A stretch of DNA of 64,000 nt from Carbonactinospora thermoautotrophica (GTDB lineage Bacteria > Actinomycetota > Actinomycetes > Streptomycetales > Carbonactinosporaceae): the NCBI RefSeq assembly GCF_001543895.1, contig NZ_JYIJ01000014.1, forward strand, positions 186,001 to 250,000. Direction: 5' to 3'. Below are positions 1 to 64,000 of the stretch, piece by piece; within the stretch, counting starts at the first letter, position 1, and each line of letters begins with the position of its first letter. The notes below the pieces were generated by a model, which made no database searches, was not told the origin of the DNA, and saw only the letters and a list, made by a program, of their open reading frames with translations. Position numbers and translations under genes: made by a program.

Positions 1-237
1 GCGCAGGTTCTGGATCTGGGCGACCGTGTCGTTGAGTAGCAGGTGCAGCCGCTGCGACATGGTCCGGTACGCGCCCGCCAGCAGCGGGGAGGCCTCCAGC
101 CCCCCGAGCTTGCCGCCGTCCAGCCCGCTGCCGTGCACCGCCCGCTGCGCGGTGCGGTCGAACTCGTCGACGAGGCCCTGCAGCTTGGTCGCGAACCGTT
201 CGAGCGTGTCCAGATCGACGTGGAAGGAGTCAGCCAC
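1..237 (-). CDS. ESX/WXG100-like protein, N-terminal part (runs off window)
   Basis: The minus strand is open from a GTG at 237 to the window edge (79 codons), preceded by a G-rich ribosome site in GTGATTGACGGGGGG. The start reads VADSFHVDLDTLERFATKLQ, and the rest is a helical, charged segment with an LGGLEASPLLAGAY stretch. This resembles the small helical proteins exported by actinobacterial type VII systems or the N-terminal domain of larger ESX-associated proteins. The gene is cut by the window edge, so length and any C-terminal domain are unknown. Family assignment is by appearance only. Confidence 0.6.
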   Translation of the reverse strand, partial: MADSFHVDLDTLERFATKLQGLVDEFDRTAQRAVHGSGLDGGKLGGLEASPLLAGAYRTMSQRLHLLLNDTVAQIQNLR

Positions 238-503
238 CGGAACCCCCCGTCAATCACTGTCCATGTGATCAGGAAAGGTACCTGCGAGGGGTGACTACGG
301 CAAAAGCACAACCCCTGACCACGGGCCTTTTCGGTCCCTATTGCGAAGAACCGGCCAGTCCCCGGACCGGGTGACGCGCGTCGCACGCGGGCGGCACCAC
401 CTCCTCGGCCGGCGCGTGCCGCGCTACGTAGCGGCTTCGATCACTTGGCGGCAGGGCAGCCGCCGGCGGAAAGTCCTGCCGCGCAGATCGCGAAGGGAGG
501 ACC

Positions 504-785
504 ATGCCGGACACCACGACCGCCGCGGCCCGCACGCCGAACCTCGTCCTGCGGAGCATCCGCCACCAGATGTGCCTGAGCCAGGCCGAGTTCGCCGAGG
601 AGATCGTCCGGGTCGCCCGCGAGATGGGGCTGAGCCTGGCTTGTGACGAGAAGCGGGTCGGCCGGTGGGAGCGCGGGGAGGTGCGCTGGCCGCAGCCCGC
701 CTACCGCCGGGTGCTCAAGGCCCTGACCGGGCGGCCGGCCCAGGAGCTGGGCTTCGTCCCGCCGTACGAGGAGACGCCGGCGTGA
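504..785 (+). CDS. Small XRE-family helix-turn-helix regulator
   Basis: A 93-residue protein, with a GAAGGGAGGA ribosome site just before the ATG. Residues about 17-75 form a helix-turn-helix of the Cro/C1 type: IRHQMCLSQAEFAEEI is followed by KRVGRWERGEV, the usual 'hxxWExG' recognition helix ending. It contains only this DNA-binding unit plus a short proline-rich tail. Such small XRE proteins are common in actinobacteria next to secreted or ESX-type genes. Target and ligand cannot be inferred. It stands alone, with the ESX-like gene divergent upstream. Confidence 0.75.
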   Translation: MPDTTTAAARTPNLVLRSIRHQMCLSQAEFAEEIVRVAREMGLSLACDEKRVGRWERGEVRWPQPAYRRVLKALTGRPAQELGFVPPYEETPA

Positions 786-824
786 CGCGGCTGCCGAGAC
801 CGGTTACCGCGATGACGTGCCCGG

Positions 825-1304
825 TCAACTGTCTGTCCGCTGCTCGCTGTTCCGTTGGCTGCGCTGTACGCCGGCCTGTACGCCGGCGCGGCCCTCATCG
901 CGCGGGCCGCGTGCAGGCCGGCTGGCCTTGCCAGCGGTCGCGGCGTCGTAGCGTTTGCGCGCGGCCAGCACGTCGCTGATGTGTTCGAGCGCCCACGCCT
1001 CCAGCGCGTCGAGCGGGGGGAGCAGTGTCTGACCGAGGTCGGTCAGCTCGTACTCGACGTGCGGGGGGATGACCGGATGCACGGTGCGGCGCACCAGGCC
1101 GTCGCGCTCCAGGGCGCGCAGCGTCGCGGTGAGCATCTTCTGCGACACTCCCTCGATGCGCCGCGCCAACTCCGTGTAGCGCAGCGGTCCGTCCCGCAGC
1201 GCGCCGACGACGAGGACCGTCCAACGGTCACCGATGCGGTCGAGCACTTGGCGGGTCGGGCACTCCTTCAGGTACGGGTTCCACTCTGGCTGCCCCTCGC
1301 TCAC
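825..1304 (-). CDS. HxlR-family redox regulator (QorR-like)
   Basis: A 159-residue winged-helix regulator. The GTG at 1304 is chosen because AAGGAG lies 9 bases upstream; the GTG two codons earlier is too close to that site. The N-terminus reads EWNPYLKECPTRQVLDRIGD, with the single conserved Cys (residue 15) that senses oxidants or quinones in HxlR proteins such as QorR and YodB. The winged helix then runs through TELARRIEGVSQKMLTATLR. It is divergent from a QorB-like NAD(P)H quinone reductase, the same arrangement as E. coli ytfH/ytfG and Corynebacterium qorR/qor2. Repression of itself and its neighbour, released by Cys oxidation, is therefore a reasonable inference. Confidence 0.85.
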   Translation of the reverse strand: MSEGQPEWNPYLKECPTRQVLDRIGDRWTVLVVGALRDGPLRYTELARRIEGVSQKMLTATLRALERDGLVRRTVHPVIPPHVEYELTDLGQTLLPPLDALEAWALEHISDVLAARKRYDAATAGKASRPARGPRDEGRAGVQAGVQRSQRNSEQRTDS

Positions 1305-1332
1305 CTGCACACTCTCCTTTTCGTCTGTATCA

Positions 1333-1344
1333 CACTTCAAAGTG
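1333..1344. promoter_or_regulatory. Candidate operator between HxlR regulator and NmrA-like gene
   Basis: Perfect palindrome CACTTCAAAGTG in the 132-base divergent intergenic region. Position, size and symmetry suit a dimeric HxlR binding site. A related half-site, AGTGCTTACT, follows directly. Confidence 0.5.
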
Positions 1345-1436
1345 CTTACTCTCCAGCAGGAATCGACTCTCTGTTGTTCCCGTTGGCCTGGTGGGCGCCG
1401 CAGGGCGCGGCGCGTAGGGGACTGAAGGGAGTCTTC

Positions 1437-2300
1437 ATGCCCATCGTCGTTACCGGTGCCACCGGCCAGCTCGGACGTCTCGTCGTCGAGTCGCTGCTCG
1501 AAAAGGTCCCTGCCGAGCAGATCGTCGCCGCCGGCCGCAACGTCAAGAAGGTCGCCGACCTGGCCGAGCGTGGCGTGCAGGTCCGCCGGATCGACTTCGA
1601 CCAGCCCGAGACGCTCACCGCGGCGTTCGCCGGTGCGGACAAGCTGCTGCTGGTCTCCAGCCTGGGTCCAGACGAGCTGCGCATCGTCCAGCACCGTGCC
1701 GCGGTCCAGGCCGCGAAGGACGCTGGTGTGGGGCTGCTCGTCTACACGAGCATCACCGACGCGGACACCTCCCCGCTCACGCTGGCGCGCAACGTGCACA
1801 AGCCGACGGAGCAGGCCATCAAGGAGTCCGGTCTCCGGTATGTGCTGCTGCGCAACGCCATGTACACCGAGAACTGGACCGCGACCCTGCGGCAGGCGGT
1901 CGAGCAGGGCAGCATCGTCGCGAACGCCGGCGACGGCCGCATCGTGACCGCGGCCCGCGCCGACCTCGCCGCCGCAGCCGCCGCCGTGCTCACCGGCGAC
2001 GGGCACGAGGGCAAGACCTACGAGCTGACCGGCACCGAGGCGTGGAGCTTCGCCGACCTCGCCGCGCAGGCTGCCGCGGTGTCCGGCAAGCCGGTGACCT
2101 ACCAGGACGTGTCCGACGAGACGATGCTCAGCATCCTCACCGGCCCGGCCGGGCTCCCGCAGTTCGTCGCTGAGCAGTTCGTCGAGATCCAGGCCGCCAT
2201 CCGTGCCGGGCACCTCGCGCAGAAGACCGACGACCTCGCCATGCTCATCGGCCGCGCCCCGACCGGTTTGGCCAAGGCTGTCGCCGCCGCCCTCGCGTAG
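1437..2300 (+). CDS. NmrA/QorB-like NAD(P)H quinone oxidoreductase
   Basis: 287 residues, ATG with GAAGGGAG upstream. The N-terminal Rossmann motif is IVVTGATGQLGRLVVESLL (GxxGxxG of atypical SDRs). It is followed by AAGRNVKKVADLAERGVQV (NADP selection region), LLVYTSITDAD and the LRYVLLRNAMYTENW motif typical of the QorB/NmrA subgroup. Length matches E. coli QorB (about 286 residues). It probably reduces quinones or similar electrophiles with NAD(P)H in the cytoplasm. Divergent pairing with the HxlR regulator supports this, since the same pair occurs in unrelated bacteria. Confidence 0.85.
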   Translation: MPIVVTGATGQLGRLVVESLLEKVPAEQIVAAGRNVKKVADLAERGVQVRRIDFDQPETLTAAFAGADKLLLVSSLGPDELRIVQHRAAVQAAKDAGVGLLVYTSITDADTSPLTLARNVHKPTEQAIKESGLRYVLLRNAMYTENWTATLRQAVEQGSIVANAGDGRIVTAARADLAAAAAAVLTGDGHEGKTYELTGTEAWSFADLAAQAAAVSGKPVTYQDVSDETMLSILTGPAGLPQFVAEQFVEIQAAIRAGHLAQKTDDLAMLIGRAPTGLAKAVAAALA

Positions 2301-2755
2301 CTCGGCCGTTCACCGGGCTGGGCGGGTCGTCAGCACGGCGCCCCGCCCGGCCCGATGGCGCATGAGCCGCGCGCATCCTGGCTGCCCAGGGTCCTCCGGA
2401 GCTGAGCGGCAAGATCACCTACGGGTGCCTGTCGTAGGCCAGATGGATCTTCGATTGCCAGGGGCCGTGTCGGGGGAGATGTCTCGCCAGTCCGCGCCAG
2501 TACGGATCTTCCACAAGATCCCGTTCGACACCTGGCGGTGATCCCGCCAGCGGTGGATCGGTCGGGAGCGACCTCTTCCCCGCCGGGCCGGTCAGCTCGT
2601 CACTATGCGCCACATCCCGATGGCGACCGACAAGGAGGTATTCTTTCGTTCGCTAACGAAATATATGCGCGTGTTGCCGACCCCCCGTGCCGAGTACCGG
2701 AGGAGGGCCTGTCGCCGGGGGAACAGCAACACCTCGGGCATCTGGGAGGTCCTGC
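2301..2755. other. Non-coding stretch between NmrA-like gene and ctaD, with several small hairpins
   Basis: No convincing gene. It holds GATCTT ccac AAGATC at 2505-2520 and CTGGCGG tgatc CCGCCAG at 2532-2550, two adjacent hairpins that could end transcription from the upstream gene. It also holds the separate 18-base palindrome described at 2644-2661. The last 110 bases are AT-richer than the surroundings and probably carry the ctaD promoter. Confidence 0.4.
2644..2661. promoter_or_regulatory. Candidate operator upstream of ctaD
   Basis: Inverted repeat TTTCGTT cgct AACGAAA with perfect 7-base arms in a locally AT-rich segment, about 95 bases before the ctaD ATG. The shape suits a MarR or TetR dimer; a MarR gene lies downstream of ctaD at 4845. 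The binding protein is unknown. Confidence 0.5.
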
Positions 2756-4416
2756 ATGACCACCGTTACGAAGCCCCAGGAGACGTCGGCCCGGTCGCGC
2801 CCCAGACGGTCCGGACCAGGTGCCGTGGCCGCCCAGTGGCTGAGCAGCACCGATCACAAGGTGATCGGCCACCTGTACCTGATCACCTCGTTCTGCTTCT
2901 TCCTGGTGGCCGGGCTGATGGCACTGATCATCCGCGCGGAGCTGGCGCAGCCGGGCCTGCAGTTCGTGTCGAACGAGCAGTACAACCAGCTGTTCACCAT
3001 GCACGGCACGATCATGCTGCTGATGTTCGCCACGCCCATATTCGCCGGGTTCGCGAACGCGATCATGCCGCTGCAGATCGGCGCCCCGGACGTGGCGTTC
3101 CCGCGGCTGAACATGCTCAGCTACTGGCTGTACCTGTTCGGCAGCCTGATCGCGATGGGCGGGTTCCTCACGCCGGACGGCGCGGCGGACTTCGGGTGGT
3201 TCGCCTACGCGCCGCTGACCGACACCGTCCGCTCGCCGGGCATCGGCGCTGATTTGTGGATCATGGGCCTGGCGCTGTCCGGCCTGGGCACCATCCTCGC
3301 CGCGGTGAACTTCATCACCACGATCATCTGCATGCGCGCCCCGGGCATGACCATGTTCCGGATGCCGATCTTCACCTGGAACGTGCTGCTCACCTCGATC
3401 CTGGTGCTGATGGCGTTCCCGCCGCTGGCGGCGGCGCTGCTGGCGTTGGAGGTCGACCGCAAGTTCGGGGCGCATATCTTCGACGCCGCCAACGGCGGGC
3501 CGATCCTGTGGCAGCACCTGTTCTGGTTCTTCGGCCACCCGGAGGTCTACATCATCCTGTTGCCGTTCTTCGGCATCCTCTCCGAGATCATCCCGGTGTT
3601 TTCCCGCAAGCCGATCTTCGGCTACAAGGGGATGGTCGCGGCCACCATCGCCATCGCGGGCCTGTCGGTGACGGTGTGGGCGCACCACATGTTCGCCACC
3701 GGCGCGGTCATGCTGCCGTTCTTCTCCTTCATGACCTTCCTGATCGCCATCCCCACCGGGGTGAAGTTCTTCAACTGGATCGGCACCATGTGGCGGGGCT
3801 CGCTCACCTTCGAGACCCCGATGCTGTGGGCCATGGGGTCGCTGGTGACCTTCCTGCTGGGCGGGCTGACCGGGGTCATCCTCGCCTCCCCGCCGCTGGA
3901 CTTCCACGTCACCGACAGCTACTTCGTGGTCGCGCACTTCCACTACGTGCTGTTCGGCAGCTCGGTGTTCGGCATGTTCGCCGGCTTCCACTTCTGGTGG
4001 CCGAAGTGGACCGGCAAGATGCTGGACGAGCGACTGGGAAAGATCACTTTTGGACGCTGTTCGTCGGCTTCCACACCACGTTCCTGGTCCAGCACTGGCT
4101 GGGCGCGGCGGGCATGCCCCGCCGCTACTCCGACTACCTGGCCAGCGACGGGTTCACGACCTTGAACATGGTCTCGACCATCGGGTCGTTCCTGCTCGGC
4201 CTGGCGATGCTGCCGTTCTTCTACAACGTGTACAAGACGGCGAAGAAGGGTCGGCGGGTCACCGTGGATGACCCGTGGGGGTACGGCCGGTCGCTGGAGT
4301 GGGCCACCTCCTGCCCCCCGCCGCGGCACAACTTCGCCTCCCTGCCGCGCATCCGGTCCGAGTCCCCGGCCTTCGACCTGCACCACCCCGACTACGTCGC
4401 ACTGGAACACCGGTAA
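2756..4416 (+). pseudogene. ctaD: Cytochrome c oxidase subunit I (ctaD) with single-base frameshift
   Basis: Catalytic subunit of an aa3-type heme-copper oxidase. The ATG at 2756 follows GGAGG. The metal ligands are all present: FTMHGTIM (heme a His), FGHPEVY (CuB His and cross-linked Tyr), VWAHHMF (two CuB His) and VAHFHYV (heme His pair). Near 4045 the frame breaks: the first frame runs into [11 protein letters not shown], while the next frame continues the family sequence as [20 protein letters not shown] to 4416. One missing C (AAGATC-CAC written as AAGATCAC) explains it. The corrected protein would be about 553 residues, normal for the family. There is no ctaC, ctaE or ctaF beside it, so this is an orphan, probably second, copy. 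It may be a true pseudogene or a sequencing error. Confidence 0.85.
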
Positions 4417-4844
4417 CCGCCCGGACGTCGGGGCGGTGCGTGGAGGCAACGCCCCGGCCGACCGGTGCACGGGCGCAGGACCCGTTTGGCAACCTCTGCC
4501 CGCGCCGGCACACTCGACGGAGCTGAAGCTTTCGCACACGCGTGCTAGGCCAACAGCCCCGCTGGCACGCCGAACTCTTCGGCGTGGCGGTCAGCGCCCA
4601 TAAGGCCGGGGTCCGCCGCAGCCTTCATCAGCTCATGCAGTACCTGCGGTCGTAGGACGCCCGGCCATAACTTGTGAGGGCCTCGTGCGCACTAAGGACC
4701 ACGCGACGCCTCGAACCTGGTCGAGGGCGATCGCCTATACTGAGATGCCTTGGCTCGACAGTACGAATTTGGCGACTACCGGCGCCTTCTTCGGTGATCG
4801 ACGCCCGCGCATTCCTCCAATCCTCCTTCCGGGCAGGCATTACG
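4417..4844. other. Intergenic region with promoter-like element before MarR gene
   Basis: No firm gene. A 37-codon open stretch from GTG 4541 (LGQQPRWHAELFGVAVSAHK) looks partly coding and may be a relic, but I do not recognise it. TATACT at 4736-4741 is a good -10 candidate for the MarR gene, giving a leader of roughly 95 bases. GC content falls from about 4680 onward. Confidence 0.35.
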
Positions 4845-5363
4845 ATGCGCAATGACGACATCATCGACGAGGCCGTCTCACAATGGCGGCGAGAGCGGCC
4901 TGACCTCGACCCATCACCTTTGCATGTCGTGGCCCGCATCGTTCGCTTGGCGCAGCTATTGGAGGACGCGGAGAATCGTGCCCTACGCAGTGCCGGGGGC
5001 ATGCCTATTGCGCATTTGGGCGACTTCGACGTCTTGCGGGCCTTGCGTAGCGCGGGATACCCGTACGCGTTGAGCGCCTCTCAGCTACGCAGGGCAATGA
5101 TCATCTCTCCTGCTGGTCTCACCGGTCGGCTAAAGCGCCTCGAACAGGACGGCTGGATCACTCGCACAACAGCACCGGACGATCGCAGAGTCGTATTTGT
5201 CCAGCTGACGCCGGCTGGTGTCGCTGACCTCGACAAGAGACTGGCGGAACACTTTCAATTCGAGGCGGAACTCCTGTCGGCCCTCACCGCGGACGATCGG
5301 CAAGACCTTGGGCGGCTTCTCAAGAAGCTACTCGCCAGCTTGGAGCGACGACTATCGCTTTAG
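4845..5363 (+). CDS. MarR-family transcriptional regulator
   Basis: 172 residues from the ATG at 4845 (MRNDDIIDEAVSQWRRERPD). The winged helix spans about residues 70-125, with LSASQLRRAMIISPAGLTGR as the recognition region and the family-typical DRRVVFVQLTPAG wing. The N- and C-terminal helices provide the dimer interface. Codon use is visibly less GC-biased than in the neighbours (caa, att, gca and gta codons), which suggests more recent acquisition. The oxidase gene upstream carries a MarR-type palindrome, so it is a possible target, but this is inference. Ligand unknown. Confidence 0.85.
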   Translation: MRNDDIIDEAVSQWRRERPDLDPSPLHVVARIVRLAQLLEDAENRALRSAGGMPIAHLGDFDVLRALRSAGYPYALSASQLRRAMIISPAGLTGRLKRLEQDGWITRTTAPDDRRVVFVQLTPAGVADLDKRLAEHFQFEAELLSALTADDRQDLGRLLKKLLASLERRLSL

Positions 5364-5728
5364 CCGTGATCTGGACCACGATCGCGGTGAAGGACCTCTC
5401 CGGGCCGGTGACGCCGTCCGCCCATACCCTCCTCGCCAGGAGCGGTTGGAATCTCAAACTCGGGCAGGCCCGCGACGCGCGTGACGCCTGGTGCCGTACG
5501 AGGCATCGCGGAGCTTCTCGGCCCGTTCTTCAGCTCCTGCTGCTCGCCGCAGTGATCAAGAGCCGGCTCAAGCGAATGCGGTACCGCCGCGGCCTCCTCG
5601 GCGGCTTCATCACCCACACCGGCCTGACCGTCAAACCTTCGTACCCCCGCCATTCAAGTTCGGTAGCATCTTCGATGCTCTTGTCGTGGGATCCATTGGG
5701 GGACGATTCTGCGATCACGGGGGTTCTG
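5364..5728. other. Intergenic region upstream of the ESX-like operon
   Basis: No gene I can support. Several frames are open but have no recognisable motif. A short hairpin AGCATC ttc GATGCT lies at 5665-5679, about 50 bases before the next start, and may affect expression of the operon or its leader. Confidence 0.3.
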
Positions 5729-6112
5729 ATGAGCCGGTTCGACCATGTGCTCAACCCGGATCCGGCGCAACGAGCCGCACCCGGTTCTTCGCCCGTCGCG
5801 ACGCCCGCCGGTGTACCGGCCGGGCAAGTGCGGGTGGAGCCGGCCGCGCTGGAGCAGGCGGCCAGCAAGGCCGGCGCCCTAGAGAACGAGCTGCGTTCGG
5901 TCGATGTCGCGCTGCACACCACCGCCGCGGTACGCGGTTTGGCCGGCTGGGAGACGGCACGCCGCCTGGAGCAGGTCCAGAGCCGCCTGCAGGACCTGGT
6001 CACCGGGCTGGCGAACCGGCTCGGTGGCGTGTCGGAGCGGCTCGCGGCCACGGCCCGCAACTACCGGGATTCGGACGAGGCCGTGCGGCGCCGTTTCGAC
6101 GACGGGCGGTGA
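5729..6112 (+). CDS. Small WXG100/ESX-like helical protein
   Basis: 127 residues, ATG at 5729. After a disordered, Pro/Ala-rich N-terminus of about 35 residues comes a helix-turn-helix hairpin. The turn contains the W in RGLAGWETARRLEQVQ, and helices from about 40 to 120 are rich in Ala, Glu and Arg. This matches the pattern of ESX-secreted proteins. It ends 6 bases before the hydrolase gene, so the two are co-transcribed. A type VII substrate or partner protein is likely, though no YxxxD/E tail is evident beyond YRDSDEAVRRRF near the C-terminus, which partly fits. Confidence 0.6.
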   Translation: MSRFDHVLNPDPAQRAAPGSSPVATPAGVPAGQVRVEPAALEQAASKAGALENELRSVDVALHTTAAVRGLAGWETARRLEQVQSRLQDLVTGLANRLGGVSERLAATARNYRDSDEAVRRRFDDGR

Positions 6113-6118
6113 GCTGCT

Positions 6119-7717
6119 GTGGTGACGTTCCAGGACCTGCGCGACGCCCACATCGGCGGATTACGGGACGCGGCCGATGGATGGCTGCGACTGGCCCGGA
6201 AGGTCAGCCAGTTCGAGGAGCGGGCCAGGGCCGAGGTGACGCGGCCGATCGCCGGGTCCGGCTGGGAAGGGGATGCCGCCGGCGCGGCGCTGGCGGAGTT
6301 GCACCGCGCGGAGCAGGAGATCGCCCTGGCCGCGTTGCTCGTCGAGAACGTACGGCTGACGCTGCAGCGCGCCGCCGAGGAGTTCCAGGCCGCGCAGGAC
6401 GAGTTACGCGGCGTTCTCGACGACGCGGCGGCGTTGCGGTTGCGGGTGCTCGACGACGGGTCCGTCGAACTGCCGCCGCTGGAGGAGTACGAACGCCACG
6501 ATCCCTGGTTCATCCAGCAACGGCTGCAGGCCCAGGCCCGGGAGGTCGCCGAGCGGATCGAGGCGGCGGTACGCAGGGCGACCGAGGCCGATGCCCGGTA
6601 CGCGGCCGCGCTGGCCGAATTCGCCGCGACAGATCCTGCGGCGCCGTACGCGTGGGCGGACGCCGCCGCTGACTCCCGGCTCGCGGCATGCCTCGCCGGG
6701 GTCGACGAGAGCGCTATTCCCTCGCCCGGCACCGACCCCAAGCGCGTGGCGGAGTGGTGGCAGAGCCTGACCGAGGACCAGCGGCGGCTGTACACCCAGT
6801 TGTTCCCGCAGCGCGTCGGTGGACTCGACGGGCTGCCCGCCACCGACCGGGACCAGGCCAACCGGCTGGCGTTGCGGGAGCGGATCGGCGAGTTGGCGAA
6901 CAAGAACCCGTACCTGTTGAGCGACTTCGAGAAACGCGACCTGGCCCGGCTGCGGGCCCTGCAAGCCCGCCTGGAGTCCGGCGGCTACGCGGGCGGACGG
7001 GGCCTGTACCTGCTCGGGTTCGACCCGCACGGCGACGGCAAGGCCATCGTGGCGGTCGGCAACCCGGACACGGCCGCGCACACCGCCGTGTACGTGCCCG
7101 GTACCGCGACCGCCCTCGACGACATGCCCGGCCAGATCAACCGAGCCGAACGGCTCGCCGACAACGCCGACTCCATGACCCGCGATGTGGCGGGTGATGT
7201 CGCCGTCGTCGCGTGGCTCGGGTACGACACTCCCGAAGATCTCGCGCGGGCGACCCAGGAGGGACGAGCGCAGGACGGCGCTGCCGCGCTCGACCGATTC
7301 GTGGACGGGCTGCGGGTCGCGCAGGGCCCCGAGCACCGGCACATCACCGCGCTCGGGCACAGCTACGGCTCGACGCTGGTGGGCGAGACAGCCAGCCGGC
7401 ACGGCCTGGCCGTCGACGACATCGTCACCGCCGGGAGCCCGGGCATGCGCGTCGACCACGCATCCGACCTCGGGATCGACCCGCGACATGTCTGGGCCGG
7501 CGCTGCCGAGGACGACCCGATCTCAGGGTGGGCCGGAAACTTCGTCCACGGGCAAGAGCCCAGCGATCCCGAGTTCGGCGCCAACCGGTTCCACGTCGAC
7601 ACGCACGGCCACAGCGGCTACTGGGATCCGGATACCGAAAGCCTGCGAAATCAGGCCAGGATCATCGCCGGTCTGTACGACAGGGTGACCTACGACCATG
7701 GAAGGCCGCCGCGATGA
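6119..7717 (+). CDS. DUF1023-type alpha/beta hydrolase with ESX-like N-terminus
   Basis: 532 residues; two adjacent GTG codons (6119, 6122) can start it. Residues 1-130 are helical and contain SGWEGDAAGAAL, the WxG turn of WXG100 proteins. Residues about 300-525 form an alpha/beta hydrolase of the DUF1023 family: YVPGTATALDD, VAWLGYDTP and the nucleophile elbow ITALGHSYGSTLVG, with Ser in GHSYGS. The late HVDTHGHSGYWD segment supplies the likely catalytic His. No signal peptide is seen, so export, if any, would be through a type VII route with the upstream small protein. Substrate unknown; an enzyme or toxin acting on lipids or esters is possible. Confidence 0.8.
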   Translation: MVTFQDLRDAHIGGLRDAADGWLRLARKVSQFEERARAEVTRPIAGSGWEGDAAGAALAELHRAEQEIALAALLVENVRLTLQRAAEEFQAAQDELRGVLDDAAALRLRVLDDGSVELPPLEEYERHDPWFIQQRLQAQAREVAERIEAAVRRATEADARYAAALAEFAATDPAAPYAWADAAADSRLAACLAGVDESAIPSPGTDPKRVAEWWQSLTEDQRRLYTQLFPQRVGGLDGLPATDRDQANRLALRERIGELANKNPYLLSDFEKRDLARLRALQARLESGGYAGGRGLYLLGFDPHGDGKAIVAVGNPDTAAHTAVYVPGTATALDDMPGQINRAERLADNADSMTRDVAGDVAVVAWLGYDTPEDLARATQEGRAQDGAAALDRFVDGLRVAQGPEHRHITALGHSYGSTLVGETASRHGLAVDDIVTAGSPGMRVDHASDLGIDPRHVWAGAAEDDPISGWAGNFVHGQEPSDPEFGANRFHVDTHGHSGYWDPDTESLRNQARIIAGLYDRVTYDHGRPPR

Positions 7718-8226
7718 CCAAAGCAGCCCGGAACTGGCTGGCGGTTGTCACTTGCATCGTTGCCGCGCTCACCTGCGGCGGGTGCGGTTCTACCAAGGAC
7801 GAGCCCATGCGTGTGATGGCAGAAGACGAAGCAACCCGTATCGCTGAGCAGCATGCTCAAGCGGTCATCAAGGTGATCGCTCCCGCTCAGAAGCCCGACC
7901 CCGGAGGCAGCGGCTCAGCCCCTTGCGAAGGTCGCGGTGGTGAGATCGCCAAGGACGGGCGTTACTACGTGCAGCACATTTACCAGGTGCCCGTGTCACC
8001 TGACCGGCAGATCGCGACGTTGGAGCGGTTGCGTGATCACTGGCGACAGGCCGGATACGAGATCCAGCGGTTCCGCGTATTCCCGGACGGCAAGGGCGGG
8101 GAGGTAGCAGCCCGCAACGCCCAGGATGGATACCAGATCTCGGTCGAGACAACTGACCCGCCCACCGCTGTCTCGTTGGCCGTGTACTCACCCTGCCTGA
8201 TGCCTCCCGGCAAGGTATCCGGCTGA
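7714..8226 (+). CDS. Small putative lipoprotein
   Basis: 170 residues; its ATG overlaps the hydrolase stop (ATGA), so it is translationally coupled. The N-terminus MTKAARNWLAVVTCIVAALT is followed by CGGCGSTKDEP: a positively charged start, hydrophobic core and Cys cluster that fit a lipoprotein signal. The mature part has two further Cys (near SAPCEGRGG and YSPCLMPP), perhaps forming a disulfide, and a mixed alpha/beta sequence. I do not recognise a family. Its position suggests an immunity or accessory protein for the hydrolase at the cell surface, which is speculative. Confidence 0.7.
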   Translation: MTKAARNWLAVVTCIVAALTCGGCGSTKDEPMRVMAEDEATRIAEQHAQAVIKVIAPAQKPDPGGSGSAPCEGRGGEIAKDGRYYVQHIYQVPVSPDRQIATLERLRDHWRQAGYEIQRFRVFPDGKGGEVAARNAQDGYQISVETTDPPTAVSLAVYSPCLMPPGKVSG

Positions 8227-8446
8227 GGGGCTAATCCCGCTGCGAATTTCTATCGCTTTCATCCTGAACGTAAGCAAAGTAATAAGTTCACGGCAATACA
8301 GGCGGCTCTGTTTCGACCGCACAGCAGGCCAGGAACGCGGGCGGGCCCGGTCTCCGGCCGAGGTGCGATCGCCGACGATCGTGAACGGTAGCGTTGGTGA
8401 GGACACGCGCTGCCGGGACGCGCGGTAAGGCTCGAATCGGGGAGGA

Positions 8447-11400
8447 ATGGACACCGAGGCCCGTGGTCAGGCGGTAGCTGGCCCGCTGGGTGCCGGGCCG
8501 CAGCCGGTCGAGGTGCGCCGGAGGCTGGAGGAACTGGTCGTGCGCGACCTGCTCGGCCCGATCGGCGGGGAGACCGAGCAGATGCCCTCCCGGGAGCGGC
8601 CCACCGAGTACTACATCCTCGGTCGGCTCGCCCCGCGCGGCACGTTGATCGACCCTGGTGGGCAGGACACGCTCGCCGAGGGAGAGCCCGCCGAGGAGGG
8701 CGACATCGAACCGGAGGCGCCCGGCTCGCCCAGCCTGCACCCGTCGGCGCTCGGCCTCACCTGCTGCGTGCTCCCCGAAGCCCGCAGGCTACGGGTCCGC
8801 GCCGCCTGGGGCCAGTACCTGAGCCAGAAGATCGAGGTGGACGGCGAGCCGCGGCGCGTGTGGCAGCGGGTGCCGCGCGGCGGCGAGCGGGTCATCGACC
8901 TCGCCGAGGGTCGCGTCGAACCCCAGCCGGTCGACCCCGAGCAGCCGGACGTCGTCGTGACCGGCCGCATCCGGCGGCTGGACGGGCTGTGGTACGTGAC
9001 CCTGTTCCTGGTCAACACCCAGCGGGCGCGCGACAGTCGGGAGGACGCCTGGGTCTTCCAGGCCGAGCTGACGGTGACCGGGGAGGAGCCGGGGACACCG
9101 GTGTTCGGTCACCGCCCGGCCGGGGTGAGCGGCGGGGACGAGCAGGACCGGGCCGAGCAGCGGCGGCTGGCGATGGCGTACCGGTTCCACCCGGAGTTCG
9201 CCGTCGGGCACGGGGTAGGCGTGCACGCCGAGCCGGCGGACGGCGACCCGCTGCGCGCCGTGGAGATCCGCACCACCGCGGTGCCCGCGTACGAGGTGCC
9301 GCACACCGAGGCCCCCACCCCGGAGCAGGACCCCGACCTGCGGGGGTTGAGCGGACTCGTCACCGACATGGCGCGACTCGGCGAGCTGGCCGACCGCGAC
9401 CCGGCCGGGCTGGAGGCGGCGCTCGCCCCGCTGGTCGGCGCGTACCGGGAGTGGATCGAGGCCCGCGCCGCGGAGATCGACGACCCCACCCGGCATCTGG
9501 CGGGCTACCGGCGCGAGGCCGAGCAGGCGCTCGCCGACGCCCGGGAGGCCGCGGACCGGATCGAGGCCGGCATCGCGCTCCTGCGCCGGGACCCGCTCGC
9601 CCGCAAGGCGTTCGCGTTCGCCAACCGGGCCATGCACCTGCAGCGCGTCCACACCCTCGCCGCGGGCCGGCGCAAGGACTCCCCGGAGCTGCCCCTGGCC
9701 GTCGCCCTGCAGGGCGAGGACCAGCCGAAGAACCGCAGCTGGCGGCCCTTCCAGCTCGCGTTCATCCTGCTCAACCTGCCCAGCCTCGCCGACCCCCGGC
9801 ACGCCGAGCGCGCCGGGGAGGGGCTCGCCGACCTGCTGTGGTTCCCCACCGGCGGCGGCAAGACCGAGGCCTACCTCGGCCTCACCGCGTTCACGCTGGC
9901 CGTCCGCCGGCTGCAGCCGCCGCTCGGCGGGCTCGACCCGCGCGCCGGGGTGGCGGTGCTCATGCGGTACACCCTGCGGCTGCTCACCATCCAGCAGTAC
10001 CAGCGGGCCGCTACCTTGATCTGCGCCTGCGAGACCCTGCGCGCGACCGACCCGGCCACCTGGGGGGAGGAGCCCTTCCGGATCGGGCTGTGGGTCGGCG
10101 CGGGCGTCACCCCGAACAACACCGACAACGCGGCCGAGTGGTGCAAGGAGCAGCGCCGGTCCGGCGGCCACCGCCGGGTCCTGGGCTCGCCGTACCAGCT
10201 CACGCACTGCCCCTGGTGCGGGCAGCGGATCGAGCCGGGCCAGGACATCACCGTCGACGCCGTCGCCCGGCGCACGGTCATCGCCTGTGGCAACGTCGCC
10301 GACGGCTGCCCGTTCACCCTGGCCGCCCGGCCGGGGGAGGGGCTGCCGGTGCTCATGGTGGACGAGGAGATCTACCGGCTGCTGCCCGGCCTGCTCATCG
10401 CCACCGTGGACAAGTTCGCCCAGCTCCCGTGGAACGGCGCCACCCAGGCGCTGTTCGGGGTGGTCGACAAGCGCTGCGAGCGGCACGGCTACCTGACGCC
10501 CGACCTCGCCGGCGCCGACTGGGAGTCGCCCAGCCACCCCGCCCGCGACGGGCATCCCAAGGCGCGCACCGTCGCCGTGTCCCGGCTGCGCCCGCCGGAC
10601 CTGATCATCCAGGACGAGCTGCACCTGATCGCCGGGCCGCTCGGCTCGCTCGTCGGCCTGTACGAGTGCGCGGTCGACCGGCTCTGCTCCTGGGAGCTGG
10701 ACAACGCCTGGGTGTCGCCCAAGGTGATCGCCTCCACCGCGACCGTGCGCCGGGCCGAGCGTCAGATCGGGGCGTTGTTCCTGCGCCGGACCCGCGTCTT
10801 CCCGCCGCCCGGCCTGGAGACGCGCGACAGCTTCTTCGCCCGCCAGCGCGGAACCCGGCCCGGGCGGCGCTACCTCGGCATCTGCGCCCACGGGCTGCGG
10901 ATGAAGAACACCCTGATCCGGGTGTACGTGGCGGTGCTGGGGGCGGCGCAGAAGCTGTACGAGGAGTACGGGAACCACCCGGCCGTCGACCCGTACCTCA
11001 CCCTGGTCGGCTACTTCAACAGCCTGCGCGACCTCGGCGGTATGCGGCGGGTCGTCGAGGACGACGTCGCCACCCGGCTCGGCCGCGCCGCCGAGCGCGG
11101 GCTGGCCAACCGGCGCATCACCTTCCCCCGCGAGCTCACCTCCCGCATGTCCAGCGACGAGATCCCGGAGGTGCTGGACCTGCTCGGGGTGCCGTTCGGC
11201 GGCAAGGGCGGCCGTAAGCCCATCGACGTGCTGCTCGCCACCAACATGATCGCGGTGGGCGTGGACGTCCCCCGCCTCGGCCTCATGGTGGTCACCAACC
11301 AGCCGAAGTCCACCGCCGAGTACATCCAGGCCACCAGCCGCGTCGGCCGTACCCACCCCGGCCTGGTGTTCACCGTGCTGAACTGGGCGCGGCCCCGGGA

Positions 11401-11947
11401 CCTCTCCCACTACGAGCGGTTCGAGCACTTCCACGCCACCTTCTACCGGCACGTCGAGGGCCTGTCGGTGACCCCGTTCGCCGGCCGCGCCCGTGACCGG
11501 GGCCTCACCGGGGTGCTGGTCGGCCTGGTCCGCAACCTCGACCCGGCCTGGAACGACAACCTGGCCGCCCAGCGGTTCGACCGGCACAGCCCGATCGCCG
11601 ACCACGTCGTCATGCACCTCAAGCGCCGGGCGTCCCTGATCACGGGGGAGTCCCGGGTGGCCCGCGACGTGGAGGATGAGCTGGCGACCCGGCTGGACGA
11701 GTGGCACAAGGAACGGCTGCAGCCCGGCCGCCGGCTCGCGTACAAGCGCACGCCGCGCGGCGGCGACGTGGCCGGGCTGCTGCGCGAGCCCGGTCTGGGC
11801 GGTTGGAGCAACCTGACCTGCCCCACCTCGCTGCGGGACGTGGAACCGGGCATCAGGCTGCTGCTCAACCCCGACTACGACCTCGGGTCCGCTGCCGCGC
11901 CGCCGTACCAGAACCGGGACCAGCAAGACGAGGAGGCCGCACCGTGA
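8447..11947 (+). CDS. drmA: DISARM helicase DrmA
   Basis: 1166 residues, ATG preceded by GGGGAGGA. A superfamily 2 helicase: Walker A FPTGGGKT at residues 466-473, the DEAH-like box DELH at 723-726, STAT motif III at 763-766, and motif VI ATSRVGR at 962-968 following LLATNMIAVGVDVPR. A zinc-binding insertion CPWCGQ...CGNVADGC lies near residue 590. In DISARM, DrmA with DrmB binds and translocates on foreign DNA and blocks phage. It overlaps drmB by GTGA and is the first gene of the drmABC operon. No adenine or cytosine methyltransferase gene is visible on either side, unlike class 1 and class 2 DISARM. Assignment rests on motif order and gene order. Confidence 0.85.
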   Translation: MDTEARGQAVAGPLGAGPQPVEVRRRLEELVVRDLLGPIGGETEQMPSRERPTEYYILGRLAPRGTLIDPGGQDTLAEGEPAEEGDIEPEAPGSPSLHPSALGLTCCVLPEARRLRVRAAWGQYLSQKIEVDGEPRRVWQRVPRGGERVIDLAEGRVEPQPVDPEQPDVVVTGRIRRLDGLWYVTLFLVNTQRARDSREDAWVFQAELTVTGEEPGTPVFGHRPAGVSGGDEQDRAEQRRLAMAYRFHPEFAVGHGVGVHAEPADGDPLRAVEIRTTAVPAYEVPHTEAPTPEQDPDLRGLSGLVTDMARLGELADRDPAGLEAALAPLVGAYREWIEARAAEIDDPTRHLAGYRREAEQALADAREAADRIEAGIALLRRDPLARKAFAFANRAMHLQRVHTLAAGRRKDSPELPLAVALQGEDQPKNRSWRPFQLAFILLNLPSLADPRHAERAGEGLADLLWFPTGGGKTEAYLGLTAFTLAVRRLQPPLGGLDPRAGVAVLMRYTLRLLTIQQYQRAATLICACETLRATDPATWGEEPFRIGLWVGAGVTPNNTDNAAEWCKEQRRSGGHRRVLGSPYQLTHCPWCGQRIEPGQDITVDAVARRTVIACGNVADGCPFTLAARPGEGLPVLMVDEEIYRLLPGLLIATVDKFAQLPWNGATQALFGVVDKRCERHGYLTPDLAGADWESPSHPARDGHPKARTVAVSRLRPPDLIIQDELHLIAGPLGSLVGLYECAVDRLCSWELDNAWVSPKVIASTATVRRAERQIGALFLRRTRVFPPPGLETRDSFFARQRGTRPGRRYLGICAHGLRMKNTLIRVYVAVLGAAQKLYEEYGNHPAVDPYLTLVGYFNSLRDLGGMRRVVEDDVATRLGRAAERGLANRRITFPRELTSRMSSDEIPEVLDLLGVPFGGKGGRKPIDVLLATNMIAVGVDVPRLGLMVVTNQPKSTAEYIQATSRVGRTHPGLVFTVLNWARPRDLSHYERFEHFHATFYRHVEGLSVTPFAGRARDRGLTGVLVGLVRNLDPAWNDNLAAQRFDRHSPIADHVVMHLKRRASLITGESRVARDVEDELATRLDEWHKERLQPGRRLAYKRTPRGGDVAGLLREPGLGGWSNLTCPTSLRDVEPGIRLLLNPDYDLGSAAAPPYQNRDQQDEEAAP

Positions 11948-13788
11948 CGCGCGTGCGCGTGGGCGAGCTGCGCCCCAACCAGTTGCTGCACACCTTCGGG
12001 GTGGGTGCCACGGTCGACCTGCCGAACCTGTCGGTGATCGTCCTCGGGCTCGACGAGTGGCAGCACACCGGCGTGGACGACATCAGCGAGGATCGCCTGC
12101 TGGCCGCGGTGCGCAAGATCTGCGGCGCCCAGGTGAAGGCGCTGCGCAAGCCGCCGTACCAGCCCGAGGTGCCGGGCGACCCCTTCGGTCCCTGGGCGTC
12201 CGTCGGCGTGCCGGTCGGCCTGTTCCCGCGCTGGCTGCGCTGCCCCAACCCCAAGTGCAACGTGCTGGCGCCGGTGGAGTCGCAGTTGTTCCGGCTCGTC
12301 CCCGACCCGTACCGGCCCGAGCGGGTGCGGTACGTCCACGACTGCGCCGGCTCCGGCAACCGCCGGCCCACGGCGTTGCCCGCCCGGTTCCTGCTCGCGT
12401 GCCGGCACGGCCACCTGGACGACTTCCCCTGGATGGAGTTCGCCCACCGGGGGCGGCACCCGGGGCCCGGGCACGCGCTGCGGATGGTCGAGCGCGGCAC
12501 CACGGGTGAGGCCGCGAACCTTTTTGTGAACTGCACCGAGTGCCAGGCGAGCCGGTCGATGGCCGAGGCGTTCGGTCCGGCCGCTGAGCGCGCCCTGCCC
12601 GCCTGCCGGGGCCGGCACCCGCACCTGGGCGAGTTCGAGCCCTGCGAGGAGGAGGCGCGCACCCTCATCCTGGGTGCCACCAACTCGTGGTTCCCCTACC
12701 TGGTCACCGTGTTCCACATCCCCCGCTCCCAGGAGGCGCTGGACCAGGTCGTGGCCGAGCACTGGGCGCAGCTGCAGTTGCTCGCCGGCATGGAGCGCGG
12801 CATGGCCCTCCAGGTGCTGCGCAACTTCGACCGGGCCTGGCAGGATCTGCGCACCTATCCCGAGGACGACATCTGGGACGCCATCCTGCGCCGGGCCACG
12901 CAGCAGCCCGAGGGCGAGGACGAGGAGGTCCTCCAGATCCACGAGCCGGAGTGGCGCGAGTTCACCAGCCGTCACCCGCGGCAGGGCAGGGATTTTCAGG
13001 TCGTCACCGAACCCGTGCCACGCTCCGCGGCGGACTGGCTCGCCGAGGTACGGCTGGCCGAACGGTTGCGCGAGGTGTCCGCACTCGTCGGCTTCACCCG
13101 CATCGACGCCCCGGAGTGGGGTGCTGTGCCGGTGCGCGAGCAGCGACGCGCCCGGCTGGCCCGCGGCCCGGTCACCTGGGTGCCCTGCGCCGAGGTGCGC
13201 GGCGAGGGTATCTTCCTGCGCCTCGCCGAGGACCGGGTCGCCGAATGGGAAGAACGGCCCGAGGTCAAGCGACGCCGCGACCAGCTCCTGGCCGCGCACC
13301 GGGCCTGGCGCCGGCAGCGGCTGCTCAACCCGGACGATCCCATGCCCCCGATGCGGTACCTGCTGCTGCACTCCCTCGCCCACGTGCTCATCCGGGAGCT
13401 GGCCCTGGAGTCCGGGTACAGCGCGTCCGGGATCCGGGAGCGGATCTACGCCCGCCAGCCCGGGCCGGACGGCGAGCCGATGGCCGGAATCCTGCTGTAC
13501 ACGGCCGCGCCCGACAGCGAAGGGACGCTCGGCGGCCTGGTCGGCATGGGGCGGCGTGACCGGCTCGGGCCGCTGATCGAGCAGGCCCTGGACGCGGCCC
13601 GGCTGTGCAGCTCCGACCCGCTGTGCGCCGAGCACGACCCCGCCGACAACGCGCAGCTGTACGGCGCGGCCTGCCACGCCTGCCTGTTCGCCGCCGAGAC
13701 GAGCTGCGAGCGCGGCAACCACTACCTGGACCGGGCGCTGGTCGTGGACACCCTCGCCACTTCCGGCATCGGCTTCTTCGCGGGGTGA
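11944..13788 (+). CDS. drmB: DISARM protein DrmB (DUF1998)
   Basis: 614 residues from a GTG overlapping the drmA stop (GTGA). The N-terminus VRVGELRPNQLLHTFGVGAT is typical of DrmB. Zinc-finger-like pairs follow: CPNPKC at 100-106, a CTEC pair near 197, and the C-terminal DUF1998 signature with CSSDPLCAEH and YGAACHACLFAAETSCERGN from about residue 555. DrmB forms a complex with DrmA and stimulates its DNA recognition. LLLHSLAHVLIRELALESGY near 475 is the usual DUF1998 core. Overlap on both sides shows tight coupling with drmA and drmC. Confidence 0.85.
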   Translation: MTRVRVGELRPNQLLHTFGVGATVDLPNLSVIVLGLDEWQHTGVDDISEDRLLAAVRKICGAQVKALRKPPYQPEVPGDPFGPWASVGVPVGLFPRWLRCPNPKCNVLAPVESQLFRLVPDPYRPERVRYVHDCAGSGNRRPTALPARFLLACRHGHLDDFPWMEFAHRGRHPGPGHALRMVERGTTGEAANLFVNCTECQASRSMAEAFGPAAERALPACRGRHPHLGEFEPCEEEARTLILGATNSWFPYLVTVFHIPRSQEALDQVVAEHWAQLQLLAGMERGMALQVLRNFDRAWQDLRTYPEDDIWDAILRRATQQPEGEDEEVLQIHEPEWREFTSRHPRQGRDFQVVTEPVPRSAADWLAEVRLAERLREVSALVGFTRIDAPEWGAVPVREQRRARLARGPVTWVPCAEVRGEGIFLRLAEDRVAEWEERPEVKRRRDQLLAAHRAWRRQRLLNPDDPMPPMRYLLLHSLAHVLIRELALESGYSASGIRERIYARQPGPDGEPMAGILLYTAAPDSEGTLGGLVGMGRRDRLGPLIEQALDAARLCSSDPLCAEHDPADNAQLYGAACHACLFAAETSCERGNHYLDRALVVDTLATSGIGFFAG

Positions 13789-14552
13789 GCGGATCACTGG
13801 CCGAGGCGCTCGCCCGGGTGGCCGCCGAGCTGCCAGCCGACCATCTCGCCGCCTGGATCAGGGTGCTGGAAGGAACGGAGCAGCCGTCCGGCGACCTGCC
13901 GGACCGGCTGGCCGACGCCCTCCCGTACGGCCGCCGCGTCGGCCTGGCCCGAGACCTGGCCGCGGCGTGGCGTGCCGGCGCGCCCGACCTGCCCGGCCCG
14001 GCCGTCGCGCTGGCGTTGCGCGCGGCCGCGCACGCCCGGGAAGCCGCGCTGGCCGAGAACGAGGTCACTCTGGTGGTCAGCGGCCCCACCAGCAAGGCAG
14101 TGCCCGTCCGGCTCACCGGCGCGGTCGTGGGCGAGGTGATCCGCTCGGCGCGGGAGCGGCTGTTGTTGGTGAGCTACGCCGCCTACCGGGTGCCCGCCCT
14201 GCTCGCGGAACTGCGCGCCGCCGCGCGCCGGGGCGTGCACGTCGACCTGGTGCTGGAGGAGGAGCTGGCGGAATCCCCGGCCGACGCCTTCGCCGGCCTG
14301 GGCGGTTCCGTCGCGCTGTGGACCTGGCCCGAGGCGGCCCGCCCGGACCCGGCACCCGCCCTGCACGCCAAGCTCGTCCTGGCCGACCGGCACACCGCGT
14401 TGCTGGGCAGTGCGAACCTGACCGGGCGCGGCCTCACCCACAACCTGGAGGTCGGCGTCCTGCTGCGGGGCCGGGAAGCCGCTCGGCTCGCCGCCCACTT
14501 CGACGCCCTTACGGGTCCCTGCGGCCCGCTGCGGCGACGGCCGCCCCGATGA
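13785..14552 (+). CDS. drmC: DISARM protein DrmC, phospholipase D-like
   Basis: 255 residues; the GTG start overlaps the drmB stop (GTGA). The C-terminal half carries one HKD motif, LHAKLVLADRHTALLGSANL (His194, Lys196, Asp201), followed by LTHNLEVGVLL. The earlier LLLVSYAAYRVPALLAELRAA is the matching PLD-fold core. A single HKD implies dimerisation to build the active site, as in Nuc-type nucleases. In DISARM, DrmC is a PLD protein that is often dispensable for defence. Gene order drmA-drmB-drmC identifies it. Confidence 0.85.
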   Translation: MSGSLAEALARVAAELPADHLAAWIRVLEGTEQPSGDLPDRLADALPYGRRVGLARDLAAAWRAGAPDLPGPAVALALRAAAHAREAALAENEVTLVVSGPTSKAVPVRLTGAVVGEVIRSARERLLLVSYAAYRVPALLAELRAAARRGVHVDLVLEEELAESPADAFAGLGGSVALWTWPEAARPDPAPALHAKLVLADRHTALLGSANLTGRGLTHNLEVGVLLRGREAARLAAHFDALTGPCGPLRRRPPR

Positions 14553-14606
14553 CCAGGCGAGCCCCTGGATACGAACCCGCGTGTGGGCGGGCTTAGCGTT
14601 GGGGGC

Positions 14607-15404
14607 ATGGTCCGACTCCTGCTGGCACCGCGGTTCCTGGTGGTGCACGTCACGGCGATCCTGGTGCTCGTCGCGTTCATCCTGTTGGGCTTCTGGCAGA
14701 TGGGGCGGTTCCAGGAGAGCAAGCAGCCCGACCCGGGCCGGGCCGGGCAGGCGCGGCAGCAGGCGCCGGTCCCGCTGGGGCAGGTGGTCGGGCCGGAGGA
14801 CCGGCTGCCGGCGGAGGCGGTCGGGCGGCTGGTGACGGCCCAAGGGGTGTTCGACCGGGAGCACCAGCTGCTGGTGGCCGACCGGGAGCACCGCGGCGTC
14901 ACCGGGTTCCTGGTGCTCACCCCGCTGCGGCTGGCCGACGGGGCGGCGATCCCGGTCGTGCGCGGCTGGGTGCCGCGCGCCGAGGACCCGGCGACGGCCG
15001 TGCCCACGGGGAGCGTCACCGTCACTGGGTGGCTGCAGCGCTCGGAGCCCGCCGAGGACGTGCGCCCCCGCCAGGGGAGCCTGCCCGAGGGGCAGGTCGC
15101 GGCGATCAGCACGGCCGAGCTGGCCAACCTGCTGCCGTACCGGCAGCTGTACGATGGCTACCTGCTGCTGAAGGAGCAGCAGCCCCCCGCCCAGGTCGCG
15201 CCGCAGACGCTCGACGCGCCGCCGGCCCTGCCGGTCCGGCAGAAATGGAAGGCGCCCTTCAGCAACTTCGCGTACGCGCTGCAGTGGTGGGCCTTCGCCC
15301 TGTTCGCGGTGTTCATGTGGTACCGGGTGGTCCGGGACCGGCTCGTGCAGGAGCGCGCCGCGGCGGCCGACCCGCCGGTCGGGGACCGGACCCCGGCGGG
15401 GTAG
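14607..15404 (+). CDS. SURF1-family cytochrome oxidase assembly protein
   Basis: 265 residues from the ATG at 14607; in-frame GTG codons lie about 25 bases upstream but lack a ribosome site. Two membrane helices bracket the protein: residues about 8-30 (FLVVHVTAILVLVAFILLGF, then WQMGR, the SURF1 hallmark) and about 222-242 (LQWWAFALFAVFMWYRVVRD). Between them is the periplasmic domain with GFLVLTPL, VRGWVP and VTVTGWLQRSE. SURF1 helps insert heme into subunit I of aa3 oxidases in the membrane. It is 12 kb from ctaD and not in its operon. Confidence 0.85.
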   Translation: MVRLLLAPRFLVVHVTAILVLVAFILLGFWQMGRFQESKQPDPGRAGQARQQAPVPLGQVVGPEDRLPAEAVGRLVTAQGVFDREHQLLVADREHRGVTGFLVLTPLRLADGAAIPVVRGWVPRAEDPATAVPTGSVTVTGWLQRSEPAEDVRPRQGSLPEGQVAAISTAELANLLPYRQLYDGYLLLKEQQPPAQVAPQTLDAPPALPVRQKWKAPFSNFAYALQWWAFALFAVFMWYRVVRDRLVQERAAAADPPVGDRTPAG

Positions 15405-15445
15405 CGTTACCAGCGCCAGTCGATCCGTATCCCGAGGTGTGTGCG

Positions 15446-15757
15446 TTGAAGTCCGCCCTGACCCGGTATCGCGTCATGGCCTACGTGGTCGGCGTCCTGC
15501 TGGTCGTCCTGACGCTGGTCGCGATGCCGCTGAAGTACCTGGCCGACCAGCCCATCCTGGTGGCGATCATCGGGCCGGTGCACGGCTTCCTGTACATGGT
15601 GTACCTGCTGGTCACCCTCGACCTGGCGACCAGGAGCCGGTGGTCCATCGGGTACACGCTGCTGGTCATGCTGGCCGGCACGGTGCCGTTCCTGTCGTTC
15701 GTGGCCGAGCACAAGGTGACGCGGCGGGTACGCGAGCGGCTGCAGGTCCCAGTCTGA
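15446..15757 (+). CDS. DUF3817 membrane protein
   Basis: 103 residues. TTG 15446 is preferred because GAGGTG lies at suitable distance; an in-frame GTG at 15437 is the alternative. Three hydrophobic segments are visible: VMAYVVGVLLVVLTLVAMPL, VHGFLYMVYLLVTLDLAT and IGYTLLVMLAGTVPFLSFVA. The family-typical GPVHGFLYM and VPFLSFVAEHKVTRRVRE motifs match DUF3817. Function is unknown; in actinobacteria it is often near SURF1, as here (41 bases downstream), suggesting a role in the cell envelope or respiration. Confidence 0.75.
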   Translation: MKSALTRYRVMAYVVGVLLVVLTLVAMPLKYLADQPILVAIIGPVHGFLYMVYLLVTLDLATRSRWSIGYTLLVMLAGTVPFLSFVAEHKVTRRVRERLQVPV

Positions 15758-15998
15758 GGGAGCCGCCGGGATCCGGCGACGAGCCCGCCGGCACGCCGCA
15801 TCCCCCGGCTCGTGGCGGCCCCGCCGCTGACGTCGCGCTCCGCCACGCCGGGTACCCGGACCGTCTCCTGCCTGCGCCGGCTGCCCGGGCCGCGGCCTGG
15901 TTCCGGCGTGCGCCGGGCAGGCCGACGGCCGATGCTGGCGGCCACACGAGGACCGGGGTTACCGTGACGGGAGCGAGCGCGTAAGGGAGGGATGGCGC

Positions 15999-16595
15999 GT
16001 GCCGGAGTTGTTGGTCGTCATCCTCGTGATCAGCGTGCTGTTCGTCGGCGTGACCGCCGGATCGGTCGCCCTGGCCGTGTACCTGACCCGCCGGCTCGCC
16101 GTGGCCGCGCGCGCCCGCGCCGGCGAGCTGGCCGACCGGGCCCGCACCCGGGCCACGGCGCTCGCCGGGCAAGGCGTCACCGCCGAGGCGGCCCGGCTCC
16201 GGCTCGAGCTGCGCACCGCCCTGGACAGCACCCGCCGGGCCCTCGCCGCCGCCCAGGCGGCCGGCTGGCCGGTCGGGGACGCGCCGTCGCTGGTCCGGCG
16301 GCTGGAGCGCGCCGCTGCCGAGGTCGACGCGCGGCTGCGCATCCTCGGCTCCGAACGCGGCCCGGCCTGGGCCGCGGACCAGTTGCCCCGGCTACGCCAG
16401 CAGGTCAGGACGGTCACCGAGTCGTGCGGGGAGCTGCGGGCCGGGCTGAGCCGCCACGGCCTGGACGTGGGCGACGCGGAGCTGAACCACCTGCGCGAGG
16501 ACTGCCGCATCGAGGGACAGGCCCTGGGCACGCCCACCCCGCTGGGGTGGCCGGATGCCGAGCTGCCGCGCCGCGGTGACCCGCCGCGCCGCTGA
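15999..16595 (+). CDS. Hypothetical membrane-anchored coiled-coil protein
   Basis: 198 residues; GTG start with AGGGAGGG upstream. One N-terminal membrane helix (LLVVILVISVLFVGVTAGSV) is followed by a long charged helix rich in Ala, Arg and Glu, likely a coiled coil (residues about 30-160), and a proline-rich tail. I do not recognise a family. It would sit in the membrane with its helical domain in the cytoplasm. It is followed after 33 bases by the aldo/keto reductase. Confidence 0.65.
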   Translation: MPELLVVILVISVLFVGVTAGSVALAVYLTRRLAVAARARAGELADRARTRATALAGQGVTAEAARLRLELRTALDSTRRALAAAQAAGWPVGDAPSLVRRLERAAAEVDARLRILGSERGPAWAADQLPRLRQQVRTVTESCGELRAGLSRHGLDVGDAELNHLREDCRIEGQALGTPTPLGWPDAELPRRGDPPRR

Positions 16596-16628
16596 GTCCC
16601 CGCGGATCAGCCTGGGAAGACTGGGGGC

Positions 16629-17435
16629 ATGGAACTGCGTCCGCTGGGCCGTAGCGGCGTCTCCGTGCCCGTGATCGGCATGGGGACGTGGCGCACCTTC
16701 GACGTGCCGGACCGGTTGGCCGAGGACCGGCGGCGGGTGGTGGACGCCGCTCTGGAAGCCGGTGCGACGGTCATGGACTCCTCGCCGATGTACGGGCGTG
16801 CCGAGCGCGTGCTGGGCTGGGCGCTGGAAGGGCGGCGGGACGCGGCATTCGTCGCGACCAAGGTGTGGACCTACGACGACGCCGAGGCCGAACGGCAGAT
16901 CGACACGGCGTTGGGGTTCTTCGGCGGTTGGGTCGACCTGTACCAGGTGCACAACCTGGTCGCCTGGGCGCGCCGGCTGGCGCAGCTGGAGCGTCGCCGC
17001 GCCGCCGGGCAGGTCCGCCTGGTCGGGATCACCCATTACGCCGCGTCGGCGTTCGGCGAGCTCGCGGCGGTGATGCGGAGCGGGCGGGTGGACGCGGTCC
17101 AGGTCCCGTACAACCCGGGGCAGCGGGAGGTGGAGCGGCAGGTGCTGCCGCTCGCGGACGAGCTCGGCATCGGCGTGTTGGTCATGCGCCCGTTCGGGGA
17201 GGGCGACCTGCTGCGCCGGCCGCCGCGCGAGCAGGACCTCGCGCCGCTGCGCGAGTACGGGGTGCGCACCTGGGCGCAGGCGCTGCTCAAGTGGATCCTC
17301 TCCGACCGGCGCTGCACGGTCGCGATCCCGGCCACGCGCTGGCCGGAACGCATGCGGGAGAACGCCGCCGCGGGCGAGCCGCCCTGGCTGGACGCGGATG
17401 CCCGCGCGTACGTCGCACGCCTCGCTGTGGGTTGA
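16629..17435 (+). CDS. Aldo/keto reductase
   Basis: 268 residues. (beta/alpha)8 AKR fold: start LRPLGRSGVSVPVIGMGTW, then the catalytic tetrad as Asp in VMDSSPMYGRAE (with Tyr), Lys in ATKVW and His in YQVHNL. The NADPH-binding end is WILSDRRCTVAIPATRWPERM. It reduces carbonyl groups with NADPH in the cytoplasm; the natural substrate cannot be told. It lacks the longer C-terminus of voltage-channel beta-subunit types. It is convergent with the ClpP-like gene, and both stop codons lie inside one palindrome. Confidence 0.85.
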   Translation: MELRPLGRSGVSVPVIGMGTWRTFDVPDRLAEDRRRVVDAALEAGATVMDSSPMYGRAERVLGWALEGRRDAAFVATKVWTYDDAEAERQIDTALGFFGGWVDLYQVHNLVAWARRLAQLERRRAAGQVRLVGITHYAASAFGELAAVMRSGRVDAVQVPYNPGQREVERQVLPLADELGIGVLVMRPFGEGDLLRRPPREQDLAPLREYGVRTWAQALLKWILSDRRCTVAIPATRWPERMRENAAAGEPPWLDADARAYVARLAVG

Positions 17436-17446
17436 CCGGCCGGTCA
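17433..17446. terminator. Palindrome containing two convergent stop codons
   Basis: TGACCGGCCGGTCA is a perfect 14-base palindrome. Its first TGA is the stop of the aldo/keto reductase and its last TCA is the reverse-complement stop of the ClpP-like gene. No T-run follows, so a terminator role is only possible. Confidence 0.35.
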
Positions 17447-18013
17447 GCCGGTCCGCTGCTCGACGATCGCGTCGATCAGGCCGTACGTGACGGCCTGGCC
17501 GGCGGTGAGGAACCGGCCCTGCCGGGTGTCGTGGCGTACCCGGGCGACCGGCCGCCGGATGTCCTGGGCCAGCCGGGCGTAGAAGTCGTCCAGCAGCCAG
17601 CGGTGTTGCTCGTTCTGGGTGGCCAGTTCGGCGGCGCTGCCCTCGAACCGCCCCCGGGGCTCGCTGAGCCGGAAGGTCGCGTGCGGGTAGGCGCGCCGGT
17701 CATGGGCGGCGGCGAGGACGCCGACCGAGGGGCCGCCGACCTGGCCGGTGGCGACAGCGTGCACGGGCACGGTCAGCAGGTCGAACACATCGATCACGGT
17801 CAGGGCGGCGGCCAGCTCCCCGTCGGGGCTGGCCAGGTGCAGTCGGACGGGGTCGTCCCCGGTCGCGTCGAGGGTGAGCAGCTGCGCGCAGAGCCGGGTC
17901 GCGAGCTCGCGGTCCAGGCGTCCCTGGACGAGGACCAGGCGCTGCTCCAGGAGGCGCTCGTACAGCCAGGCAGGCCAGACGCCCTCCCCGGGCCGGGGGC
18001 CGGGCAGGTCCAT
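17444..18013 (-). CDS. ClpP-like protein lacking catalytic His and Asp
   Basis: 189 residues from the ATG at 18013. Overall ClpP fold: PVRLHLASPDGELAAALTVIDV, then TGQVGGPSVGVLAAAHD with the position of the catalytic Ser kept (Ser96). The segment that should read xMIHQP is FRLSEP, so the catalytic His is Ser117. The segment matching DTERDRFL is DTRQGRFL, so the catalytic Asp is Gly166. The protein is therefore probably inactive as a peptidase, like the ClpR subunits of other organisms, and may modulate or cap an active ClpP ring. It lies 13 bases after an XRE regulator and is probably co-transcribed with it. Confidence 0.8.
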   Translation of the reverse strand: MDLPGPRPGEGVWPAWLYERLLEQRLVLVQGRLDRELATRLCAQLLTLDATGDDPVRLHLASPDGELAAALTVIDVFDLLTVPVHAVATGQVGGPSVGVLAAAHDRRAYPHATFRLSEPRGRFEGSAAELATQNEQHRWLLDDFYARLAQDIRRPVARVRHDTRQGRFLTAGQAVTYGLIDAIVEQRTG

Positions 18014-18026
18014 GCCGTTCCTCCCG

Positions 18027-18293
18027 TCAGTCGTGAAGCCCCCAGGTGATCTGGCATCCGATGGCGGCGGCGTAGCGTTCCAGCGTCGACACCCGCACGT
18101 CCGCGTCACCGGCCTCCAGGCGCGCGACCGCGGACTGGGAGGTGCCCATGCGCGCCGCGACCTCGGTCTGCGACAGGCCGGCCGCCCGCCGCTGCGCGGC
18201 CAACTGGGCGATCATCCGCCGGCGCCGCTGGGCCATCTCCCGGAAGCCGGGCAGCACCGGCAGCCGCTCGCCGGACGCCTCCTCGATGGTCAT
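18027..18293 (-). CDS. XRE-family regulator upstream of ClpP-like gene
   Basis: 88 residues from the ATG at 18293. The helix-turn-helix is AAGLSQTEVAARMGTSQSAV followed by ARLEAGDADVRVSTLERYAA, typical of single-domain XRE proteins including antitoxin-like ones. The N-terminus LPGFREMAQRRRRMIAQLAA resembles HigA/XRE antitoxins, but the partner is a ClpP-like protein and not a RelE toxin. A palindrome 12 bases upstream of its start (18305-18322) is the likely autoregulatory site. It may respond to, or be degraded by, the Clp system. Confidence 0.8.
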   Translation of the reverse strand: MTIEEASGERLPVLPGFREMAQRRRRMIAQLAAQRRAAGLSQTEVAARMGTSQSAVARLEAGDADVRVSTLERYAAAIGCQITWGLHD

Positions 18294-18304
18294 ACACAAG
18301 ATGG

Positions 18305-18322
18305 TATCTCTGATCTGAGATA
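18305..18322. promoter_or_regulatory. Candidate operator for the XRE/ClpP-like operon and trpB
   Basis: TATCTC tgatct GAGATA, perfect 6-base arms, between the divergent XRE and trpB genes. It would overlap the minus-strand promoter, fitting autorepression by the XRE protein. Confidence 0.55.
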
Positions 18323-18438
18323 ACCGCCCAGTCCCGTATCGGGTCTGGCGAAACTTCCGCATGAACCGAGGTTGTCGGGCCGGGGACACAGTAAGGTCTG
18401 CCCGAAGCTTCGCGTTCCCGCATCCCCCGGAGGCGCCG

Positions 18439-19803
18439 ATGGACACCCGTACCAAGTTCGTCCTGGACGAGTCCGAGATGCCACGGCAGTGGTACAACAT
18501 CATCCCCGACCTGCCCTCGCCGCCCCCGCCGGCGCTGCACCCGGCGACCCTGGAGCCGGTCGGCCCCGAGGACCTCGCCCCGCTCTTCCCGGCCGAGCTG
18601 ATCGCTCAGGAGGTGACCACCGAGCGGTACGTCGACATCCCGGAGGAGGTGCTCGAGGTGTACCGCCTGTGGCGTCCCTCCCCGCTGTTCCGGGCGCGCC
18701 GCCTGGAGAAGGCGCTCGGCACCCCGGCGCGGATCTACTACAAGTACGAGGGCGTGAGCCCGGTCGGCTCGCACAAGCCCAACACGGCCGTGCCGCAGGC
18801 GTTCTACAACGCGCGGGAAGGCGTGCGCCGGCTGACCACCGAGACCGGCGCGGGCCAGTGGGGCAGCTCGCTCGCGTTCGCCTGCGCGCAGTTCGGGCTG
18901 GAGTGCGAGGTCTGGCAGGTCCGCGCCTCCTACGACCAGAAGCCGTACCGGCGCCTGATGATCGAGACCTTCGGCGCCACGGTCCACCCGAGCCCGTCCC
19001 CCCTCACCGCGTCAGGACGCAAGATCCTGGAGGCGGCCCCGGACTCCCCGGGCAGCCTCGGCATCGCGATCAGCGAGGCGGTCGAGGTCGCCGCGGGTGA
19101 CCCGCAGACCAGGTACGCGCTGGGCAGCGTGCTCAACCACGTGCTGCTGCACCAGACGATCATCGGCGAGGAGGCGCTGCGCCAGTTCGAGCTGGCCGGC
19201 GACACCCCGGACCTGATCGTCGGCTGCACCGGCGGCGGTTCGAACTTCGGCGGGCTGGTGTTCCCTTTCCTCCGCGAGAAGCTGGCCGGCCGGATCAACC
19301 CGGTCATCCGGGCCGTGGAGCCGGCCGCCTGCCCGTCGCTCACCCGCGGGAAGTACACCTACGACTACGGCGACACGGCCGGGTTGACCCCGCTGATGAA
19401 GATGCACACGCTCGGCCACGACTTCGTTCCGGACCCGATCCACGCCGGCGGCCTGCGCTACCACGGCATGTCGCCGCTGGTCTCGCACATCTACGAGCTG
19501 GGGCTGATCGAGGCCGTGGCCAAGCCGCAGTCCGAATGCTTCGCGGCCGGCGTCCAGTTCGCCCGCGCCGAGGGCATCGTGCCCGCGCCGGAGCCCACCC
19601 ACGCCATCGCGGCGTGCATCGAGGAGGCGCTGCGCTGCAAGGAGACGGGCGAGGAGAAGGTCATCCTGACCGCGGTCTGCGGCCACGCACACCTGGACCT
19701 GCCCGCGTATGGGCGCTACCTGGCCGGGGAGATGGAGGACCTGGAGCTCACCTCCGAGCGCATCGAGGCCGCGCTGGCCACGCTGCCCGAGCACGCCCGC
19801 TGA
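18439..19803 (+). CDS. trpB: TrpB2-type tryptophan synthase beta chain
   Basis: 454 residues, ATG with GGAGG upstream. A PLP enzyme joining indole and serine to tryptophan. The TrpB2 subgroup is recognised by its long N-terminal extension ([18 protein letters not shown]) and by [12 protein letters not shown]. The PLP lysine is in VGSHKPNTA, the substrate Glu region in [14 protein letters not shown], and the phosphate loop is [11 protein letters not shown]. Length is normal for TrpB2 (about 420-460), longer than TrpB1 (about 400). No trpA or other trp gene is adjacent, which is usual for TrpB2; these enzymes are thought to scavenge indole or use serine analogues. Confidence 0.9.
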
Positions 19804-19817
19804 GGCCCCGGGCTCAT

Positions 19818-19844
19818 CCGTCGCCGGCGGCCCGCCGGCGACGG
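19818..19844 (+). terminator. Hairpin after trpB
   Basis: CCGTCGCCGGCG, loop GCC, CGCCGGCGACGG: a perfect 12-base stem starting 15 bases after the trpB stop. No clear U-tract, as is common in actinobacteria. It may also stop the minus-strand Nit1C operon that ends at 20015. Confidence 0.6.
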
Positions 19845-20014
19845 GGCTGCCCGGGAAGAGCGCCGGGCCGGGCCGCCGGGCGCCCAGTACCGCGTGGCCA
19901 AGCCCGCCCAGGCCCGCGCGCGGTCGAGTCGACGCGGTGTCGACACGCAGCCGACAGTTTCCCCGCCCGCGCAAGCCGCCGAAGCGGCCGCGGGCGGCTC
20001 ACGCGAAGCCCCGG

Positions 20015-21172
20015 TCAGCCCGGCGCTCGCCGTGTTCCAGGAGCCGAGCAGCCGTCGCCCAGCAGTGACCGGTAAAGCCTCAGATGCTCTTCGGCGGCTT
20101 TCCGCCAGGTGTACCGGGCGGAAAGCGCCCGCCCTGCCGCCCGTCGCCTCGGGTCGGGTGCGGTCAGCGCGTCGCGCATCTTCGCGGCGAAGCTGTGGGC
20201 GTCGGCGGCGAACCGCGCCACCCCTGCGAAGACCTCCCGGAAAACCGGCAGGTCCCGGACGACCACCGGGACGCCCGCGGCCAGGGCCTCCATCGCGGCC
20301 AGCCCGAAGCCCTCCTTGGTGGAGGGAAAGGCGAACACGCTGGCCGCCGCGACCAGCGAGGGCAGGTCGTCATGGGCGACCGGGCCGAGCACGACCGGTT
20401 CGACGCCGAGGCGCGCTGCCAGCGACTCCCATTCCGCGCGGTATTCGCGGTAGTCGAACAGCGTTTCCCCGCCTGCGATCACGAGTCGCACGTCGGGCAT
20501 CGCGCTGCGGAGCAGCGCGTACGCCTCCAACAGTTCCAACGAGCCCTTGCGGGGCTCGATGCCGCCGACGGTCAGGACGAAGCGCCCCAGGGCGGAACGC
20601 CATCGCTCCCGGGCACGGGCGGCCGCCGGATCGGGTCCAGCCGCTGCGGCGAACCGTGCGGAGTCCACCCCGTTCGGGATCACCACCGCCTTGATCCCCC
20701 ATCCGCGTAGCAGCTCGTCAGCCACCGCCTGGGACACGCACACGTGCGCGAACGGGGTGCGGATCGCGCGCTCGTGGCAGGCCGCGAGTTCGGGGGTGGT
20801 GAAGTGGTCGATGTGGTGAACGGTGCGCACGCAGCGGTCCACCGCGTTGGCGCTGATGCAGTCCTGGGCGTGGACCACGTCGTAGGCGCGCGGGTCGAAG
20901 GCCGAGCGCAGGGTGCGGATGGAACGCAACACCCGGGCGCCGACGTCTTCTCCCTCGACGTCGGGGAAGGGCACGATCACCTGACGCACCGCCGGGTCGA
21001 CGGGGCGGAAGAACCTGGTGTCGCCGCCTCTGCCCAGTGCCCACACCGTGACCCGTTGGCCGGCCGCGGCCAAGGCCTCGGCCAGGGCGAGGGTGTGCAC
21101 CACCCCGCCGCGGGGTTTGGTGGAGTAGGTGAGCAGGGCGATGGACAGGTGTCGTCGCACTGGCTGATTCAA
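20015..21172 (-). CDS. MSMEG_0565-type glycosyltransferase of the Nit1C cluster
   Basis: 385 residues, GT4 fold. The N-terminus IALLTYSTKPRGGVVHTLAL is characteristic of this Nit1C-linked subfamily. Donor-binding motifs are TVGGIEPRKGSLELLEAYAL and FPSTKEGFGLAAMEALAAG (E-x7-E). The TTG at 21172 overlaps the preceding nitrilase stop (TTGA) and has GGGGG upstream; a GTG at 21160 is less likely. It is cytoplasmic or membrane-peripheral. Its sugar donor and acceptor are unknown, but it is a regular member of Nit1C-like clusters and the last gene of this operon. The product may be a glycosylated intermediate or storage form. Confidence 0.85.
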   Translation of the reverse strand: MNQPVRRHLSIALLTYSTKPRGGVVHTLALAEALAAAGQRVTVWALGRGGDTRFFRPVDPAVRQVIVPFPDVEGEDVGARVLRSIRTLRSAFDPRAYDVVHAQDCISANAVDRCVRTVHHIDHFTTPELAACHERAIRTPFAHVCVSQAVADELLRGWGIKAVVIPNGVDSARFAAAAGPDPAAARARERWRSALGRFVLTVGGIEPRKGSLELLEAYALLRSAMPDVRLVIAGGETLFDYREYRAEWESLAARLGVEPVVLGPVAHDDLPSLVAAASVFAFPSTKEGFGLAAMEALAAGVPVVVRDLPVFREVFAGVARFAADAHSFAAKMRDALTAPDPRRRAAGRALSARYTWRKAAEEHLRLYRSLLGDGCSAPGTRRAPG

Positions 21173-22002
21173 CCGAGCCCCCGGTAGGCAGCGGGTCTGC
21201 GTTCGTCCAGGTGCCTGAGCACCCGCCGGGCCCGCGCGATCTCGGCCGCCACGTCCAGTTCCGCTACCGCGAGCCCCGCCTTGGACCAGGTACGGGCGAG
21301 GATGTCCCCGCCGGGGCCGACGACCTTCGCCTGGCCGAGGAAACGCAGTCCACCCATCGTCCCGGTCTGGTTCGACGAGACGACCACCACCTGGTTCTCC
21401 GCAGCTCGTGCGCAGTCGTACAGGTCGAACAGCCGGGCTTGCCTGTCCTGCGCCATCCGCGGCGCCCGGTTGGTGACGCTCGTCGGCCAGGCCGACAAGC
21501 AGGCGACGATCTCGGCGCCGTCGAGTGCCAGGCTTCGTGCCGACTCGGGGAAGGTCTTGTCATAGTCGATGAGCATCCCGAGCCGGCCGACCGGGGTGTC
21601 GAAGGCGGCGAAGCGGTCCCCGGCGGAATACGCGGCGGTCTCACCGGCCGGTAGGTGCACCTTGCGGTGCCGGCCAAGGACGCCGTCGCCGCTCACGCAC
21701 ACCGCCGAGTTGTACCTGTCCTCGCCGTCCGCCTCGCAGTAGCCGACACAGACGACCATCTCGCCGGCCATCTCGGCCACCTTCATGAGAAGCGGATCGT
21801 CCGGCTTCAGCGCGGGCGGCAGCGCTTCTGGGTCCGGATGGCGCAGGTCGGCGAGGTAACCGCCCAGCGCGGCATCGGGGAGCACCAGCAGGGAAACACC
21901 CAACCGCCGGGCGTCCTCGATCAGCTTGGCGATACGCCTGAGGTCGAACTCCAAGTCACGGCCGAACCGGGCGGCGGCCGCGGCCACCCGGATCACGCCC
22001 AT
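21169..22002 (-). CDS. Nitrilase paralogue with catalytic Cys and Glu replaced by Asp
   Basis: 277 residues from the ATG at 22002 (GGGAG nine bases upstream). Same sll0784-type nitrilase family as the next gene, and clearly its duplicate. The CN-hydrolase triad Glu-Lys-Cys should appear as LPEA, HRKVH and GMMICYDK. Here it reads LPDAALGG (Asp43), HRKVH (Lys114 kept) and GMLIDYDK (Asp146, codon GAC). Without the nucleophilic Cys it cannot perform normal nitrilase chemistry. Possible roles are a structural partner in a mixed spiral filament with the active copy, a substrate-binding protein, or a new lyase-like activity. Reading frame and codon use are healthy, so it is not a decaying gene. Confidence 0.85.
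   Translation of the reverse strand: MGVIRVAAAAARFGRDLEFDLRRIAKLIEDARRLGVSLLVLPDAALGGYLADLRHPDPEALPPALKPDDPLLMKVAEMAGEMVVCVGYCEADGEDRYNSAVCVSGDGVLGRHRKVHLPAGETAAYSAGDRFAAFDTPVGRLGMLIDYDKTFPESARSLALDGAEIVACLSAWPTSVTNRAPRMAQDRQARLFDLYDCARAAENQVVVVSSNQTGTMGGLRFLGQAKVVGPGGDILARTWSKAGLAVAELDVAAEIARARRVLRHLDERRPAAYRGLG
21581..21626. repeat. 46-base segment identical between the two nitrilase genes (copy 1)
   Basis: Identical to 22623-22668. It lies immediately C-terminal-coding side of the lysine region and abuts the changed catalytic site, showing a recent tandem duplication or gene conversion. Confidence 0.8.
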
Positions 22003-22174
22003 GCGGCCAGCTCCCAAGCCCGGCGGGGCCATGCGGGTGAGGCCGCTGCCCGGGAACCGCGATCGGGCCGGCACGACGGCTCCCGCCGGCTCTGCCCCGG
22101 CTGCGCCGGGCGGCCGCCACCGCGCAGAAGAACGGGATCGGCGACGCCTGCGCAGGCGGCAGACCACTCGTGCT

Positions 22175-23038
22175 TCATCGCTGGGGTCCCTCCACGGCCA
22201 GGGCGAGTTCCCGCGCGGTCGGCGGGTAGGCATCGGGGCGGCGGTCCCGCAGATACCCCATGGCGCGGCGGGCCGTGTCGATCGCCTGCCGCACGTCCAA
22301 CTCGGCGATCGCCATGCCCGGCCCGACTCCGGTGGCCGCGAGCACCTCCCCTGCGGGGTCGACCACCTTCGCGCTGCCGACGAACCGGAGCTCGCCGAAG
22401 CTTCCCGCTTGGTTCGCGGACAGCCACACGACCTGGTTCTCCAAAGCCCTGGCCCGGTCGAACAGGTCGAAACGGTGCTTCCAGCGGTCCTCGGCCAGGT
22501 CCGCGCTCGGATTGGTCCGGCTGCCCGGCCAGGCCGACATGCAAACCACGATCTCGGCGCCGTCGAGGGCCAGCGCCCTCGCCGACTCGGGGAACGCCTT
22601 GTCGTAGCAGATCATCATGCCCAGCCGGCCGACCGGGGTGTCGAAGGCGGCGAAGCGGTCCCCGGCGGCGTAACTGGCGTCCTCGCTGAGCGGCTGGTGC
22701 ACCTTGCGGTGCCGACCGAGGACACCGTCACCTGTCACGCAGACCGCGCTGTTGTAGCGCCGCCCGCCTGCTTCTTCGCAATAACCCGCGCACACCACCA
22801 TGTCTTCGGCCAGTGCGGCGAGTCGGCGGATCTCGGGCCCATCCGGGTCGAGCGCCGGCGGGCCTTCCGCGCCGCCGTCCAGACTCGACAGGTAGCCGCC
22901 CAGGCACGCCTCAGGGAGGGCGAGCAGACGGATGCCGGCCGCCCGCGCGGCGGCCACCAGCCGCTCGATCCGGGCGAAGTCGGCTTCGAGGTCCCGGTCG
23001 AACGAAGCCGCCACGGCAGCCATACGAAGTGTGCTCAA
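22175..23038 (-). CDS. Nitrilase of the Nit1C cluster (sll0784 type), intact active site
   Basis: 287 residues from TTG 23038, which overlaps the stop of the upstream gene as TTGA and has GGGGA five bases upstream; ATG 23023 has no ribosome site. Triad present: Glu43 (LLALPEACLGGY), Lys112 (GRHRKVH) and Cys144 (GMMICYDKAFPES). It hydrolyses nitriles, by family to the acid plus ammonia. In Nit1C clusters this enzyme is associated with growth on cyanide as nitrogen source, and a cyanide-derived nitrile may be its real substrate. It is cytoplasmic and likely forms helical oligomers. It sits 172 bases before the degenerate copy. Confidence 0.9.
   Translation of the reverse strand: MSTLRMAAVAASFDRDLEADFARIERLVAAARAAGIRLLALPEACLGGYLSSLDGGAEGPPALDPDGPEIRRLAALAEDMVVCAGYCEEAGGRRYNSAVCVTGDGVLGRHRKVHQPLSEDASYAAGDRFAAFDTPVGRLGMMICYDKAFPESARALALDGAEIVVCMSAWPGSRTNPSADLAEDRWKHRFDLFDRARALENQVVWLSANQAGSFGELRFVGSAKVVDPAGEVLAATGVGPGMAIAELDVRQAIDTARRAMGYLRDRRPDAYPPTARELALAVEGPQR
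22623..22668. repeat. 46-base segment identical between the two nitrilase genes (copy 2)
   Basis: Identical to 21581-21626; see that entry. Confidence 0.8.
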
Positions 23039-24453
23039 GCGATCCCCAATCCGGTCACCGCGCCAGTGATCACTTCCGTTCGTTCCCCGTCCGGCCAGCG
23101 CAGCGAGACGCCTTGACCCGGTATCAGCTCGCCGCACTCGGCCCCTTCGGCCGGTCCGGCGGGCAGGGGCATGCTGCCGGGTTCGTCCGCCGTGAGCATG
23201 GCGAAACCGGGGAAGCAGGTCAGCCAGTCCCCCATCGTGGCCGCGGCGGGCCGGGGTACTCGCGCCACATCGAGCACCGCCGCGCATCCGCTGGCTTCGG
23301 CGAGCATGCCGAGGGTGCCGACGATGCCGGCCATCGACACGTCCTTGGCCGCCGCGGGGCGGGCCTTTCCCACCGCGGCCAGCATCGCGCGCAGCTCCGG
23401 AGTACGGCGGTGGGTGGTGGAGTCCCACTGCCGTCCCACGTAGTTCGGCCGCCAGCCGCCGCCCAGATCGACGGTCAGCCGTATCCGGTGCCCCGGCCGT
23501 CCCCCGCCCGCGGGTATCGGCGCCGCGGTGCGGCCCAGCGCGGTGACGGACAGGGCGGCGGGCACGCCGAGTTGGGTGTGCCCGCCGAGGACTGGCACGT
23601 CGTAGGCGACGGCGGCCTTACGCAGCCCGGCGAGCACCCTCGCCGCGAAGGACCTGTCCCGGGCGCCGAGGGCGTCGAGCAGCCCTACCGGCACCGCGCC
23701 CATCGCGGCCAGGTCGTTGAGATTGACCAGTACCGAGCACCAACCGGCCCACTCCGGATCCCGCTCCACCATGGCGGGCACGATCGCGTCACAGGCGGCC
23801 ACCAGGTCGCTGCCGGGCACGGGCGCGCCGTCGTCGCCGACGAACCCGCTCCCGCCCGGGGCGAGGTCGGCCAGCAGCGGACCCAGCGCGCTCTTGGTGG
23901 CCGCCGCCAGCGCGGCGATCCGCCTGATCGGCCAGCGCATGAGCACGTGCGGCCTGCCGGCGACGGTCACCGGACGCACCGGCTGCCACCCGAGCCGGGT
24001 GAACAGCTTCTCGTTGCGCGCCTGCACCGTGGCCTCGAAGCGCAGCGCCCCGGAATCCTCGGCCCGCGCGCAGGCGGCGCGTACCAGCGCGCCGCCAACA
24101 CCCCGCAGACCCCGATGGGTCGGGTCGACGACCAGCCGGCCGCCGACCCACCATCCGAGGTCGGGACCGTCGTCAACCGGGCCGAGGCGGACGCCGCCGA
24201 TGACGGTGCCTTCCCGGTCCCTGGCGACGAGCACGACGGTACGGGGATCGTCATCGCGTTCGTCCAGGTCGTGGCCCTCGAACAGGCCCTGCTCGTGCAC
24301 GAAGACCCGGGTTCGCAGGGCACGGTAGGCCGCGATGGTCTTTCGGTCCGTGGCCTGCTCGATCCAGAAAGCCGGCTGCCGCTCCAGGCTGTTGCGCTCA
24401 CCGAGCAGCGCTGGGACGTCGGTGCCGTGGTCCAGACGGATCATCCGGATCAC
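23035..24453 (-). CDS. Nit1C fusion of GNAT acetyltransferase and AIR synthase-related domain
   Basis: 472 residues from a GTG overlapping the radical SAM stop (GTGA). Residues about 20-175 are a GNAT domain of the MSMEG_0567 type: AFWIEQATDRKTIAAYRALR, and the acetyl-CoA loop VVDPTHRGLRGVGGALV. Residues about 190-470 are an AIR synthase-related (PurM-like) ATP-binding domain of the sll0787 type: GFVGDDGAPVPGSDLV, LVNLNDLAAMGAVPVGLLDA, VLGGHTQLGV, KDVSMAGIVGTLGML. In several organisms these are two genes; here they are one polypeptide. The product modified by acetylation and ATP-dependent chemistry is unknown. It lies between the radical SAM and nitrilase genes, the usual order. Confidence 0.88.
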   Translation of the reverse strand: MIRMIRLDHGTDVPALLGERNSLERQPAFWIEQATDRKTIAAYRALRTRVFVHEQGLFEGHDLDERDDDPRTVVLVARDREGTVIGGVRLGPVDDGPDLGWWVGGRLVVDPTHRGLRGVGGALVRAACARAEDSGALRFEATVQARNEKLFTRLGWQPVRPVTVAGRPHVLMRWPIRRIAALAAATKSALGPLLADLAPGGSGFVGDDGAPVPGSDLVAACDAIVPAMVERDPEWAGWCSVLVNLNDLAAMGAVPVGLLDALGARDRSFAARVLAGLRKAAVAYDVPVLGGHTQLGVPAALSVTALGRTAAPIPAGGGRPGHRIRLTVDLGGGWRPNYVGRQWDSTTHRRTPELRAMLAAVGKARPAAAKDVSMAGIVGTLGMLAEASGCAAVLDVARVPRPAAATMGDWLTCFPGFAMLTADEPGSMPLPAGPAEGAECGELIPGQGVSLRWPDGERTEVITGAVTGLGIA

Positions 24454-25562
24454 GCTCCCGCCGCCTGCAGCAGGCTGCACGCCCCGCACGCGGCACAGCC
24501 GGCCCGCTGGTCAGCGCCGAGCATGCCCGCCGCGCGCAGCAGCGCGGCGACCCGTTCGGTGACGTAACGGACCAGCGCCGGGTCCGGTGCCCCGATCCCG
24601 TCGCGCCGGGCCAGCGTCCCCGGCATGGGGCGGAACGGGACGACGAACGGGTACACCCCGCGGTCGATCAGCCGCGCCGCCCCGGCGATCATCTCGTCGG
24701 GGTCCTCGCCGAGGCCGATCAGCAGGTAGGTCGAGACACGGTTGCGGCCGAAGACCCGCACGGCCTCGTCCCACGCCGCCTCGTACTGCTCCATCGGCAC
24801 GGTGGCCTTGCCCGGCATCCACCGTCGACGGACCTCCTCGTCGAGGGACTCGACGTGGATGCCGATGGCGGTGGCGCCCGCCTCCCGCAGCGTGGTCAGC
24901 ACGGAGAGGTCGGCCGGCGGCTCGCACTGAACCTGGATGGGAAGCCCCGGCACGGCCTCCGCCACGGCGCGCACACAGCGGGCCAGGTAGCGGGCGCCAC
25001 GGTCCGGGCCGGCGGTGGTGCCGGTCGTCATCACCATCTGCCGGACCCCGTCGAGGCGGACGGCCGCCTCCGCCACCTCGGCCAACTGCGCCGGTGTCTT
25101 GGCCGCGATGGTCGAGCCTGAGCGCAACGACTCCTCGATGGCGCAGAACCGGCAACGGTCCTGTTCGGCGTAGCGGATGCAGGTCTGCACCACCGTGGTC
25201 GCCAGGACGTCCGCCCCGTGCAGCCGTGCGATCTTCTCGTACGGCACGCCGTCGGCCGTGACGAGGTCGTAGAACCGGGGTCTTGGGACGACCTGGACGG
25301 ACAGACCCGTGTCGACCGAGCCGCGCATCAACCGGCCGTCCCGCACCAGGTAGGGGCTTTGCGGGTTGATCGGGAGCGCGGCGTTGGCGCCGTCGACGAG
25401 CACATGGTTGTCGTCGCTCGGCCCGGCGCCGCTGCGGCGTTGAACCGGCGCGTCCACCCGGACACCCTGCAGGGCTATCTCGACCCTGGTGCCGAACCCG
25501 GAGCCACCGGGAGCGTCGCTCCTGGTGGCCCCGGGGCAGCCGATGTCGATGCCAGTGCGCAC
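24450..25562 (-). CDS. Radical SAM protein of the Nit1C cluster (MSMEG_0568 type)
   Basis: 370 residues; GTG start with AGGGG upstream, 9 bases after the preceding stop. The iron-sulfur cluster motif is unusual for a radical SAM enzyme: Cys128-x8-Cys137-x2-Cys140 (TCIRYAEQDRCRFCAIE). This spacing, instead of Cx3Cx2C, is typical of this Nit1C subfamily. Further cysteines at the C-terminus (RAGCAACGACSLLQ) may bind a second cluster. TTGTTAGPDRGA and GIHVESLDEEVRRRWMPGKA show BioB-like barrel elements. It uses S-adenosylmethionine to start radical chemistry on an unknown substrate, presumably one linked to the nitrilase. Confidence 0.9.
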   Translation of the reverse strand: MRTGIDIGCPGATRSDAPGGSGFGTRVEIALQGVRVDAPVQRRSGAGPSDDNHVLVDGANAALPINPQSPYLVRDGRLMRGSVDTGLSVQVVPRPRFYDLVTADGVPYEKIARLHGADVLATTVVQTCIRYAEQDRCRFCAIEESLRSGSTIAAKTPAQLAEVAEAAVRLDGVRQMVMTTGTTAGPDRGARYLARCVRAVAEAVPGLPIQVQCEPPADLSVLTTLREAGATAIGIHVESLDEEVRRRWMPGKATVPMEQYEAAWDEAVRVFGRNRVSTYLLIGLGEDPDEMIAGAARLIDRGVYPFVVPFRPMPGTLARRDGIGAPDPALVRYVTERVAALLRAAGMLGADQRAGCAACGACSLLQAAGA

Positions 25563-25571
25563 AACAGGCCC

Positions 25572-26084
25572 CTAGAACATGTAGGTGGAGTTGATGATGG
25601 CGCCCCTGCGGGCGTAGTGGATCAGGGCGTCTTGCACGTCCAGCGGGTGTGTGGGGATGACTCCCTCGATCAGGTCCTCCTCACGCGCCCCGTGCAGCGA
25701 CAACCCGAACCGGCAGCAGTACACCTTGCCGCCCTCGGCGATGAACGTCTTGAGCGCGTTGTTGATGTTGTGCTCGCCGGGGAAGGCCGAGTTCCCGGTG
25801 GTGGGGAAACCGCGGGTCGCCAAGCAGTTGAGCGAGCCCGGCCCGTAGAAGTAGATGACGCTTTCGAAGCCCTTACGCAGCGCCCGGGTGGCCTGCAGGA
25901 TGGCCACGTAGCTCACCGAGGACTCGTGAGCGATGCCGTGCACCAGGGTGAAGTAAACCTCACCCTCCTCGGCCTGGTAGTCCGGGAAGACCTTGGTGCT
26001 GCCGTAGATGCTCGACCCCTCCGGCAGCGAGGGGTGCGGAATTTCGTTCAGGCTCTGCCTCTCCAGCTCGGTCAGCTCGGCCAT
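25572..26084 (-). CDS. MSMEG_0572-family Nit1C protein
   Basis: 170 residues, ATG with AAAGGG upstream. Conserved signatures include SSIYGSTKVFPDYQAEEGEV, YFTLVHGIAHESSVSYVAIL and GKVYCCRFGLSLHGAREEDL, and it ends GAIINSTYMF. The fold looks like a DsrE/YchN-type domain, with a CC pair in a turn. No enzymatic role is established. It is one of the constant members of the Nit1C cluster, just upstream of the radical SAM gene, and may carry or present the substrate. Confidence 0.85.
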   Translation of the reverse strand: MAELTELERQSLNEIPHPSLPEGSSIYGSTKVFPDYQAEEGEVYFTLVHGIAHESSVSYVAILQATRALRKGFESVIYFYGPGSLNCLATRGFPTTGNSAFPGEHNINNALKTFIAEGGKVYCCRFGLSLHGAREEDLIEGVIPTHPLDVQDALIHYARRGAIINSTYMF

Positions 26085-26136
26085 GGTGATTGCCCTTTCT
26101 TTTCTTGGTTCTTTTGGTTCTTTTCGTGGGCGGCGG

Positions 26137-26964
26137 TTATCCGTAGAGCTTTTCGAACGTGCCGTGGAACACCAGGTCGGCCAGCTCCCCGTCGCCCACC
26201 GCGGCGCTCAGCCGGGCGAACTCCCCGGGGTAGTCCCCCCACGGCTCGTCGCTGGCGAACAGCACCCGGTCGTGCCCGATGCCGCGGCGGGAAATCTCCT
26301 CGACCAGCCAGCGGGGCGCGAAGCCGACCGCCCACGACAGGTCGGTGTAGACGCGCTTTCCGGCGGCCACCCAGTCGAAGAACCGGTGGCCGGCGAGTTT
26401 GATGTGCCCGCTCACCCCGCCGCCGAAGTGCACCAGGTGGATGGGTACCTGGTCGGCGTACCACTCCACCAGGTGCCCGACCTCGTCGATGTCGGAGGCG
26501 GCTCCGGGGGAGGTGTGCACGTGCACCACGAGCTGGCGTTCTCGGGCCACGGCGAAGATCCGGTCCAGCAGCGGGCGGCAGGCCGGGTCGGTGGGCCGGC
26601 CGCCGAGCAGGAAGCTGAGCTTGAGCGCCCGCACCCCCGGCTCCCCGGCCAGGGCCAACGCCGCCTCGGTGCGTTCGGCGTCCGCGGGACGGGGGGAGAC
26701 CCACAGCCCGCAGCGGATGCGGTCGTCGGTCGAGGCGGCCTCCAGGCACAGCTCGTTGAAGGAGAACGCCACGTCCGGGTCGGGCACCCCGTAGTTGGGC
26801 AGCACCAGCGCCCGCTCCACGCCCTGGGCGTCCAGGTCCTTGAGCAGCTGCGCCACGGTGGCCCGGGCGTTGATGTCCGGCCGCACCGGCGGCCCCCCGT
26901 AGAAGGGGAAGGCGGGCAGCACCCCCAGGTGACGGTGCGCGTCGAAGACCCTGTGATCAGTCAT
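26137..26964 (-). CDS. Amidohydrolase-family protein in the Nit1C cluster
   Basis: 275 residues. Amidohydrolase 2-type TIM barrel: the first metal motif is VFDAHRHLGV (HxH), later VHVHTSPGAA and HLVHFGGGVSGH supply His ligands, and FASDEPWGDY carries the final Asp. It probably hydrolyses or decarboxylates a small acid or amide. It is not one of the core Nit1C genes I know, but it lies in line between the flavoprotein and the MSMEG_0572-like gene with short gaps (52 and 68 bases), so it likely belongs to the pathway. Substrate unknown. Confidence 0.82.
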   Translation of the reverse strand: MTDHRVFDAHRHLGVLPAFPFYGGPPVRPDINARATVAQLLKDLDAQGVERALVLPNYGVPDPDVAFSFNELCLEAASTDDRIRCGLWVSPRPADAERTEAALALAGEPGVRALKLSFLLGGRPTDPACRPLLDRIFAVARERQLVVHVHTSPGAASDIDEVGHLVEWYADQVPIHLVHFGGGVSGHIKLAGHRFFDWVAAGKRVYTDLSWAVGFAPRWLVEEISRRGIGHDRVLFASDEPWGDYPGEFARLSAAVGDGELADLVFHGTFEKLYG

Positions 26965-27032
26965 GGCGAAAACTCGGTCCGCAGTTCATGTCTGCCCTCC
27001 TGCGCGGTGACGGCGACCGCGCCGACGCGTGG

Positions 27033-28340
27033 CTAGGAGGCAACCGCACGGATGGTCTCCTCAGCCGGTGCGGCGCCGCAGGCGATGCGCTCCGCGAGGT
27101 ACTCGGCATCGCGGGCCACGCCGGAGAACCGTCCCGACCCCCAGGTGTGCTGCCATGGCAAGCCGAGGAAGTACAGGCCCGGACAACTGGTGACCCCTCG
27201 CTTGTGCGTCGGGTACCCCCTGCCGTCGAAGACGGGCACCTCGATCCACCGGTACTCGCGCCGAAAGCCGGTGCACCAGACCACCGCGCTGATCCGGGAG
27301 CGCCTCAGGTCCAGTTCGCCCGGCTCGTCCGCAGGCTCCCACACCGGGGTGTAGCGCGGCTCCACCGGCGCGTCGATGCCCTGGGCTTCGATGAACTCGT
27401 CGATCGAGTCCTTGATGCTCTCGGACACGGCGTCCGCGTTGTCCAGATTGCGCCTAAGGTCGGCGGCGAAGTGGGCGGTGGCGTCCGAGATACCGATGAG
27501 GCGCCCGTACAGGCGCATACCCTCCCGGGCGAGCGCCCGCAGGTCGATGTCGCGACCGCCGTCCCGGCCGGTCACGTAGTGATTGGCCCGGAACCGCACG
27601 CTGTCCTGGTCGTCGAACTCATCGATGCTCTTGTCGTAGTAGCCCATCGCGTCGAGCCACGCCACCACGTCCCGGCCTCGATAGAACCGGGCGACCCGCG
27701 GGGCGTCGCCCACGGCCAAGTGGACCTGCCGGCCCGCCAGGTGCAAGTCCTCGGCGATCTGGCAGCCGGACTGGCCGCTGCCTACCACGAGCACCTCACC
27801 GGGCGGCAGTTGGTCGGGATTGCGGTACTCCGAGGAATGGATCTGCACCACGTCTTCCGGCAGCCGCTCGGCCATCCGGGGTATCGCCGGGCCGTGGTAC
27901 GGGCCGGTCGCGACCACGACCTGATCGGCGGTGAGCTCCCCGCGAGTGGTGCTGATCTCGAACACCCGGCCGCGCCGGAGCCGGGTGACGGTGACGTGCT
28001 CTACCAGGGGAGGGTTGAAGGACGCCGCATAGTCCTCGATGTACCGCACGACCTCATCCCGGCCCATGAAGCCGTCCGGGTCATCTCCCTGGTAGGGGAA
28101 GCCGGGCAGTCGGCACTGCCAATTGGGAGTGACCAGGCAGAACGAGTCCCACCGCCGCTCCCGCCACTCATAGCCGACCCGGTCGCGTTCCAGGACCAGA
28201 TGGTCGATGCCGCGCTGGCGCAGGCAGTAGCTCATCGAAAGGCCGGCTTGCCCGCCCCCGATGACGACGACGGGACGGTGCTCGCCTTCGAGGGCCGGTT
28301 GCGCACCGCGTGAAGCGTACCCGGCGACCGTCGCGTTCAC
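27033..28340 (-). CDS. Flavin-dependent oxidoreductase of the Nit1C cluster (MSMEG_0569 type)
   Basis: 435 residues from GTG 28340, which overlaps the stop of the small upstream gene as GTGA. FAD-binding motif VVVIGGGQAGLSMSYCL near residue 30, and a second nucleotide site VLVVGSGQSGCQIAEDL (NADPH) near 185; VVWCTGFRREYRWIEVPVFD completes the pattern of class B-like monooxygenases. It probably oxygenates a substrate using NADPH and O2. The constant presence of this enzyme beside the nitrilase and radical SAM proteins is a hallmark of Nit1C. Confidence 0.9.
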   Translation of the reverse strand: MNATVAGYASRGAQPALEGEHRPVVVIGGGQAGLSMSYCLRQRGIDHLVLERDRVGYEWRERRWDSFCLVTPNWQCRLPGFPYQGDDPDGFMGRDEVVRYIEDYAASFNPPLVEHVTVTRLRRGRVFEISTTRGELTADQVVVATGPYHGPAIPRMAERLPEDVVQIHSSEYRNPDQLPPGEVLVVGSGQSGCQIAEDLHLAGRQVHLAVGDAPRVARFYRGRDVVAWLDAMGYYDKSIDEFDDQDSVRFRANHYVTGRDGGRDIDLRALAREGMRLYGRLIGISDATAHFAADLRRNLDNADAVSESIKDSIDEFIEAQGIDAPVEPRYTPVWEPADEPGELDLRRSRISAVVWCTGFRREYRWIEVPVFDGRGYPTHKRGVTSCPGLYFLGLPWQHTWGSGRFSGVARDAEYLAERIACGAAPAEETIRAVAS

Positions 28341-28549
28341 CTGTCGAAACCCCCAACGACCATCCAGGCGCCGGCCGAACCGGCGAGCGTTGTTGCGCTG
28401 CGTTCGGTCTCGGCGAGCGCCGACGCGCCCCGGCGCACGAATTCCGCGAGGGAATGGGCCGCACCAGGCTGGAGGAAATTCTCGACTCCGGTGGAGGAGA
28501 CGGAGTAACATTCGGCCCAACCATTCGGCAAGCGCACCCGCGAACGCAT
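28337..28549 (-). CDS. MSMEG_0570-family small Nit1C protein
   Basis: About 70 residues, overlapping the flavoprotein start by GTGA. The sequence RVRLPNGWAECYSVSSTGVE then FLQPGAAHSLAEFVRRGASA fits the MSMEG_0570 pattern (V-x-W/L-P-x-G ... E-C-Y-S ... G-x-x-Y/H-x-L-x-x-F). The ATG at 28549 has only a weak ribosome site; the true start could lie a few codons upstream. It is the first gene of the Nit1C operon. Members are tiny and of unknown function. Confidence 0.7.
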   Translation of the reverse strand: MRSRVRLPNGWAECYSVSSTGVENFLQPGAAHSLAEFVRRGASALAETERSATTLAGSAGAWMVVGGFDR

Positions 28550-28934
28550 CCGAGAAATCTCAGGCCTGACCGCTCCGGGACGGCCGGCGTCCCTCCGCGC
28601 GTGTTCCTTCCCCGCATTTCCCGTCACAGCGTTCCGGGAGCGGCGCGCGGTCGGGCGCCGAAGCCTTCCGGAGAATTCGTTACCGATCATGGCTCAACTT
28701 CAGCCGGCGCTGATTACACAATGGTTTCATCCGGACTAAGGATGAGTTAGATAACCCTCTCACCGGCGCCAAGGAGATATTGAGGTTTTTCAGCAGCGCT
28801 GGTTTTCTCAGCGGCATCGGCGATGTCGGTGAGGAGATGTCGGGAGTACGACGACGTCGCCGATCCGCCAGGGTCGAGGGTGAGGCGAGCTTGCGGACCC
28901 GCTCGGGCTCCCCATGCCTGGAAACGGCGAATTC

Positions 28935-28949
28935 AGGACCTTCGGCCCT
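28935..28949. promoter_or_regulatory. DosR-like box 1 upstream of PPOX gene
   Basis: AGGACCTTCGGCCCT, matching the pattern GGRC-N4-GGCCC shared with four other sites in this window. It lies 92 bases before the ATG. Confidence 0.5.
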
Positions 28950-28990
28950 CGCGGCGGCCAGCCGTCCAGGTAGGGTCGTCCGGCCGGTGT

Positions 28991-29005
28991 GGGACTTTCG
29001 GCCCT
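28991..29005. promoter_or_regulatory. DosR-like box 2 upstream of PPOX gene
   Basis: GGGACTTTCGGCCCT, close to the mycobacterial Dos box core GGGACTTTAGTCCC, 56 bases from box 1 and 36 bases before the ATG. Confidence 0.6.
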
Positions 29006-29040
29006 GCCGGGCGGGGGTGGGCGGGGATCAGCATGGAGGG

Positions 29041-29475
29041 ATGGAGATCGACGAGGCGCGGATGGAGGTGCTCTCCGAGCAGGAGTGCCTGAAGCTGCTG
29101 GGGAGCGTGGCAGTGGGGCGGGTGGTCTACACGGTGCGGGCGTTGCCGGCGGTGCAGCCGGTGAACTTCGTGGTGGACTCCGGGGGCGTGGTGTTCCGCA
29201 CCGGGGAGGGCACGAAGTTCGCGCTCGCCGTGCGGGGGGCGATCGTGGCCTTCGAGGCGGATGAGTTCGACCTGGAGAACCGCACGGGGTGGGATGTCAC
29301 GGTGACCGGGCATGCCCGGGAGATCCACGACCCGCAGGAGGTGGCGCGCCTGCGTCAGGTGCTGCGGCCGTGGGCGCCGGGGGTCAAGGAGCATTTCATC
29401 CGGATCGCCCCGGAGATCGTCACCGGGCGTCGGCTGGTGCGCCCGGCGGTGGAGGCCCCGGCCGAGGAACGGTGA
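29041..29475 (+). CDS. Pyridoxamine 5'-phosphate oxidase-family protein
   Basis: 144 residues. Split-barrel flavin-binding fold: LSEQECLKLLGSVAVGRVVY, VQPVNFVVDSGGVVFRTGEG, then GWDVTVTGHAREI. This short PPOX type is common in actinobacteria and binds FMN or F420 instead of making PLP. GGAGGG touches the ATG at 29041; ATG 29062 (MEVLSEQ) is an alternative start. Homologues belong to hypoxia regulons with universal stress proteins, and two DosR-like boxes stand just upstream. Confidence 0.8.
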   Translation: MEIDEARMEVLSEQECLKLLGSVAVGRVVYTVRALPAVQPVNFVVDSGGVVFRTGEGTKFALAVRGAIVAFEADEFDLENRTGWDVTVTGHAREIHDPQEVARLRQVLRPWAPGVKEHFIRIAPEIVTGRRLVRPAVEAPAEER

Positions 29476-29500
29476 GCTCGTGGGCCAGGGCCGGGCGGGT

Positions 29501-31243
29501 TCAGCCGGGGGTGCCCTCCAGCGGGATCCACCAGACCAGTTCGGTGCCGCCTGTGGGCGGGGTGGACAGGCGCAGCCCGCCGCCGAGCTGCTCCGCCCGC
29601 TGCTGGAGGTTACGCAGGCCGCTGCGGGCAGCCCCCGGGGGGATCCCCACCCCGTCGTCGCGCACGGTCAACCGCAGTTCCGCGCCGGCCTCCACGGCGA
29701 CCTCCACCCGGGAGGCCTTCGCGTGCCGGGCCGCGTTGGACAACGCCTCCCGCAACGCGGCGAGCAGATGCTCGGCGGGCTGCTCAGGCACCTGGCTGTC
29801 GAGCAGTCCCTCCATGCGCAGCGCGGGCGCGAACCCCAGGGCCGGGGTGGCTTCCTCCACCGTCTCCACGATCCGCCCGCGCAACCAGGCCCGGCCGGGC
29901 TGCTCCCCGCGCGAGTGCAACGCGAAGATCGTGGCGCGGATCTCCTTGATGGTCTCGTCCACGTTGTCCACCGCGCGCATCACCCGCGCCGCGGCCTCGG
30001 GGGAGTCGATGAGCCGGATCGCGCCCTCCAACACCATCCCGGTGGCGAACAACCGCTGGATCACCAGATCGTGCAGGTCACGGGCGATCCGGTCCCGGTC
30101 CTCCAGCACCGTCAACCGCTCTGCGTCACGCCGCCGCTCAGCCAGCTCCAACGCTACCGCCACCTGCTCGGCGAAGACGGCCAGCAACTGCACCGCCGCG
30201 GCGGGAAACGACTCGCCCCCCACCTTCCGCCAGGCGTACAACACCCCCCGCGTCCGATCCGCCGCCCCCAACGGCACTGCCACCATCGGGCCCACGGGTG
30301 CCCCCACCCCGGCATCCCCCGTCGCCACGGCGATCGCCTCCCCCGCGCTCAACACCCGCCCCGGCAGGGAACCCTCCACCGGGACCGTGGCGTTCCTGAC
30401 CTGCTCCGCGCCTACCCCCTCGACGGCCCCCAACACCAGCATCCGCCGCTCCCGGTCCGGCAGGGCCACCCCGGCGGCGTCCGCGCCGACCATCTCCCGC
30501 GCCCGCCGCGCCAGCAACCCCAACACCTCCTCCCACCCTGCTCCCGACAGCAGGGCCCGGGTGACCTCGCCCACCGCCGCCAGCCACTGCTCCCGTTGCC
30601 GGGCCTCCTCATACAGGCGGGCGTTCTCGATCGCCACCCCCGCCGCGGCGGCCAACGCCACCAACACCTCCTCATCCTCGGCGTCGAACTCCGCCCCGCC
30701 GCGCTTGTCTGTCAGGTACAGGTTTCCGAACACCTCACCTCGAACCCGTACCGGCACCCCCAGGAACGACTTCATCGGCGGATGACCCGGCGGAAACCCC
30801 GCCGCCTCCGGATGCTGGGTCACATCCGCCAGCCGCAACGGCCCGGACAGCGCGGTCAACCGACCCAACACCCCCTGCCCCAACGGGGGATGACCGATCT
30901 CGGTCACCAACCCTTCATCAACCCCTACCGGGATGAACCGGGTGATTCGTCCGTCCTCTCCCAGTACCCCCAACGCGCCGTACCGGGCATCCACCAACGT
31001 GACCGCCGCCTCGACGATCCGCTGCAACACCTGACCCAAATCAAGGTCGCTCCCGACCGCGAGCACGGCCTCCAACAACCGATGCACCCGGTCCCGGGTC
31101 GCCATCACTTCCTGCAGGCGCGCCTGCAGTTCCCCCAACAACTCATCCAGCCGCAGCCGCGGCAACACATGCGGACGCTCCCGCCTCTCCTCAGCGCTGT
31201 CGCCAGCGCCACCCCGGGCATCCACGTCATCCACCACACCCAC
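29501..31243 (-). CDS. DevS/DosS-like GAF-GAF sensor histidine kinase
   Basis: About 580 residues; the GTG chosen at 31243 is uncertain, as the frame is open to 31309. Two GAF domains: GAF-A (about 65-200) contains GFPPGHPPMKSFLGVPVRVR, where His154 matches the heme-binding His of mycobacterial DevS. GAF-B spans about 220-370. The HisKA_3 phospho-acceptor is DRDRIARDLHDLVIQRLFAT, and the ATPase has ALREALSNAARHA and VRDDGVGIP. DevS/DosT proteins sense O2, NO or CO through heme and phosphorylate DevR/DosR. No response regulator is in the window. Neighbouring stress genes and DosR-like boxes support a hypoxia role. Confidence 0.85.
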   Translation of the reverse strand: MGVVDDVDARGGAGDSAEERRERPHVLPRLRLDELLGELQARLQEVMATRDRVHRLLEAVLAVGSDLDLGQVLQRIVEAAVTLVDARYGALGVLGEDGRITRFIPVGVDEGLVTEIGHPPLGQGVLGRLTALSGPLRLADVTQHPEAAGFPPGHPPMKSFLGVPVRVRGEVFGNLYLTDKRGGAEFDAEDEEVLVALAAAAGVAIENARLYEEARQREQWLAAVGEVTRALLSGAGWEEVLGLLARRAREMVGADAAGVALPDRERRMLVLGAVEGVGAEQVRNATVPVEGSLPGRVLSAGEAIAVATGDAGVGAPVGPMVAVPLGAADRTRGVLYAWRKVGGESFPAAAVQLLAVFAEQVAVALELAERRRDAERLTVLEDRDRIARDLHDLVIQRLFATGMVLEGAIRLIDSPEAAARVMRAVDNVDETIKEIRATIFALHSRGEQPGRAWLRGRIVETVEEATPALGFAPALRMEGLLDSQVPEQPAEHLLAALREALSNAARHAKASRVEVAVEAGAELRLTVRDDGVGIPPGAARSGLRNLQQRAEQLGGGLRLSTPPTGGTELVWWIPLEGTPG

Positions 31244-31438
31244 ACCGTACCCAGCCCCACCATCCCCGCACCCCACCGGGGAGACATGCCACGAGGCCAC
31301 GCACACCACCCGGCCGGTGACCGCGAAGGACTGCCACGCCTTCGGTTTCCTGACGACCGACCGCTTCTTCGCGCGTCGAGGGTGACGGCCACGGCCAGAG
31401 CGGGTGAGCCGCCGCGCGGCTCCCCGCGACCAGCGCCG

Positions 31439-32332
31439 TCACGCTCCTGGGCGGACGACCGCGACGGGGCAGTGGGCGTGGTGCAGCACGTGCTGGCTCA
31501 CCGAGCCGAGGAGCAGGCCGCGGAACCCGCCTCGGCCGCGCGAGCCTACGACGACGAGCTGGGCGTTCCGGGACGCGTGGACGAGCGCGTCCGCGGCGTG
31601 CGCGCGCACCAGCTCGGGCGTGACCGCCACGTCCGGGTACTTCTCGCGCCAGCCCGCCAAGGACTCGGCGAGGGCCAGTTGCGCCTCCTCAGCGAACGCC
31701 TGCTCGTCGAACTCCGGGACCCACAGACTTGGCATGCCCGCGTACGCGGCGAGTACTGGTGTCTGCCAGGCGTGTATGACCGTCAGCGGGGTGCCGCGCA
31801 GCGAGGCGGCCCGGAAAGCGAACTCCAGCGCCGCCTCCGACAGCTCCGACCCGTCGACGCCCACCACAACACCCTCGGCGTCGGGGTTCCCAGTCTCCCG
31901 GACGACGATGACCGGGCAGGCGGCTCGCGCGGCCAGTTCGACGCCGGTCGATCCGATCAGCAGGGATCCCACGCCGCCCAGGCCGCGCGAGCCGACGACC
32001 ACCATCTCAGCCGTCCGGGACTCCTCCAGCAGGACGGGCACGGGGAAGCCGTCCACGATCCGTCCGGTCACCGCGACGCCAGCCTGCGCCACCTGCTCCT
32101 CGGCCTGCCGCACCAGCCGTTCGGCGCGCTCCCGCAGGTCGATGGCTGGAACGGTGCCTGGCACGCCGTACAGCCAGGGGTGAAACGCCTGCCATTCGTA
32201 GGCGTGCACGATCCGCACCGGCCGGTGACGGCGCCGGGCCTCCTGGATGGCCCACCGCACGGCGAGTTCGGCGGGTTCTGACTCGTCCACGCCGACGGTG
32301 ATCGGTTTCCCGCCCGCTCGACTGGTGGTCAT
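31439..32332 (-). CDS. Tandem-domain universal stress protein
   Basis: 297 residues with two UspA domains. Domain 1 begins PITVGVDESEPAELAVRWAI and ends VVVGSRGLGGVGSLLIGST. Domain 2 begins GVVVGVDGSELSEAALEFAF and ends VVVGSRGRGGFRGLLLGSVS. Both keep the ATP-binding G-x2-G-x9-G-S/T pattern. This two-domain type is the commonest target of DosR-like regulators. Two overlapping-style boxes lie 70-110 bases upstream of its ATG (32402-32441). Confidence 0.9.
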   Translation of the reverse strand: MTTSRAGGKPITVGVDESEPAELAVRWAIQEARRRHRPVRIVHAYEWQAFHPWLYGVPGTVPAIDLRERAERLVRQAEEQVAQAGVAVTGRIVDGFPVPVLLEESRTAEMVVVGSRGLGGVGSLLIGSTGVELAARAACPVIVVRETGNPDAEGVVVGVDGSELSEAALEFAFRAASLRGTPLTVIHAWQTPVLAAYAGMPSLWVPEFDEQAFAEEAQLALAESLAGWREKYPDVAVTPELVRAHAADALVHASRNAQLVVVGSRGRGGFRGLLLGSVSQHVLHHAHCPVAVVRPGA

Positions 32333-32401
32333 CAGGCTGCTCCTCTCCTGGAACCGCTCCTCTCCCGCAGTCGATCTTTCCGTGTCCAGCGGTGCCCGGC
32401 A

Positions 32402-32441
32402 TCGGGCCGTTAGCCCTTAGCCCGCGGACCATGAGTCCCGT
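32402..32441 (-). promoter_or_regulatory. Two DosR-like boxes upstream of the universal stress gene
   Basis: Read on the minus strand: ACGGGACTCATGGTCCGC (32441-32424) and TAAGGGCTAACGGCCCGA (32419-32402). Both keep the GGRC-N4-GGYCC/GGCCC symmetry and are 22 bases apart, two helical turns. Confidence 0.6.
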
Positions 32442-32558
32442 GCTCGGAACACCGACCAGGCACGAAGACCCCGCCTCATGCGGCTTCATCCCAGCACCCG
32501 CCAGCGATCCTGGGCACTGAGGCGGCCGACCGCAGGGCTTTTCGCTCCGTCGCGCCGG

Positions 32559-32957
32559 TCAGCCGAGCAGCACCCCGAGGAACACCGCCAGCAGCGCGGT
32601 CAGCGCGGACAGCGCGCCGAACACGGCCAGGGCCGCCGGGCCGCGCGCCCGCTGGTGCGCCAGCGCGGTGACACCGGAGAGGACCACGACCGAGATCTTG
32701 ACCACCAGCGTGGTGCGGTAGGTCCCGGCCACCCCCGACCACACGGCGGCGACGTTCCACACCCCGGTGGCCGCGAGCACCGCGTACGCCCCCCAGGCGA
32801 CCGCCGCGAACCGGCGTGCCGCGACCCGGGTGGCCTCGGGGGAGACCTGGCGGATGGCCGGGACCAGGGCGGCCAACGTGAGCTGCCCGCCCACCCAGAT
32901 CGTGGCCGCCAGCACGTGCAGGGCCACCCGGATCGTCTCCCAGGTCACCGGCAGCAT
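32559..32957 (-). CDS. CopD-like membrane protein
   Basis: 132 residues, ATG with GAGGGAGG upstream. Four hydrophobic segments, starting with VALHVLAATIWVGGQLTLAA (the His and Trp of the CopD signature), then FAAVAWGAYAVLAATGVWN, TTLVVKISVVVLSGV and LAVFGALSALTALLAVFLGV. CopD-domain proteins reside in the inner membrane and are linked to copper or heme handling; this short version lacks the CopC part. It is divergent from the dehydrogenase gene, with a DosR-like box between them. Confidence 0.75.
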   Translation of the reverse strand: MLPVTWETIRVALHVLAATIWVGGQLTLAALVPAIRQVSPEATRVAARRFAAVAWGAYAVLAATGVWNVAAVWSGVAGTYRTTLVVKISVVVLSGVTALAHQRARGPAALAVFGALSALTALLAVFLGVLLG

Positions 32958-33045
32958 CCCGCCTCCCTCGCACCGCTTTCCAGGTGATCCGGCGCGGTGA
33001 TCGTATCCCGATGACGTGGCCCACCGGATGCCGACCTTGTCGGCG

Positions 33046-33063
33046 CAGGGGCGAACGGCCCTG
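33046..33063. promoter_or_regulatory. DosR-like box between CopD-like and dehydrogenase genes
   Basis: CAGGGGCGAACGGCCCTG, near-palindromic, in the divergent region 106 bases before the dehydrogenase. A second imperfect site, GGGGACGTTCGCGCCCC, follows at 33070-33086. Confidence 0.55.
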
Positions 33064-33168
33064 CCGGAAGGGGACGTTCGCGCCCCGGAGAGGGTCGCTG
33101 CGCCCTGCCGGACGGCCGGTGCTACGCGGTGGACTGGCGGCATGCGGAGGGCGAGTCTCGGGAAAACG

Positions 33169-34206
33169 ATGATGGCCTGGCAGGTCACGAAGCCAGGCCC
33201 GCTGACGACACGCCCGTTGCGGCCGGTGACCCGGCCGGTTCCGGAGCCGGGACCCGGCGAGGTGCTGATCGCGGTCAGCGTGTGCGCGGTGTGCCGGACC
33301 GACCTGCACCTGGTGGAGGGTGACCTGCCGCCGCGCCGTCCCGGCACGGTACCAGGACACGAGGTGGTGGGCCGCGTCGTGGGGCACGGCCCGGGGGCCG
33401 GGCGGCTACCGCTCGGGGCTCGGGTGGGCGTGGCCTGGCTGCGCTGGACGTGCGGGGAGTGCCGGTACTGCCGGGCGGGAGCGGAAAACCTGTGCCCCCG
33501 GTCGCGGTACACCGGCTGGGACGCCGACGGCGGGTACGCCGAATACCTGACCGCGCCGGAGGACTTCGTGTACCTCCTCCCGGAGGGGTACCCCGATGAG
33601 GAGCTGGCGCCGCTGCTGTGCGCCGGGATCATCGGGTACCGCGCGCTGCGTCGCGCGCTGCTGCCGCCAGCCGGCCGGCTCGGGATCTACGGGTTCGGCG
33701 CCTCCGCGCACCTGACCGCACAGGTCGCCCTGGCCGAGGGCGCGACCGTGCATGTGCTCACCCGGTCCGCGCAGGCCCGCCGGCTCGCGCTGGACCTCGG
33801 TGCGGCCTCCGCGGGTAGTGCGTACGACAGGCCGCCAGAACCACTGGACGCGGCGATCCTGTTCGCGCCGGTCGGCGAGCTGGTACCCGTGGCCCTGGAG
33901 GCGCTGGATGCCGGCGGCACGCTCGCGATCGCCGGCATCCACCTCACCGACGTGCCGCCGCTCAACTATCAGCGGCACCTGTTCCGGGAACGGACCCTGC
34001 GCAGTGTCACCGCGAACACCCGCGCGGACGGGCAGGAATTCCTGGACTTCGCCGGCCGCCACCGGCTGGTGGTGGCCACCACCCCCTATCCGCTCACAGC
34101 GGCCGACCAGGCGCTGGGCGACCTGGCCGCCGACCGCGTCCACGGCGTCGCCGTCCTGCGGGTGGCCACCGATCCGTCGCCGGACGCCGTTTCCCCAAGA
34201 GGCTGA
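33169..34206 (+). CDS. Zinc-binding alcohol dehydrogenase-family protein
   Basis: 345 residues; two adjacent ATG codons (33169, 33172). MDR fold: catalytic zinc ligand Cys in [18 protein letters not shown], His-Glu in [10 protein letters not shown], structural zinc [15 protein letters not shown], and the Rossmann loop [18 protein letters not shown]. The pattern GFGASAH, in place of GAGGVG, marks the subfamily found in actinobacterial hypoxia regulons. It probably reoxidises NAD(P)H by reducing aldehydes when O2 is limiting. Start of a plus-strand run with the HAD and GH65 genes. Confidence 0.85.
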
Positions 34207-34207
34207 C

Positions 34208-34399
34208 ATGACTGGGCGCATCGCCCACGGGTATGGGCCGATGGTGGACGGCCGGATGCGGCTGTTCGGCACGCCGTCGTTCCCGCTCGTCCCCGGGGTG
34301 ATCGGGGTGTTCGTCCGGGCCAGGCGTGTCCGGCCGCGACGCCCGGCGGGTGCTCGCGGTGCGCCCGCGGGGAGATCTCCGAGGAGGAGCGCCGCTTGA
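34208..34399 (+). CDS. Small hypothetical ORF, possibly a gene remnant
   Basis: 63 codons, starting one base after the dehydrogenase stop, with AAGAGG upstream. The first 40 codons (GYGPMVDGRMRLFGTPSFPL) look coding, with G/C third positions. After about 34318 the frame turns Arg-rich and an alternative frame (GQACPAATPGGCSRCARGEI) looks better. A frameshifted small gene is possible. No family recognised. Confidence 0.3.
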   Translation: MTGRIAHGYGPMVDGRMRLFGTPSFPLVPGVIGVFVRARRVRPRRPAGARGAPAGRSPRRSAA

Positions 34400-34432
34400 C
34401 CCCGCCACCCGCCCGGACGCTTGAGGAGGACC

Positions 34433-35209
34433 ATGGCCGCCAGCGCCCCCGCCCGCGTCGCGACCATCCCGTTGCAGCGCGTCCACGCCGTGATCTTCGA
34501 CACCGACGGTGTGATCACCGACACCGCGGCGGTGCACGCCGCCGCGTGGAAGCGGACGTTCGACACCTTCCTGCACGCGCACACCCTGCTCACCGGGCAG
34601 CGGTACGAGCCGTTCGACCCGGACGTGGACTACCGCCGGTACGTGGACGGCAAGCCCCGGTTCGCCGGCGTGGTGGACTTCCTGGCCGCGCGCGGGATCA
34701 CCCTGCCGCCGGGCGACCCCGCCGACCCGCCGGGCCTGGGCACCGCGCACGCGCTCGGCAACCGCAAGGACCGGCTGTTCGCCGAGCACCTCGCCCGCTA
34801 CGGCGCCGCCGCCTGGCCGGGCACGATCCGGCTGGTCCAGCGGCTGCGCGCCCACGGCGTGCGCGTCGCGGCCGTGTCGGCGTCCCGCCACGCGAAGGAG
34901 GTGCTGCGCGCGGCCGGGGTGCTTGAGTTGTTCGACGTGGTCGTCGACGGTGTCGACTGCGCGCGGCTCGGCCTGCCGGGCAAGCCTGACCCGGCGTTGT
35001 TCCTGGAGGCCGCGCACCGGCTGGGCGTGCCGCCCGCGCAGGCCGCCGTGGTGGAGGACGCGCTGGCCGGGGTCGCCGCCGGGCGATGCGGCGGGTTCGC
35101 CCTGGTGATCGGGGTGGACCGGACCGGGCACGCGGCCGAGTTGTACGCCAACGGCGCCGACGTGGTCGTGCCCGACCTGGGTGAGGTCGTCGTAACCGAA
35201 CAGGGCTGA
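34433..35209 (+). CDS. HAD-family beta-phosphoglucomutase-like protein
   Basis: 258 residues, ATG with GAGGAGGA upstream. HAD motif I VIFDTDGVITDT (nucleophile and acid Asp), a helical cap carrying YRRYVDGKPRFAGVVDFL, motif II VAAVSASRH, motif III lysine in LPGKPDPALFLEAA and motif IV VVEDALAGVAAG. The cap signature and the neighbouring GH65 gene (6 bases downstream) indicate beta-phosphoglucomutase. It would convert beta-glucose 1-phosphate, released by a GH65 disaccharide phosphorylase, into glucose 6-phosphate. Cytoplasmic. Confidence 0.87.
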   Translation: MAASAPARVATIPLQRVHAVIFDTDGVITDTAAVHAAAWKRTFDTFLHAHTLLTGQRYEPFDPDVDYRRYVDGKPRFAGVVDFLAARGITLPPGDPADPPGLGTAHALGNRKDRLFAEHLARYGAAAWPGTIRLVQRLRAHGVRVAAVSASRHAKEVLRAAGVLELFDVVVDGVDCARLGLPGKPDPALFLEAAHRLGVPPAQAAVVEDALAGVAAGRCGGFALVIGVDRTGHAAELYANGADVVVPDLGEVVVTEQG

Positions 35210-35215
35210 GGCGGC

Positions 35216-37597
35216 ATGGGCACCTGGACGCTGGAGTACGAGGGCTACGACCCGGCCACCGAGCGGCTGCGCGAGAGCCTGTGCGCGCTCGGCAACGGGT
35301 ACTTCATGACCCGGGGCGCCGCCCCCGAGTGCACCGCCGGGGAGCACCACTACCCGGGCACGTACGTGGCGGGCTGCTACGACCGGCTCGTCTCCGGCGT
35401 AGCGGGCCGGGTGGTGGAGAACGAGGACCTGGTCAACCTGCCCAACTGGCTGCCGCTACGGTTCCGCGCCGCCGGCACGCCGTGGTTCACCCCGGACCGC
35501 CCGGGGCTGCTGGAGTACCGGCAGGTCCTCGACCTGCGCCGCGGCGTCCTGACCCGCACGCTGCGCTACCGGGACCCGCGCGGCCACCGCACCCGGGTCA
35601 CCCAGCGGCGCTTCGTCCACGCGGTCGATCCGCACCTGGCCGGGCTGGAGACCACCGTCCTCGCCGAGGACTGGTCCGGGCGACTGGAGGTCGAGTCGGC
35701 GCTGGACGGCACGGTCACCAACGCCGGCGTGGCCCGCTACCGGGACCTCAACGGGGAACACCTGCGACCGGCGGGCACCGGGAGCAGCGGGGCGGATGTG
35801 GTCTGGTTGCAGGCGCGCACCGCCACCTCCTGCATCCTCATCGCGGAGGCGGCCCGCACCCGGCTCACCGGCGACGTGGTCCCGGAGCACTCCCGGGAGG
35901 AGGTCCTGCGCCCCCGCCGCGTCGCCCACCGGTTGGTCATCCCGGTGCGGCAGGGCCAGGCGGTCACCATCGAGAAGATAGCCGCCCTGCACACCTCCCG
36001 GGACTTCGCGATCAGCAGCCCGGTCGAGGCGGCGGTCCAGCGGGTCCAAGACGCCGCCGGGTTCCAGGAGTTGCTGGACTCCCACGTCCTGGCCTGGGAC
36101 CACCTGTGGCGCCGCGCCGACCTGCGGATCGGGGGCGAGGCCGGCGACGTGCTGCGGCTGCACATCTTCCACGTCCTGCAAACCCTCTCCCCGCACACCG
36201 CCGACCTGGACGTCGGGGTGCCCGCGCGCGGCCTGCACGGGGAGGCGTACCGGGGACACGTGTTCTGGGACGAGCTGTTCGTCCTCCCGTACCTGAACCT
36301 GCGCTTCCCCGAGATCTCCCGCGGCGTGCTCACCTACCGGTGGCGGCGGCTGCCGGCCGCGCGCCGGGCCGCGCGCCAGGCCGGGTACGCCGGGGCGATG
36401 TACCCCTGGCAGAGCGGCAGCGACGGGCGGGAGGAAAGCCAGGAGCTGCACCTCAATCCCCTCTCCGGGCGGTGGCTGCCCGACCACTCCCGCCTGCAGC
36501 GTCACGTCGGCTCGGCGATCGCCTACAACGTGTGGCAGTACTACCAGGCGACCGGGGACACCGCGTTCCTGTACACGCGCGGCGGGGAGATGCTGCTGGA
36601 GGTCGCCCGGTTCTGGGCGAGCGCGGCCCGCTACGACCGTGCGCTGGACCGGTACCGAATCTGCGGGGTGGTGGGTCCGGACGAGTACCACGACGCGTAC
36701 CCCGACGCCAACCGCCCGGGGCTGGACGACAACGCCTACACCAACGTCACCGCCGCCTGGACGCTGTGCCGGGCCCTCGACCTCGCCCAGTCGCTGCCCG
36801 CGCCGCGGCGCGCCGAGCTGTTCGAGCGCCTGGGCGTGCGCCGCGAGGAGCTGGAGCGGTGGGAGGAGGTGTCCCGCCGGCTGCGCGTCCCCTTCCACCG
36901 CGGCGTGATCAGCCAGTTCGAGGGGTACGGCGAACTCGCCGAGCTGGACTGGGACAGGTACCGGGCGCGCTACGGCGACATCCGCCGCCTGGACCGCATC
37001 CTGGAGGCCGAGGGCGACACCGTGAACCGGTACCAGGCGTCCAAGCAGGCCGACGTCCTCATGCTCGGCTACCTGTTCTCGCTCGATGAGCTGGCCGCGC
37101 TCTTCGCGCGCCTGGGCTACCGGCTCGACGAGGACACCTGGCGCCGTACCGTCGACTACTACCTGCGCCGCACCAGCCACGGGTCCACGCTCAGCAGCGT
37201 CGTCCACGCCTGGGTGCTCGCCCGGACGCGGGGCGCTGGGGCGTGGCGGTACTTCCGCGAGGCGCTCGCCAGTGACATCGCCGACATCCAGGGCGGCACC
37301 ACCCCTGAGGGTGTCCACCTGGGCGCGATGGCCGGCACCATCGACCTGGTCCAGCGGGGGTTGACCGGCCTGGAAACCCGCGAGGACGCCCTGTGGCTGG
37401 ACCCCGCCCCGCTGCGGGAACTGCGCGACTTCGGGTTCGACCTGCGCTACCGCGGCCACTGGGGGGTCGGCTTGCACATCATCGACGGCCGGGTGCGGGT
37501 CAGCCTGCCCGACTCGGAGGCCGCGCCGGTGCGGGTGGTGGTCAAGGGGCAGGTCGCCGTGGTGGGGCCCGGCCAGGTGGTCGAGCTTCCCTATTGA
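35216..37597 (+). CDS. GH65 glycoside phosphorylase/hydrolase (trehalose/maltose type)
   Basis: 793 residues, full length for GH65. N-terminal beta-sandwich (about 1-270, starting YEGYDPATERLRESLCALGN), a linker, then the (alpha/alpha)6 barrel with HVFWDELFVLPYLNLRFPEI. The general acid is Glu490 in CGVVGPDEYHDAYPDANRPG. KQADVLMLGYLFS and TSHGSTLSSVVHAW are typical of phosphorylases, which bind phosphate there. It probably splits trehalose, maltose or a related glucoside to beta-glucose 1-phosphate and glucose; pairing with the HAD mutase supports phosphorolysis. The exact sugar cannot be read from sequence. Confidence 0.87.
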   Translation: MGTWTLEYEGYDPATERLRESLCALGNGYFMTRGAAPECTAGEHHYPGTYVAGCYDRLVSGVAGRVVENEDLVNLPNWLPLRFRAAGTPWFTPDRPGLLEYRQVLDLRRGVLTRTLRYRDPRGHRTRVTQRRFVHAVDPHLAGLETTVLAEDWSGRLEVESALDGTVTNAGVARYRDLNGEHLRPAGTGSSGADVVWLQARTATSCILIAEAARTRLTGDVVPEHSREEVLRPRRVAHRLVIPVRQGQAVTIEKIAALHTSRDFAISSPVEAAVQRVQDAAGFQELLDSHVLAWDHLWRRADLRIGGEAGDVLRLHIFHVLQTLSPHTADLDVGVPARGLHGEAYRGHVFWDELFVLPYLNLRFPEISRGVLTYRWRRLPAARRAARQAGYAGAMYPWQSGSDGREESQELHLNPLSGRWLPDHSRLQRHVGSAIAYNVWQYYQATGDTAFLYTRGGEMLLEVARFWASAARYDRALDRYRICGVVGPDEYHDAYPDANRPGLDDNAYTNVTAAWTLCRALDLAQSLPAPRRAELFERLGVRREELERWEEVSRRLRVPFHRGVISQFEGYGELAELDWDRYRARYGDIRRLDRILEAEGDTVNRYQASKQADVLMLGYLFSLDELAALFARLGYRLDEDTWRRTVDYYLRRTSHGSTLSSVVHAWVLARTRGAGAWRYFREALASDIADIQGGTTPEGVHLGAMAGTIDLVQRGLTGLETREDALWLDPAPLRELRDFGFDLRYRGHWGVGLHIIDGRVRVSLPDSEAAPVRVVVKGQVAVVGPGQVVELPY

Positions 37598-37663
37598 CGC
37601 GTGAGAGCGTGTTGCGAAACCGCTGTTCGATCAGCGAGCCGGTCATCCCGCCGGCAAGGCGGA

Positions 37664-37699
37664 GGACAAGCCACGTACCGGGTCGTACGTGGCTTGTCC
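37664..37699. terminator. Strong hairpin between convergent GH65 and exonuclease genes
   Basis: Arms GGACAAGCCACGTA and TACGTGGCTTGTCC, 14 bases each and perfect, loop of 8. It lies 67 bases after the GH65 stop and 97 bases after the exonuclease stop, so it can serve both strands. Confidence 0.75.
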
Positions 37700-37795
37700 G
37701 ACAACGCAGCCGGCGTGGATGCGGGAGCCGGCGCCCGAAGCCCGACCGCCGGGACCACCGCGCCGTGGGCTCGCGCCCGTTCCGGTGCGCCCTGG

Positions 37796-38626
37796 TCAGC
37801 CCGGCAGGCGCAGCGGCCAGGCGGGGTCGACGGGCTGCGCCGAGCCGGTGCGCTCGAAGTACTCCTGCAGGCTGGCCGCCTGGGCGGCGTGCCAGCCGAT
37901 CTGGGCCTGGTGCAGCGCGGCGGGGGCCATGGCGGCGATCCCGGGGTGGCGGGCGGCGATGCTCTGGGCGAGCAGCAGGGCCGCGGTGGCGTCGGCGAGC
38001 GCGCTGTGGGCGTCGGTGAGGGGCACCTGGTAGAAGGAACACACGTCGAGGAGGGTGCGCCGGCCGCGCCGGTAGGGGTCGAGGTGCTTGTCCAGCACGA
38101 ACGGGTCGATCACCAGCATCCGCTCCCAGGCCAGGGGCTGGACGGCGTGGCGACGCGACTCGGCGGCAAGCAGGGTGAGGTCGAACGGCGCCCGGTACAC
38201 CACCAGCGGGACGCCGTGGCGGATCACCTCGCCCAGCACGGCCGCCAGCTCCGCCAACGCCGTCCCAGGGGGCGCGCCGTGTTCGCGGACGTGCTCGGTG
38301 GTGATGCCGTGCACAGCCGTGGCCGCGGCGGGGATCTCCACGCCGGGGTCGATCAGCCACTCCCGGCTGCGGCCGTCGCTGAAGTACAGCCCGGCTGACA
38401 CGATCCGGTCGGTCAGGGGATCCGGGCCGGTGGTCTCCACGTCGAGCGCCACCAGGGCGCCGCGATGCCAGCCGTCGTGGTCGCCGAGCGGCGGGGGAAC
38501 CGGCGAGGGGAGGCACTCGGTGTGGGCGGTGACCCAGCGTCCTTGGTGCTGGAGCCGCTCCCCGGCCCCGGCCGGCACCTGGTCGCGGCAGAAGACGCAA
38601 GACCCGGCGTAGCGGTTGGCGACCAC
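37796..38626 (-). CDS. DEDDh 3'-5' exonuclease (DnaQ-like)
   Basis: 276 residues from GTG 38626, with GAGGGGG upstream. The N-terminal 50 residues hold a CVFC pair and further Cys/His (VTAHTEC), a possible small zinc site. The exonuclease domain then has ALVALDVETTGPDP (Exo I Asp, Glu), VVYRAPFDLTLL (Exo II Asp) and DAHSALADATAALLLA (Exo III His, Asp). Family members trim DNA or RNA ends; this stand-alone protein is not polymerase III epsilon in size or context. The N-terminal Cys/His unit is common in actinobacterial homologues. Confidence 0.85.
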   Translation of the reverse strand: MVANRYAGSCVFCRDQVPAGAGERLQHQGRWVTAHTECLPSPVPPPLGDHDGWHRGALVALDVETTGPDPLTDRIVSAGLYFSDGRSREWLIDPGVEIPAAATAVHGITTEHVREHGAPPGTALAELAAVLGEVIRHGVPLVVYRAPFDLTLLAAESRRHAVQPLAWERMLVIDPFVLDKHLDPYRRGRRTLLDVCSFYQVPLTDAHSALADATAALLLAQSIAARHPGIAAMAPAALHQAQIGWHAAQAASLQEYFERTGSAQPVDPAWPLRLPG

Positions 38627-38813
38627 GCTACCCCCTCATGGCGAACGAACCCTCGGCGGGATTTCACCCTAGGGCAGCGGGCCGACATCGGCGATCACCG
38701 GCGCCGCGACCGGCCCGCTGCGCCCAGGGCCAGCCGCCGCCGCCCGGCACCGGGGAGGTGGTGTCCCGCCGCGTGGTGTGCCACGGGGCGGCAGTGGCGG
38801 TGGGGCGACCAGG

Positions 38814-39203
38814 TCAGGGTTTGCGCGGCCGGCGGCGCGGGATCCGTTGGGCGAACTCCACCACGAACCCGTCCGGGTCGGCGACGTGCAAGGTCCGGTG
38901 CCCCCAGGGTCGGTCGGCCGGCCCGCTGAGGATCCGGGCGCCGAACGCGGCGAGCCGGCGCGCCTCGGCGTCCACGTCGTCCACCACGAAGACCACCTCG
39001 GCGGCCGGGCCAGGCGCAACCTCAGAGCCGGTCAGCCAAGCGGCCCGCCGACGCTCGTATAGGGCGAACCGTGTGCCTTCGGTGGCGAACTCCGCGTACC
39101 CGGCGTCCTCGAACTTGAACGGCAGGCCCACCACGTCCCGGTAGAACGCGATGGACGCCGCGAGATCGGAGACGTACAGGATCACGTACCCGACCCGGTC
39201 CAT
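38814..39203 (-). CDS. VOC-family (glyoxalase-like) protein
   Basis: 129 residues from the ATG at 39203. Two beta-alpha-beta-beta-beta modules: YVILYVSDLAASIAFYRDVV and VVFVVDDVDAEARRLAAFGA, ending HVADPDGFVVEFAQR with the metal-ligand Glu. The first-strand His is replaced (GYVILYVSD), so metal binding and activity are doubtful. Such proteins range from dioxygenases to antibiotic-binding proteins. Unlinked to its neighbours. Confidence 0.8.
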   Translation of the reverse strand: MDRVGYVILYVSDLAASIAFYRDVVGLPFKFEDAGYAEFATEGTRFALYERRRAAWLTGSEVAPGPAAEVVFVVDDVDAEARRLAAFGARILSGPADRPWGHRTLHVADPDGFVVEFAQRIPRRRPRKP

Positions 39204-39780
39204 GACCGCAGGCTACGCCGGTCCGGCGGCCGCGCCGCGCGCATCTCGCGGGTCAGGGACTGCTCGATCCGGTCGAGCAGCACAGGATCACGCCCAGCAT
39301 CAGGAGCGGAAAGGCGAGCAGGAACGCGAGTCGCGCGTCTGGCCACCTGCCTTTGCCGGCCGACTCCCCAACGCGCCGCGGATCGCCGCCGGGGGAGCGG
39401 ACGCGCCGATTCGCCCCGGCTCACGCGAGAGGAGCGCGGGCGGCGATCCCCGGGAGCCTGCCGTCCAGAACTTTCCAGACGCTGCGGCACAGCCACCCGG
39501 CCGGCGCGACGGCTCGGGCCGGTCGTCGGGTTCCGCCGACGACATTTTGTTCGGGACCGAAGGCCTACGACGATTCCTCCGCGACTTGCCCCGCGCGGAT
39601 CGCCTCGCGCCATGCGACCCGGCTGACGTCGCGGGCGAGACGGCCAGGCGTATGCGTCCAGCTCTGGAGGATGCGCTCGACCGTTTCGACGGTGGTTCCC
39701 GGTCCTGACCGGCCCCGCCGGTCAGGACCGCTCCAGGGTTTCTCCCGAAGCCACGACCGGGCCTTCGCGTCCGGGAGGGC
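39204..39780. other. Non-coding or decayed stretch between VOC protein and amidotransferase
   Basis: No supported gene. Two pieces look coding in isolation: plus-strand DDILFGTEGLRRFLRDLPRA ending with a stop at 39708, and minus-strand hydrophobic LAFLLAFPLLMLGVILCCS ending near 39253. Neither has a convincing start. The terminator at 39700-39730 lies at the right end. Confidence 0.35.
39700..39730 (-). terminator. Hairpin after the amidotransferase gene
   Basis: CGGTCCTGACCGG, loop CCCCG, CCGGTCAGGACCG: a perfect 13-base stem, about 50 bases past the minus-strand stop at 39781. Confidence 0.65.
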
Positions 39781-40524
39781 TCACCCGCGAGCACGCCGCG
39801 CCGCACGCTCCACCAGGGCCGCGAACACCGCGCGGTCATCCCCCATCTCCGGGTGCCATTGCACGCCGAGCGCGAACCCGTACCGTGGCACCTCGATCGC
39901 CTCGACGGTGCCGTCCGGCGCCCAGCCGACCGCGACCACCCCCTCGCCCAGCCGGTCGACGGCCTGGTGGTGGCAGGTGGGGACCCCGTCGAGCTTCGTG
40001 CCCAGCAACTCCCCGAGCCGGCTGCCCGCGGCCAGCTCGACCGGATGCTCCCCGAAAACCCCCGGGGCGGGCGCGTGCCCGTGATGCCCGACCCGGTCCG
40101 GCAGGTGCTGCACCAGGGTGCCGCCGAGCACCACGTTCAGCAGCTGCATGCCCCGGCAGACCCCGAGGAGCGGAAGGTCCTGCCGGAGCGCCTCCCGGAT
40201 CAGCGCCGTCTCCCAGTGGTCGCGGTCCGGCCGGACCGCGACGGTCCTGGGGTGCGGCTCGGCCCCGTACCGCGCCGGGTCCACGTCCGCCCCGCCCGCG
40301 ATCAGCAACCCGTCCACCCGGCTGAGCACCTCGCCGGCCGCGTCCGGGGCGGTCCCGGCCGCCTCACCTGGCGGCAGCAGCACGGGCAGGCCTCCGGACC
40401 GCCGCACCGCCTCGGCGTACGCGGCGGGAAGCAGCGCCGCGGGGAGGTCCCACTCCTCCCACCGCGCCTGCTCAAGGTATGTGCTGATCGCGACCACCGG
40501 ACGCACAGGCGACCTCCGCAGCAT
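39781..40524 (-). CDS. Class I glutamine amidotransferase-like peptidase C26 (PuuD-like)
   Basis: 247 residues. Gamma-glutamyl hydrolase type: PVVAISTYLEQARW start, GLLIAGGADVDPARYG, the nucleophile elbow LPLLGVCRGMQLLNVVLGGT (Cys) and the partner FALGVQWHPEM (His-x-Glu). This is the stand-alone family that cleaves gamma-glutamyl bonds, such as gamma-glutamyl-GABA from putrescine breakdown. No polyamine genes are adjacent, so the substrate is open. Cytoplasmic. Confidence 0.87.
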   Translation of the reverse strand: MLRRSPVRPVVAISTYLEQARWEEWDLPAALLPAAYAEAVRRSGGLPVLLPPGEAAGTAPDAAGEVLSRVDGLLIAGGADVDPARYGAEPHPRTVAVRPDRDHWETALIREALRQDLPLLGVCRGMQLLNVVLGGTLVQHLPDRVGHHGHAPAPGVFGEHPVELAAGSRLGELLGTKLDGVPTCHHQAVDRLGEGVVAVGWAPDGTVEAIEVPRYGFALGVQWHPEMGDDRAVFAALVERAARRARG

Positions 40525-40815
40525 GCTCCCGAACTGAATCCCAGCCCGTCATCGACCGTGCAACGCGTGCCCATCCTGGGAACCGACCCGCAGCGCTGGT
40601 TTCCTGGCCGGGAGCCCGGACTCCCGCCATGACCGCGACGGCGCCACACGTGCCGGGGGAGCGGTGTTCCACGGCGTGGGTCGTACGGGGTCCCTCGTAC
40701 GGGTCCACCCACACGGGCGTACACGTCGCGCTCGACAGGGGGCCAGGGCCGCCACCCAAAGCGGGGGACCCGGCGGTCCGCGCCTCCGTCCAGGGCGCCC
40801 CCGGGAGGGCGTGCC

Positions 40816-40980
40816 TCACATGAACAGGAACCAGGCGATTCCCGCGACGAGCACGACGCTGACCAGCGCCACGACGGCCAGCGGGCCGACGCCGCTCCTC
40901 CTCGCCTCCTCCTCCGCCCCCTTCTCGACGAAGGCGCGGAACATCGCGGTGTCGGCTGCCGGGTCGTAGTCCTCACGCAT
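40816..40980 (-). CDS. Small single-pass membrane protein
   Basis: 54 residues: MREDYDPAADTAMFRAFVEK, a charged Glu/Arg-rich middle, then one membrane helix (GPLAVVALVSVVLVAGIAWF) to the end. Composition is coding-like. Similar very short tail-anchored proteins with an N-terminal DYDPxADTxMFRAFVE box occur in actinobacteria; function unknown. It is a monocistronic gene upstream of the amidotransferase on the same strand. Confidence 0.6.
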   Translation of the reverse strand: MREDYDPAADTAMFRAFVEKGAEEEARRSGVGPLAVVALVSVVLVAGIAWFLFM

Positions 40981-41407
40981 GGGGCAGATCCTATCGGGCG
41001 TCCCGAACCGCCCGACCAGGTTCCGGGCCGGGCGTGCTCGGACGCCGGCGAGGAGCCGCGCCGCCGGACCGTACCGTCGCGTGGGCAGCCTGGGAAGCTC
41101 GCCCGTCTGGGCGCGTACCCCGGCGCGGACGCCGCGCCGGGGCGCGTGAGCCCCTGACGTACCAGGCGCTGTGGCTGGTGGCCGCGATGTGCTGCGCGCG
41201 ATCGCGTACGAGTGATCCCGTGCCGCCCCCGCCCGGGGCCGGTCCTGGTTCTCCCAGCGGTCAAGATAACAGGCCTATTGCGATCACACAATCACCCACA
41301 ACCACCAAGAGAACCAAACAACAAGACCACACCAGTCCAGGACCACTTCACCGGAAGCAATGGAGCCTCCCCGCTCGCTCGAACCGGTGAGTCTCAGCCG
41401 CGCGGGG
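40981..41407. other. Intergenic region with a low-complexity segment
   Basis: No gene seen. Bases about 41270-41345 on the plus strand are almost free of G and very rich in A and C (runs such as CACAATCACCCACAACCACC), in sharp contrast to the rest of the window. On the minus strand this is G/T-rich. It lies just after the debranching-enzyme stop and could be a minus-strand transcript 3' region or promoter for the small membrane gene. Confidence 0.4.
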
Positions 41408-43489
41408 TCACGCCGTGGAGGCGATGTCGCTGGTCGTGGTGAGCCGCAGGTGGGCGGGGGCGCTGAGCAGCCGCACGCTCCCGGTCGCGTCCACCTCCAG
41501 GTCGAGCCGCTCGCCCGCGACGCGCAGTCCTCGGACCTGGAGGTGGCGGAACGGGAACGGCGTGAGCGGTGTGATGGTCAGCTCGCCGGCCGGCGCGTCG
41601 GCGGACAGCCCCAGCACCGCCTGGAGCAGCAGCACGCCGGCCGCTGCGGACCACGCCTGGGGACGGCAGGCCGCCGGGTAGGGGACCGGCGCCCGGCCGG
41701 GCATCCGCTGCTCCCCGCCGTACAGCTCCGGCAGGCGGTAGTCGAACCAGGGCGCGGCGGCGAGCAACCCCCGCAGCAGGGCCGCCGCGGTCTCCCCGAG
41801 GCCCTCGCGGGCGAGCCCGAGGACCGCGATGGCGGTGTCGTGCGGCCAGACCGAGCCGGTGTGGTACCCGAGCGGGTTGAACCGCGCTGACCGGGCGCCG
41901 AGCGTGCGCAGGCCCCAGCCGGAGTTCAGGTCCTCGCTCGCCAGCCGCCGCGCGACCAGCGCCGCCTCCGCGTCGTTCAGCAACCCGGTGCCGAGCAAGT
42001 GGGCCATGTTGGAGCCCACCCCGTCGACCGGCCGCTTCTCCGCGTCCAGCGCGATCGCCGGGTACGCGCCGTACCGGTCCTCGACCCAGTACCGCTGGCG
42101 GAACCGTGACCGCAGCCGCTCGGCCCACTCGCGCCACCGGTCCCCGTCGGGGCGTCCGAACGCGTCGAGCAGGTCGGCGCCGTTCATGGCCGCTTCGAAC
42201 GCGTACGCCTGGACCTCCGCCAGGGCGACCGGGGGCCGGGCGAGCTCGCCGTCGGCGAACTGGATCGCGTCCGTGGAGTCCTTCCAGCCCTGGTTGAGCA
42301 GCCCCTGGCCGTCCGGGCGGGCGTATTCGAGGAACCCGTCGTCGTCCGGGTCCCCGTCGGCGCGCATCCAGGCGAGCGCCCGTTCCGCGGCCGGCAGCAG
42401 CGCGGACACCTCGGCCTCGGGCATGCCCCAGCGCCACGCCTCCGCCAGCACGGTGACGAACAGCGGCGTGGCGTCGATCGACCCGTAGTAGACCGGGGGC
42501 AGGCGCAGGTCCTCGCCGGGACGGATGGCGGCTCGGCGCACCTCGTGCGGGATCTTGCCCGGCGCCTCCTCGGTGGACCGGTCGTACCTGCGCCCCTGCC
42601 AGGCGGCCAGGGTGCGCAAGGTGCCCTCGGCGAGCCGCGTGCCGAGGGGGAGCAGCATGCGCGCGGCCCACAGGGAGTCCCGCCCGAAGAGGGTGAGGAA
42701 CCAGGGGCCGCCGGCGGCCAGGAAAGGATCGTTCGGAGTCCGCTGGTGGCTCACGAGCAGGGCGTCCAGGTCGGCGAGGCTCCGCTCGATCAGCACGGCC
42801 AACCGCTCGTTGTCGCAGTCGATGCTCGGCCGCGACCACACGTCCTCGCTCGGGTACGGCAGGATGCGCTGGGGCTGCCCGGCCGCCGCGTCCAGAGACA
42901 CGGTGACGCCCAGGGACCACGACTCCCCGGGCCCCAACGTCACCTCCCAGGTGAGCAGCCCGGCCGCAGGATCGACGGCCTGGGGTGGCGGAGTCGTGGC
43001 CAGGACCGCGGCGGTGTCGGGGCTCGACCAGCGCAGGCCGCCCGGCTGGGGCAGCGCGGGCAGCGGCGGAAGCGTCCGTCCGGCCTTGACGTCGGAGATG
43101 TCGGCCAGGTCGGTACCGGCCGTCAGGTCCACCCGCAGGGTCCGGCGCCGCCGGCCGGTGTTGCGGATCGTGACCTCGTCCACGGTCGCGTCCGCCCGGC
43201 GCACCCGCTCCACGACCAGCGCCGGGTCCTGCGTGGCCTCGTTCGGGTACCGCACCACCGCGAGGAACCGCGCCTGGCCTGGCTGCTCCAGGTGGGCGCG
43301 GATCGGTTCCGGATCCCGCCCGTCGACGCTGAGCCGCAGCACGCGCAGCAGCCGTACGTCGTCGACGTACAGCCCGTCCCCGTTCCTGCTGCCCAGTTGC
43401 CCGTCAGGCGGGGAGATCACGAGCGTCGGGGCGGCGACGCAGATCAGCGCGTCGTGGATCAGGGGTTGCAGCGCGAAGACGTCGTTCAC
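41408..43489 (-). CDS. Glycogen debranching enzyme-like amylo-alpha-1,6-glucosidase
   Basis: About 693 residues from GTG 43489 (GAGG upstream; the frame is open further). N-terminal domain (about 10-220) begins LQPLIHDALICVAAPTLVIS, with DGLYVDDVRLLRVLRLSVDG, as in the GDE N-terminal domain. The C-terminal (alpha/alpha)6 barrel has FLTLFGRDSLWAARMLLP, PPVYYGSIDATPLFVTVLAE, LNQGWKDSTDAIQFADGELA and YHTGSVWPHDTAIAVLG, with acidic residues expected of this GH family. It likely removes alpha-1,6 branches from glycogen or related glucans in the cytoplasm. It is a distinct type from GlgX. Tandem operator-like repeats lie about 125 bases upstream. Confidence 0.82.
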   Translation of the reverse strand: MNDVFALQPLIHDALICVAAPTLVISPPDGQLGSRNGDGLYVDDVRLLRVLRLSVDGRDPEPIRAHLEQPGQARFLAVVRYPNEATQDPALVVERVRRADATVDEVTIRNTGRRRRTLRVDLTAGTDLADISDVKAGRTLPPLPALPQPGGLRWSSPDTAAVLATTPPPQAVDPAAGLLTWEVTLGPGESWSLGVTVSLDAAAGQPQRILPYPSEDVWSRPSIDCDNERLAVLIERSLADLDALLVSHQRTPNDPFLAAGGPWFLTLFGRDSLWAARMLLPLGTRLAEGTLRTLAAWQGRRYDRSTEEAPGKIPHEVRRAAIRPGEDLRLPPVYYGSIDATPLFVTVLAEAWRWGMPEAEVSALLPAAERALAWMRADGDPDDDGFLEYARPDGQGLLNQGWKDSTDAIQFADGELARPPVALAEVQAYAFEAAMNGADLLDAFGRPDGDRWREWAERLRSRFRQRYWVEDRYGAYPAIALDAEKRPVDGVGSNMAHLLGTGLLNDAEAALVARRLASEDLNSGWGLRTLGARSARFNPLGYHTGSVWPHDTAIAVLGLAREGLGETAAALLRGLLAAAPWFDYRLPELYGGEQRMPGRAPVPYPAACRPQAWSAAAGVLLLQAVLGLSADAPAGELTITPLTPFPFRHLQVRGLRVAGERLDLEVDATGSVRLLSAPAHLRLTTTSDIASTA

Positions 43490-43608
43490 CAGACCTCGCA
43501 ACGCTGGGGATCGTGGCTGGGAATCGTGGACCGTCGATTGACCGATCAAATTCGCATCGGCCGCGCCTGCCCGTGGTGACCGCGTACCGGGCGGGCGCCA
43601 GCCGGACT

Positions 43609-43884
43609 TCATCGACGGACAAATCCGAATTTTGACGGATAGATCCGACAGGTAGAGCCGCGCCGTCCGCGTCCGAGCCTGGGCGCCGGGGCCGGCCGTT
43701 GGCGGGCTCGCCCGGCCCCGCGTCCCGGGCGGAACACGTACCGCTGCCGGGTCGCGCCGGGTCCCTCCGGCATGGGCCGGGGGGAACGCCACCCCACGAG
43801 ATCGCCCGGCTCTTCGGCGAAGCCGCGCAGGTGGACCTGGCGGATGACGGCTTCTCGCCACTGCGGCTTGTGCTGTCCGCTCAT
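43609..43884 (-). CDS. Uncertain small ORF upstream of the debranching gene
   Basis: 91 codons from an ATG with AAGGGG just upstream. The first 50 residues look coding (MSGQHKPQWREAVIRQVHLR, GFAEEPGDLVGWRSPRPMPE); the rest becomes Arg/Pro-rich and overlaps the operator repeats, so the true gene may be shorter or broken. No family recognised. A palindrome sits directly before the start. Confidence 0.3.
   Translation of the reverse strand: MSGQHKPQWREAVIRQVHLRGFAEEPGDLVGWRSPRPMPEGPGATRQRYVFRPGRGAGRARQRPAPAPRLGRGRRGSTCRIYPSKFGFVRR
43614..43648. promoter_or_regulatory. Two direct repeats, candidate operators of the debranching gene
   Basis: GACGGACAAATCCGA (43614-43628) and GACGGATAGATCCGA (43634-43648): 13 of 15 bases identical and exactly 20 bases apart, placing them on the same DNA face. 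The second also contains a palindrome, CGGAT ag ATCCG. Confidence 0.55.
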
Positions 43885-43898
43885 CGGCCCCTTGCTCG

Positions 43899-43912
43899 TT
43901 TGATCGTTCAAA
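43899..43912. promoter_or_regulatory. Palindrome TTTGATCGTTCAAA, site 1
   Basis: Perfect 5-base arms around TCGT, 15 bases upstream of the small ORF start; related to the site at 44047. Confidence 0.45.
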
Positions 43913-44046
43913 GGCGCGTGGCACCAGACCTTGGCGCAGGCTGGCAGGTGTTGTCAACTCCGGGGGGAGGCGTCGGCTCGGCCCGGTCGCCGTGATCGGC
44001 CTCTTGGCGGCTCTCTGCCGCGTGTTTCCCTTTTGTCACCGTCGAA

Positions 44047-44060
44047 TTTGAACGTTCAAC
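44047..44060. promoter_or_regulatory. Palindrome TTTGAACGTTCAAC, site 2
   Basis: Contains the perfect 12-base palindrome TTGAACGTTCAA; same half-sites as site 1 and 148 bases away. Fits a TetR-type repressor; the repressor is not identified. Confidence 0.45.
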
Positions 44061-44257
44061 CCTGCTCTTCGATTTCAAGCCTGCCCCTCGACCCGCCGCG
44101 ATCACCGTCGGCCAGGACGAGGACGTGAAGCTCGGCCAGAGGCCGAGACGCACAGCCGCGGCGGATGCTGGCCGGCGTGCCTGGCCGCGGTTCTCCAGCA
44201 GTAAGGCCACGGGTCTGAGAAGCCCAGGACAGGAGCCGGGCGCCGCATGGTCGAGGC

Positions 44258-44707
44258 TCACGGGCGGTGGCCCAGGAGGCGTACCAGCTCGCGGGTGTCG
44301 GGCTCCACGGCCGCCCGGTTCAGTTCCAGGGCGAGGGTCTTCCGGAAGTACGGGGTCGCCTCGGTGACGAGGTCCCGCCCGGCCTGGGTGATCCGGCAGA
44401 AGACGCCGCGCCGGTCCTTCTCGCAGATGCAGCGTTCGCACAGCTCGAGCCGTTCGAGGCGGGCGACCAGGCGGCTGACCGAGCTCTGGTTGAGGGCGAC
44501 CGCGTCCGCGAGGGCCTGCATGCGCAGGGTGCCGTCGTCGGTGGCCGCGAGGGTGCGGAGCGCGTTGAACTCCGAGAGGGAGACGCCGTACCGGCGCTGC
44601 AGGGCCTTGTCGAGCGCGTCGGAGATGCGGGCGTGCAGCCGGGTGAGGGTCCACCAGGTCGCGAGCGTGGCCTCGTCGACGGCGATCTCCTCGGTTTTCC
44701 CTCTCAT
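44258..44707 (-). CDS. MarR-family regulator divergent from MFS exporter
   Basis: 149 residues from the ATG at 44707 (GAGGTGA upstream). Winged helix with LRMQALADAVALNQSSVSRL (recognition helix) and CEKDRRGVFCRITQAGRDLV (wing). Three Cys in ELCERCICEKD are unusual and could sense oxidants or metals. It is divergent from the MFS gene, the classic arrangement of a drug-efflux repressor. Candidate operators lie between them. Confidence 0.87.
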   Translation of the reverse strand: MRGKTEEIAVDEATLATWWTLTRLHARISDALDKALQRRYGVSLSEFNALRTLAATDDGTLRMQALADAVALNQSSVSRLVARLERLELCERCICEKDRRGVFCRITQAGRDLVTEATPYFRKTLALELNRAAVEPDTRELVRLLGHRP

Positions 44708-44763
44708 CGCGTCACCTCGTCCTGTCTTCTTGACATCCCGACCCGTGCTCACGCAATCTTGTA

Positions 44764-44787
44764 GCAAGTTAGTTGCATGTGCATGCA
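44764..44787. promoter_or_regulatory. Candidate MarR operators before the MFS gene
   Basis: GCAA gttag TTGC (44764-44776) overlaps TGCATGTGCATGCA (44774-44787), in an AT-rich 124-base divergent region. Both have the symmetry of MarR sites. Confidence 0.5.
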
Positions 44788-44831
44788 TTTTTTAAACTCG
44801 TACCATTCTTTCAATCTACTGGGGAGAAGAC

Positions 44832-46031
44832 ATGCCCGCCGCGCTCGTGGCACTCATGATCTGTGTCTTCGCCATCGGGACGACCGAGTACGTCATCGCG
44901 GGGATTCTCCCGGAGGTGGCGGCCGACTTAGGGGTTTCCGTCCCAGCCGCCGGGCAGCTCGTCACGGCGTACGCGCTCACCATCGTGGTCGGGGGTCCTG
45001 TCCTGACCGCGCTCACGGTGCGCCGGCCGCGCAAGGGGCTGCTGCTGGCACTGATGGCGCTCTTCCTCGCCGGGACGGTCCTGTCCGCGGTCGCCCCGAG
45101 CTACGAGGCGCTGCTCGGCGGCCGGATCGTGTCGGCGCTCACGCACGGCACGTTCTTCGCCGTGACGACCGTGGTGGCGACCTCGATGGTGCCGCCGGAC
45201 CGGGCCGCGTCCGCCATCGCGATGGTGGCGGCAGGGCTGAACCTGGCCACCATCCTGGGCGTGCCGCTCGGCACGTACATCGGTCAGCAGTTCGGGTGGC
45301 GCGCGACGTTCGTCGTCATCGCCGCGCTGGGCGCCGTGGGGGCGGCCGGGGTGGCCGCGCTGCTGCCCCGGTCCGAGGCCGGTTCCGGCGGCGTCCTGCG
45401 TGCCGAGCTGGCGGTGTTCCGGCGGCGCGGGGTCCAACTCGCGCTGGCGATGACCGTCTTCGGGTACGCCGGGGTCTTCACCTGCTTGACGTACATCGCG
45501 CCGCTGCTCACCGAGGTCACCGGGTTCAGCGGGCAGGCGGTCAGCGTCCTGCTCACCCTGTTCGGCGTCGGCGCTTTGGTGGGCAACCTGGTGGCCGGGC
45601 GGCTGGCCGACCGGGCGCCGATGACGAGCCTGGCCGGCGTCCTGGCCGCGCTCGCCGTGGTCTTGCTGCTGTTCCCGCTCGCCGCCGGGTCCAAGGTCGC
45701 GGCCGTGGTCGCCGTCGTCGCCTTCGGGGTCACCGCGTTCGCCACCGTCCCCGGGTTGCAGAGCCGGGTGATCGCGCAGGCCGAGGGCGCGCCCACCCTG
45801 GCCGCTTCCACCAACATCTCCGCTTTCCAGCTCGCCAACGCCCTCGGCGCGGCCATCGGCGGCTGGATCGTGTCGGACTTCGGGCTGACTCGGACCGGTC
45901 CTGTCGGGGCGCTGCTGGCGCTGGTCGGCCTGCTGATCACCGGCTACGCGATCGCGCACGACCGCCGGGTCGCGCGGACGACCGGGCAGGGCGGCCCGAC
46001 AGAGCAGGTGAGCCAACCGGTGGGCGCCTGA
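44832..46031 (+). CDS. MFS efflux transporter (AraJ/CmlA-like DHA1 family)
   Basis: 399 residues with about 12 membrane segments. Begins LVALMICVFAIGTTEYVIAG, the signature of this group; loop 2-3 carries LTVRRPRKGLLLALM, and TM5 GLNLATILGVPLGTYIGQQF is the antiporter motif C region. Proton-driven export of sugars, chloramphenicol-like drugs or a pathway product from the cell. ATG with GGGGAGAA upstream. Regulated by the divergent MarR. Because the cyclitol cluster starts 1.2 kb downstream on the same strand, it may export that product. Confidence 0.87.
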   Translation: MPAALVALMICVFAIGTTEYVIAGILPEVAADLGVSVPAAGQLVTAYALTIVVGGPVLTALTVRRPRKGLLLALMALFLAGTVLSAVAPSYEALLGGRIVSALTHGTFFAVTTVVATSMVPPDRAASAIAMVAAGLNLATILGVPLGTYIGQQFGWRATFVVIAALGAVGAAGVAALLPRSEAGSGGVLRAELAVFRRRGVQLALAMTVFGYAGVFTCLTYIAPLLTEVTGFSGQAVSVLLTLFGVGALVGNLVAGRLADRAPMTSLAGVLAALAVVLLLFPLAAGSKVAAVVAVVAFGVTAFATVPGLQSRVIAQAEGAPTLAASTNISAFQLANALGAAIGGWIVSDFGLTRTGPVGALLALVGLLITGYAIAHDRRVARTTGQGGPTEQVSQPVGA

Positions 46032-46095
46032 AGCGGCGACGAAGCGGAAGCCCGGCCTTCGGAGAAAAGACGAGACGAGAGGAGACGAAGAGCTC

Positions 46096-47004
46096 ATGCG
46101 AGCGGTACAGATCGAGCGACACGGCGGGCCGGAGGTCCTGCACCTGCGAAAGATCCCGGACCCGGCCGCCGGGCCCGGCGAGATCCTGGTCCGCGCCGAG
46201 GCCACCAGCATCAACCCGGTCGACGTGAAGACCCGCGCCGGGGTGGACCGGCCCAACCCCGCGATCGGGTTTCCCATGACGCTCGGCTGGGACCTGGCCG
46301 GCACGGTGGAAGCGGTCGGCGACGGGGTCACCCGGTTCCGGCCGGGGGACCGGGTGGTGGCCATGTCAGCCCAGATCGCCACCGGCCTGGGCACCTGGGC
46401 GGACCTGGTGGCCCTGCCCGAATCCCTGGCCGCCCACGCCCCGGAAACCGTGCCCCCGGTGGAGGCGGCGTGCCTGCCGCTGGCGGGACTGACCGCGGTC
46501 CAAGCGCTGGAGCCGCTACGGCTGAAGGAAGGGCAGCGGCTGCTGGTGATCGGAGCGGCTGGTGCCGTCGGCGGCCTCGCGGTCCAGCTCGCCGCGGCCT
46601 CCGGCGTCGCGGTGACGGGCCTGGTCTCCCGTCCCGGACACGTTCAGGCCGTGCTGGAACTGGGGGCCGAGGAGGCGACCCACGAGCCGGAGAGGCTGCC
46701 GGCGGGCGGGTTCGACGCGGTGCTGGACACCGCCGGGTTCGCCCAGCCGGATGCGGTGGCGGACGGCGGCCGGTACGTCAGCATCGTGCCCGGCAGCCTG
46801 CCCGGGTTCGACGGCCGGCCGGTGGACGCGCGCATGAACTTCGTCGAGCAAAGCGGCGAGCAGCTCGGCGAGCTCGCCCGCCTGGTGGAAGCCGGAGACC
46901 TGCGCCTGCGGGTGGCGGCCACGCTTCGGATCGACCAGATCCGGGCGGCCCACGAGCTGTTCGAACGGGGTGGCCACCTCGGCAAGATCTGCCTGACGTT
47001 CTGA
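46096..47004 (+). CDS. MDR-family NADP-dependent quinone oxidoreductase
   Basis: 302 residues. Zinc-free medium-chain reductase: MRAVQIERHGGPEVLHLRKI, EATSINPVDVKTRAGV, LGWDLAGTVEAVGDGV, NADPH loop LLVIGAAGAVGGLAVQLAAA and end GGHLGKICLTF. No catalytic zinc ligands (NPVDVK in place of CGTD), so it reduces quinones or enones. It lies 64 bases after the MFS gene and is probably co-transcribed with it under MarR control. Confidence 0.87.
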   Translation: MRAVQIERHGGPEVLHLRKIPDPAAGPGEILVRAEATSINPVDVKTRAGVDRPNPAIGFPMTLGWDLAGTVEAVGDGVTRFRPGDRVVAMSAQIATGLGTWADLVALPESLAAHAPETVPPVEAACLPLAGLTAVQALEPLRLKEGQRLLVIGAAGAVGGLAVQLAAASGVAVTGLVSRPGHVQAVLELGAEEATHEPERLPAGGFDAVLDTAGFAQPDAVADGGRYVSIVPGSLPGFDGRPVDARMNFVEQSGEQLGELARLVEAGDLRLRVAATLRIDQIRAAHELFERGGHLGKICLTF

Positions 47005-47065
47005 CCCGTACACCACCGGGGGCCGCGGCCGGAGCGCTTGCGGCCCCCGGCGCTGTTAACAAGAT

Positions 47066-47080
47066 ATTTTCACAGAAAAT
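47066..47080. promoter_or_regulatory. AT-rich inverted repeat upstream of the cyclitol operon
   Basis: ATTTTC aca GAAAAT within a 45-base AT-rich island (47058-47106), about 165 bases before the cyclase start. The likely promoter or operator region of the operon; it could also end the upstream transcript. Confidence 0.45.
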
Positions 47081-47240
47081 GTATGTGCATCATTGAAAAA
47101 TAGAAGCTTCCCCCCTACGTTGAAGAACGGATCCAGGGACGTGATCCACCCGGGCGAAGACGCCCCGCCCGGGAGACCTGCCCCTTCCGGTGTCCCGCGA
47201 CGGAGGGGTCCACCTAACTTGCGACTCTGGGGGGATTTCC

Positions 47241-48458
47241 TTGAGGAACCAGTTATCGGCCGCAGCTTCCCTGGCGTCTGCGGCGCCCCGCATCGGCCTC
47301 CACCGCTCAACCGGCCCGAGCAGGGCCTGGGAGATCCGCACGGTCAAGCCCGTCACCTACACCGTGCGCCTGGTCGACGACCTCTTCGGCCTGAACTCGA
47401 CCGACCTCGTGAAGGCGGGCCAGACCCGGCGCGTCTCCCGGATCCGACGTTTCGTCGTCCTCGACGCCGAGGTCGACTGGTATCACGGTGACCGGATCCG
47501 CAAGTACTTCGACCACCACAACGTGGAGACACGCTTCTGCGTGATCCGCGTCAACGAGCAGCTCAAGACCGTCGACACCCTGCTCGACGTGTGCCGCCAG
47601 CTCGACGAGTTCGGCATCAACCGCCGGGTGGAGCCGATCATCGCGATCGGCGGGGGCGTGCTCTGCGACGTGGTCGGCCTGCTCGCCAGCCTGTACCGCC
47701 GCGGCACCCCGTACGTCCGCGTCCCGACGACGCTCGTCGGGCTCGTCGACGCCGGCATCGGGGCGAAGACCGGCGTCAACTTCGGCGAGCACAAGAACCG
47801 GCTCGGCACGTACTTCCCGTCCAGCCACACGCTGCTCGACCGCTCGTTCCTGGCCACGCTCGACAGCCGACACATCAGCAACGGCCTGGCGGAGATCCTC
47901 AAGATCGGACTCATCAAGGACCTGCGCCTCTTCGAGCTGCTCGAGCAGCACGGTTCAGAGCTGATCGAGACACGCCTGCAGGCGGGCAACGCGCTGGACG
48001 CCGTCGCCGTCGAGGTCCTCGACCGCGCCATCCAGGGGATGCTCGAGGAACTGCAGCCCAACCTGTGGGAGCACAAGCTCGAGCGGCTCGTGGACTACGG
48101 GCACAGCTTCAGCCCGCTGATCGAGATGCGTGCCCTGCCCGAACTGCTGCACGGCGAGGCCGTGACCGTCGACATGGCGCTCACCACCTGCCTCGCCCGG
48201 CGACGCGGCCTGGTGAGCCGCCGGGACCAGGACCGGATCTTCGCGACCATGCGCGCCCTGCGCCTGCCGCTGTGGCACCCCGTGTGCGAGCCGGCGACTC
48301 TCATCGCGGCGCTGCGTGACACGGTCCGACACCGGGACGGTCTGCAGCGCATCCCGCTTCCCCTCGGCATTGGGCAGGCGTACTTCGCCAACGACGTCAC
48401 CGACGACGAGATCGCCCAGGCCTGCGACGACGTGCGCGAGGAGGTGTGCCGAGCATGA
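47241..48458 (+). CDS. Sugar phosphate cyclase, 2-epi-5-epi-valiolone synthase type
   Basis: 405 residues from TTG 47241, with GGGGGG six bases upstream (an in-frame GTG at 47190 is possible). Dehydroquinate synthase fold: AIGGGVLCDVVGLLASLYRR, TPYVRVPTTLVGLVDAGIGA, KTGVNFGEHKNRLGTYFPS, zinc ligands Glu in NGLAEILKIGLIKD, His in VDYGHSFSP and His in LLHGEAV. The N-terminal PVTYTVRLVDDLFGLNSTDL and the end RHRDGLQRIPLPLGIG closely follow AcbC/ValA-type 2-epi-5-epi-valiolone synthases. Expected reaction: sedoheptulose 7-phosphate to a C7 cyclitol, with NAD and Zn. First gene of a seven-gene operon; overlaps the next gene by ATGA. Confidence 0.88.
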   Translation: MRNQLSAAASLASAAPRIGLHRSTGPSRAWEIRTVKPVTYTVRLVDDLFGLNSTDLVKAGQTRRVSRIRRFVVLDAEVDWYHGDRIRKYFDHHNVETRFCVIRVNEQLKTVDTLLDVCRQLDEFGINRRVEPIIAIGGGVLCDVVGLLASLYRRGTPYVRVPTTLVGLVDAGIGAKTGVNFGEHKNRLGTYFPSSHTLLDRSFLATLDSRHISNGLAEILKIGLIKDLRLFELLEQHGSELIETRLQAGNALDAVAVEVLDRAIQGMLEELQPNLWEHKLERLVDYGHSFSPLIEMRALPELLHGEAVTVDMALTTCLARRRGLVSRRDQDRIFATMRALRLPLWHPVCEPATLIAALRDTVRHRDGLQRIPLPLGIGQAYFANDVTDDEIAQACDDVREEVCRA

Positions 48459-49195
48459 CCGAGCACTTCGTCTGGAGCACCATCGACACCCCGAGCGAGG
48501 TATACGGCGTGCACGGCGCGGAGGGCCTCACCTACTGGAAGTGCCTGGCCCGCCGCGACGGCTTGGCCGGGCCCTGGGAAGCGGTCGAGTGGGCCAGCGT
48601 GCCGCCCGGCGGGGTCAGCGGCGAGCACCTGCACACCCGCACCGAGGAGGTGTACTTCATCCTCTCCGGCCGGGGGGAGATCCTCCTCAACGGCGAACCG
48701 CGCCCCGTGTCCCCTGGCGACGTCGTGCTCACCGGCGTGGGATCGCGTCACGGGCTGCACAACACCGGGGACGGCAACCTCGACTGGCTCGTGATCGAGA
48801 TCTCCAGCCCCCACACCGCCGCCGCCCTGTTCGGGCTCGACCATCACGCATCGGAGGAACGCATGTCGGGCGCCGCCGTGTACCCGCTGACCGCCAACGC
48901 CGAGATCGACCCCACCGGGATCCTGACAGGGCCGCTGCGCCGCATCCGGATGGCTGTCCTCAAGCCGCACGCGGCCGAAACCCTGACCAGCGACGACACC
49001 GAGCACACGGTGTTCGTGCTGCGGGGAAGCGGCACCGTCACGGTCGGTACGGCCCGGGCCGAGCTGCGCCCGGGGGTCGCCGTGACCCTGCCGCTCGGCG
49101 CGAAGGGGGAGTTCACCGCAGGCGCGGACGGCCTGGAGTTCTTCCACACGGAACTCGCCGTGTCCATCGGCTCCGGAAAGGCGGACGCGGCATGA
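48455..49195 (+). CDS. Bicupin protein of the cyclitol operon
   Basis: 246 residues, start overlapping the cyclase stop, GGAGGTG upstream. Two cupin barrels. The first has metal motif 1 GEHLHTRTEEVYFILSGRGE (His, His, Glu) and motif 2 GSRHGLHNTGDGNLDWLV. The second (about 155-240) has HTVFVLRGSGTVTVGTARAE and GAKGEFTAGADGLEFFHTEL but few metal ligands. The first barrel is likely catalytic, an isomerase, dehydratase or dioxygenase acting on a cyclitol or keto intermediate; the second may be structural. Confidence 0.8.
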   Translation: MTEHFVWSTIDTPSEVYGVHGAEGLTYWKCLARRDGLAGPWEAVEWASVPPGGVSGEHLHTRTEEVYFILSGRGEILLNGEPRPVSPGDVVLTGVGSRHGLHNTGDGNLDWLVIEISSPHTAAALFGLDHHASEERMSGAAVYPLTANAEIDPTGILTGPLRRIRMAVLKPHAAETLTSDDTEHTVFVLRGSGTVTVGTARAELRPGVAVTLPLGAKGEFTAGADGLEFFHTELAVSIGSGKADAA

Positions 49196-49635
49196 TCGTC
49201 ACCCGTACCGGTCTCACCCCGGACCTGGCCGAAGCCTGGGACGACAGCCGGCACCCGATGGCGCGCGACAGCCTGCAGGTCGCCGCCGAGGGCGTCCGCG
49301 CGGCCAGCCGCTGCCTGGCCCGCCGGGGCATGCTGCACAGCGAGTGCGAGGCGTTCGACCTCATCCACCTGCGGGCCGGCGCCCGCCGTGGCCCACGCGG
49401 CCGGGAAGGGATCGAGGAAGCCTGGTATGTCCTGGCCGGTGAGGGGTACGTCGAGGCACCCGCCGGGTCGGTCTCGGTCCGGGCCGGCGACCTGGTTCTC
49501 CGCCCGTACCGCGAACGCGCGGAACTCCTCGCCGGGCCCGGCTCCCTCACCCTGCTCGCGCTGTCGGTGCTGCCCCGGGAGGTCACCCGGCGGCTGCCCA
49601 AGCGGGTGCCCGAGCTGTCGGAGGACCGGCCATGA
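49192..49635 (+). CDS. Second cupin-domain protein of the cyclitol operon
   Basis: 147 residues; ATGA overlap with the bicupin gene. One cupin barrel (about 50-135): FDLIHLRAGARRGPRGREGI, EEAWYVLAGEGYVEAPAGSV, RAGDLVLRPYRERAELLAGP. The usual metal His residues of motif 1 are missing, so it may bind substrate without a metal or serve as partner of the preceding bicupin. Overlap with the next gene keeps it in the coupled operon. Confidence 0.75.
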   Translation: MIVTRTGLTPDLAEAWDDSRHPMARDSLQVAAEGVRAASRCLARRGMLHSECEAFDLIHLRAGARRGPRGREGIEEAWYVLAGEGYVEAPAGSVSVRAGDLVLRPYRERAELLAGPGSLTLLALSVLPREVTRRLPKRVPELSEDRP

Positions 49636-50668
49636 CGTGGCCGCGCGGGCGCATGCGCGCCGCCGTGGTCGCCGCCCCCGGCCGGGTGGAACTGGCCGAG
49701 CTGCCGATCCCCGAGCCGCTGCCCGGCCACGCTCTGGTCCGGGTCGATCACGTGGGGGTCTGCGGTACCGACCTGGAACTGCTGCACGGCACCGCGGCGT
49801 ACGTGCGTGACGGCCGCGTCCGGTTCCCCCACGTGTTCGGGCACGAGTGGAGCGGGACGGTCGTTGCCGCCGAGGGAGATCCGGACGGGCCGGCACCGGG
49901 TGACCGGGTCGTCGGGCAGACGATGCTGGCGTGCCGGAGCTGCGCCAACTGCCAGCGTGGCCGGCGCAACCTTTGCCTGCGGCTACGCGAGGTCGGCCTG
50001 TATGGCCAGCAGGGCGCGGCCGCCGAGTACATCCGCATGCCGGTGGACAGCCTGGCCACGCTGCCGCCGGAGGTCACCAGCCTGGACGCCACCCTCGTGG
50101 AACCGGCCGTGACCGTCGTCGCCGCCCTGGGCACGGCCGGGGTGGGCGTCGGCGACCGGGTGGCGGTGGTGGGCACCGGCACCATCGGCCTGCTGGCCGT
50201 GCAGCTCGCGGCCCGCAGCGGCGGGCACGTGCACGCCGTCGGCGTCGACCCGGCCGGCCTGGAGCTGGCCGCCGCCCTCGGCGCGGAGACGACGTACCAG
50301 CCCGGCGCCGCGCCCCCGGACGCGTACGACGTGGTCGTCGAGGCATCGGGGGCCGCGGCCGGATTCGCGACCGCGCTGCGGCTGGCCGCCACCGGGGGCG
50401 GGTCGCGGCCGTGGGGGTGCCGACCGAGCCGGTGACCGGGTTCGACGCGGGCGACCTCGTGCTCCGGGGCGTGACCGTGTACGGCATCCGGCACGGCCTC
50501 GACCACTACGGCACGACCATACGGCTGCTCGCCGAGGGCGCCCTCGAGGCGAAACCCCTCATCCATGCCGTGCTGCCCCTCGAACGGGCCGCAGAAGCCT
50601 TCCACCTGCTCGAACACGGGCGAAACGGCGCCCCCAAGATCATCTTGTCCCTGCGGGAGGGAGCATGA
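49632..50668 (+). pseudogene. Zinc-dependent MDR dehydrogenase of the cyclitol operon, one-base frameshift
   Basis: ATGA overlap with the preceding cupin gene. Sorbitol dehydrogenase-like: catalytic zinc Cys in HVGVCGTDLELL and His-Glu in VFGHEWSG, structural zinc CRSCANCQRGRRNLC, Rossmann loop VAVVGTGTIGLLAVQ. At about 50399 the frame fails (ATGGGSRPWGC then stop at 50435), but the next frame continues exactly where expected: RVAAVGVPTEPVTGFDAGDL to IILSLREGA at 50668. One missing C (GGCCGGG written GGCGGG) restores a 345-residue enzyme. It would oxidise a ring hydroxyl of the cyclitol with NAD(P). Sequencing error or a real mutation must be separated. Confidence 0.8.
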
Positions 50669-51450
50669 ACCACGACCGGTTCGCCGTCGTGACCGGAGCC
50701 AGCTCCGGGATAGGCCGGGCCGTCGCCCTCGCCCTGGCCGCGCGCGGCCACCATGTGGCCGTCGGCTACCGGAACAACGCCGAAGGAGCCAAGCGCACCG
50801 CCGCCGAGGCGGAGCGGCACGGCGTCCGCGCCCTCACCTTCGCCGCCGACCTCGCCGACCCCCGGGCGGCGGCACGGGCCGTCGATACCGCGATCCGGCA
50901 CCTCTGGGGTGTCGACGTCCTCGTCAACAACGCGGGCGTCAACCGGCGCGCCGAGTTCGTCGAGGAGACCTTGGACGACTGGGAGCGCGTCCTGACCGTG
51001 GACCTCACCAGCCCCTTCGCCATCGCCCAGGTCGCGGCCCGGCACATGATCCGCCAGGGCCGGGGCGGGCGGATCGTCAACATCACCTCCGTCCACGAGC
51101 ACATCCCCATCCGGGGCGGCGCCGCCTACTGCGCCGCCAAGGGCGGGCTCGGCCTGCTCACCAAGGTGATGGCGCTGGAGCTGGCCCCGTACCGGATCAC
51201 CGTCAACGCCGTGGCTCCTGGGGAGACGGCGACCCCCATGAACGGGGTCCCCGAGGACCGGGACGCCGCGAGCATCGACCGGCCGGAGATCCCCGCCGGC
51301 CGGCCCGGACGCAGCGAGGAGGTCGCGGCCCTTGTCGCCCACCTCGCCGACCCCCAGGCCGCCTACACGACCGGGATCTCCGCCGTGGTCGACGGCGGGC
51401 TCTCCCTCATGGCGGCCATCCCCAACCAGGCCTACGCAGGCCGGCTGTGA
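50665..51450 (+). CDS. Short-chain dehydrogenase/reductase of the cyclitol operon
   Basis: 261 residues, ATGA overlap with the dehydrogenase. Classical SDR: VVTGASSGIGRAVALALAAR, VDVLVNNAGVNRRAEF, catalytic Ser in IVNITSVHEHIPIRG, Tyr and Lys in AAYCAAKGGLGLLTK, and PGETATPM. Resembles glucose 1-dehydrogenases. It probably reduces or oxidises a second position of the C7 ring. Arg in VGYRNNAEGAK suggests NADP preference. Confidence 0.87.
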   Translation: MNHDRFAVVTGASSGIGRAVALALAARGHHVAVGYRNNAEGAKRTAAEAERHGVRALTFAADLADPRAAARAVDTAIRHLWGVDVLVNNAGVNRRAEFVEETLDDWERVLTVDLTSPFAIAQVAARHMIRQGRGGRIVNITSVHEHIPIRGGAAYCAAKGGLGLLTKVMALELAPYRITVNAVAPGETATPMNGVPEDRDAASIDRPEIPAGRPGRSEEVAALVAHLADPQAAYTTGISAVVDGGLSLMAAIPNQAYAGRL

Positions 51451-51469
51451 CCGAACAGGACGGTGAGGC

Positions 51470-52011
51470 ATGACCATCGGCATTCCGACCGCGCGCAACG
51501 TGGACCACGTCGCGTACACCGTGCCGGACCTCGACCAGGCCGTGCGGTTCTTCGTCGACGTCCTCGGCGGTGAGCTGATCTACACCCTCGGACCGGTCGA
51601 GACCCGGACGGCGACTGGATGGCCCGTCAGCTCAACGTGCATCCCCGGGCGTGCACCCGTATCGCCATGCTGCGGCTCGGCCCCACGACGAACGTGGAAC
51701 TGTTCCAGTACGAGGCACCGGACCAGAACACCCGCATCCCGCTCAACTGCGACCACGGCGGTCACCACCTGGCGTTCTTCGTCGACGACGTGGACGCCGC
51801 GGTCGAGTACCTGCGCCGCCAGCAGGGCGTGCACGTCCTCGGCGACCCGCAGCACATCACCGAGGGTCCCATCGCCGGGGACCGCTGGGTCTACTTCCTC
51901 AGCCCCTGGGGCATGCAGCTCGAGGTCCTGAACATGCCCCCTGGGATGCCCTACGAGAAGGAGACCGAAGCCCGGCGCTACGGCCCCGAACCACGGTGGA
52001 CCAACCGCTGA
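51470..52011 (+). pseudogene. VOC-family protein resembling the CetB epimerase, one-base frameshift
   Basis: ATG with GGTGAGG upstream. The first frame, ARNVDHVAYTVPDLDQAVRF to YTLGPVETRTA, breaks near 51601; the next frame continues DWMARQLNVHPRACTRIAML to the stop at 52011. Adding one G (GAGGACCC for GAGACCC) gives about 180 residues. Metal ligands are kept: His in NVDHVAY, His in HGGHHLAFFV and Glu in MQLEVLNMP. In cetoniacytone biosynthesis the VOC protein CetB epimerises 2-epi-5-epi-valiolone, the product of the cyclase type seen at 47241. The same role is likely here; the match is from memory of that family and needs alignment. Confidence 0.75.
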
Positions 52012-52032
52012 GGCACCGGGAGGGGGGACACC

Positions 52033-53058
52033 ATGCGCTGGCACGACCTGTACGTGGCCGCCACAGCCACCTGGTTCCCACGGCGGGTCACGGTGGAGGA
52101 GGCGCTGGCGCGCGGCTGGTACGACCACGGTGAGCTGGCCGACACGCGGCAGGCCGCGGTGACCGTGGCCGAGCAGCCGGACGAGCACCCGGTCGAGATG
52201 GCGTCGCGGGCGGGGCGACTCGCCCTGTCCCGCGCCGCCCTCGACCCCGCCCGGGTCGGGCTCCTGCTGCACGCCACCCTGTTCCACCAGGGCGTGGACA
52301 TCTGGAACGCGGCCGCCTACGTCCAGCGGCGCACCGGCACGGTCCGGGCGCGCGCGTTCGAGCTGCGTCAGGCCTGCAACGGCGGCGCGGCAGCGGTCGA
52401 GCTGGCGGCCGAACACCTGCTGGCCCGGCCGGACCACCCGGCCGCCCTGGTCACCACCGGGGACCGCTTCGCCCTCCCCGGGTTCGACCGCTGGCGTGGC
52501 GACCGAGGCCTCCTCTTCGGGGACGGCGGGACCGCGCTCGTCCTCTCCCGCGAGGGCGGGTTCGCGCGGCTCCTCGCCACCGGATCAGCCGGCGAGCCCG
52601 CCCTGGAGGGCATCCACCGGGGCGACACGCCATTCGCCCCGCTCAGCCAGACCACTCCGATCGACCTGGTCCAGCGGCGCAAGGAGTTCCTCGCCGACGC
52701 TGACCCTGAGGTCGTCACCACCCGGCTCAACGCCGGCCAGCGGCGGGCGGTCGAGGTAGCGCTCGCCGACGCCGGGGTCACCCTCGGCGACCTCACCTGG
52801 GTGGTCACGCCCAACTTCGGCTGGGGGCTGCTGCACCGCCAGTGCCTCGACCCGCTCGGCCTGCCGGTGAGCCGCAGCACCTGGGAATGGGGTCGGACCG
52901 TCGGTCACCTCGGCCCGGGCGACCAGATCGGCGGGCTGGACCATCTGGCGTACGGTCAGCGGCTCTGCGCCGGGGACCTCGTACTCCTCTTCGGCGTAGG
53001 CGCAGGGTTCGCCTGGACCTCCGTCGTCCTGCGCATCCTCCAGCCGCCGCATCCCTGA
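52033..53058 (+). CDS. KAS III-like condensing/acyltransferase enzyme
   Basis: 341 residues, ATG with GGAGGGG upstream. Thiolase fold; nucleophile Cys115 in AFELRQACNGGAAAVELAAE, and LFGDGGTALVL. The His-Asn of fatty acid FabH (HQAN and GNT) is not kept: the segments read TPNFGWGLLHRQ and TVGHLGPGDQIGG. This change is seen in KAS III-like enzymes of natural product pathways such as CerJ, which transfer acyl groups to hydroxyls instead of condensing carbon chains. It may acylate the cyclitol or supply an acyl starter. Last gene of the operon. Confidence 0.82.
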   Translation: MRWHDLYVAATATWFPRRVTVEEALARGWYDHGELADTRQAAVTVAEQPDEHPVEMASRAGRLALSRAALDPARVGLLLHATLFHQGVDIWNAAAYVQRRTGTVRARAFELRQACNGGAAAVELAAEHLLARPDHPAALVTTGDRFALPGFDRWRGDRGLLFGDGGTALVLSREGGFARLLATGSAGEPALEGIHRGDTPFAPLSQTTPIDLVQRRKEFLADADPEVVTTRLNAGQRRAVEVALADAGVTLGDLTWVVTPNFGWGLLHRQCLDPLGLPVSRSTWEWGRTVGHLGPGDQIGGLDHLAYGQRLCAGDLVLLFGVGAGFAWTSVVLRILQPPHP

Positions 53059-53580
53059 CCACCGGGGTGGCCCGGGCCGGCTCAGGCCTTCAGGGCGAGC
53101 CCGAAGCCCCAGGCGCGGGTGGGTTCGTTTCCAGCGGCGCTATCCGCCAGGAGGCAGGCCCTGCCCGGCCGGGTCAAGGGCGGCGAGTACGTCGAGGGGC
53201 TGTGCCCGAGTTCGGCACAGCCCCTCGACGTCGGTCGCAGCGGTGCCAGCGGAGGTGTGTGGACGAGCCTCGCCCAGCCGGGCGCCAGGGCTGGTGGTGT
53301 CCGGCCGAGGACGCAGAACTCCACGCCGCGCTCGCCCAGGTATGCCGCCAGCTCGATCTTGAGAAGCGGGCGAGCCGGTCGAGCCTGGTGACGCGGGGCG
53401 GTTCATCCAGCCGCGGGCGTAGCCTGGCGTCCGCTCGGCGTCCCAGACCGCCTCCCCGGGGTGCCGGGCACCCGGCGGCACCACTGTCTTCCCCCGGCCG
53501 CGGCAGCGCGGGTACGGGGCGGGGGAGCCCGTACCCGCCAACGGCGCGAGCTTCCGGCGCCATCCCGTAGCCTGGCGCGC
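53059..53580. other. Intergenic region between convergent cyclitol operon and LacI gene
   Basis: Contains the strong terminator at 53189-53231. A minus-strand open segment around 53300-53385 (KIELAAYLGERGVEFCVLGR) looks like a piece of a lost gene, with no start and no recognised family. Confidence 0.4.
53189..53231. terminator. 18-base-stem terminator between convergent genes
   Basis: Arms ACGTCGAGGGGCTGTGCC and GGCACAGCCCCTCGACGT, perfect, loop of 7 (CGAGTTC). Lies 130 bases after the KAS III-like gene and 350 bases after the LacI gene. Confidence 0.8.
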
Positions 53581-54630
53581 TCAGCTCTCGGCGACCGGCG
53601 CGGGCAGCGGGCAGCTGCTCTCCCGGACCACGAGCGTGGGCTCGAGGAGCACCGCCCGCCGGCTCGGGCGGTGGCCGGCCAGCCGGGTCACCAGCATGTC
53701 CACCAGCAGCCGGGCGGCTTCCTCCACCGGCTGGGAGACGCTGGTCAGCGTGGGTGTCAGCAGCGCGGCGCTGGGCGTGTCGTCGAAGCCCACCACCGCC
53801 AGGTCACGCCCGACGCTCACCCCGCGGGCGCGGGCGGCCTGCAGCACGCCCACGGCGATGGTGTCGCTGGCCGCCACGACGGCCGTGGGTGGGTCGGCCA
53901 GCTCCAGCAGCCGCTCGGCAGCCGCCCGGGCGGCCGGGATCCGATCGGGCGTATGCCCCCGGATCAGTGGGCCGGTCAGTCCGTGGCGTTCCATGGCCGC
54001 GCGCCAGCCGCGCGCCCGCTCGTCACCGATCCGGTCGCCCTCGGCCCAGCCGAGGAACGCGATCCGCCGGTGGCCGAGCGCCACCAGGTGATCGACGGCC
54101 AGGGCCGTCCCGGCGGCGTTGTCCACGTCGACCCACGCGTCGCCGCTTTCCTCGGGCAGCCGTCCATACGCCACGAAGGGAACCTTCCGCCGGTGCAGCC
54201 ACCGGGCCACCTCGTCCTCGTGCCGCACGCCCGACAGGAGGAAGCCGTCGACGCTGCGGGTCTGCACCAGCGCCGTGTAGGTGTCCACCTCCCTGGCTTC
54301 GTCGTCCGGGGTGAACACGACCAGGTGGTAGCCGGCGACGCGGGCGGCGTCGGCCACCGCGTGCAGGAACCGGTCCAGCACCCAGCCCAGGCGGTCCGGG
54401 TGGGACGGGTAGATGCGGTAGCCGATCAGGCACGACCGCCGGGTGCGCAGCGACCGGGCGTTGCGGTTCGGCCGATACCCCAGCCGGTCGATCGCGGTGC
54501 GCACCTGGGCGAGGGTGTCCGGCCGGAGCAGGTGCGGGGCGTTGAGCGCGTTGGAGACGGTTTGCCGAGAAACCCCCGCGACCCGCGCCACGTCGTTCAG
54601 GGTCGCCCGCCTGGCATCCTTCCTCGGCAC
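53581..54630 (-). CDS. LacI-family transcriptional regulator
   Basis: 349 residues from GTG 54630 (AGGAGG upstream). DNA-binding head TLNDVARVAGVSRQTVSNAL and hinge RLGYRPNRNARSLRTRR, then a periplasmic-binding-like sugar domain with SVDGFLLSGVRHEDEVARWL, DNAAGTALAVDHLVALGHRR and VVGFDDTPSAALLTPTLTSV. It likely represses a sugar uptake or glycosidase operon, which is not in this window on its downstream side. It is cut off from the STAS gene by the insertion sequence. Confidence 0.9.
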   Translation of the reverse strand: MPRKDARRATLNDVARVAGVSRQTVSNALNAPHLLRPDTLAQVRTAIDRLGYRPNRNARSLRTRRSCLIGYRIYPSHPDRLGWVLDRFLHAVADAARVAGYHLVVFTPDDEAREVDTYTALVQTRSVDGFLLSGVRHEDEVARWLHRRKVPFVAYGRLPEESGDAWVDVDNAAGTALAVDHLVALGHRRIAFLGWAEGDRIGDERARGWRAAMERHGLTGPLIRGHTPDRIPAARAAAERLLELADPPTAVVAASDTIAVGVLQAARARGVSVGRDLAVVGFDDTPSAALLTPTLTSVSQPVEEAARLLVDMLVTRLAGHRPSRRAVLLEPTLVVRESSCPLPAPVAES

Positions 54631-54818
54631 GCCGCTCCTCCTTCGCCACGGTCCGGCGCGCACCCGGCTCGGGTGTGGCCCGCCCCAGTCTCTCCCGGCC
54701 GGGACTCGTGCCGTGGGCCACGGTGCGGCGCCGGCGTTCGCGTGCCGCGACGCCCCCGCCGAGAGCTGGGCAGGGCCTGAGGCGTCCTCACCCCGGTGCC
54801 CGTACCGGGCCGCCTTAG

Positions 54819-56362
54819 CTTGCGATTTAACCCGTACCGCTGGCAGCGGTGTGGGTTTTCTTGATTGCGGGGTGGCGTTGAGCTGGTCTTGTTCGGCTGC
54901 CTTTGGGTCGGCCGGGGCCGCGTCCGGAGGGTTTCGGCGGACTGGCGGGGGTGCCGATCGCGGGGTGGAGTCGCAGAAAACCTCGTCGGACGCGGGTCGG
55001 GGTGAGTTTGGTCGGCGGCAGTGGTCGTTCCCAGGGCAGTCGTTGGTCCGCGACGGCGGTGCGGGCCAACCGTAGCTGGGTGTAGGCGGCCACGATGATC
55101 CAGGTCCACCGGTCGGCCTGCTCGGGGGTACGCACCGCCGGGATGACCCAGCCCAGGGTGTTCTTGACAAAGCGCAGGGTGTGCTCGATGTCGAAGCGGC
55201 GCACGTACGCCCGCCACAACACGTCCAGGTCCGCACTGCCAGACCCGGCCCACCACAGCCACAGGGCCTTGTTCCGCCCGCACGCCGTGGGCAGGCGTTG
55301 CACCTGGACCCGCACGATCGTGCCGGGCACGATCGGTGGGACGGCGCCGGTGTGCCGGCCCCGGCCGGCGAGTTTGGGGTGCAGCCCGGACCAGGCGCGC
55401 ACGGTGACCGTGCCGTATTGGGTGTCGCGGCAGGTCAACTGGGCGGTCGGCGGCGGCCAGGTGGCCGGGTCAGCGCAGGCGAACCGTGCGCCGTGCCGCC
55501 GCGGACGCCCACCCACGCCCGGGAGGCGCGGTGGCGGGTCGGCGTAGAAGACCCGGTCAGCGCGGATCCGCACCAAAATCTGCACGTCCTGCCCGGCCAG
55601 GCCTTCGCTCAATGCGATCGGGTCATAGCCGGCATCGAACACAAACAACGGCCGCTGCGCCACGCCGCCGGCGGCCAGTCGCTCGGCCACCGCGGTGACC
55701 TGCCTGACCGTCACGTCGACGGCGTCCTCGTGCGGATGGATGCGGCACACGTCGACCGGAGCGGTCCACGAGTCGGGCCGCCACGACAACTGGGCGACCC
55801 ACTGATACGACCAGCCCGCCACGATCGGCTGCCCCGCCGAATGCCGCGAGGGGTGATAGTAGAACCCGCGGCCCGGGCTGGTCTCCGCGTCGCAGCGCAC
55901 CCACGTGCTGGCGTCCACCGCGAACACCGGCGGCCAGCCGGCCGGACGGTGCGCCGCCAGCAGGTCCCGCACCGCATCGGTGTCGACATCACCCTCGGCG
56001 AGAGCCGCATACAGGCTGCCGTGCCCACGCCGAAACAGCGGCTCCAACGACAGGTGCGGCAACGAGGTCACCGGCCCCGCCGAACCCAGCAACGCATCAC
56101 CGAGCTCGAACAACGCGTCCCGGCGCCGGCGCAGACATCCGTACCAGCCCCGGCGGAACGCCACCAGCGCGGCCCGGGCGTCCCGCCGGGGCGGGGCGGG
56201 CAGCCTCAACCCGCCCGGATAGTCCACAATGGCAGTCACGGCCACCGCCCATCAACGAGATCCTTCAGCAGAACTCGAAGATGATCAGGGCGGTGGCCGC
56301 CTCACGCCACGCCGACACGCCGGACGACGCGTGCACAGGCGCCCCCCAGGTTAAATCGCAAG
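54819..56362. mobile_element. Insertion sequence, 1544 bases, with 14-base terminal repeats
   Basis: Left end CTTGCGATTTAACC (54819-54832) and right end GGTTAAATCGCAAG (56349-56362) are perfect inverted repeats. Flanking direct repeat CTTAG occurs at 54814-54818 and 56363-56367, the likely target duplication. The exact border can shift by one or two bases because the repeat extends into it. One transposase gene fills the element, and its TAA stop is inside the left repeat. Intact and perhaps active. Family not assigned; DDE type. Confidence 0.85.
54827..56245 (-). CDS. IS transposase (DDE type)
   Basis: 472 residues from GTG 56245. Catalytic triad visible as PPVFAVDASTWVRCDAETSP (Asp), RPLFVFDAGYDPIALSEGLA (Asp) and RRFDIEHTLRFVKNTLGWVI (Glu, with the YREK-like helix). 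N-terminal helical region with ALVAFRRGWYGCLRRRRDAL, typical of transposases annotated in actinobacteria near the IS701/IS4 groups. The frame is complete, so the element may be functional. Confidence 0.85.
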   Translation of the reverse strand: MAVTAIVDYPGGLRLPAPPRRDARAALVAFRRGWYGCLRRRRDALFELGDALLGSAGPVTSLPHLSLEPLFRRGHGSLYAALAEGDVDTDAVRDLLAAHRPAGWPPVFAVDASTWVRCDAETSPGRGFYYHPSRHSAGQPIVAGWSYQWVAQLSWRPDSWTAPVDVCRIHPHEDAVDVTVRQVTAVAERLAAGGVAQRPLFVFDAGYDPIALSEGLAGQDVQILVRIRADRVFYADPPPRLPGVGGRPRRHGARFACADPATWPPPTAQLTCRDTQYGTVTVRAWSGLHPKLAGRGRHTGAVPPIVPGTIVRVQVQRLPTACGRNKALWLWWAGSGSADLDVLWRAYVRRFDIEHTLRFVKNTLGWVIPAVRTPEQADRWTWIIVAAYTQLRLARTAVADQRLPWERPLPPTKLTPTRVRRGFLRLHPAIGTPASPPKPSGRGPGRPKGSRTRPAQRHPAIKKTHTAASGTG

Positions 56363-56363
56363 C

Positions 56364-56720
56364 TTAGGCCGCGGGCGCGAGGCCGCGCGCGGGCGCGCCG
56401 GGCGAAGCGGGCAGGCCGAACTCCTCGCTCACGCCCGTGAGGTCGAACAGCTCACGGACCTGCGGCTGCGGCCCGGACACCCGTACCCAGCCACCGGCCT
56501 GCCGGGCCTGCTCGGCGACGGCCAGCAGCGCGGCGAGCCCCAGGGAATGGCAGAAGCGCACCCCGCTCAGGTCGACCACCAGCCGGGGGCCGCCCGACGC
56601 CAGGCACTCCCGCAGCTGCTCGCGGAACGTCGCGGCGGCGGCGACGTCGATCTCACCGGTGACCGCGACCTCGACCTGTCCCTCGGCGTGGTCCAACCGC
56701 GTGACCGCCAGCCCGTACAT
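56364..56720 (-). CDS. STAS-domain anti-sigma factor antagonist
   Basis: 118 residues; GGAGGGGG before the ATG. STAS fold: VAVTGEIDVAAAATFREQLR, LVVDLSGVRFCHSLGLAALL with the phosphorylatable Ser in CHSLGL, VRVSGPQPQVRELFDLTGVS. SpoIIAA-like: unphosphorylated it would bind an anti-sigma kinase and release a sigma factor. The partner is not adjacent. The IS target duplication overlaps its stop codon (TAA at 56366-56364), so the protein is unchanged by the insertion. Confidence 0.87.
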   Translation of the reverse strand: MYGLAVTRLDHAEGQVEVAVTGEIDVAAAATFREQLRECLASGGPRLVVDLSGVRFCHSLGLAALLAVAEQARQAGGWVRVSGPQPQVRELFDLTGVSEEFGLPASPGAPARGLAPAA

Positions 56721-56919
56721 CCAGCCCCCTCCGATTCAGCTCGAAACCCCGCCCGGCCGCCTGTGGGGAGCCTCGGGCGAGTCGCCGCAAGCAAGATCGA
56801 CCAGCGGCCGATCACCTATTTCCCCGCCGGAGAGCGCCAGAAACCCCCGGCGCCCGATGTTTCCCGGCGGCGGACGCGCGGCGGGCCGATGCCGCAGGCG
56901 AACCGGTGCCGCCGCGCGG

Positions 56920-58587
56920 TCATTTGGCGTCGGCGTAGCAGTCGACGGCCGCCGTGTCGAGCGGGAAGCGGACCGGGGTGTCGCCGAACACCAGCCGCCG
57001 GGCCTCGGCACCCGCCTCGGCCACGGCCGCCGTGACCTCCCCGGCGAGCGGGCGCGGGCAGTGCACCACCACCTCGTCGTGCTGGAAGAACACCAGGTGC
57101 GGGCCGGCGGCGAGCGCGGCCAGCCGGCGGCGCAGGGCGGCGAGCAGGACGAGGGCCCAGTCGGCCGCGCTCGCCTGCACGACGAAGTTGCGGGTGAACC
57201 GGCCCCGGGAGCGGGCGGCCCGCCCGGCCCGGCGCTCCCCGGCCTCGTCGGGACCGGATCCGCTGACCAGTTCCTGCCAGGCGGCCGACGGCGGGGGACA
57301 GGTGCGGCCCAGGCGCGAGCGCACCAGTCGGCCCTCCTCGCCGGCCCGGGCGGCGGACTCGACGTACTCGACCGCGTCCGGGAACCGCCGGCGCAGCACG
57401 CCCAGCAGGTGCCCGGCCTCGCCGCTGGTCTGCCCGTACATGGCCGCGAGCAGCGCGATCTTCGCCCGGGCCCGGTCACCGTCGAACGCGGTGGCCGCCA
57501 GGGCCGCGTACAGGTCCCCAGTCCCGGCCGCCTCGGCCAGCCCGCGGTCGCCGGACAGGGCGGCGAGCACGCGCGGCTCGAGCTGGCCGGCGTCGGCGAC
57601 CACCAGCACCCAGCCCGGGTCGGCGATCACCGCCCGGCGTAGCGCGCGCGGGATCTGCAGCGCGCCCCCGCCGCGGGTCGCCCACCGGCCTGACACCACG
57701 CCGCCCACCACGTACTCGGGACGGAACCGCCCGTCTTTGACCCACGTGTCCAGCCAGGCCCACCCGTGCGCGGTGTACAGCCGGGACAGCTCCTTGTACT
57801 CCAGCAGCAGCGGCACCGCCGGGTGGTCCACCCCGCGCAGCACGTGCGAGCGGGTCGAGGGCACGGACAGCCCCTCGGCCGCGAACGCCCGCACCACCTG
57901 GGCGGGGGAGTCGGGGTTGACCCGCCGGCCGCCGAAGGCCGCGTTGATCCGTGCGGCCAACTCGGCGAGTCGCGCCGGCGGCGCGCCCGCAGGAGGGCGC
58001 GGCCCGAGCAGCTCGGTGAGCAGGGCGTCGTGCACGTCGGCTCGCCACGGCAGCCCCTCGTGCGTCATCTCGGCGGCGGCCAGCGCCCCGGCCGATTCCG
58101 CCGCGGCGAGCAGCCGCAGCGGATGCTCGGCCGTGGCGAGCGCGCGCAGCTGTGCCGCGTACACCTGGCGGACCGCCTCGATGGCCGTCACGCCCGGCGG
58201 CAGCCCGGACCGGTCCGGCTCGAACAGCGCCGGCTGGGCTTCCCGGGAGCCGGGCCGGGGATCGTCGGGCACGGGCAGCCCGCGCAGCCGCGCCCACGCC
58301 GCGCCGAGCGACCGCGGCTCGCCGAAGCGGCCGGTGTAGGCGAGGAGCAGCGCCTCGACGAGGGCGAGGTCGTGGCAGCGCGCGACCCGCACCCCTGCTT
58401 CCAGCAGGGCCGGGTACACCTGCTCGGTCGCCGCCCACACCCAGCGCGGGCGGTGGGCTCGCTCGCGGTCGCGGACGGCGGCGGCCAGGTCGGTGACCTG
58501 CTCGGCCGGCCCGGCGGGTGCGCCGTCCTCAGCGAGCGGCTGCAGCCAGCCCCCGCCTCCCCACGTGCTGGTCACCGCGATCCGCAC
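56920..58587 (-). CDS. Family A DNA polymerase-like protein with degenerate exonuclease region
   Basis: 555 residues. The C-terminal half is a PolA polymerase domain: motif A VLVVADAGQLEPRVLAALSG (Asp, Glu), motif B region RARAKIALLAAMYGQTSGEA, motif C FFQHDEVVVHC (His-Asp-Glu). The first 150 residues look like a reduced 3'-5' exonuclease domain without clear DEDD residues. It lacks the 5' nuclease, so it is about half the size of standard Pol I (about 900 residues). Proteins of this architecture are a second PolA in many actinobacteria, annotated as bifunctional exonuclease/polymerase; role in repair is supposed. Confidence 0.85.
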   Translation of the reverse strand: MRIAVTSTWGGGGWLQPLAEDGAPAGPAEQVTDLAAAVRDRERAHRPRWVWAATEQVYPALLEAGVRVARCHDLALVEALLLAYTGRFGEPRSLGAAWARLRGLPVPDDPRPGSREAQPALFEPDRSGLPPGVTAIEAVRQVYAAQLRALATAEHPLRLLAAAESAGALAAAEMTHEGLPWRADVHDALLTELLGPRPPAGAPPARLAELAARINAAFGGRRVNPDSPAQVVRAFAAEGLSVPSTRSHVLRGVDHPAVPLLLEYKELSRLYTAHGWAWLDTWVKDGRFRPEYVVGGVVSGRWATRGGGALQIPRALRRAVIADPGWVLVVADAGQLEPRVLAALSGDRGLAEAAGTGDLYAALAATAFDGDRARAKIALLAAMYGQTSGEAGHLLGVLRRRFPDAVEYVESAARAGEEGRLVRSRLGRTCPPPSAAWQELVSGSGPDEAGERRAGRAARSRGRFTRNFVVQASAADWALVLLAALRRRLAALAAGPHLVFFQHDEVVVHCPRPLAGEVTAAVAEAGAEARRLVFGDTPVRFPLDTAAVDCYADAK

Positions 58588-58620
58588 GCGGCGATTCTGC
58601 CCGCCGGCGGGGACAGCGTG

Positions 58621-58647
58621 CCGTATGTAGTACGGATGTGCTATAAA
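58621..58647 (+). promoter_or_regulatory. Operator/promoter candidate before DUF418 gene
   Basis: CCGTA tgtag TACGG (58621-58635) followed by TATAAA at 58642-58647, a near-consensus -10, giving a leader of about 55 bases. A repressor at the repeat would cover the promoter. Confidence 0.5.
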
Positions 58648-58707
58648 CGTGGTACGGGCTTTTTAGCACGACCGTGCGGAAACCGTGGGCCCGTGTAAGG
58701 GGACCTG

Positions 58708-59886
58708 ATGACCGCGACCCAGCTGGGGCAGGCCCCAGCGGCCCGGACCGGCGACCGGATCGTGCTGCTGGACGTGCTGCGCGGAGTGGCCGTCCTCGGC
58801 ACCCTGGGCACCAACATCTGGATCTTCACCGACCCCGGCGGCGCCCTCGGCTTTCTCACCCGGGCGATCGAGGCGCCGTTCGCCAGCGTGGCGTCCGCCG
58901 TGGAGACCGGGCTGCGCTTCCTCGCCAACGGCAAGTTCCTCGGCCTGCTCACGATCCTGTTCGGCGTCGGGCTGGAGATCCAGCGGGCCTCCGCCCGGCG
59001 CCGGGGCCAACGGTGGCCCGGCTGGTACCTGTGGCGGGCCAGCCTGCTGTTCCTCGAGGGACTGCTGCACTTCGTGCTCGTCTTCGAGTTCGACATCCTC
59101 ATGGGGTACGCCGCCACCGCGATGATCGCCGCGTTCCTCGTGGCGCGCGCCACGGCCGGGCGCTGGATGATCGGCGCCGCCGTCACCCACCTGGCGCTCG
59201 TGGCCGCCGGGACCCTCGCCCTCGCCACCGCGGACGCCTCAGACGGCGAGCAGGGGCCGTCCGGCATCGAGCTGTACGCCGAGGGCAGCTACCTGGACCA
59301 GGTGCTCTTCCGGCTGCGGCACATCCTCCCGTTGCGGCTGGAGGCGGTCTTCGTGATCCCGCTCAGCGTCTTCTTGTTCCTGCTCGGCGCCCGGCTGCAC
59401 CGGGCGGGCGCGTTCGGGGCGGACGAGCGCGGGCGGCTGCTGCGGCGACGGCTGCTCCTGGTCGGCGCCTGCGCGTTCCCGCTGAACGCCGCCACCGCGT
59501 ACAGCGGCAACCTCACCCTGGTCCTCGTCGACCGATACCTGCTCCCGCCGCTCGTCGCGCTGGGCTACCTCGGGCTGGCGGGGCTGGTCCTCGACCACCG
59601 GCACCGGCTCGGCTGGCTCTCCCGCCGGCTCGCCGCAGTGGGACGCATGGCGCTGTCCTGCTACGTGCTGCAGAACATCCTCGCCAGCGCGCTCTGTTAC
59701 GGGTGGGGCCTTGGGCTCGCCGCCATCCTCGCCGATCGTCGTCCCTGGTGGACCATCCTGGCCTGGGCCGCGATCAGCGCCCTCCTGCTGGTCGTCAGCG
59801 ACCTGTGGCTCCGGCGCTTCCGCCAAGGCCCGCTGGAGGCCGCCTGGCGATGGGCGTACCAGCTGCCGCAGCGGCGGGCCCGGTAG
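58708..59886 (+). CDS. DUF418 membrane protein
   Basis: 392 residues with about 9-10 membrane segments. N-terminal RIVLLDVLRGVAVLGTLGTN and IWIFTDP, FLGLLTILFGVGLEIQ, and C-terminal GRMALSCYVLQNILASALCY are typical of DUF418/YeiB proteins. It may transport or acyl-modify a cell-envelope component; the LDVLRG start is shared with acyltransferase 3 relatives. No operon partner. Promoter elements lie directly upstream. Confidence 0.85.
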   Translation: MTATQLGQAPAARTGDRIVLLDVLRGVAVLGTLGTNIWIFTDPGGALGFLTRAIEAPFASVASAVETGLRFLANGKFLGLLTILFGVGLEIQRASARRRGQRWPGWYLWRASLLFLEGLLHFVLVFEFDILMGYAATAMIAAFLVARATAGRWMIGAAVTHLALVAAGTLALATADASDGEQGPSGIELYAEGSYLDQVLFRLRHILPLRLEAVFVIPLSVFLFLLGARLHRAGAFGADERGRLLRRRLLLVGACAFPLNAATAYSGNLTLVLVDRYLLPPLVALGYLGLAGLVLDHRHRLGWLSRRLAAVGRMALSCYVLQNILASALCYGWGLGLAAILADRRPWWTILAWAAISALLLVVSDLWLRRFRQGPLEAAWRWAYQLPQRRAR

Positions 59887-59992
59887 CGCCGCGGGCACCT
59901 CCCGAGGCGCGCCGCCCCCGGCCCCCTGGCGACCAGGGCTCTGCCTCGTCCGGGTGGCATCCGCTGGTCGTGCGGAGGACCGGGTGAGGCGT

Positions 59993-62095
59993 TCAGGCCT
60001 CCAGCGCGAGGACCAGGGGGAGCACCTCGGCGACGCCGGCTTGGCGCAGGGCGCGGGCAGCGACGGTCATGGTCCAGCCGGAGTCGTATCGGTCGTCGAC
60101 CAGCAGGACGGGAGCCCCGGCCAGACCGGGGAGGTGGTCGGCCAGGCCGGGCGGGGGCGCGAACGCGTCGTACACCGCGCGCAGCCGCTGGGCGCTGTTC
60201 GCGCCCGGGGGAGCGGAGCCGACCCGTCGCAGCTCGCCCAGGTAAGGGAGCCGCCCGACGTGGGCCAGCCGGCGGGCCAGGCTGGTCACCAGCCGCGGGC
60301 GGGTGCGCGACGGGATCGCCGCCACCGCGCCGGGCCGCCGCTGCCAGCCCCAGGACGCGAGGACCTGGACCACGGCGTCGAACACCTCGTCAGGCACGGG
60401 CGAGTCCGGCGCGCCGGGCGCGAGCAGCTGCCGGAGCCGGTTGCCCCAGCCGATGTCGGACAGTCGGCCGAGCGCCCGGCCGGCCGCCGCCTGCTCCTCG
60501 GGCCGGATGCGCCCGGAGAGGGGAACCCCGAGGGCGGCCATCCCGGTCGGCCACATCCGGCGCGGTTCGATCTCCACGCCGGGCCGGCCGAGGGCGGCGG
60601 ACGCGGCGGCGAGCGCCGCGGGGGAGACCTCGGGGGAGTACCGGGGACCGGCGCAGTTGTCGCAGCGCCCGCACGGCTTCGCCCACGGGTCGTCCAGTTG
60701 GCGGCGCAGGTACTCCATGCGGCACCTGGCGGTGTCCGCGTACTCCTTCATCGCCCGCTGCTCGGCCTGCCGCTGCGCGGCCACCCGGGCGTACCGCTCG
60801 GCGTCGTACCGCCACTCCTGCCCGGTCGCGACCCAGCCGCCGCGCACCCGCCGGACCGCGCCGTCCACGTCCAGCACCTTGAGCATCAGCTCAAGCCGGT
60901 TGCGCCGCAGGTTCACCCGGGTCTCCAGCGTCTGCGTGGACAGCGGCCGGCCCGCGGCGGCGAGCGCGTCGAGCGTCGCCCGCACCTGGTCTTGCGGAGG
61001 GAACGCCAGGGACGCGAAGTACCGCCAGATCGCCTCGTCCTCCGCGCCGGGCAGCAGTATCACCTCAGCCCGCGCCACCGCCCGGCCGGCGCGGCCCACC
61101 TGCTGGTAGTACGCGATCGGCGACGGCGGCGCGCCCAGGTGGACCACGAAACCCAGGTCGGGCTTGTCGAAGCCCATGCCCAGCGCGGACGTGGCGACCA
61201 GCGCTTTGAGCCGGTTGGCCAGCAGGTCGGCCTCGGCCTGCTGGCGTTCGGCGTGCTCGGCGCGCCCGGAGTACGCGGCGACCGCGTGCCCGCGCGACCG
61301 CAGGTACGCGGCGACCTCCGCGGCGGCGGCCACGGTCAGCGTGTAGACGATGCCGCTGCCCGGCAGCCGGGGCAGGTGCTCGTCGAGCCAGGCCAGCCGG
61401 TGCGCCGCGCTGGGCAGCCGGAGCACGCCCAGCGCCAGCGACTCCCGTTCCAGCGGGCCGCGCAGGACGAGCGCGCCGGCGTCCCCGCCGAGCTGCTCGG
61501 CCACGTCCGCGGTCACCCGGGCGTTGGCCGTCGCGGTCGTCGCCAGCACCGGAACGCCCGCGCGGAGCTGCGCCAGGAACGCGCGCAGCCGCCGGTAGTC
61601 CGGCCGGAAGTCGTGCCCCCAGTCCGAGATGCAGTGCGCCTCGTCCACCACCAGCAGCCCGGTCTCGGTGGCGAGCTTGGGCAGCAGGTTGTCGCGGAAG
61701 TCGGGGCTGTTGAGCCGCTCCGGGCTGACCAGCAGCACGTCCACGCCCCCGGCGTGGATCTCCGCCGCGATCTCGTCCCACTCCTCGGGGTTGGCCGAGT
61801 TGATCGTGCGGGCCCGGATGCCGGCCCGGGCCGCCGCCTCGATCTGGTTGCGCATCAGCGCGAGCAGCGGCGACACGATCACCGTCGGCCCGGCGCCGCG
61901 CGCCCGCAGCAGCGCGGTCGCCACGAAGTACACCGCCGACTTGCCGAACCCGGTGCGCTGCACCAGCAGCACCCGCCGTCGCTCGCCGGCCAGCGCGGCG
62001 ATCGCGTTCCACTGGTCCTCGCGCAGGCGCGCCTGCTCCCCGGCGAGGCGCCGCAGCACGGCCTCGGCCTCGGCGCGGTCCACGGTTTGGGGCAT
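59993..62095 (-). CDS. RecQ-type DNA helicase with C-terminal phosphoribosyltransferase-like domain
   Basis: 700 residues. Helicase core: Walker A QRTGFGKSAVY (Lys52), DEAH box VVDEAHCISDWGHDFRPDYR (151-154), TTATAN, and YYQQVGRAGR. RecQ zinc site: Cys in TARCRMEY, then CGRCDNC, near 485-505; no HRDC domain. Residues about 600-700 resemble a ComF/PRTase fold: VLLVDDRYDSGWTMTVAARA matches the PRPP-binding loop. So a 3'-5' helicase is fused to a phosphoribosyltransferase-like module. Such fusions are known in actinobacteria, yet the role of the tail is unknown. It unwinds DNA in recombination or replication restart. Confidence 0.87.
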   Translation of the reverse strand: MPQTVDRAEAEAVLRRLAGEQARLREDQWNAIAALAGERRRVLLVQRTGFGKSAVYFVATALLRARGAGPTVIVSPLLALMRNQIEAAARAGIRARTINSANPEEWDEIAAEIHAGGVDVLLVSPERLNSPDFRDNLLPKLATETGLLVVDEAHCISDWGHDFRPDYRRLRAFLAQLRAGVPVLATTATANARVTADVAEQLGGDAGALVLRGPLERESLALGVLRLPSAAHRLAWLDEHLPRLPGSGIVYTLTVAAAAEVAAYLRSRGHAVAAYSGRAEHAERQQAEADLLANRLKALVATSALGMGFDKPDLGFVVHLGAPPSPIAYYQQVGRAGRAVARAEVILLPGAEDEAIWRYFASLAFPPQDQVRATLDALAAAGRPLSTQTLETRVNLRRNRLELMLKVLDVDGAVRRVRGGWVATGQEWRYDAERYARVAAQRQAEQRAMKEYADTARCRMEYLRRQLDDPWAKPCGRCDNCAGPRYSPEVSPAALAAASAALGRPGVEIEPRRMWPTGMAALGVPLSGRIRPEEQAAAGRALGRLSDIGWGNRLRQLLAPGAPDSPVPDEVFDAVVQVLASWGWQRRPGAVAAIPSRTRPRLVTSLARRLAHVGRLPYLGELRRVGSAPPGANSAQRLRAVYDAFAPPPGLADHLPGLAGAPVLLVDDRYDSGWTMTVAARALRQAGVAEVLPLVLALEA

Positions 62096-62122
62096 GCGTC
62101 CTGTTCTACCCGGGGCAGGGGC

Positions 62123-63766
62123 TCACCGCTCGCCCGCCACCGCCTGGGCCAGCCCGGCCAACCGGGGCAGGCCCAACGTTCCCGCCCGCCAGGCCAGCGC
62201 CGCCGCCGCGTCCCGCGCCCCCGGCTCCCAGCCGCGCTCGTCCGCGCGCACCACATCCCCGGCCAGGACGGCCAATGCCTTCCACTTCTCGGACACGTCC
62301 GCGAGGTGCGCCGCGAGCAACAGCAGCCGGTACCCGCCGTAGACGTCCTGCACCTGCTGGTACGCCTGGATCGCCCGGTCGGGGTGGTAGATGTCGAAGT
62401 CGACCAGGAACCCCCGCCCGCTGGCGCTCGCCGACCAGGAGCCAGGGGTCTCGAAGCTGGGGTCGTCCACCGTGAACCCGACGGCCTTGACGTCGTCGAC
62501 CCACACGTCGACCCAGAAGCTGCGCACGCCCCGCTTGTCGTACAGCCGGAACGTGAGCGTGGCCTCCTCCTCGCCCCGCAGATGCTTGGTGAGGTCGACG
62601 GTCACCTGCCGGTACCCGAGGGGGTCGGCGGCGACGTCCTGTTCCCACACCACCTTGCCGTCGACGAGGAGCTGTTTGAAGTGGTACCCGGTGATCCGGT
62701 TGCCCTCGCAGCAGGTGTCGTTGTGCCAGAACGAGATCCGGTACTTCGACGCGCCCGGGTCCACCGTGACCGTCTGGCTGGCCGCGCCGTAGCCGCCGGC
62801 TGAGGTGGGCACGCCTGCCGGCACGAAGAGGCTGAGCCGGCCGACGCCGGCGTGCGCGCGGTTCTTGTTGTACCAGTCGGTGGTCGGATCGAGCAGCAGG
62901 TTGTAGGTGATGGTGCCGCCCAGCTTGCCCTGTGCCACGTTGCGCGCGCCGCCGGCCGTGGTCTTGCGCACGTACTGCGGCGTGGGCGGCATCGGGGTGC
63001 GGGAAAGGGTGCTGGTGTAGTTCATGAGGAACAGCGGCTTGCCGTGTCGGGCCAGCTTGGCGCTGGCCGTGTCGATCTGCCGCTGCAGCGTGTCGGTGCG
63101 CTGGGTGTTGCGGTACGGATCGTCCCGGTAGGCCATGATCAGCCCGTCGATCAGTGGGCCGTACGCGTCGGCGAACTGGTCGGTGATCGCTGGGTGGTAC
63201 ACCTGCGGCACGAAGACCAGACCGGGGTTGATGCCCTTGCCGATCTTCTGCATCCGCCGCACGTAGTCCGGGGTGAAGTAGCGCAGGTTGTGGCTGAAGT
63301 CGTCGATCGCGTACCCCCTGAGCGCCGGGTACCGCAACGACAGCTTCGCGATCTCCTCGGCCCACTTCAGGTAGTCGGTCTTGTACGGGTGCGAACAGCG
63401 CTGCGGGGTGCACTCGGAGGGCGGCACCAGGTACACCCACACGTTTAGGCCCTGCGCCTGCGCCTGCGGCAGGAACTCCCGCCGCAGGTCGTCCCAGTCG
63501 CTCGGGAAGTCCCAGATCAGGTACAGGAAGGTGTCGACGTGCAGGCCGGCCAGCCGCTCCAGCGTGGCGGGGGTGTCCACGTGCCGGTACCCGTCCGCCC
63601 GAGGTGTCTTCTCGCGGATCTCACCCCCGTAGGAGGCCAGGATGTTCCACAGGCCGGCGCGCGGGGGGACCACCGGCGCCCCCGGGGCGGCCTCGGCCAC
63701 CGTGGTCGCGGGAACAGCGAGCAGCATGGCGACCGTCCCGGACAGCAAGGCGATCCGTAGACGCAA
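62123..63766 (-). CDS. Secreted putative glycoside hydrolase with carbohydrate-binding-like region
   Basis: 547 residues from TTG 63766, chosen because AAGGAGG is five bases upstream and it gives a clean signal peptide (LRLRIALLSGTVAMLLAVPA, then TTVAEAAPG). Residues about 40-300 look like a TIM barrel: VDTFLYLIWDFPSDWDDLRR, GLNVWVYLVPPSECTPQRCS, LRGYAIDDFSHNLRYFTPDY (Asp-Asp at strand 4), GPLIDGLIMAYRDDPYRNTQ. Residues about 330-480 are beta-rich, with SKYRISFWHNDTC and YRQVTVDLTKHLRGEEEATL, likely a galactose-binding-like module. Exported extracellular enzyme, substrate unknown. Confidence 0.78.
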   Translation of the reverse strand: MRLRIALLSGTVAMLLAVPATTVAEAAPGAPVVPPRAGLWNILASYGGEIREKTPRADGYRHVDTPATLERLAGLHVDTFLYLIWDFPSDWDDLRREFLPQAQAQGLNVWVYLVPPSECTPQRCSHPYKTDYLKWAEEIAKLSLRYPALRGYAIDDFSHNLRYFTPDYVRRMQKIGKGINPGLVFVPQVYHPAITDQFADAYGPLIDGLIMAYRDDPYRNTQRTDTLQRQIDTASAKLARHGKPLFLMNYTSTLSRTPMPPTPQYVRKTTAGGARNVAQGKLGGTITYNLLLDPTTDWYNKNRAHAGVGRLSLFVPAGVPTSAGGYGAASQTVTVDPGASKYRISFWHNDTCCEGNRITGYHFKQLLVDGKVVWEQDVAADPLGYRQVTVDLTKHLRGEEEATLTFRLYDKRGVRSFWVDVWVDDVKAVGFTVDDPSFETPGSWSASASGRGFLVDFDIYHPDRAIQAYQQVQDVYGGYRLLLLAAHLADVSEKWKALAVLAGDVVRADERGWEPGARDAAAALAWRAGTLGLPRLAGLAQAVAGER

Positions 63767-63904
63767 GGCGTCCTCCTTCACGATGACGAGCGCACGCCCG
63801 GGCGGGCATGCGAGGCAGCGCCGATCGCTCCCCCAGGGGCCGAGGCGAGCTGACGCGGGTCCACGGGGGCCACCCGCGGCTGCGGCGCCGCGGGTGCACG
63901 GCAG

Positions 63905-64000
63905 GTGGCCGAGGAGGACAAGGGCGGCCTCGCGAAGATCGAGTCCTGGACGATCGGCTGGGGAAACTTCAAGAAGAATTTCGGCAGCTACGTCCAAGGC
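63905..64000 (+). CDS. Start of an unidentified plus-strand gene (cut by window end)
   Basis: GTG 63905 opens 32 codons with strong G/C third positions, reading VAEEDKGGLAKIESWTIGWG then NFKKNFGSYVQG to the edge. The frame is also open upstream, and the ribosome site is weak. No family recognised. It would be divergent from the secreted hydrolase. Confidence 0.45.
   Translation, partial: MAEEDKGGLAKIESWTIGWGNFKKNFGSYVQG

Follow-up and report, generated by a model that had tools for sequence, protein, structure and literature searches.

The 64,000-nucleotide stretch of Carbonactinospora thermoautotrophica DNA analyzed here (the window) carries a seven-gene cluster that probably directs the synthesis, from a sugar of the pentose-phosphate pathway, of an acylated C7 cyclitol without an amino group; the most likely product is a cyclohexenone of the gabosine/COTC type, electrophilic in nature and made by the steps proposed below. 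The core of this cluster, an EEVS-type cyclase, a bicupin, a small cupin with an RRGMLHSEC run and a VOC protein, apparently represents a recurrent EEVS-cluster subfamily that is undescribed in the open-access literature that we searched.

Organization of the locus

The seven genes are co-directional (47241-53058, + strand) and are connected by four ATGA overlaps, at positions 48455, 49192, 49632 and 50665, and by two short gaps of 19 nt (SDR-VOC) and 21 nt (VOC-KAS). Coordinates, overlaps and gaps were all confirmed in the sequence, in agreement with an earlier note that had described these genes as one unit. In order, they encode the EEVS-type cyclase (47241..48458), the bicupin (48455..49195), the small cupin-like protein (49192..49635), a zinc MDR dehydrogenase (49632..50668), an SDR oxidoreductase (50665..51450), a VOC protein that is a putative C2 epimerase (51470..52011) and a KAS III-like enzyme (52033..53058). 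The domain families were confirmed with Pfam and NCBIfam, including Cupin_2 for the bicupin, PRK12743 above cut-off for the SDR and Glyoxalase in both frames of the VOC gene; the exception was the small cupin, for which no model matched. The gene content given in the earlier note was thus correct, but the note had missed that the MDR and VOC genes are frame-broken, at about 50.4 kb and 51.6 kb, respectively. Its claim that kinase, nucleotidyltransferase, aminotransferase and glycosyltransferase genes are absent holds for the genes scanned between 33 and 60 kb, where none was detected. No acyl-activating gene was found in the cluster and no RNA families were found in the window.

Identity of the cyclase

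The cyclase start was placed at the TTG at 47241, which follows a GGGGGG stretch; since the similarity to relatives already starts before the other candidate start, the GTG at 47343, this TTG is a reasonable choice. Compared with solved structures, the cyclase matched ValA best (4p53, 439 bits), followed by 5tpr, presumably the Anabaena DDGS (245 bits), whereas DHQS entries reached at most 131 bits. In a tree of 50 sequences, the cyclase fell in the EEVS part together with ValA (fork 82/91), the DDGS-type sequences formed a separate clade (100/100) and DHQS lay outside. The bicupin-linked cyclases did not form a single clade in this tree, ValA and cyclases from loci without a bicupin falling among them. 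We then compared residues at ValA positions 281 and 360, which we take to be the sites distinguishing EEVS from DDGS: in this check, which covered 2 of 14 fingerprint sites, the cyclase has D and H as in ValA, whereas A and T occupy these positions in the DDGS-type rows and N occupies the first of them in the DHQS rows. Two active-site positions have been described to separate bacterial EEVS from DDGS (PMC4426668).

A DHQS or DDGS-type enzyme, acting in a shikimate, gadusol or mycosporine pathway, would belong to the same superfamily, and the best NCBIfam matches of the cyclase are indeed 3-dehydroquinate synthases. However, these matches are below cut-off, the residues of DDGS and DHQS are lacking and the clades are separate. 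In addition, the genome possesses a separate aroB on another contig, and no methyltransferase or ATP-grasp gene was found beside the cyclase. We consider such an identity extremely improbable and rejected it on the basis of the tree, the fingerprint residues and the separate aroB. The earlier note had proposed the comparison with EEVS, DDGS and DHQS sequences, with placement in DHQS or another clade as a refuting outcome; the grouping with ValA, away from the DHQS clade, the 439 bits and D281/H360 sustain that assignment. Overall, strong sequence support exists for a cyclase that would make 2-epi-5-epi-valiolone from sedoheptulose 7-phosphate.

Recurrence of the cluster in other genomes

The cyclase-cupin-cupin-MDR-SDR-VOC-KAS order is found complete, with unbroken MDR and VOC genes, in another genome (locus L094, genome G517). 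Identities to the window proteins were 65% for the cyclase, 51% for the bicupin, 50% for the small cupin, 58% for the MDR, 68% for the SDR, 49.5% for the KAS and 58-75% over the matching parts of the VOC protein. With the whole arrangement repeated in L094, the cluster does not result from a chance grouping. The architecture can no longer be regarded as unique, the full order being common to L094 and the core of EEVS, bicupin, small cupin and VOC being present in 18 other loci. A further locus (L113, genome G535) groups EEVS, KAS, MFS, MDR, SDR, QOR and VOC genes without cupins. Four EEVS-type loci inspected in a plasmid collection belonged to other cluster types.

We compared 45 EEVS loci, 18 with a bicupin and 27 others. 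Several of these loci come from closely related Streptomyces, so that each cannot be counted as an independent event, and Fisher values overstate the significance of the differences observed: the VOC gene was present in 18/18 bicupin loci vs. 3/27 others, the small cupin in 17/18 vs. 0/27 (the 18th being just under the cut-off, though seen), a BBE-type oxidase in 12/18 vs. 1/27, a MarR homologue in 9/18 vs. 0/27 and a transaldolase-family gene in 8/18 vs. 0/27. The latter gene is consistent with a supply of sedoheptulose 7-phosphate.

Cupins, VOC protein and KAS III-like enzyme

In the N-terminal domain of the bicupin, H58, H60, E64/E65 and H99 are kept in all 11 sequences compared and correspond to the residue set of metal-binding cupins, and the C-terminal domain has no HxH pair. 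The structure model of the bicupin has a pLDDT of 85, and a Foldseek search returned generic cupins only (quercetinases, pirin, oxalate decarboxylase), without a clue to function. The bicupin fold is shared with AerE/BacB-type proteins; with AerE (5zbf) as match 50, at 13% identity and behind many other cupins, this likeness is an analogy only. The assignment of the small cupin rests on its resemblance, in relatives, to the bicupin and on its predicted beta fold (model of moderate confidence, pLDDT 73), and its RRGMLHSEC run is invariant. The bicupin is rare: among 395 genomes of the class, 5 carry it, 4 of them with an EEVS gene nearby. In one genome, G096, the EEVS reading frame runs on into a cupin domain, an EEVS-cupin fusion that ties the cupin proteins to the EEVS product.

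The VOC protein has Glyoxalase domains with H, E, H and E at the ligand positions, read by eye across its two frames. The fold and the two His and two Glu metal-ligand residues are thus present, as for CetB/ValD-type epimerases.

In a PDB search, the KAS III-like enzyme matched DpsC (299 bits), CerJ (228 bits) and ChlB3 (211 bits), which places it in a branch that contains acyltransferases, in line with its description as KAS III-like in the earlier note. Its active site has the Cys and both His; relatives in L094 and in locus L029 carry a Ser where the window enzyme has the Cys. The first His, which is needed for condensation, is missing from CerJ (PMC4425429), whereas ChlB3 keeps it, as does the window enzyme; therefore, these residues do not discriminate between acyl transfer and condensation. 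The neighbours of the KAS gene in G096 are a salicylate synthase gene and a 2,3-dihydroxybenzoyl-AMP ligase-like gene, a context that argues for acyl transfer. If the KAS instead performed C-C condensation or starter loading, a cyclitol-polyketide hybrid would be expected. DpsC, the top solved relative, is a starter-unit KAS III, and both His are present; however, ChlB3 retains these His as well, the gene neighbours in G096 suggest aryl transfer, and the cluster showed neither an acyl carrier protein gene nor a PKS gene, which makes a hybrid product unlikely.

Frame breaks in the MDR and VOC genes

In the MDR gene, the first frame runs to a stop at 50435, with the remainder of the protein in another frame, up to 50668; the VOC protein similarly spans two frames over 51470-52011. 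The intact MDR and VOC proteins of L094 align to both parts of each split gene in turn, and coding signal and similarity run on beyond both breaks. A split is also present in an unrelated gene of coxA type within the window, and in 1 of ~80 ABC-transporter domains genome-wide; therefore, scattered assembly error is the likely origin of the MDR and VOC breaks. Alternatively, a real C7-cyclitol cluster could be decaying in this strain; MDR and VOC would then be pseudogenes, and synthesis would go no further than an early intermediate. Two breaks within ~1.2 kb of one operon are denser than the ABC-domain count suggests and speak for decay, but the split in the unrelated coxA-type gene indicates that errors are scattered, and both genes keep their similarity and coding signal past the breaks. 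We regard decay as possible and scattered assembly error as the likely explanation. Since two genes are frame-broken in the assembly, formation of the product by this strain is uncertain.

Upstream genes and candidate regulatory elements

Three genes upstream of the cyclase encode a MarR-family regulator (44258..44788, − strand; Pfam MarR, with a shorter start possible at 44707), an MFS efflux transporter (44832..46031, + strand; NCBIfam Cmx/CmrA-like, below cut-off) and a quinone oxidoreductase-like MDR, QOR (46096..47004, + strand; NCBIfam PIG3-type, below cut-off). Homologues of QOR (51%) and MFS (52%) adjoin the L094 cluster divergently, and a QOR homologue of ~48% occurs in 9/18 bicupin loci. 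The presence of these genes, reported in the earlier note, was confirmed, but their status as mere neighbours was not, as they recur as cluster members. The MFS, QOR and MarR genes therefore likely belong to the cluster, as judged from their conservation, and the cluster would be larger than first noted.

The gap between QOR and the cyclase (+ strand) contains a GC-rich hairpin (47010..47056) with 17-nt arms that are 88% complementary and without a T tract, and the cyclase may have a promoter of its own. The gap between MarR and MFS contains a near-palindrome, TGCATGTGCATGCA (44774..44787, + strand), as a weak candidate operator. The 8-mer ATGTGCAT was found twice in the window vs. 0.43 copies expected, the second of these only two copies lying in the QOR-cyclase gap (47083..47090, + strand), which also makes a weak candidate. 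An operator common to the MarR/MFS and cyclase regions was not retained, just this one 8-mer being in common.

Proposed pathway and product

In the pathway that we propose, the EEVS would first cyclize sedoheptulose 7-phosphate to 2-epi-5-epi-valiolone. The VOC protein would then epimerize C2 to give 5-epi-valiolone, as CetB and ValD do, and the zinc MDR and/or the bicupin would dehydrate this compound to a valienone-type enone, a step comparable to that of AcbL on a 7-phosphate in acarbose biosynthesis. The SDR would reduce the ring ketone, similarly to AcbN, and some dehydrogenase may re-oxidize another carbon. Finally, the KAS would form an ester at a hydroxyl, using an acyl thioester supplied by primary metabolism, and the product would be exported by the MFS transporter. 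QOR and MarR would handle and sense the reactive enone, a product that would account for the recurrence of both. On chemical grounds, the skeleton of gabosine C would be reached from valienone by reduction of the C1 ketone together with oxidation at C4; the crotonyl ester of gabosine C is COTC.

The alternative of a cetoniacytone-type aminocyclitol, with the aminotransferase encoded elsewhere in the genome, has to be weighed against this route. In the related G096 cluster, genes for a DegT aminotransferase and a pyranose-oxidase-like protein lie nearby, and the cetoniacytone cluster also contains an aminotransferase and a pyranose-oxidase-like gene. However, there is no aminotransferase gene near the window cluster, and the genes predicted for L094 showed none of DegT type, so that an aminated product seems improbable. 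The gene context in G096 suggests that clusters differ from one another in their acyl group and in amination. With no amination or glycosylation genes and a KAS from an acyltransferase-containing branch, the product expected in the earlier note, a C7 cyclitol or enone that is non-aminated and may be acylated, stays the best guess. A more specific proposal, that loci of this type make acylated gabosines (COTC/rancinamycin class) by a cupin-assisted route from 2-epi-5-epi-valiolone, with a KAS III esterifying the free carbasugar, is tentative and rather doubtful. If true, the range of the CerJ/ChlB3 acyltransferases would be widened by a KAS III that uses a free carbasugar.

Comparison with known systems

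The cyclase shares its clade and fingerprint residues with ValA, the validamycin EEVS (PDB 4p53). Validamycin biosynthesis adds amination and glycosylation, the genes for which are absent from the window cluster. The cetoniacytone cluster combines an EEVS (CetA), a VOC epimerase (CetB) and an acyltransferase, a set parallel to that of the window, but includes aminotransferases too, which the window cluster lacks. The C7N-aminocyclitol clusters (acarbose, validamycin, cetoniacytone) are defined by an aminotransferase together with, in those that join sugars, a kinase, nucleotidyltransferase or glycosyltransferase, and none of these was found among the window genes scanned between 33 and 60 kb. 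The KAS relatives CerJ, ChlB3 and DpsC serve polyketide or glycoside pathways, whereas the partners of the window KAS are C7-cyclitol genes.

Among the nitrogen-free compounds, the gabosines, COTC and rancinamycins, C7 enones from Streptomyces, fit the predicted skeleton and acylation, a link that we infer. Compounds of the COTC/rancinamycin class have been known since the 1970s; in the open-access literature searched, we found no gabosine/COTC gene cluster and no paper with both valiolone and cupin. The locus is thus a candidate for gabosine/COTC biosynthesis, and the post-EEVS steps of nitrogen-free C7 cyclitols are now testable with a defined gene set. The acarbose enzymes AcbC, AcbO, AcbL and AcbN offer a parallel set of steps, namely EEVS, epimerase, dehydratase annotated as cyclitol dehydrogenase and SDR reductase, with AcbL dehydrating and AcbN reducing 7-phosphates (PMC7081202). 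Acarbose biosynthesis, however, proceeds on 7-phosphates with the kinase AcbM, whereas the window cluster has no kinase and adds the cupins and the KAS.

Organization of the VOC gene

The VOC gene of the window (51470-52011) encodes a single unit, as does its counterpart in L038, a locus in another genome, whereas a tandem of two VOC units is encoded in L094 (5118-6218), a relative locus with the same seven genes in the same order, in L029 and in the Streptomyces loci. At its start, the window protein resembles the first repeat of the tandem relatives and, at its end, the second repeat. Among the relatives drawn for comparison, the genome carrying the window (5.13 Mb) was the sole member of its family. 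Elsewhere in the window, a frame change near 4.03 kb breaks the coxA-type (COX1) gene (2687-4416) in two; COX1 is present in three further copies in this genome, all with open frames.

A candidate operator of the C7-cyclitol cluster

Only two copies of ATGTGCAT were found across the window (44777 and 47083), compared with 0.43 expected, and both lie in intergenic regions of the C7-cyclitol cluster. This pair is possibly a shared operator.

EEVS-cupin fusion and bicupin homologue in other loci

In L070, a locus of another genome, a single reading frame on the minus strand (4447-6000) comprises EEVS and a C-terminal cupin domain, and its cluster also holds salicylate synthase, DHB-AMP ligase-like, KAS, DegT aminotransferase and pyranose-oxidase-like genes. 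A bicupin homologue was observed in L072, another such locus, spread across two adjacent frames (9742-10454). Its surroundings contain no EEVS and differ from the EEVS-cluster context, the neighbors being sugar ABC-transporter-like, SDR and VOC-like genes.

Other gene groups in the window

About 7 kb upstream of the cluster, a HAD hydrolase gene is paired with a GH65 glycosidase/phosphorylase gene (34433-37597), which looks like separate disaccharide metabolism. On the minus strand, a run at 20015-28235 comprises glycosyltransferase, two nitrilase-type, GNAT-AIRS fusion, radical SAM, amidohydrolase and flavoprotein genes. We take this run to be like the Nit1C nitrilase cluster, from which it differs in that the nitrilase gene is doubled.
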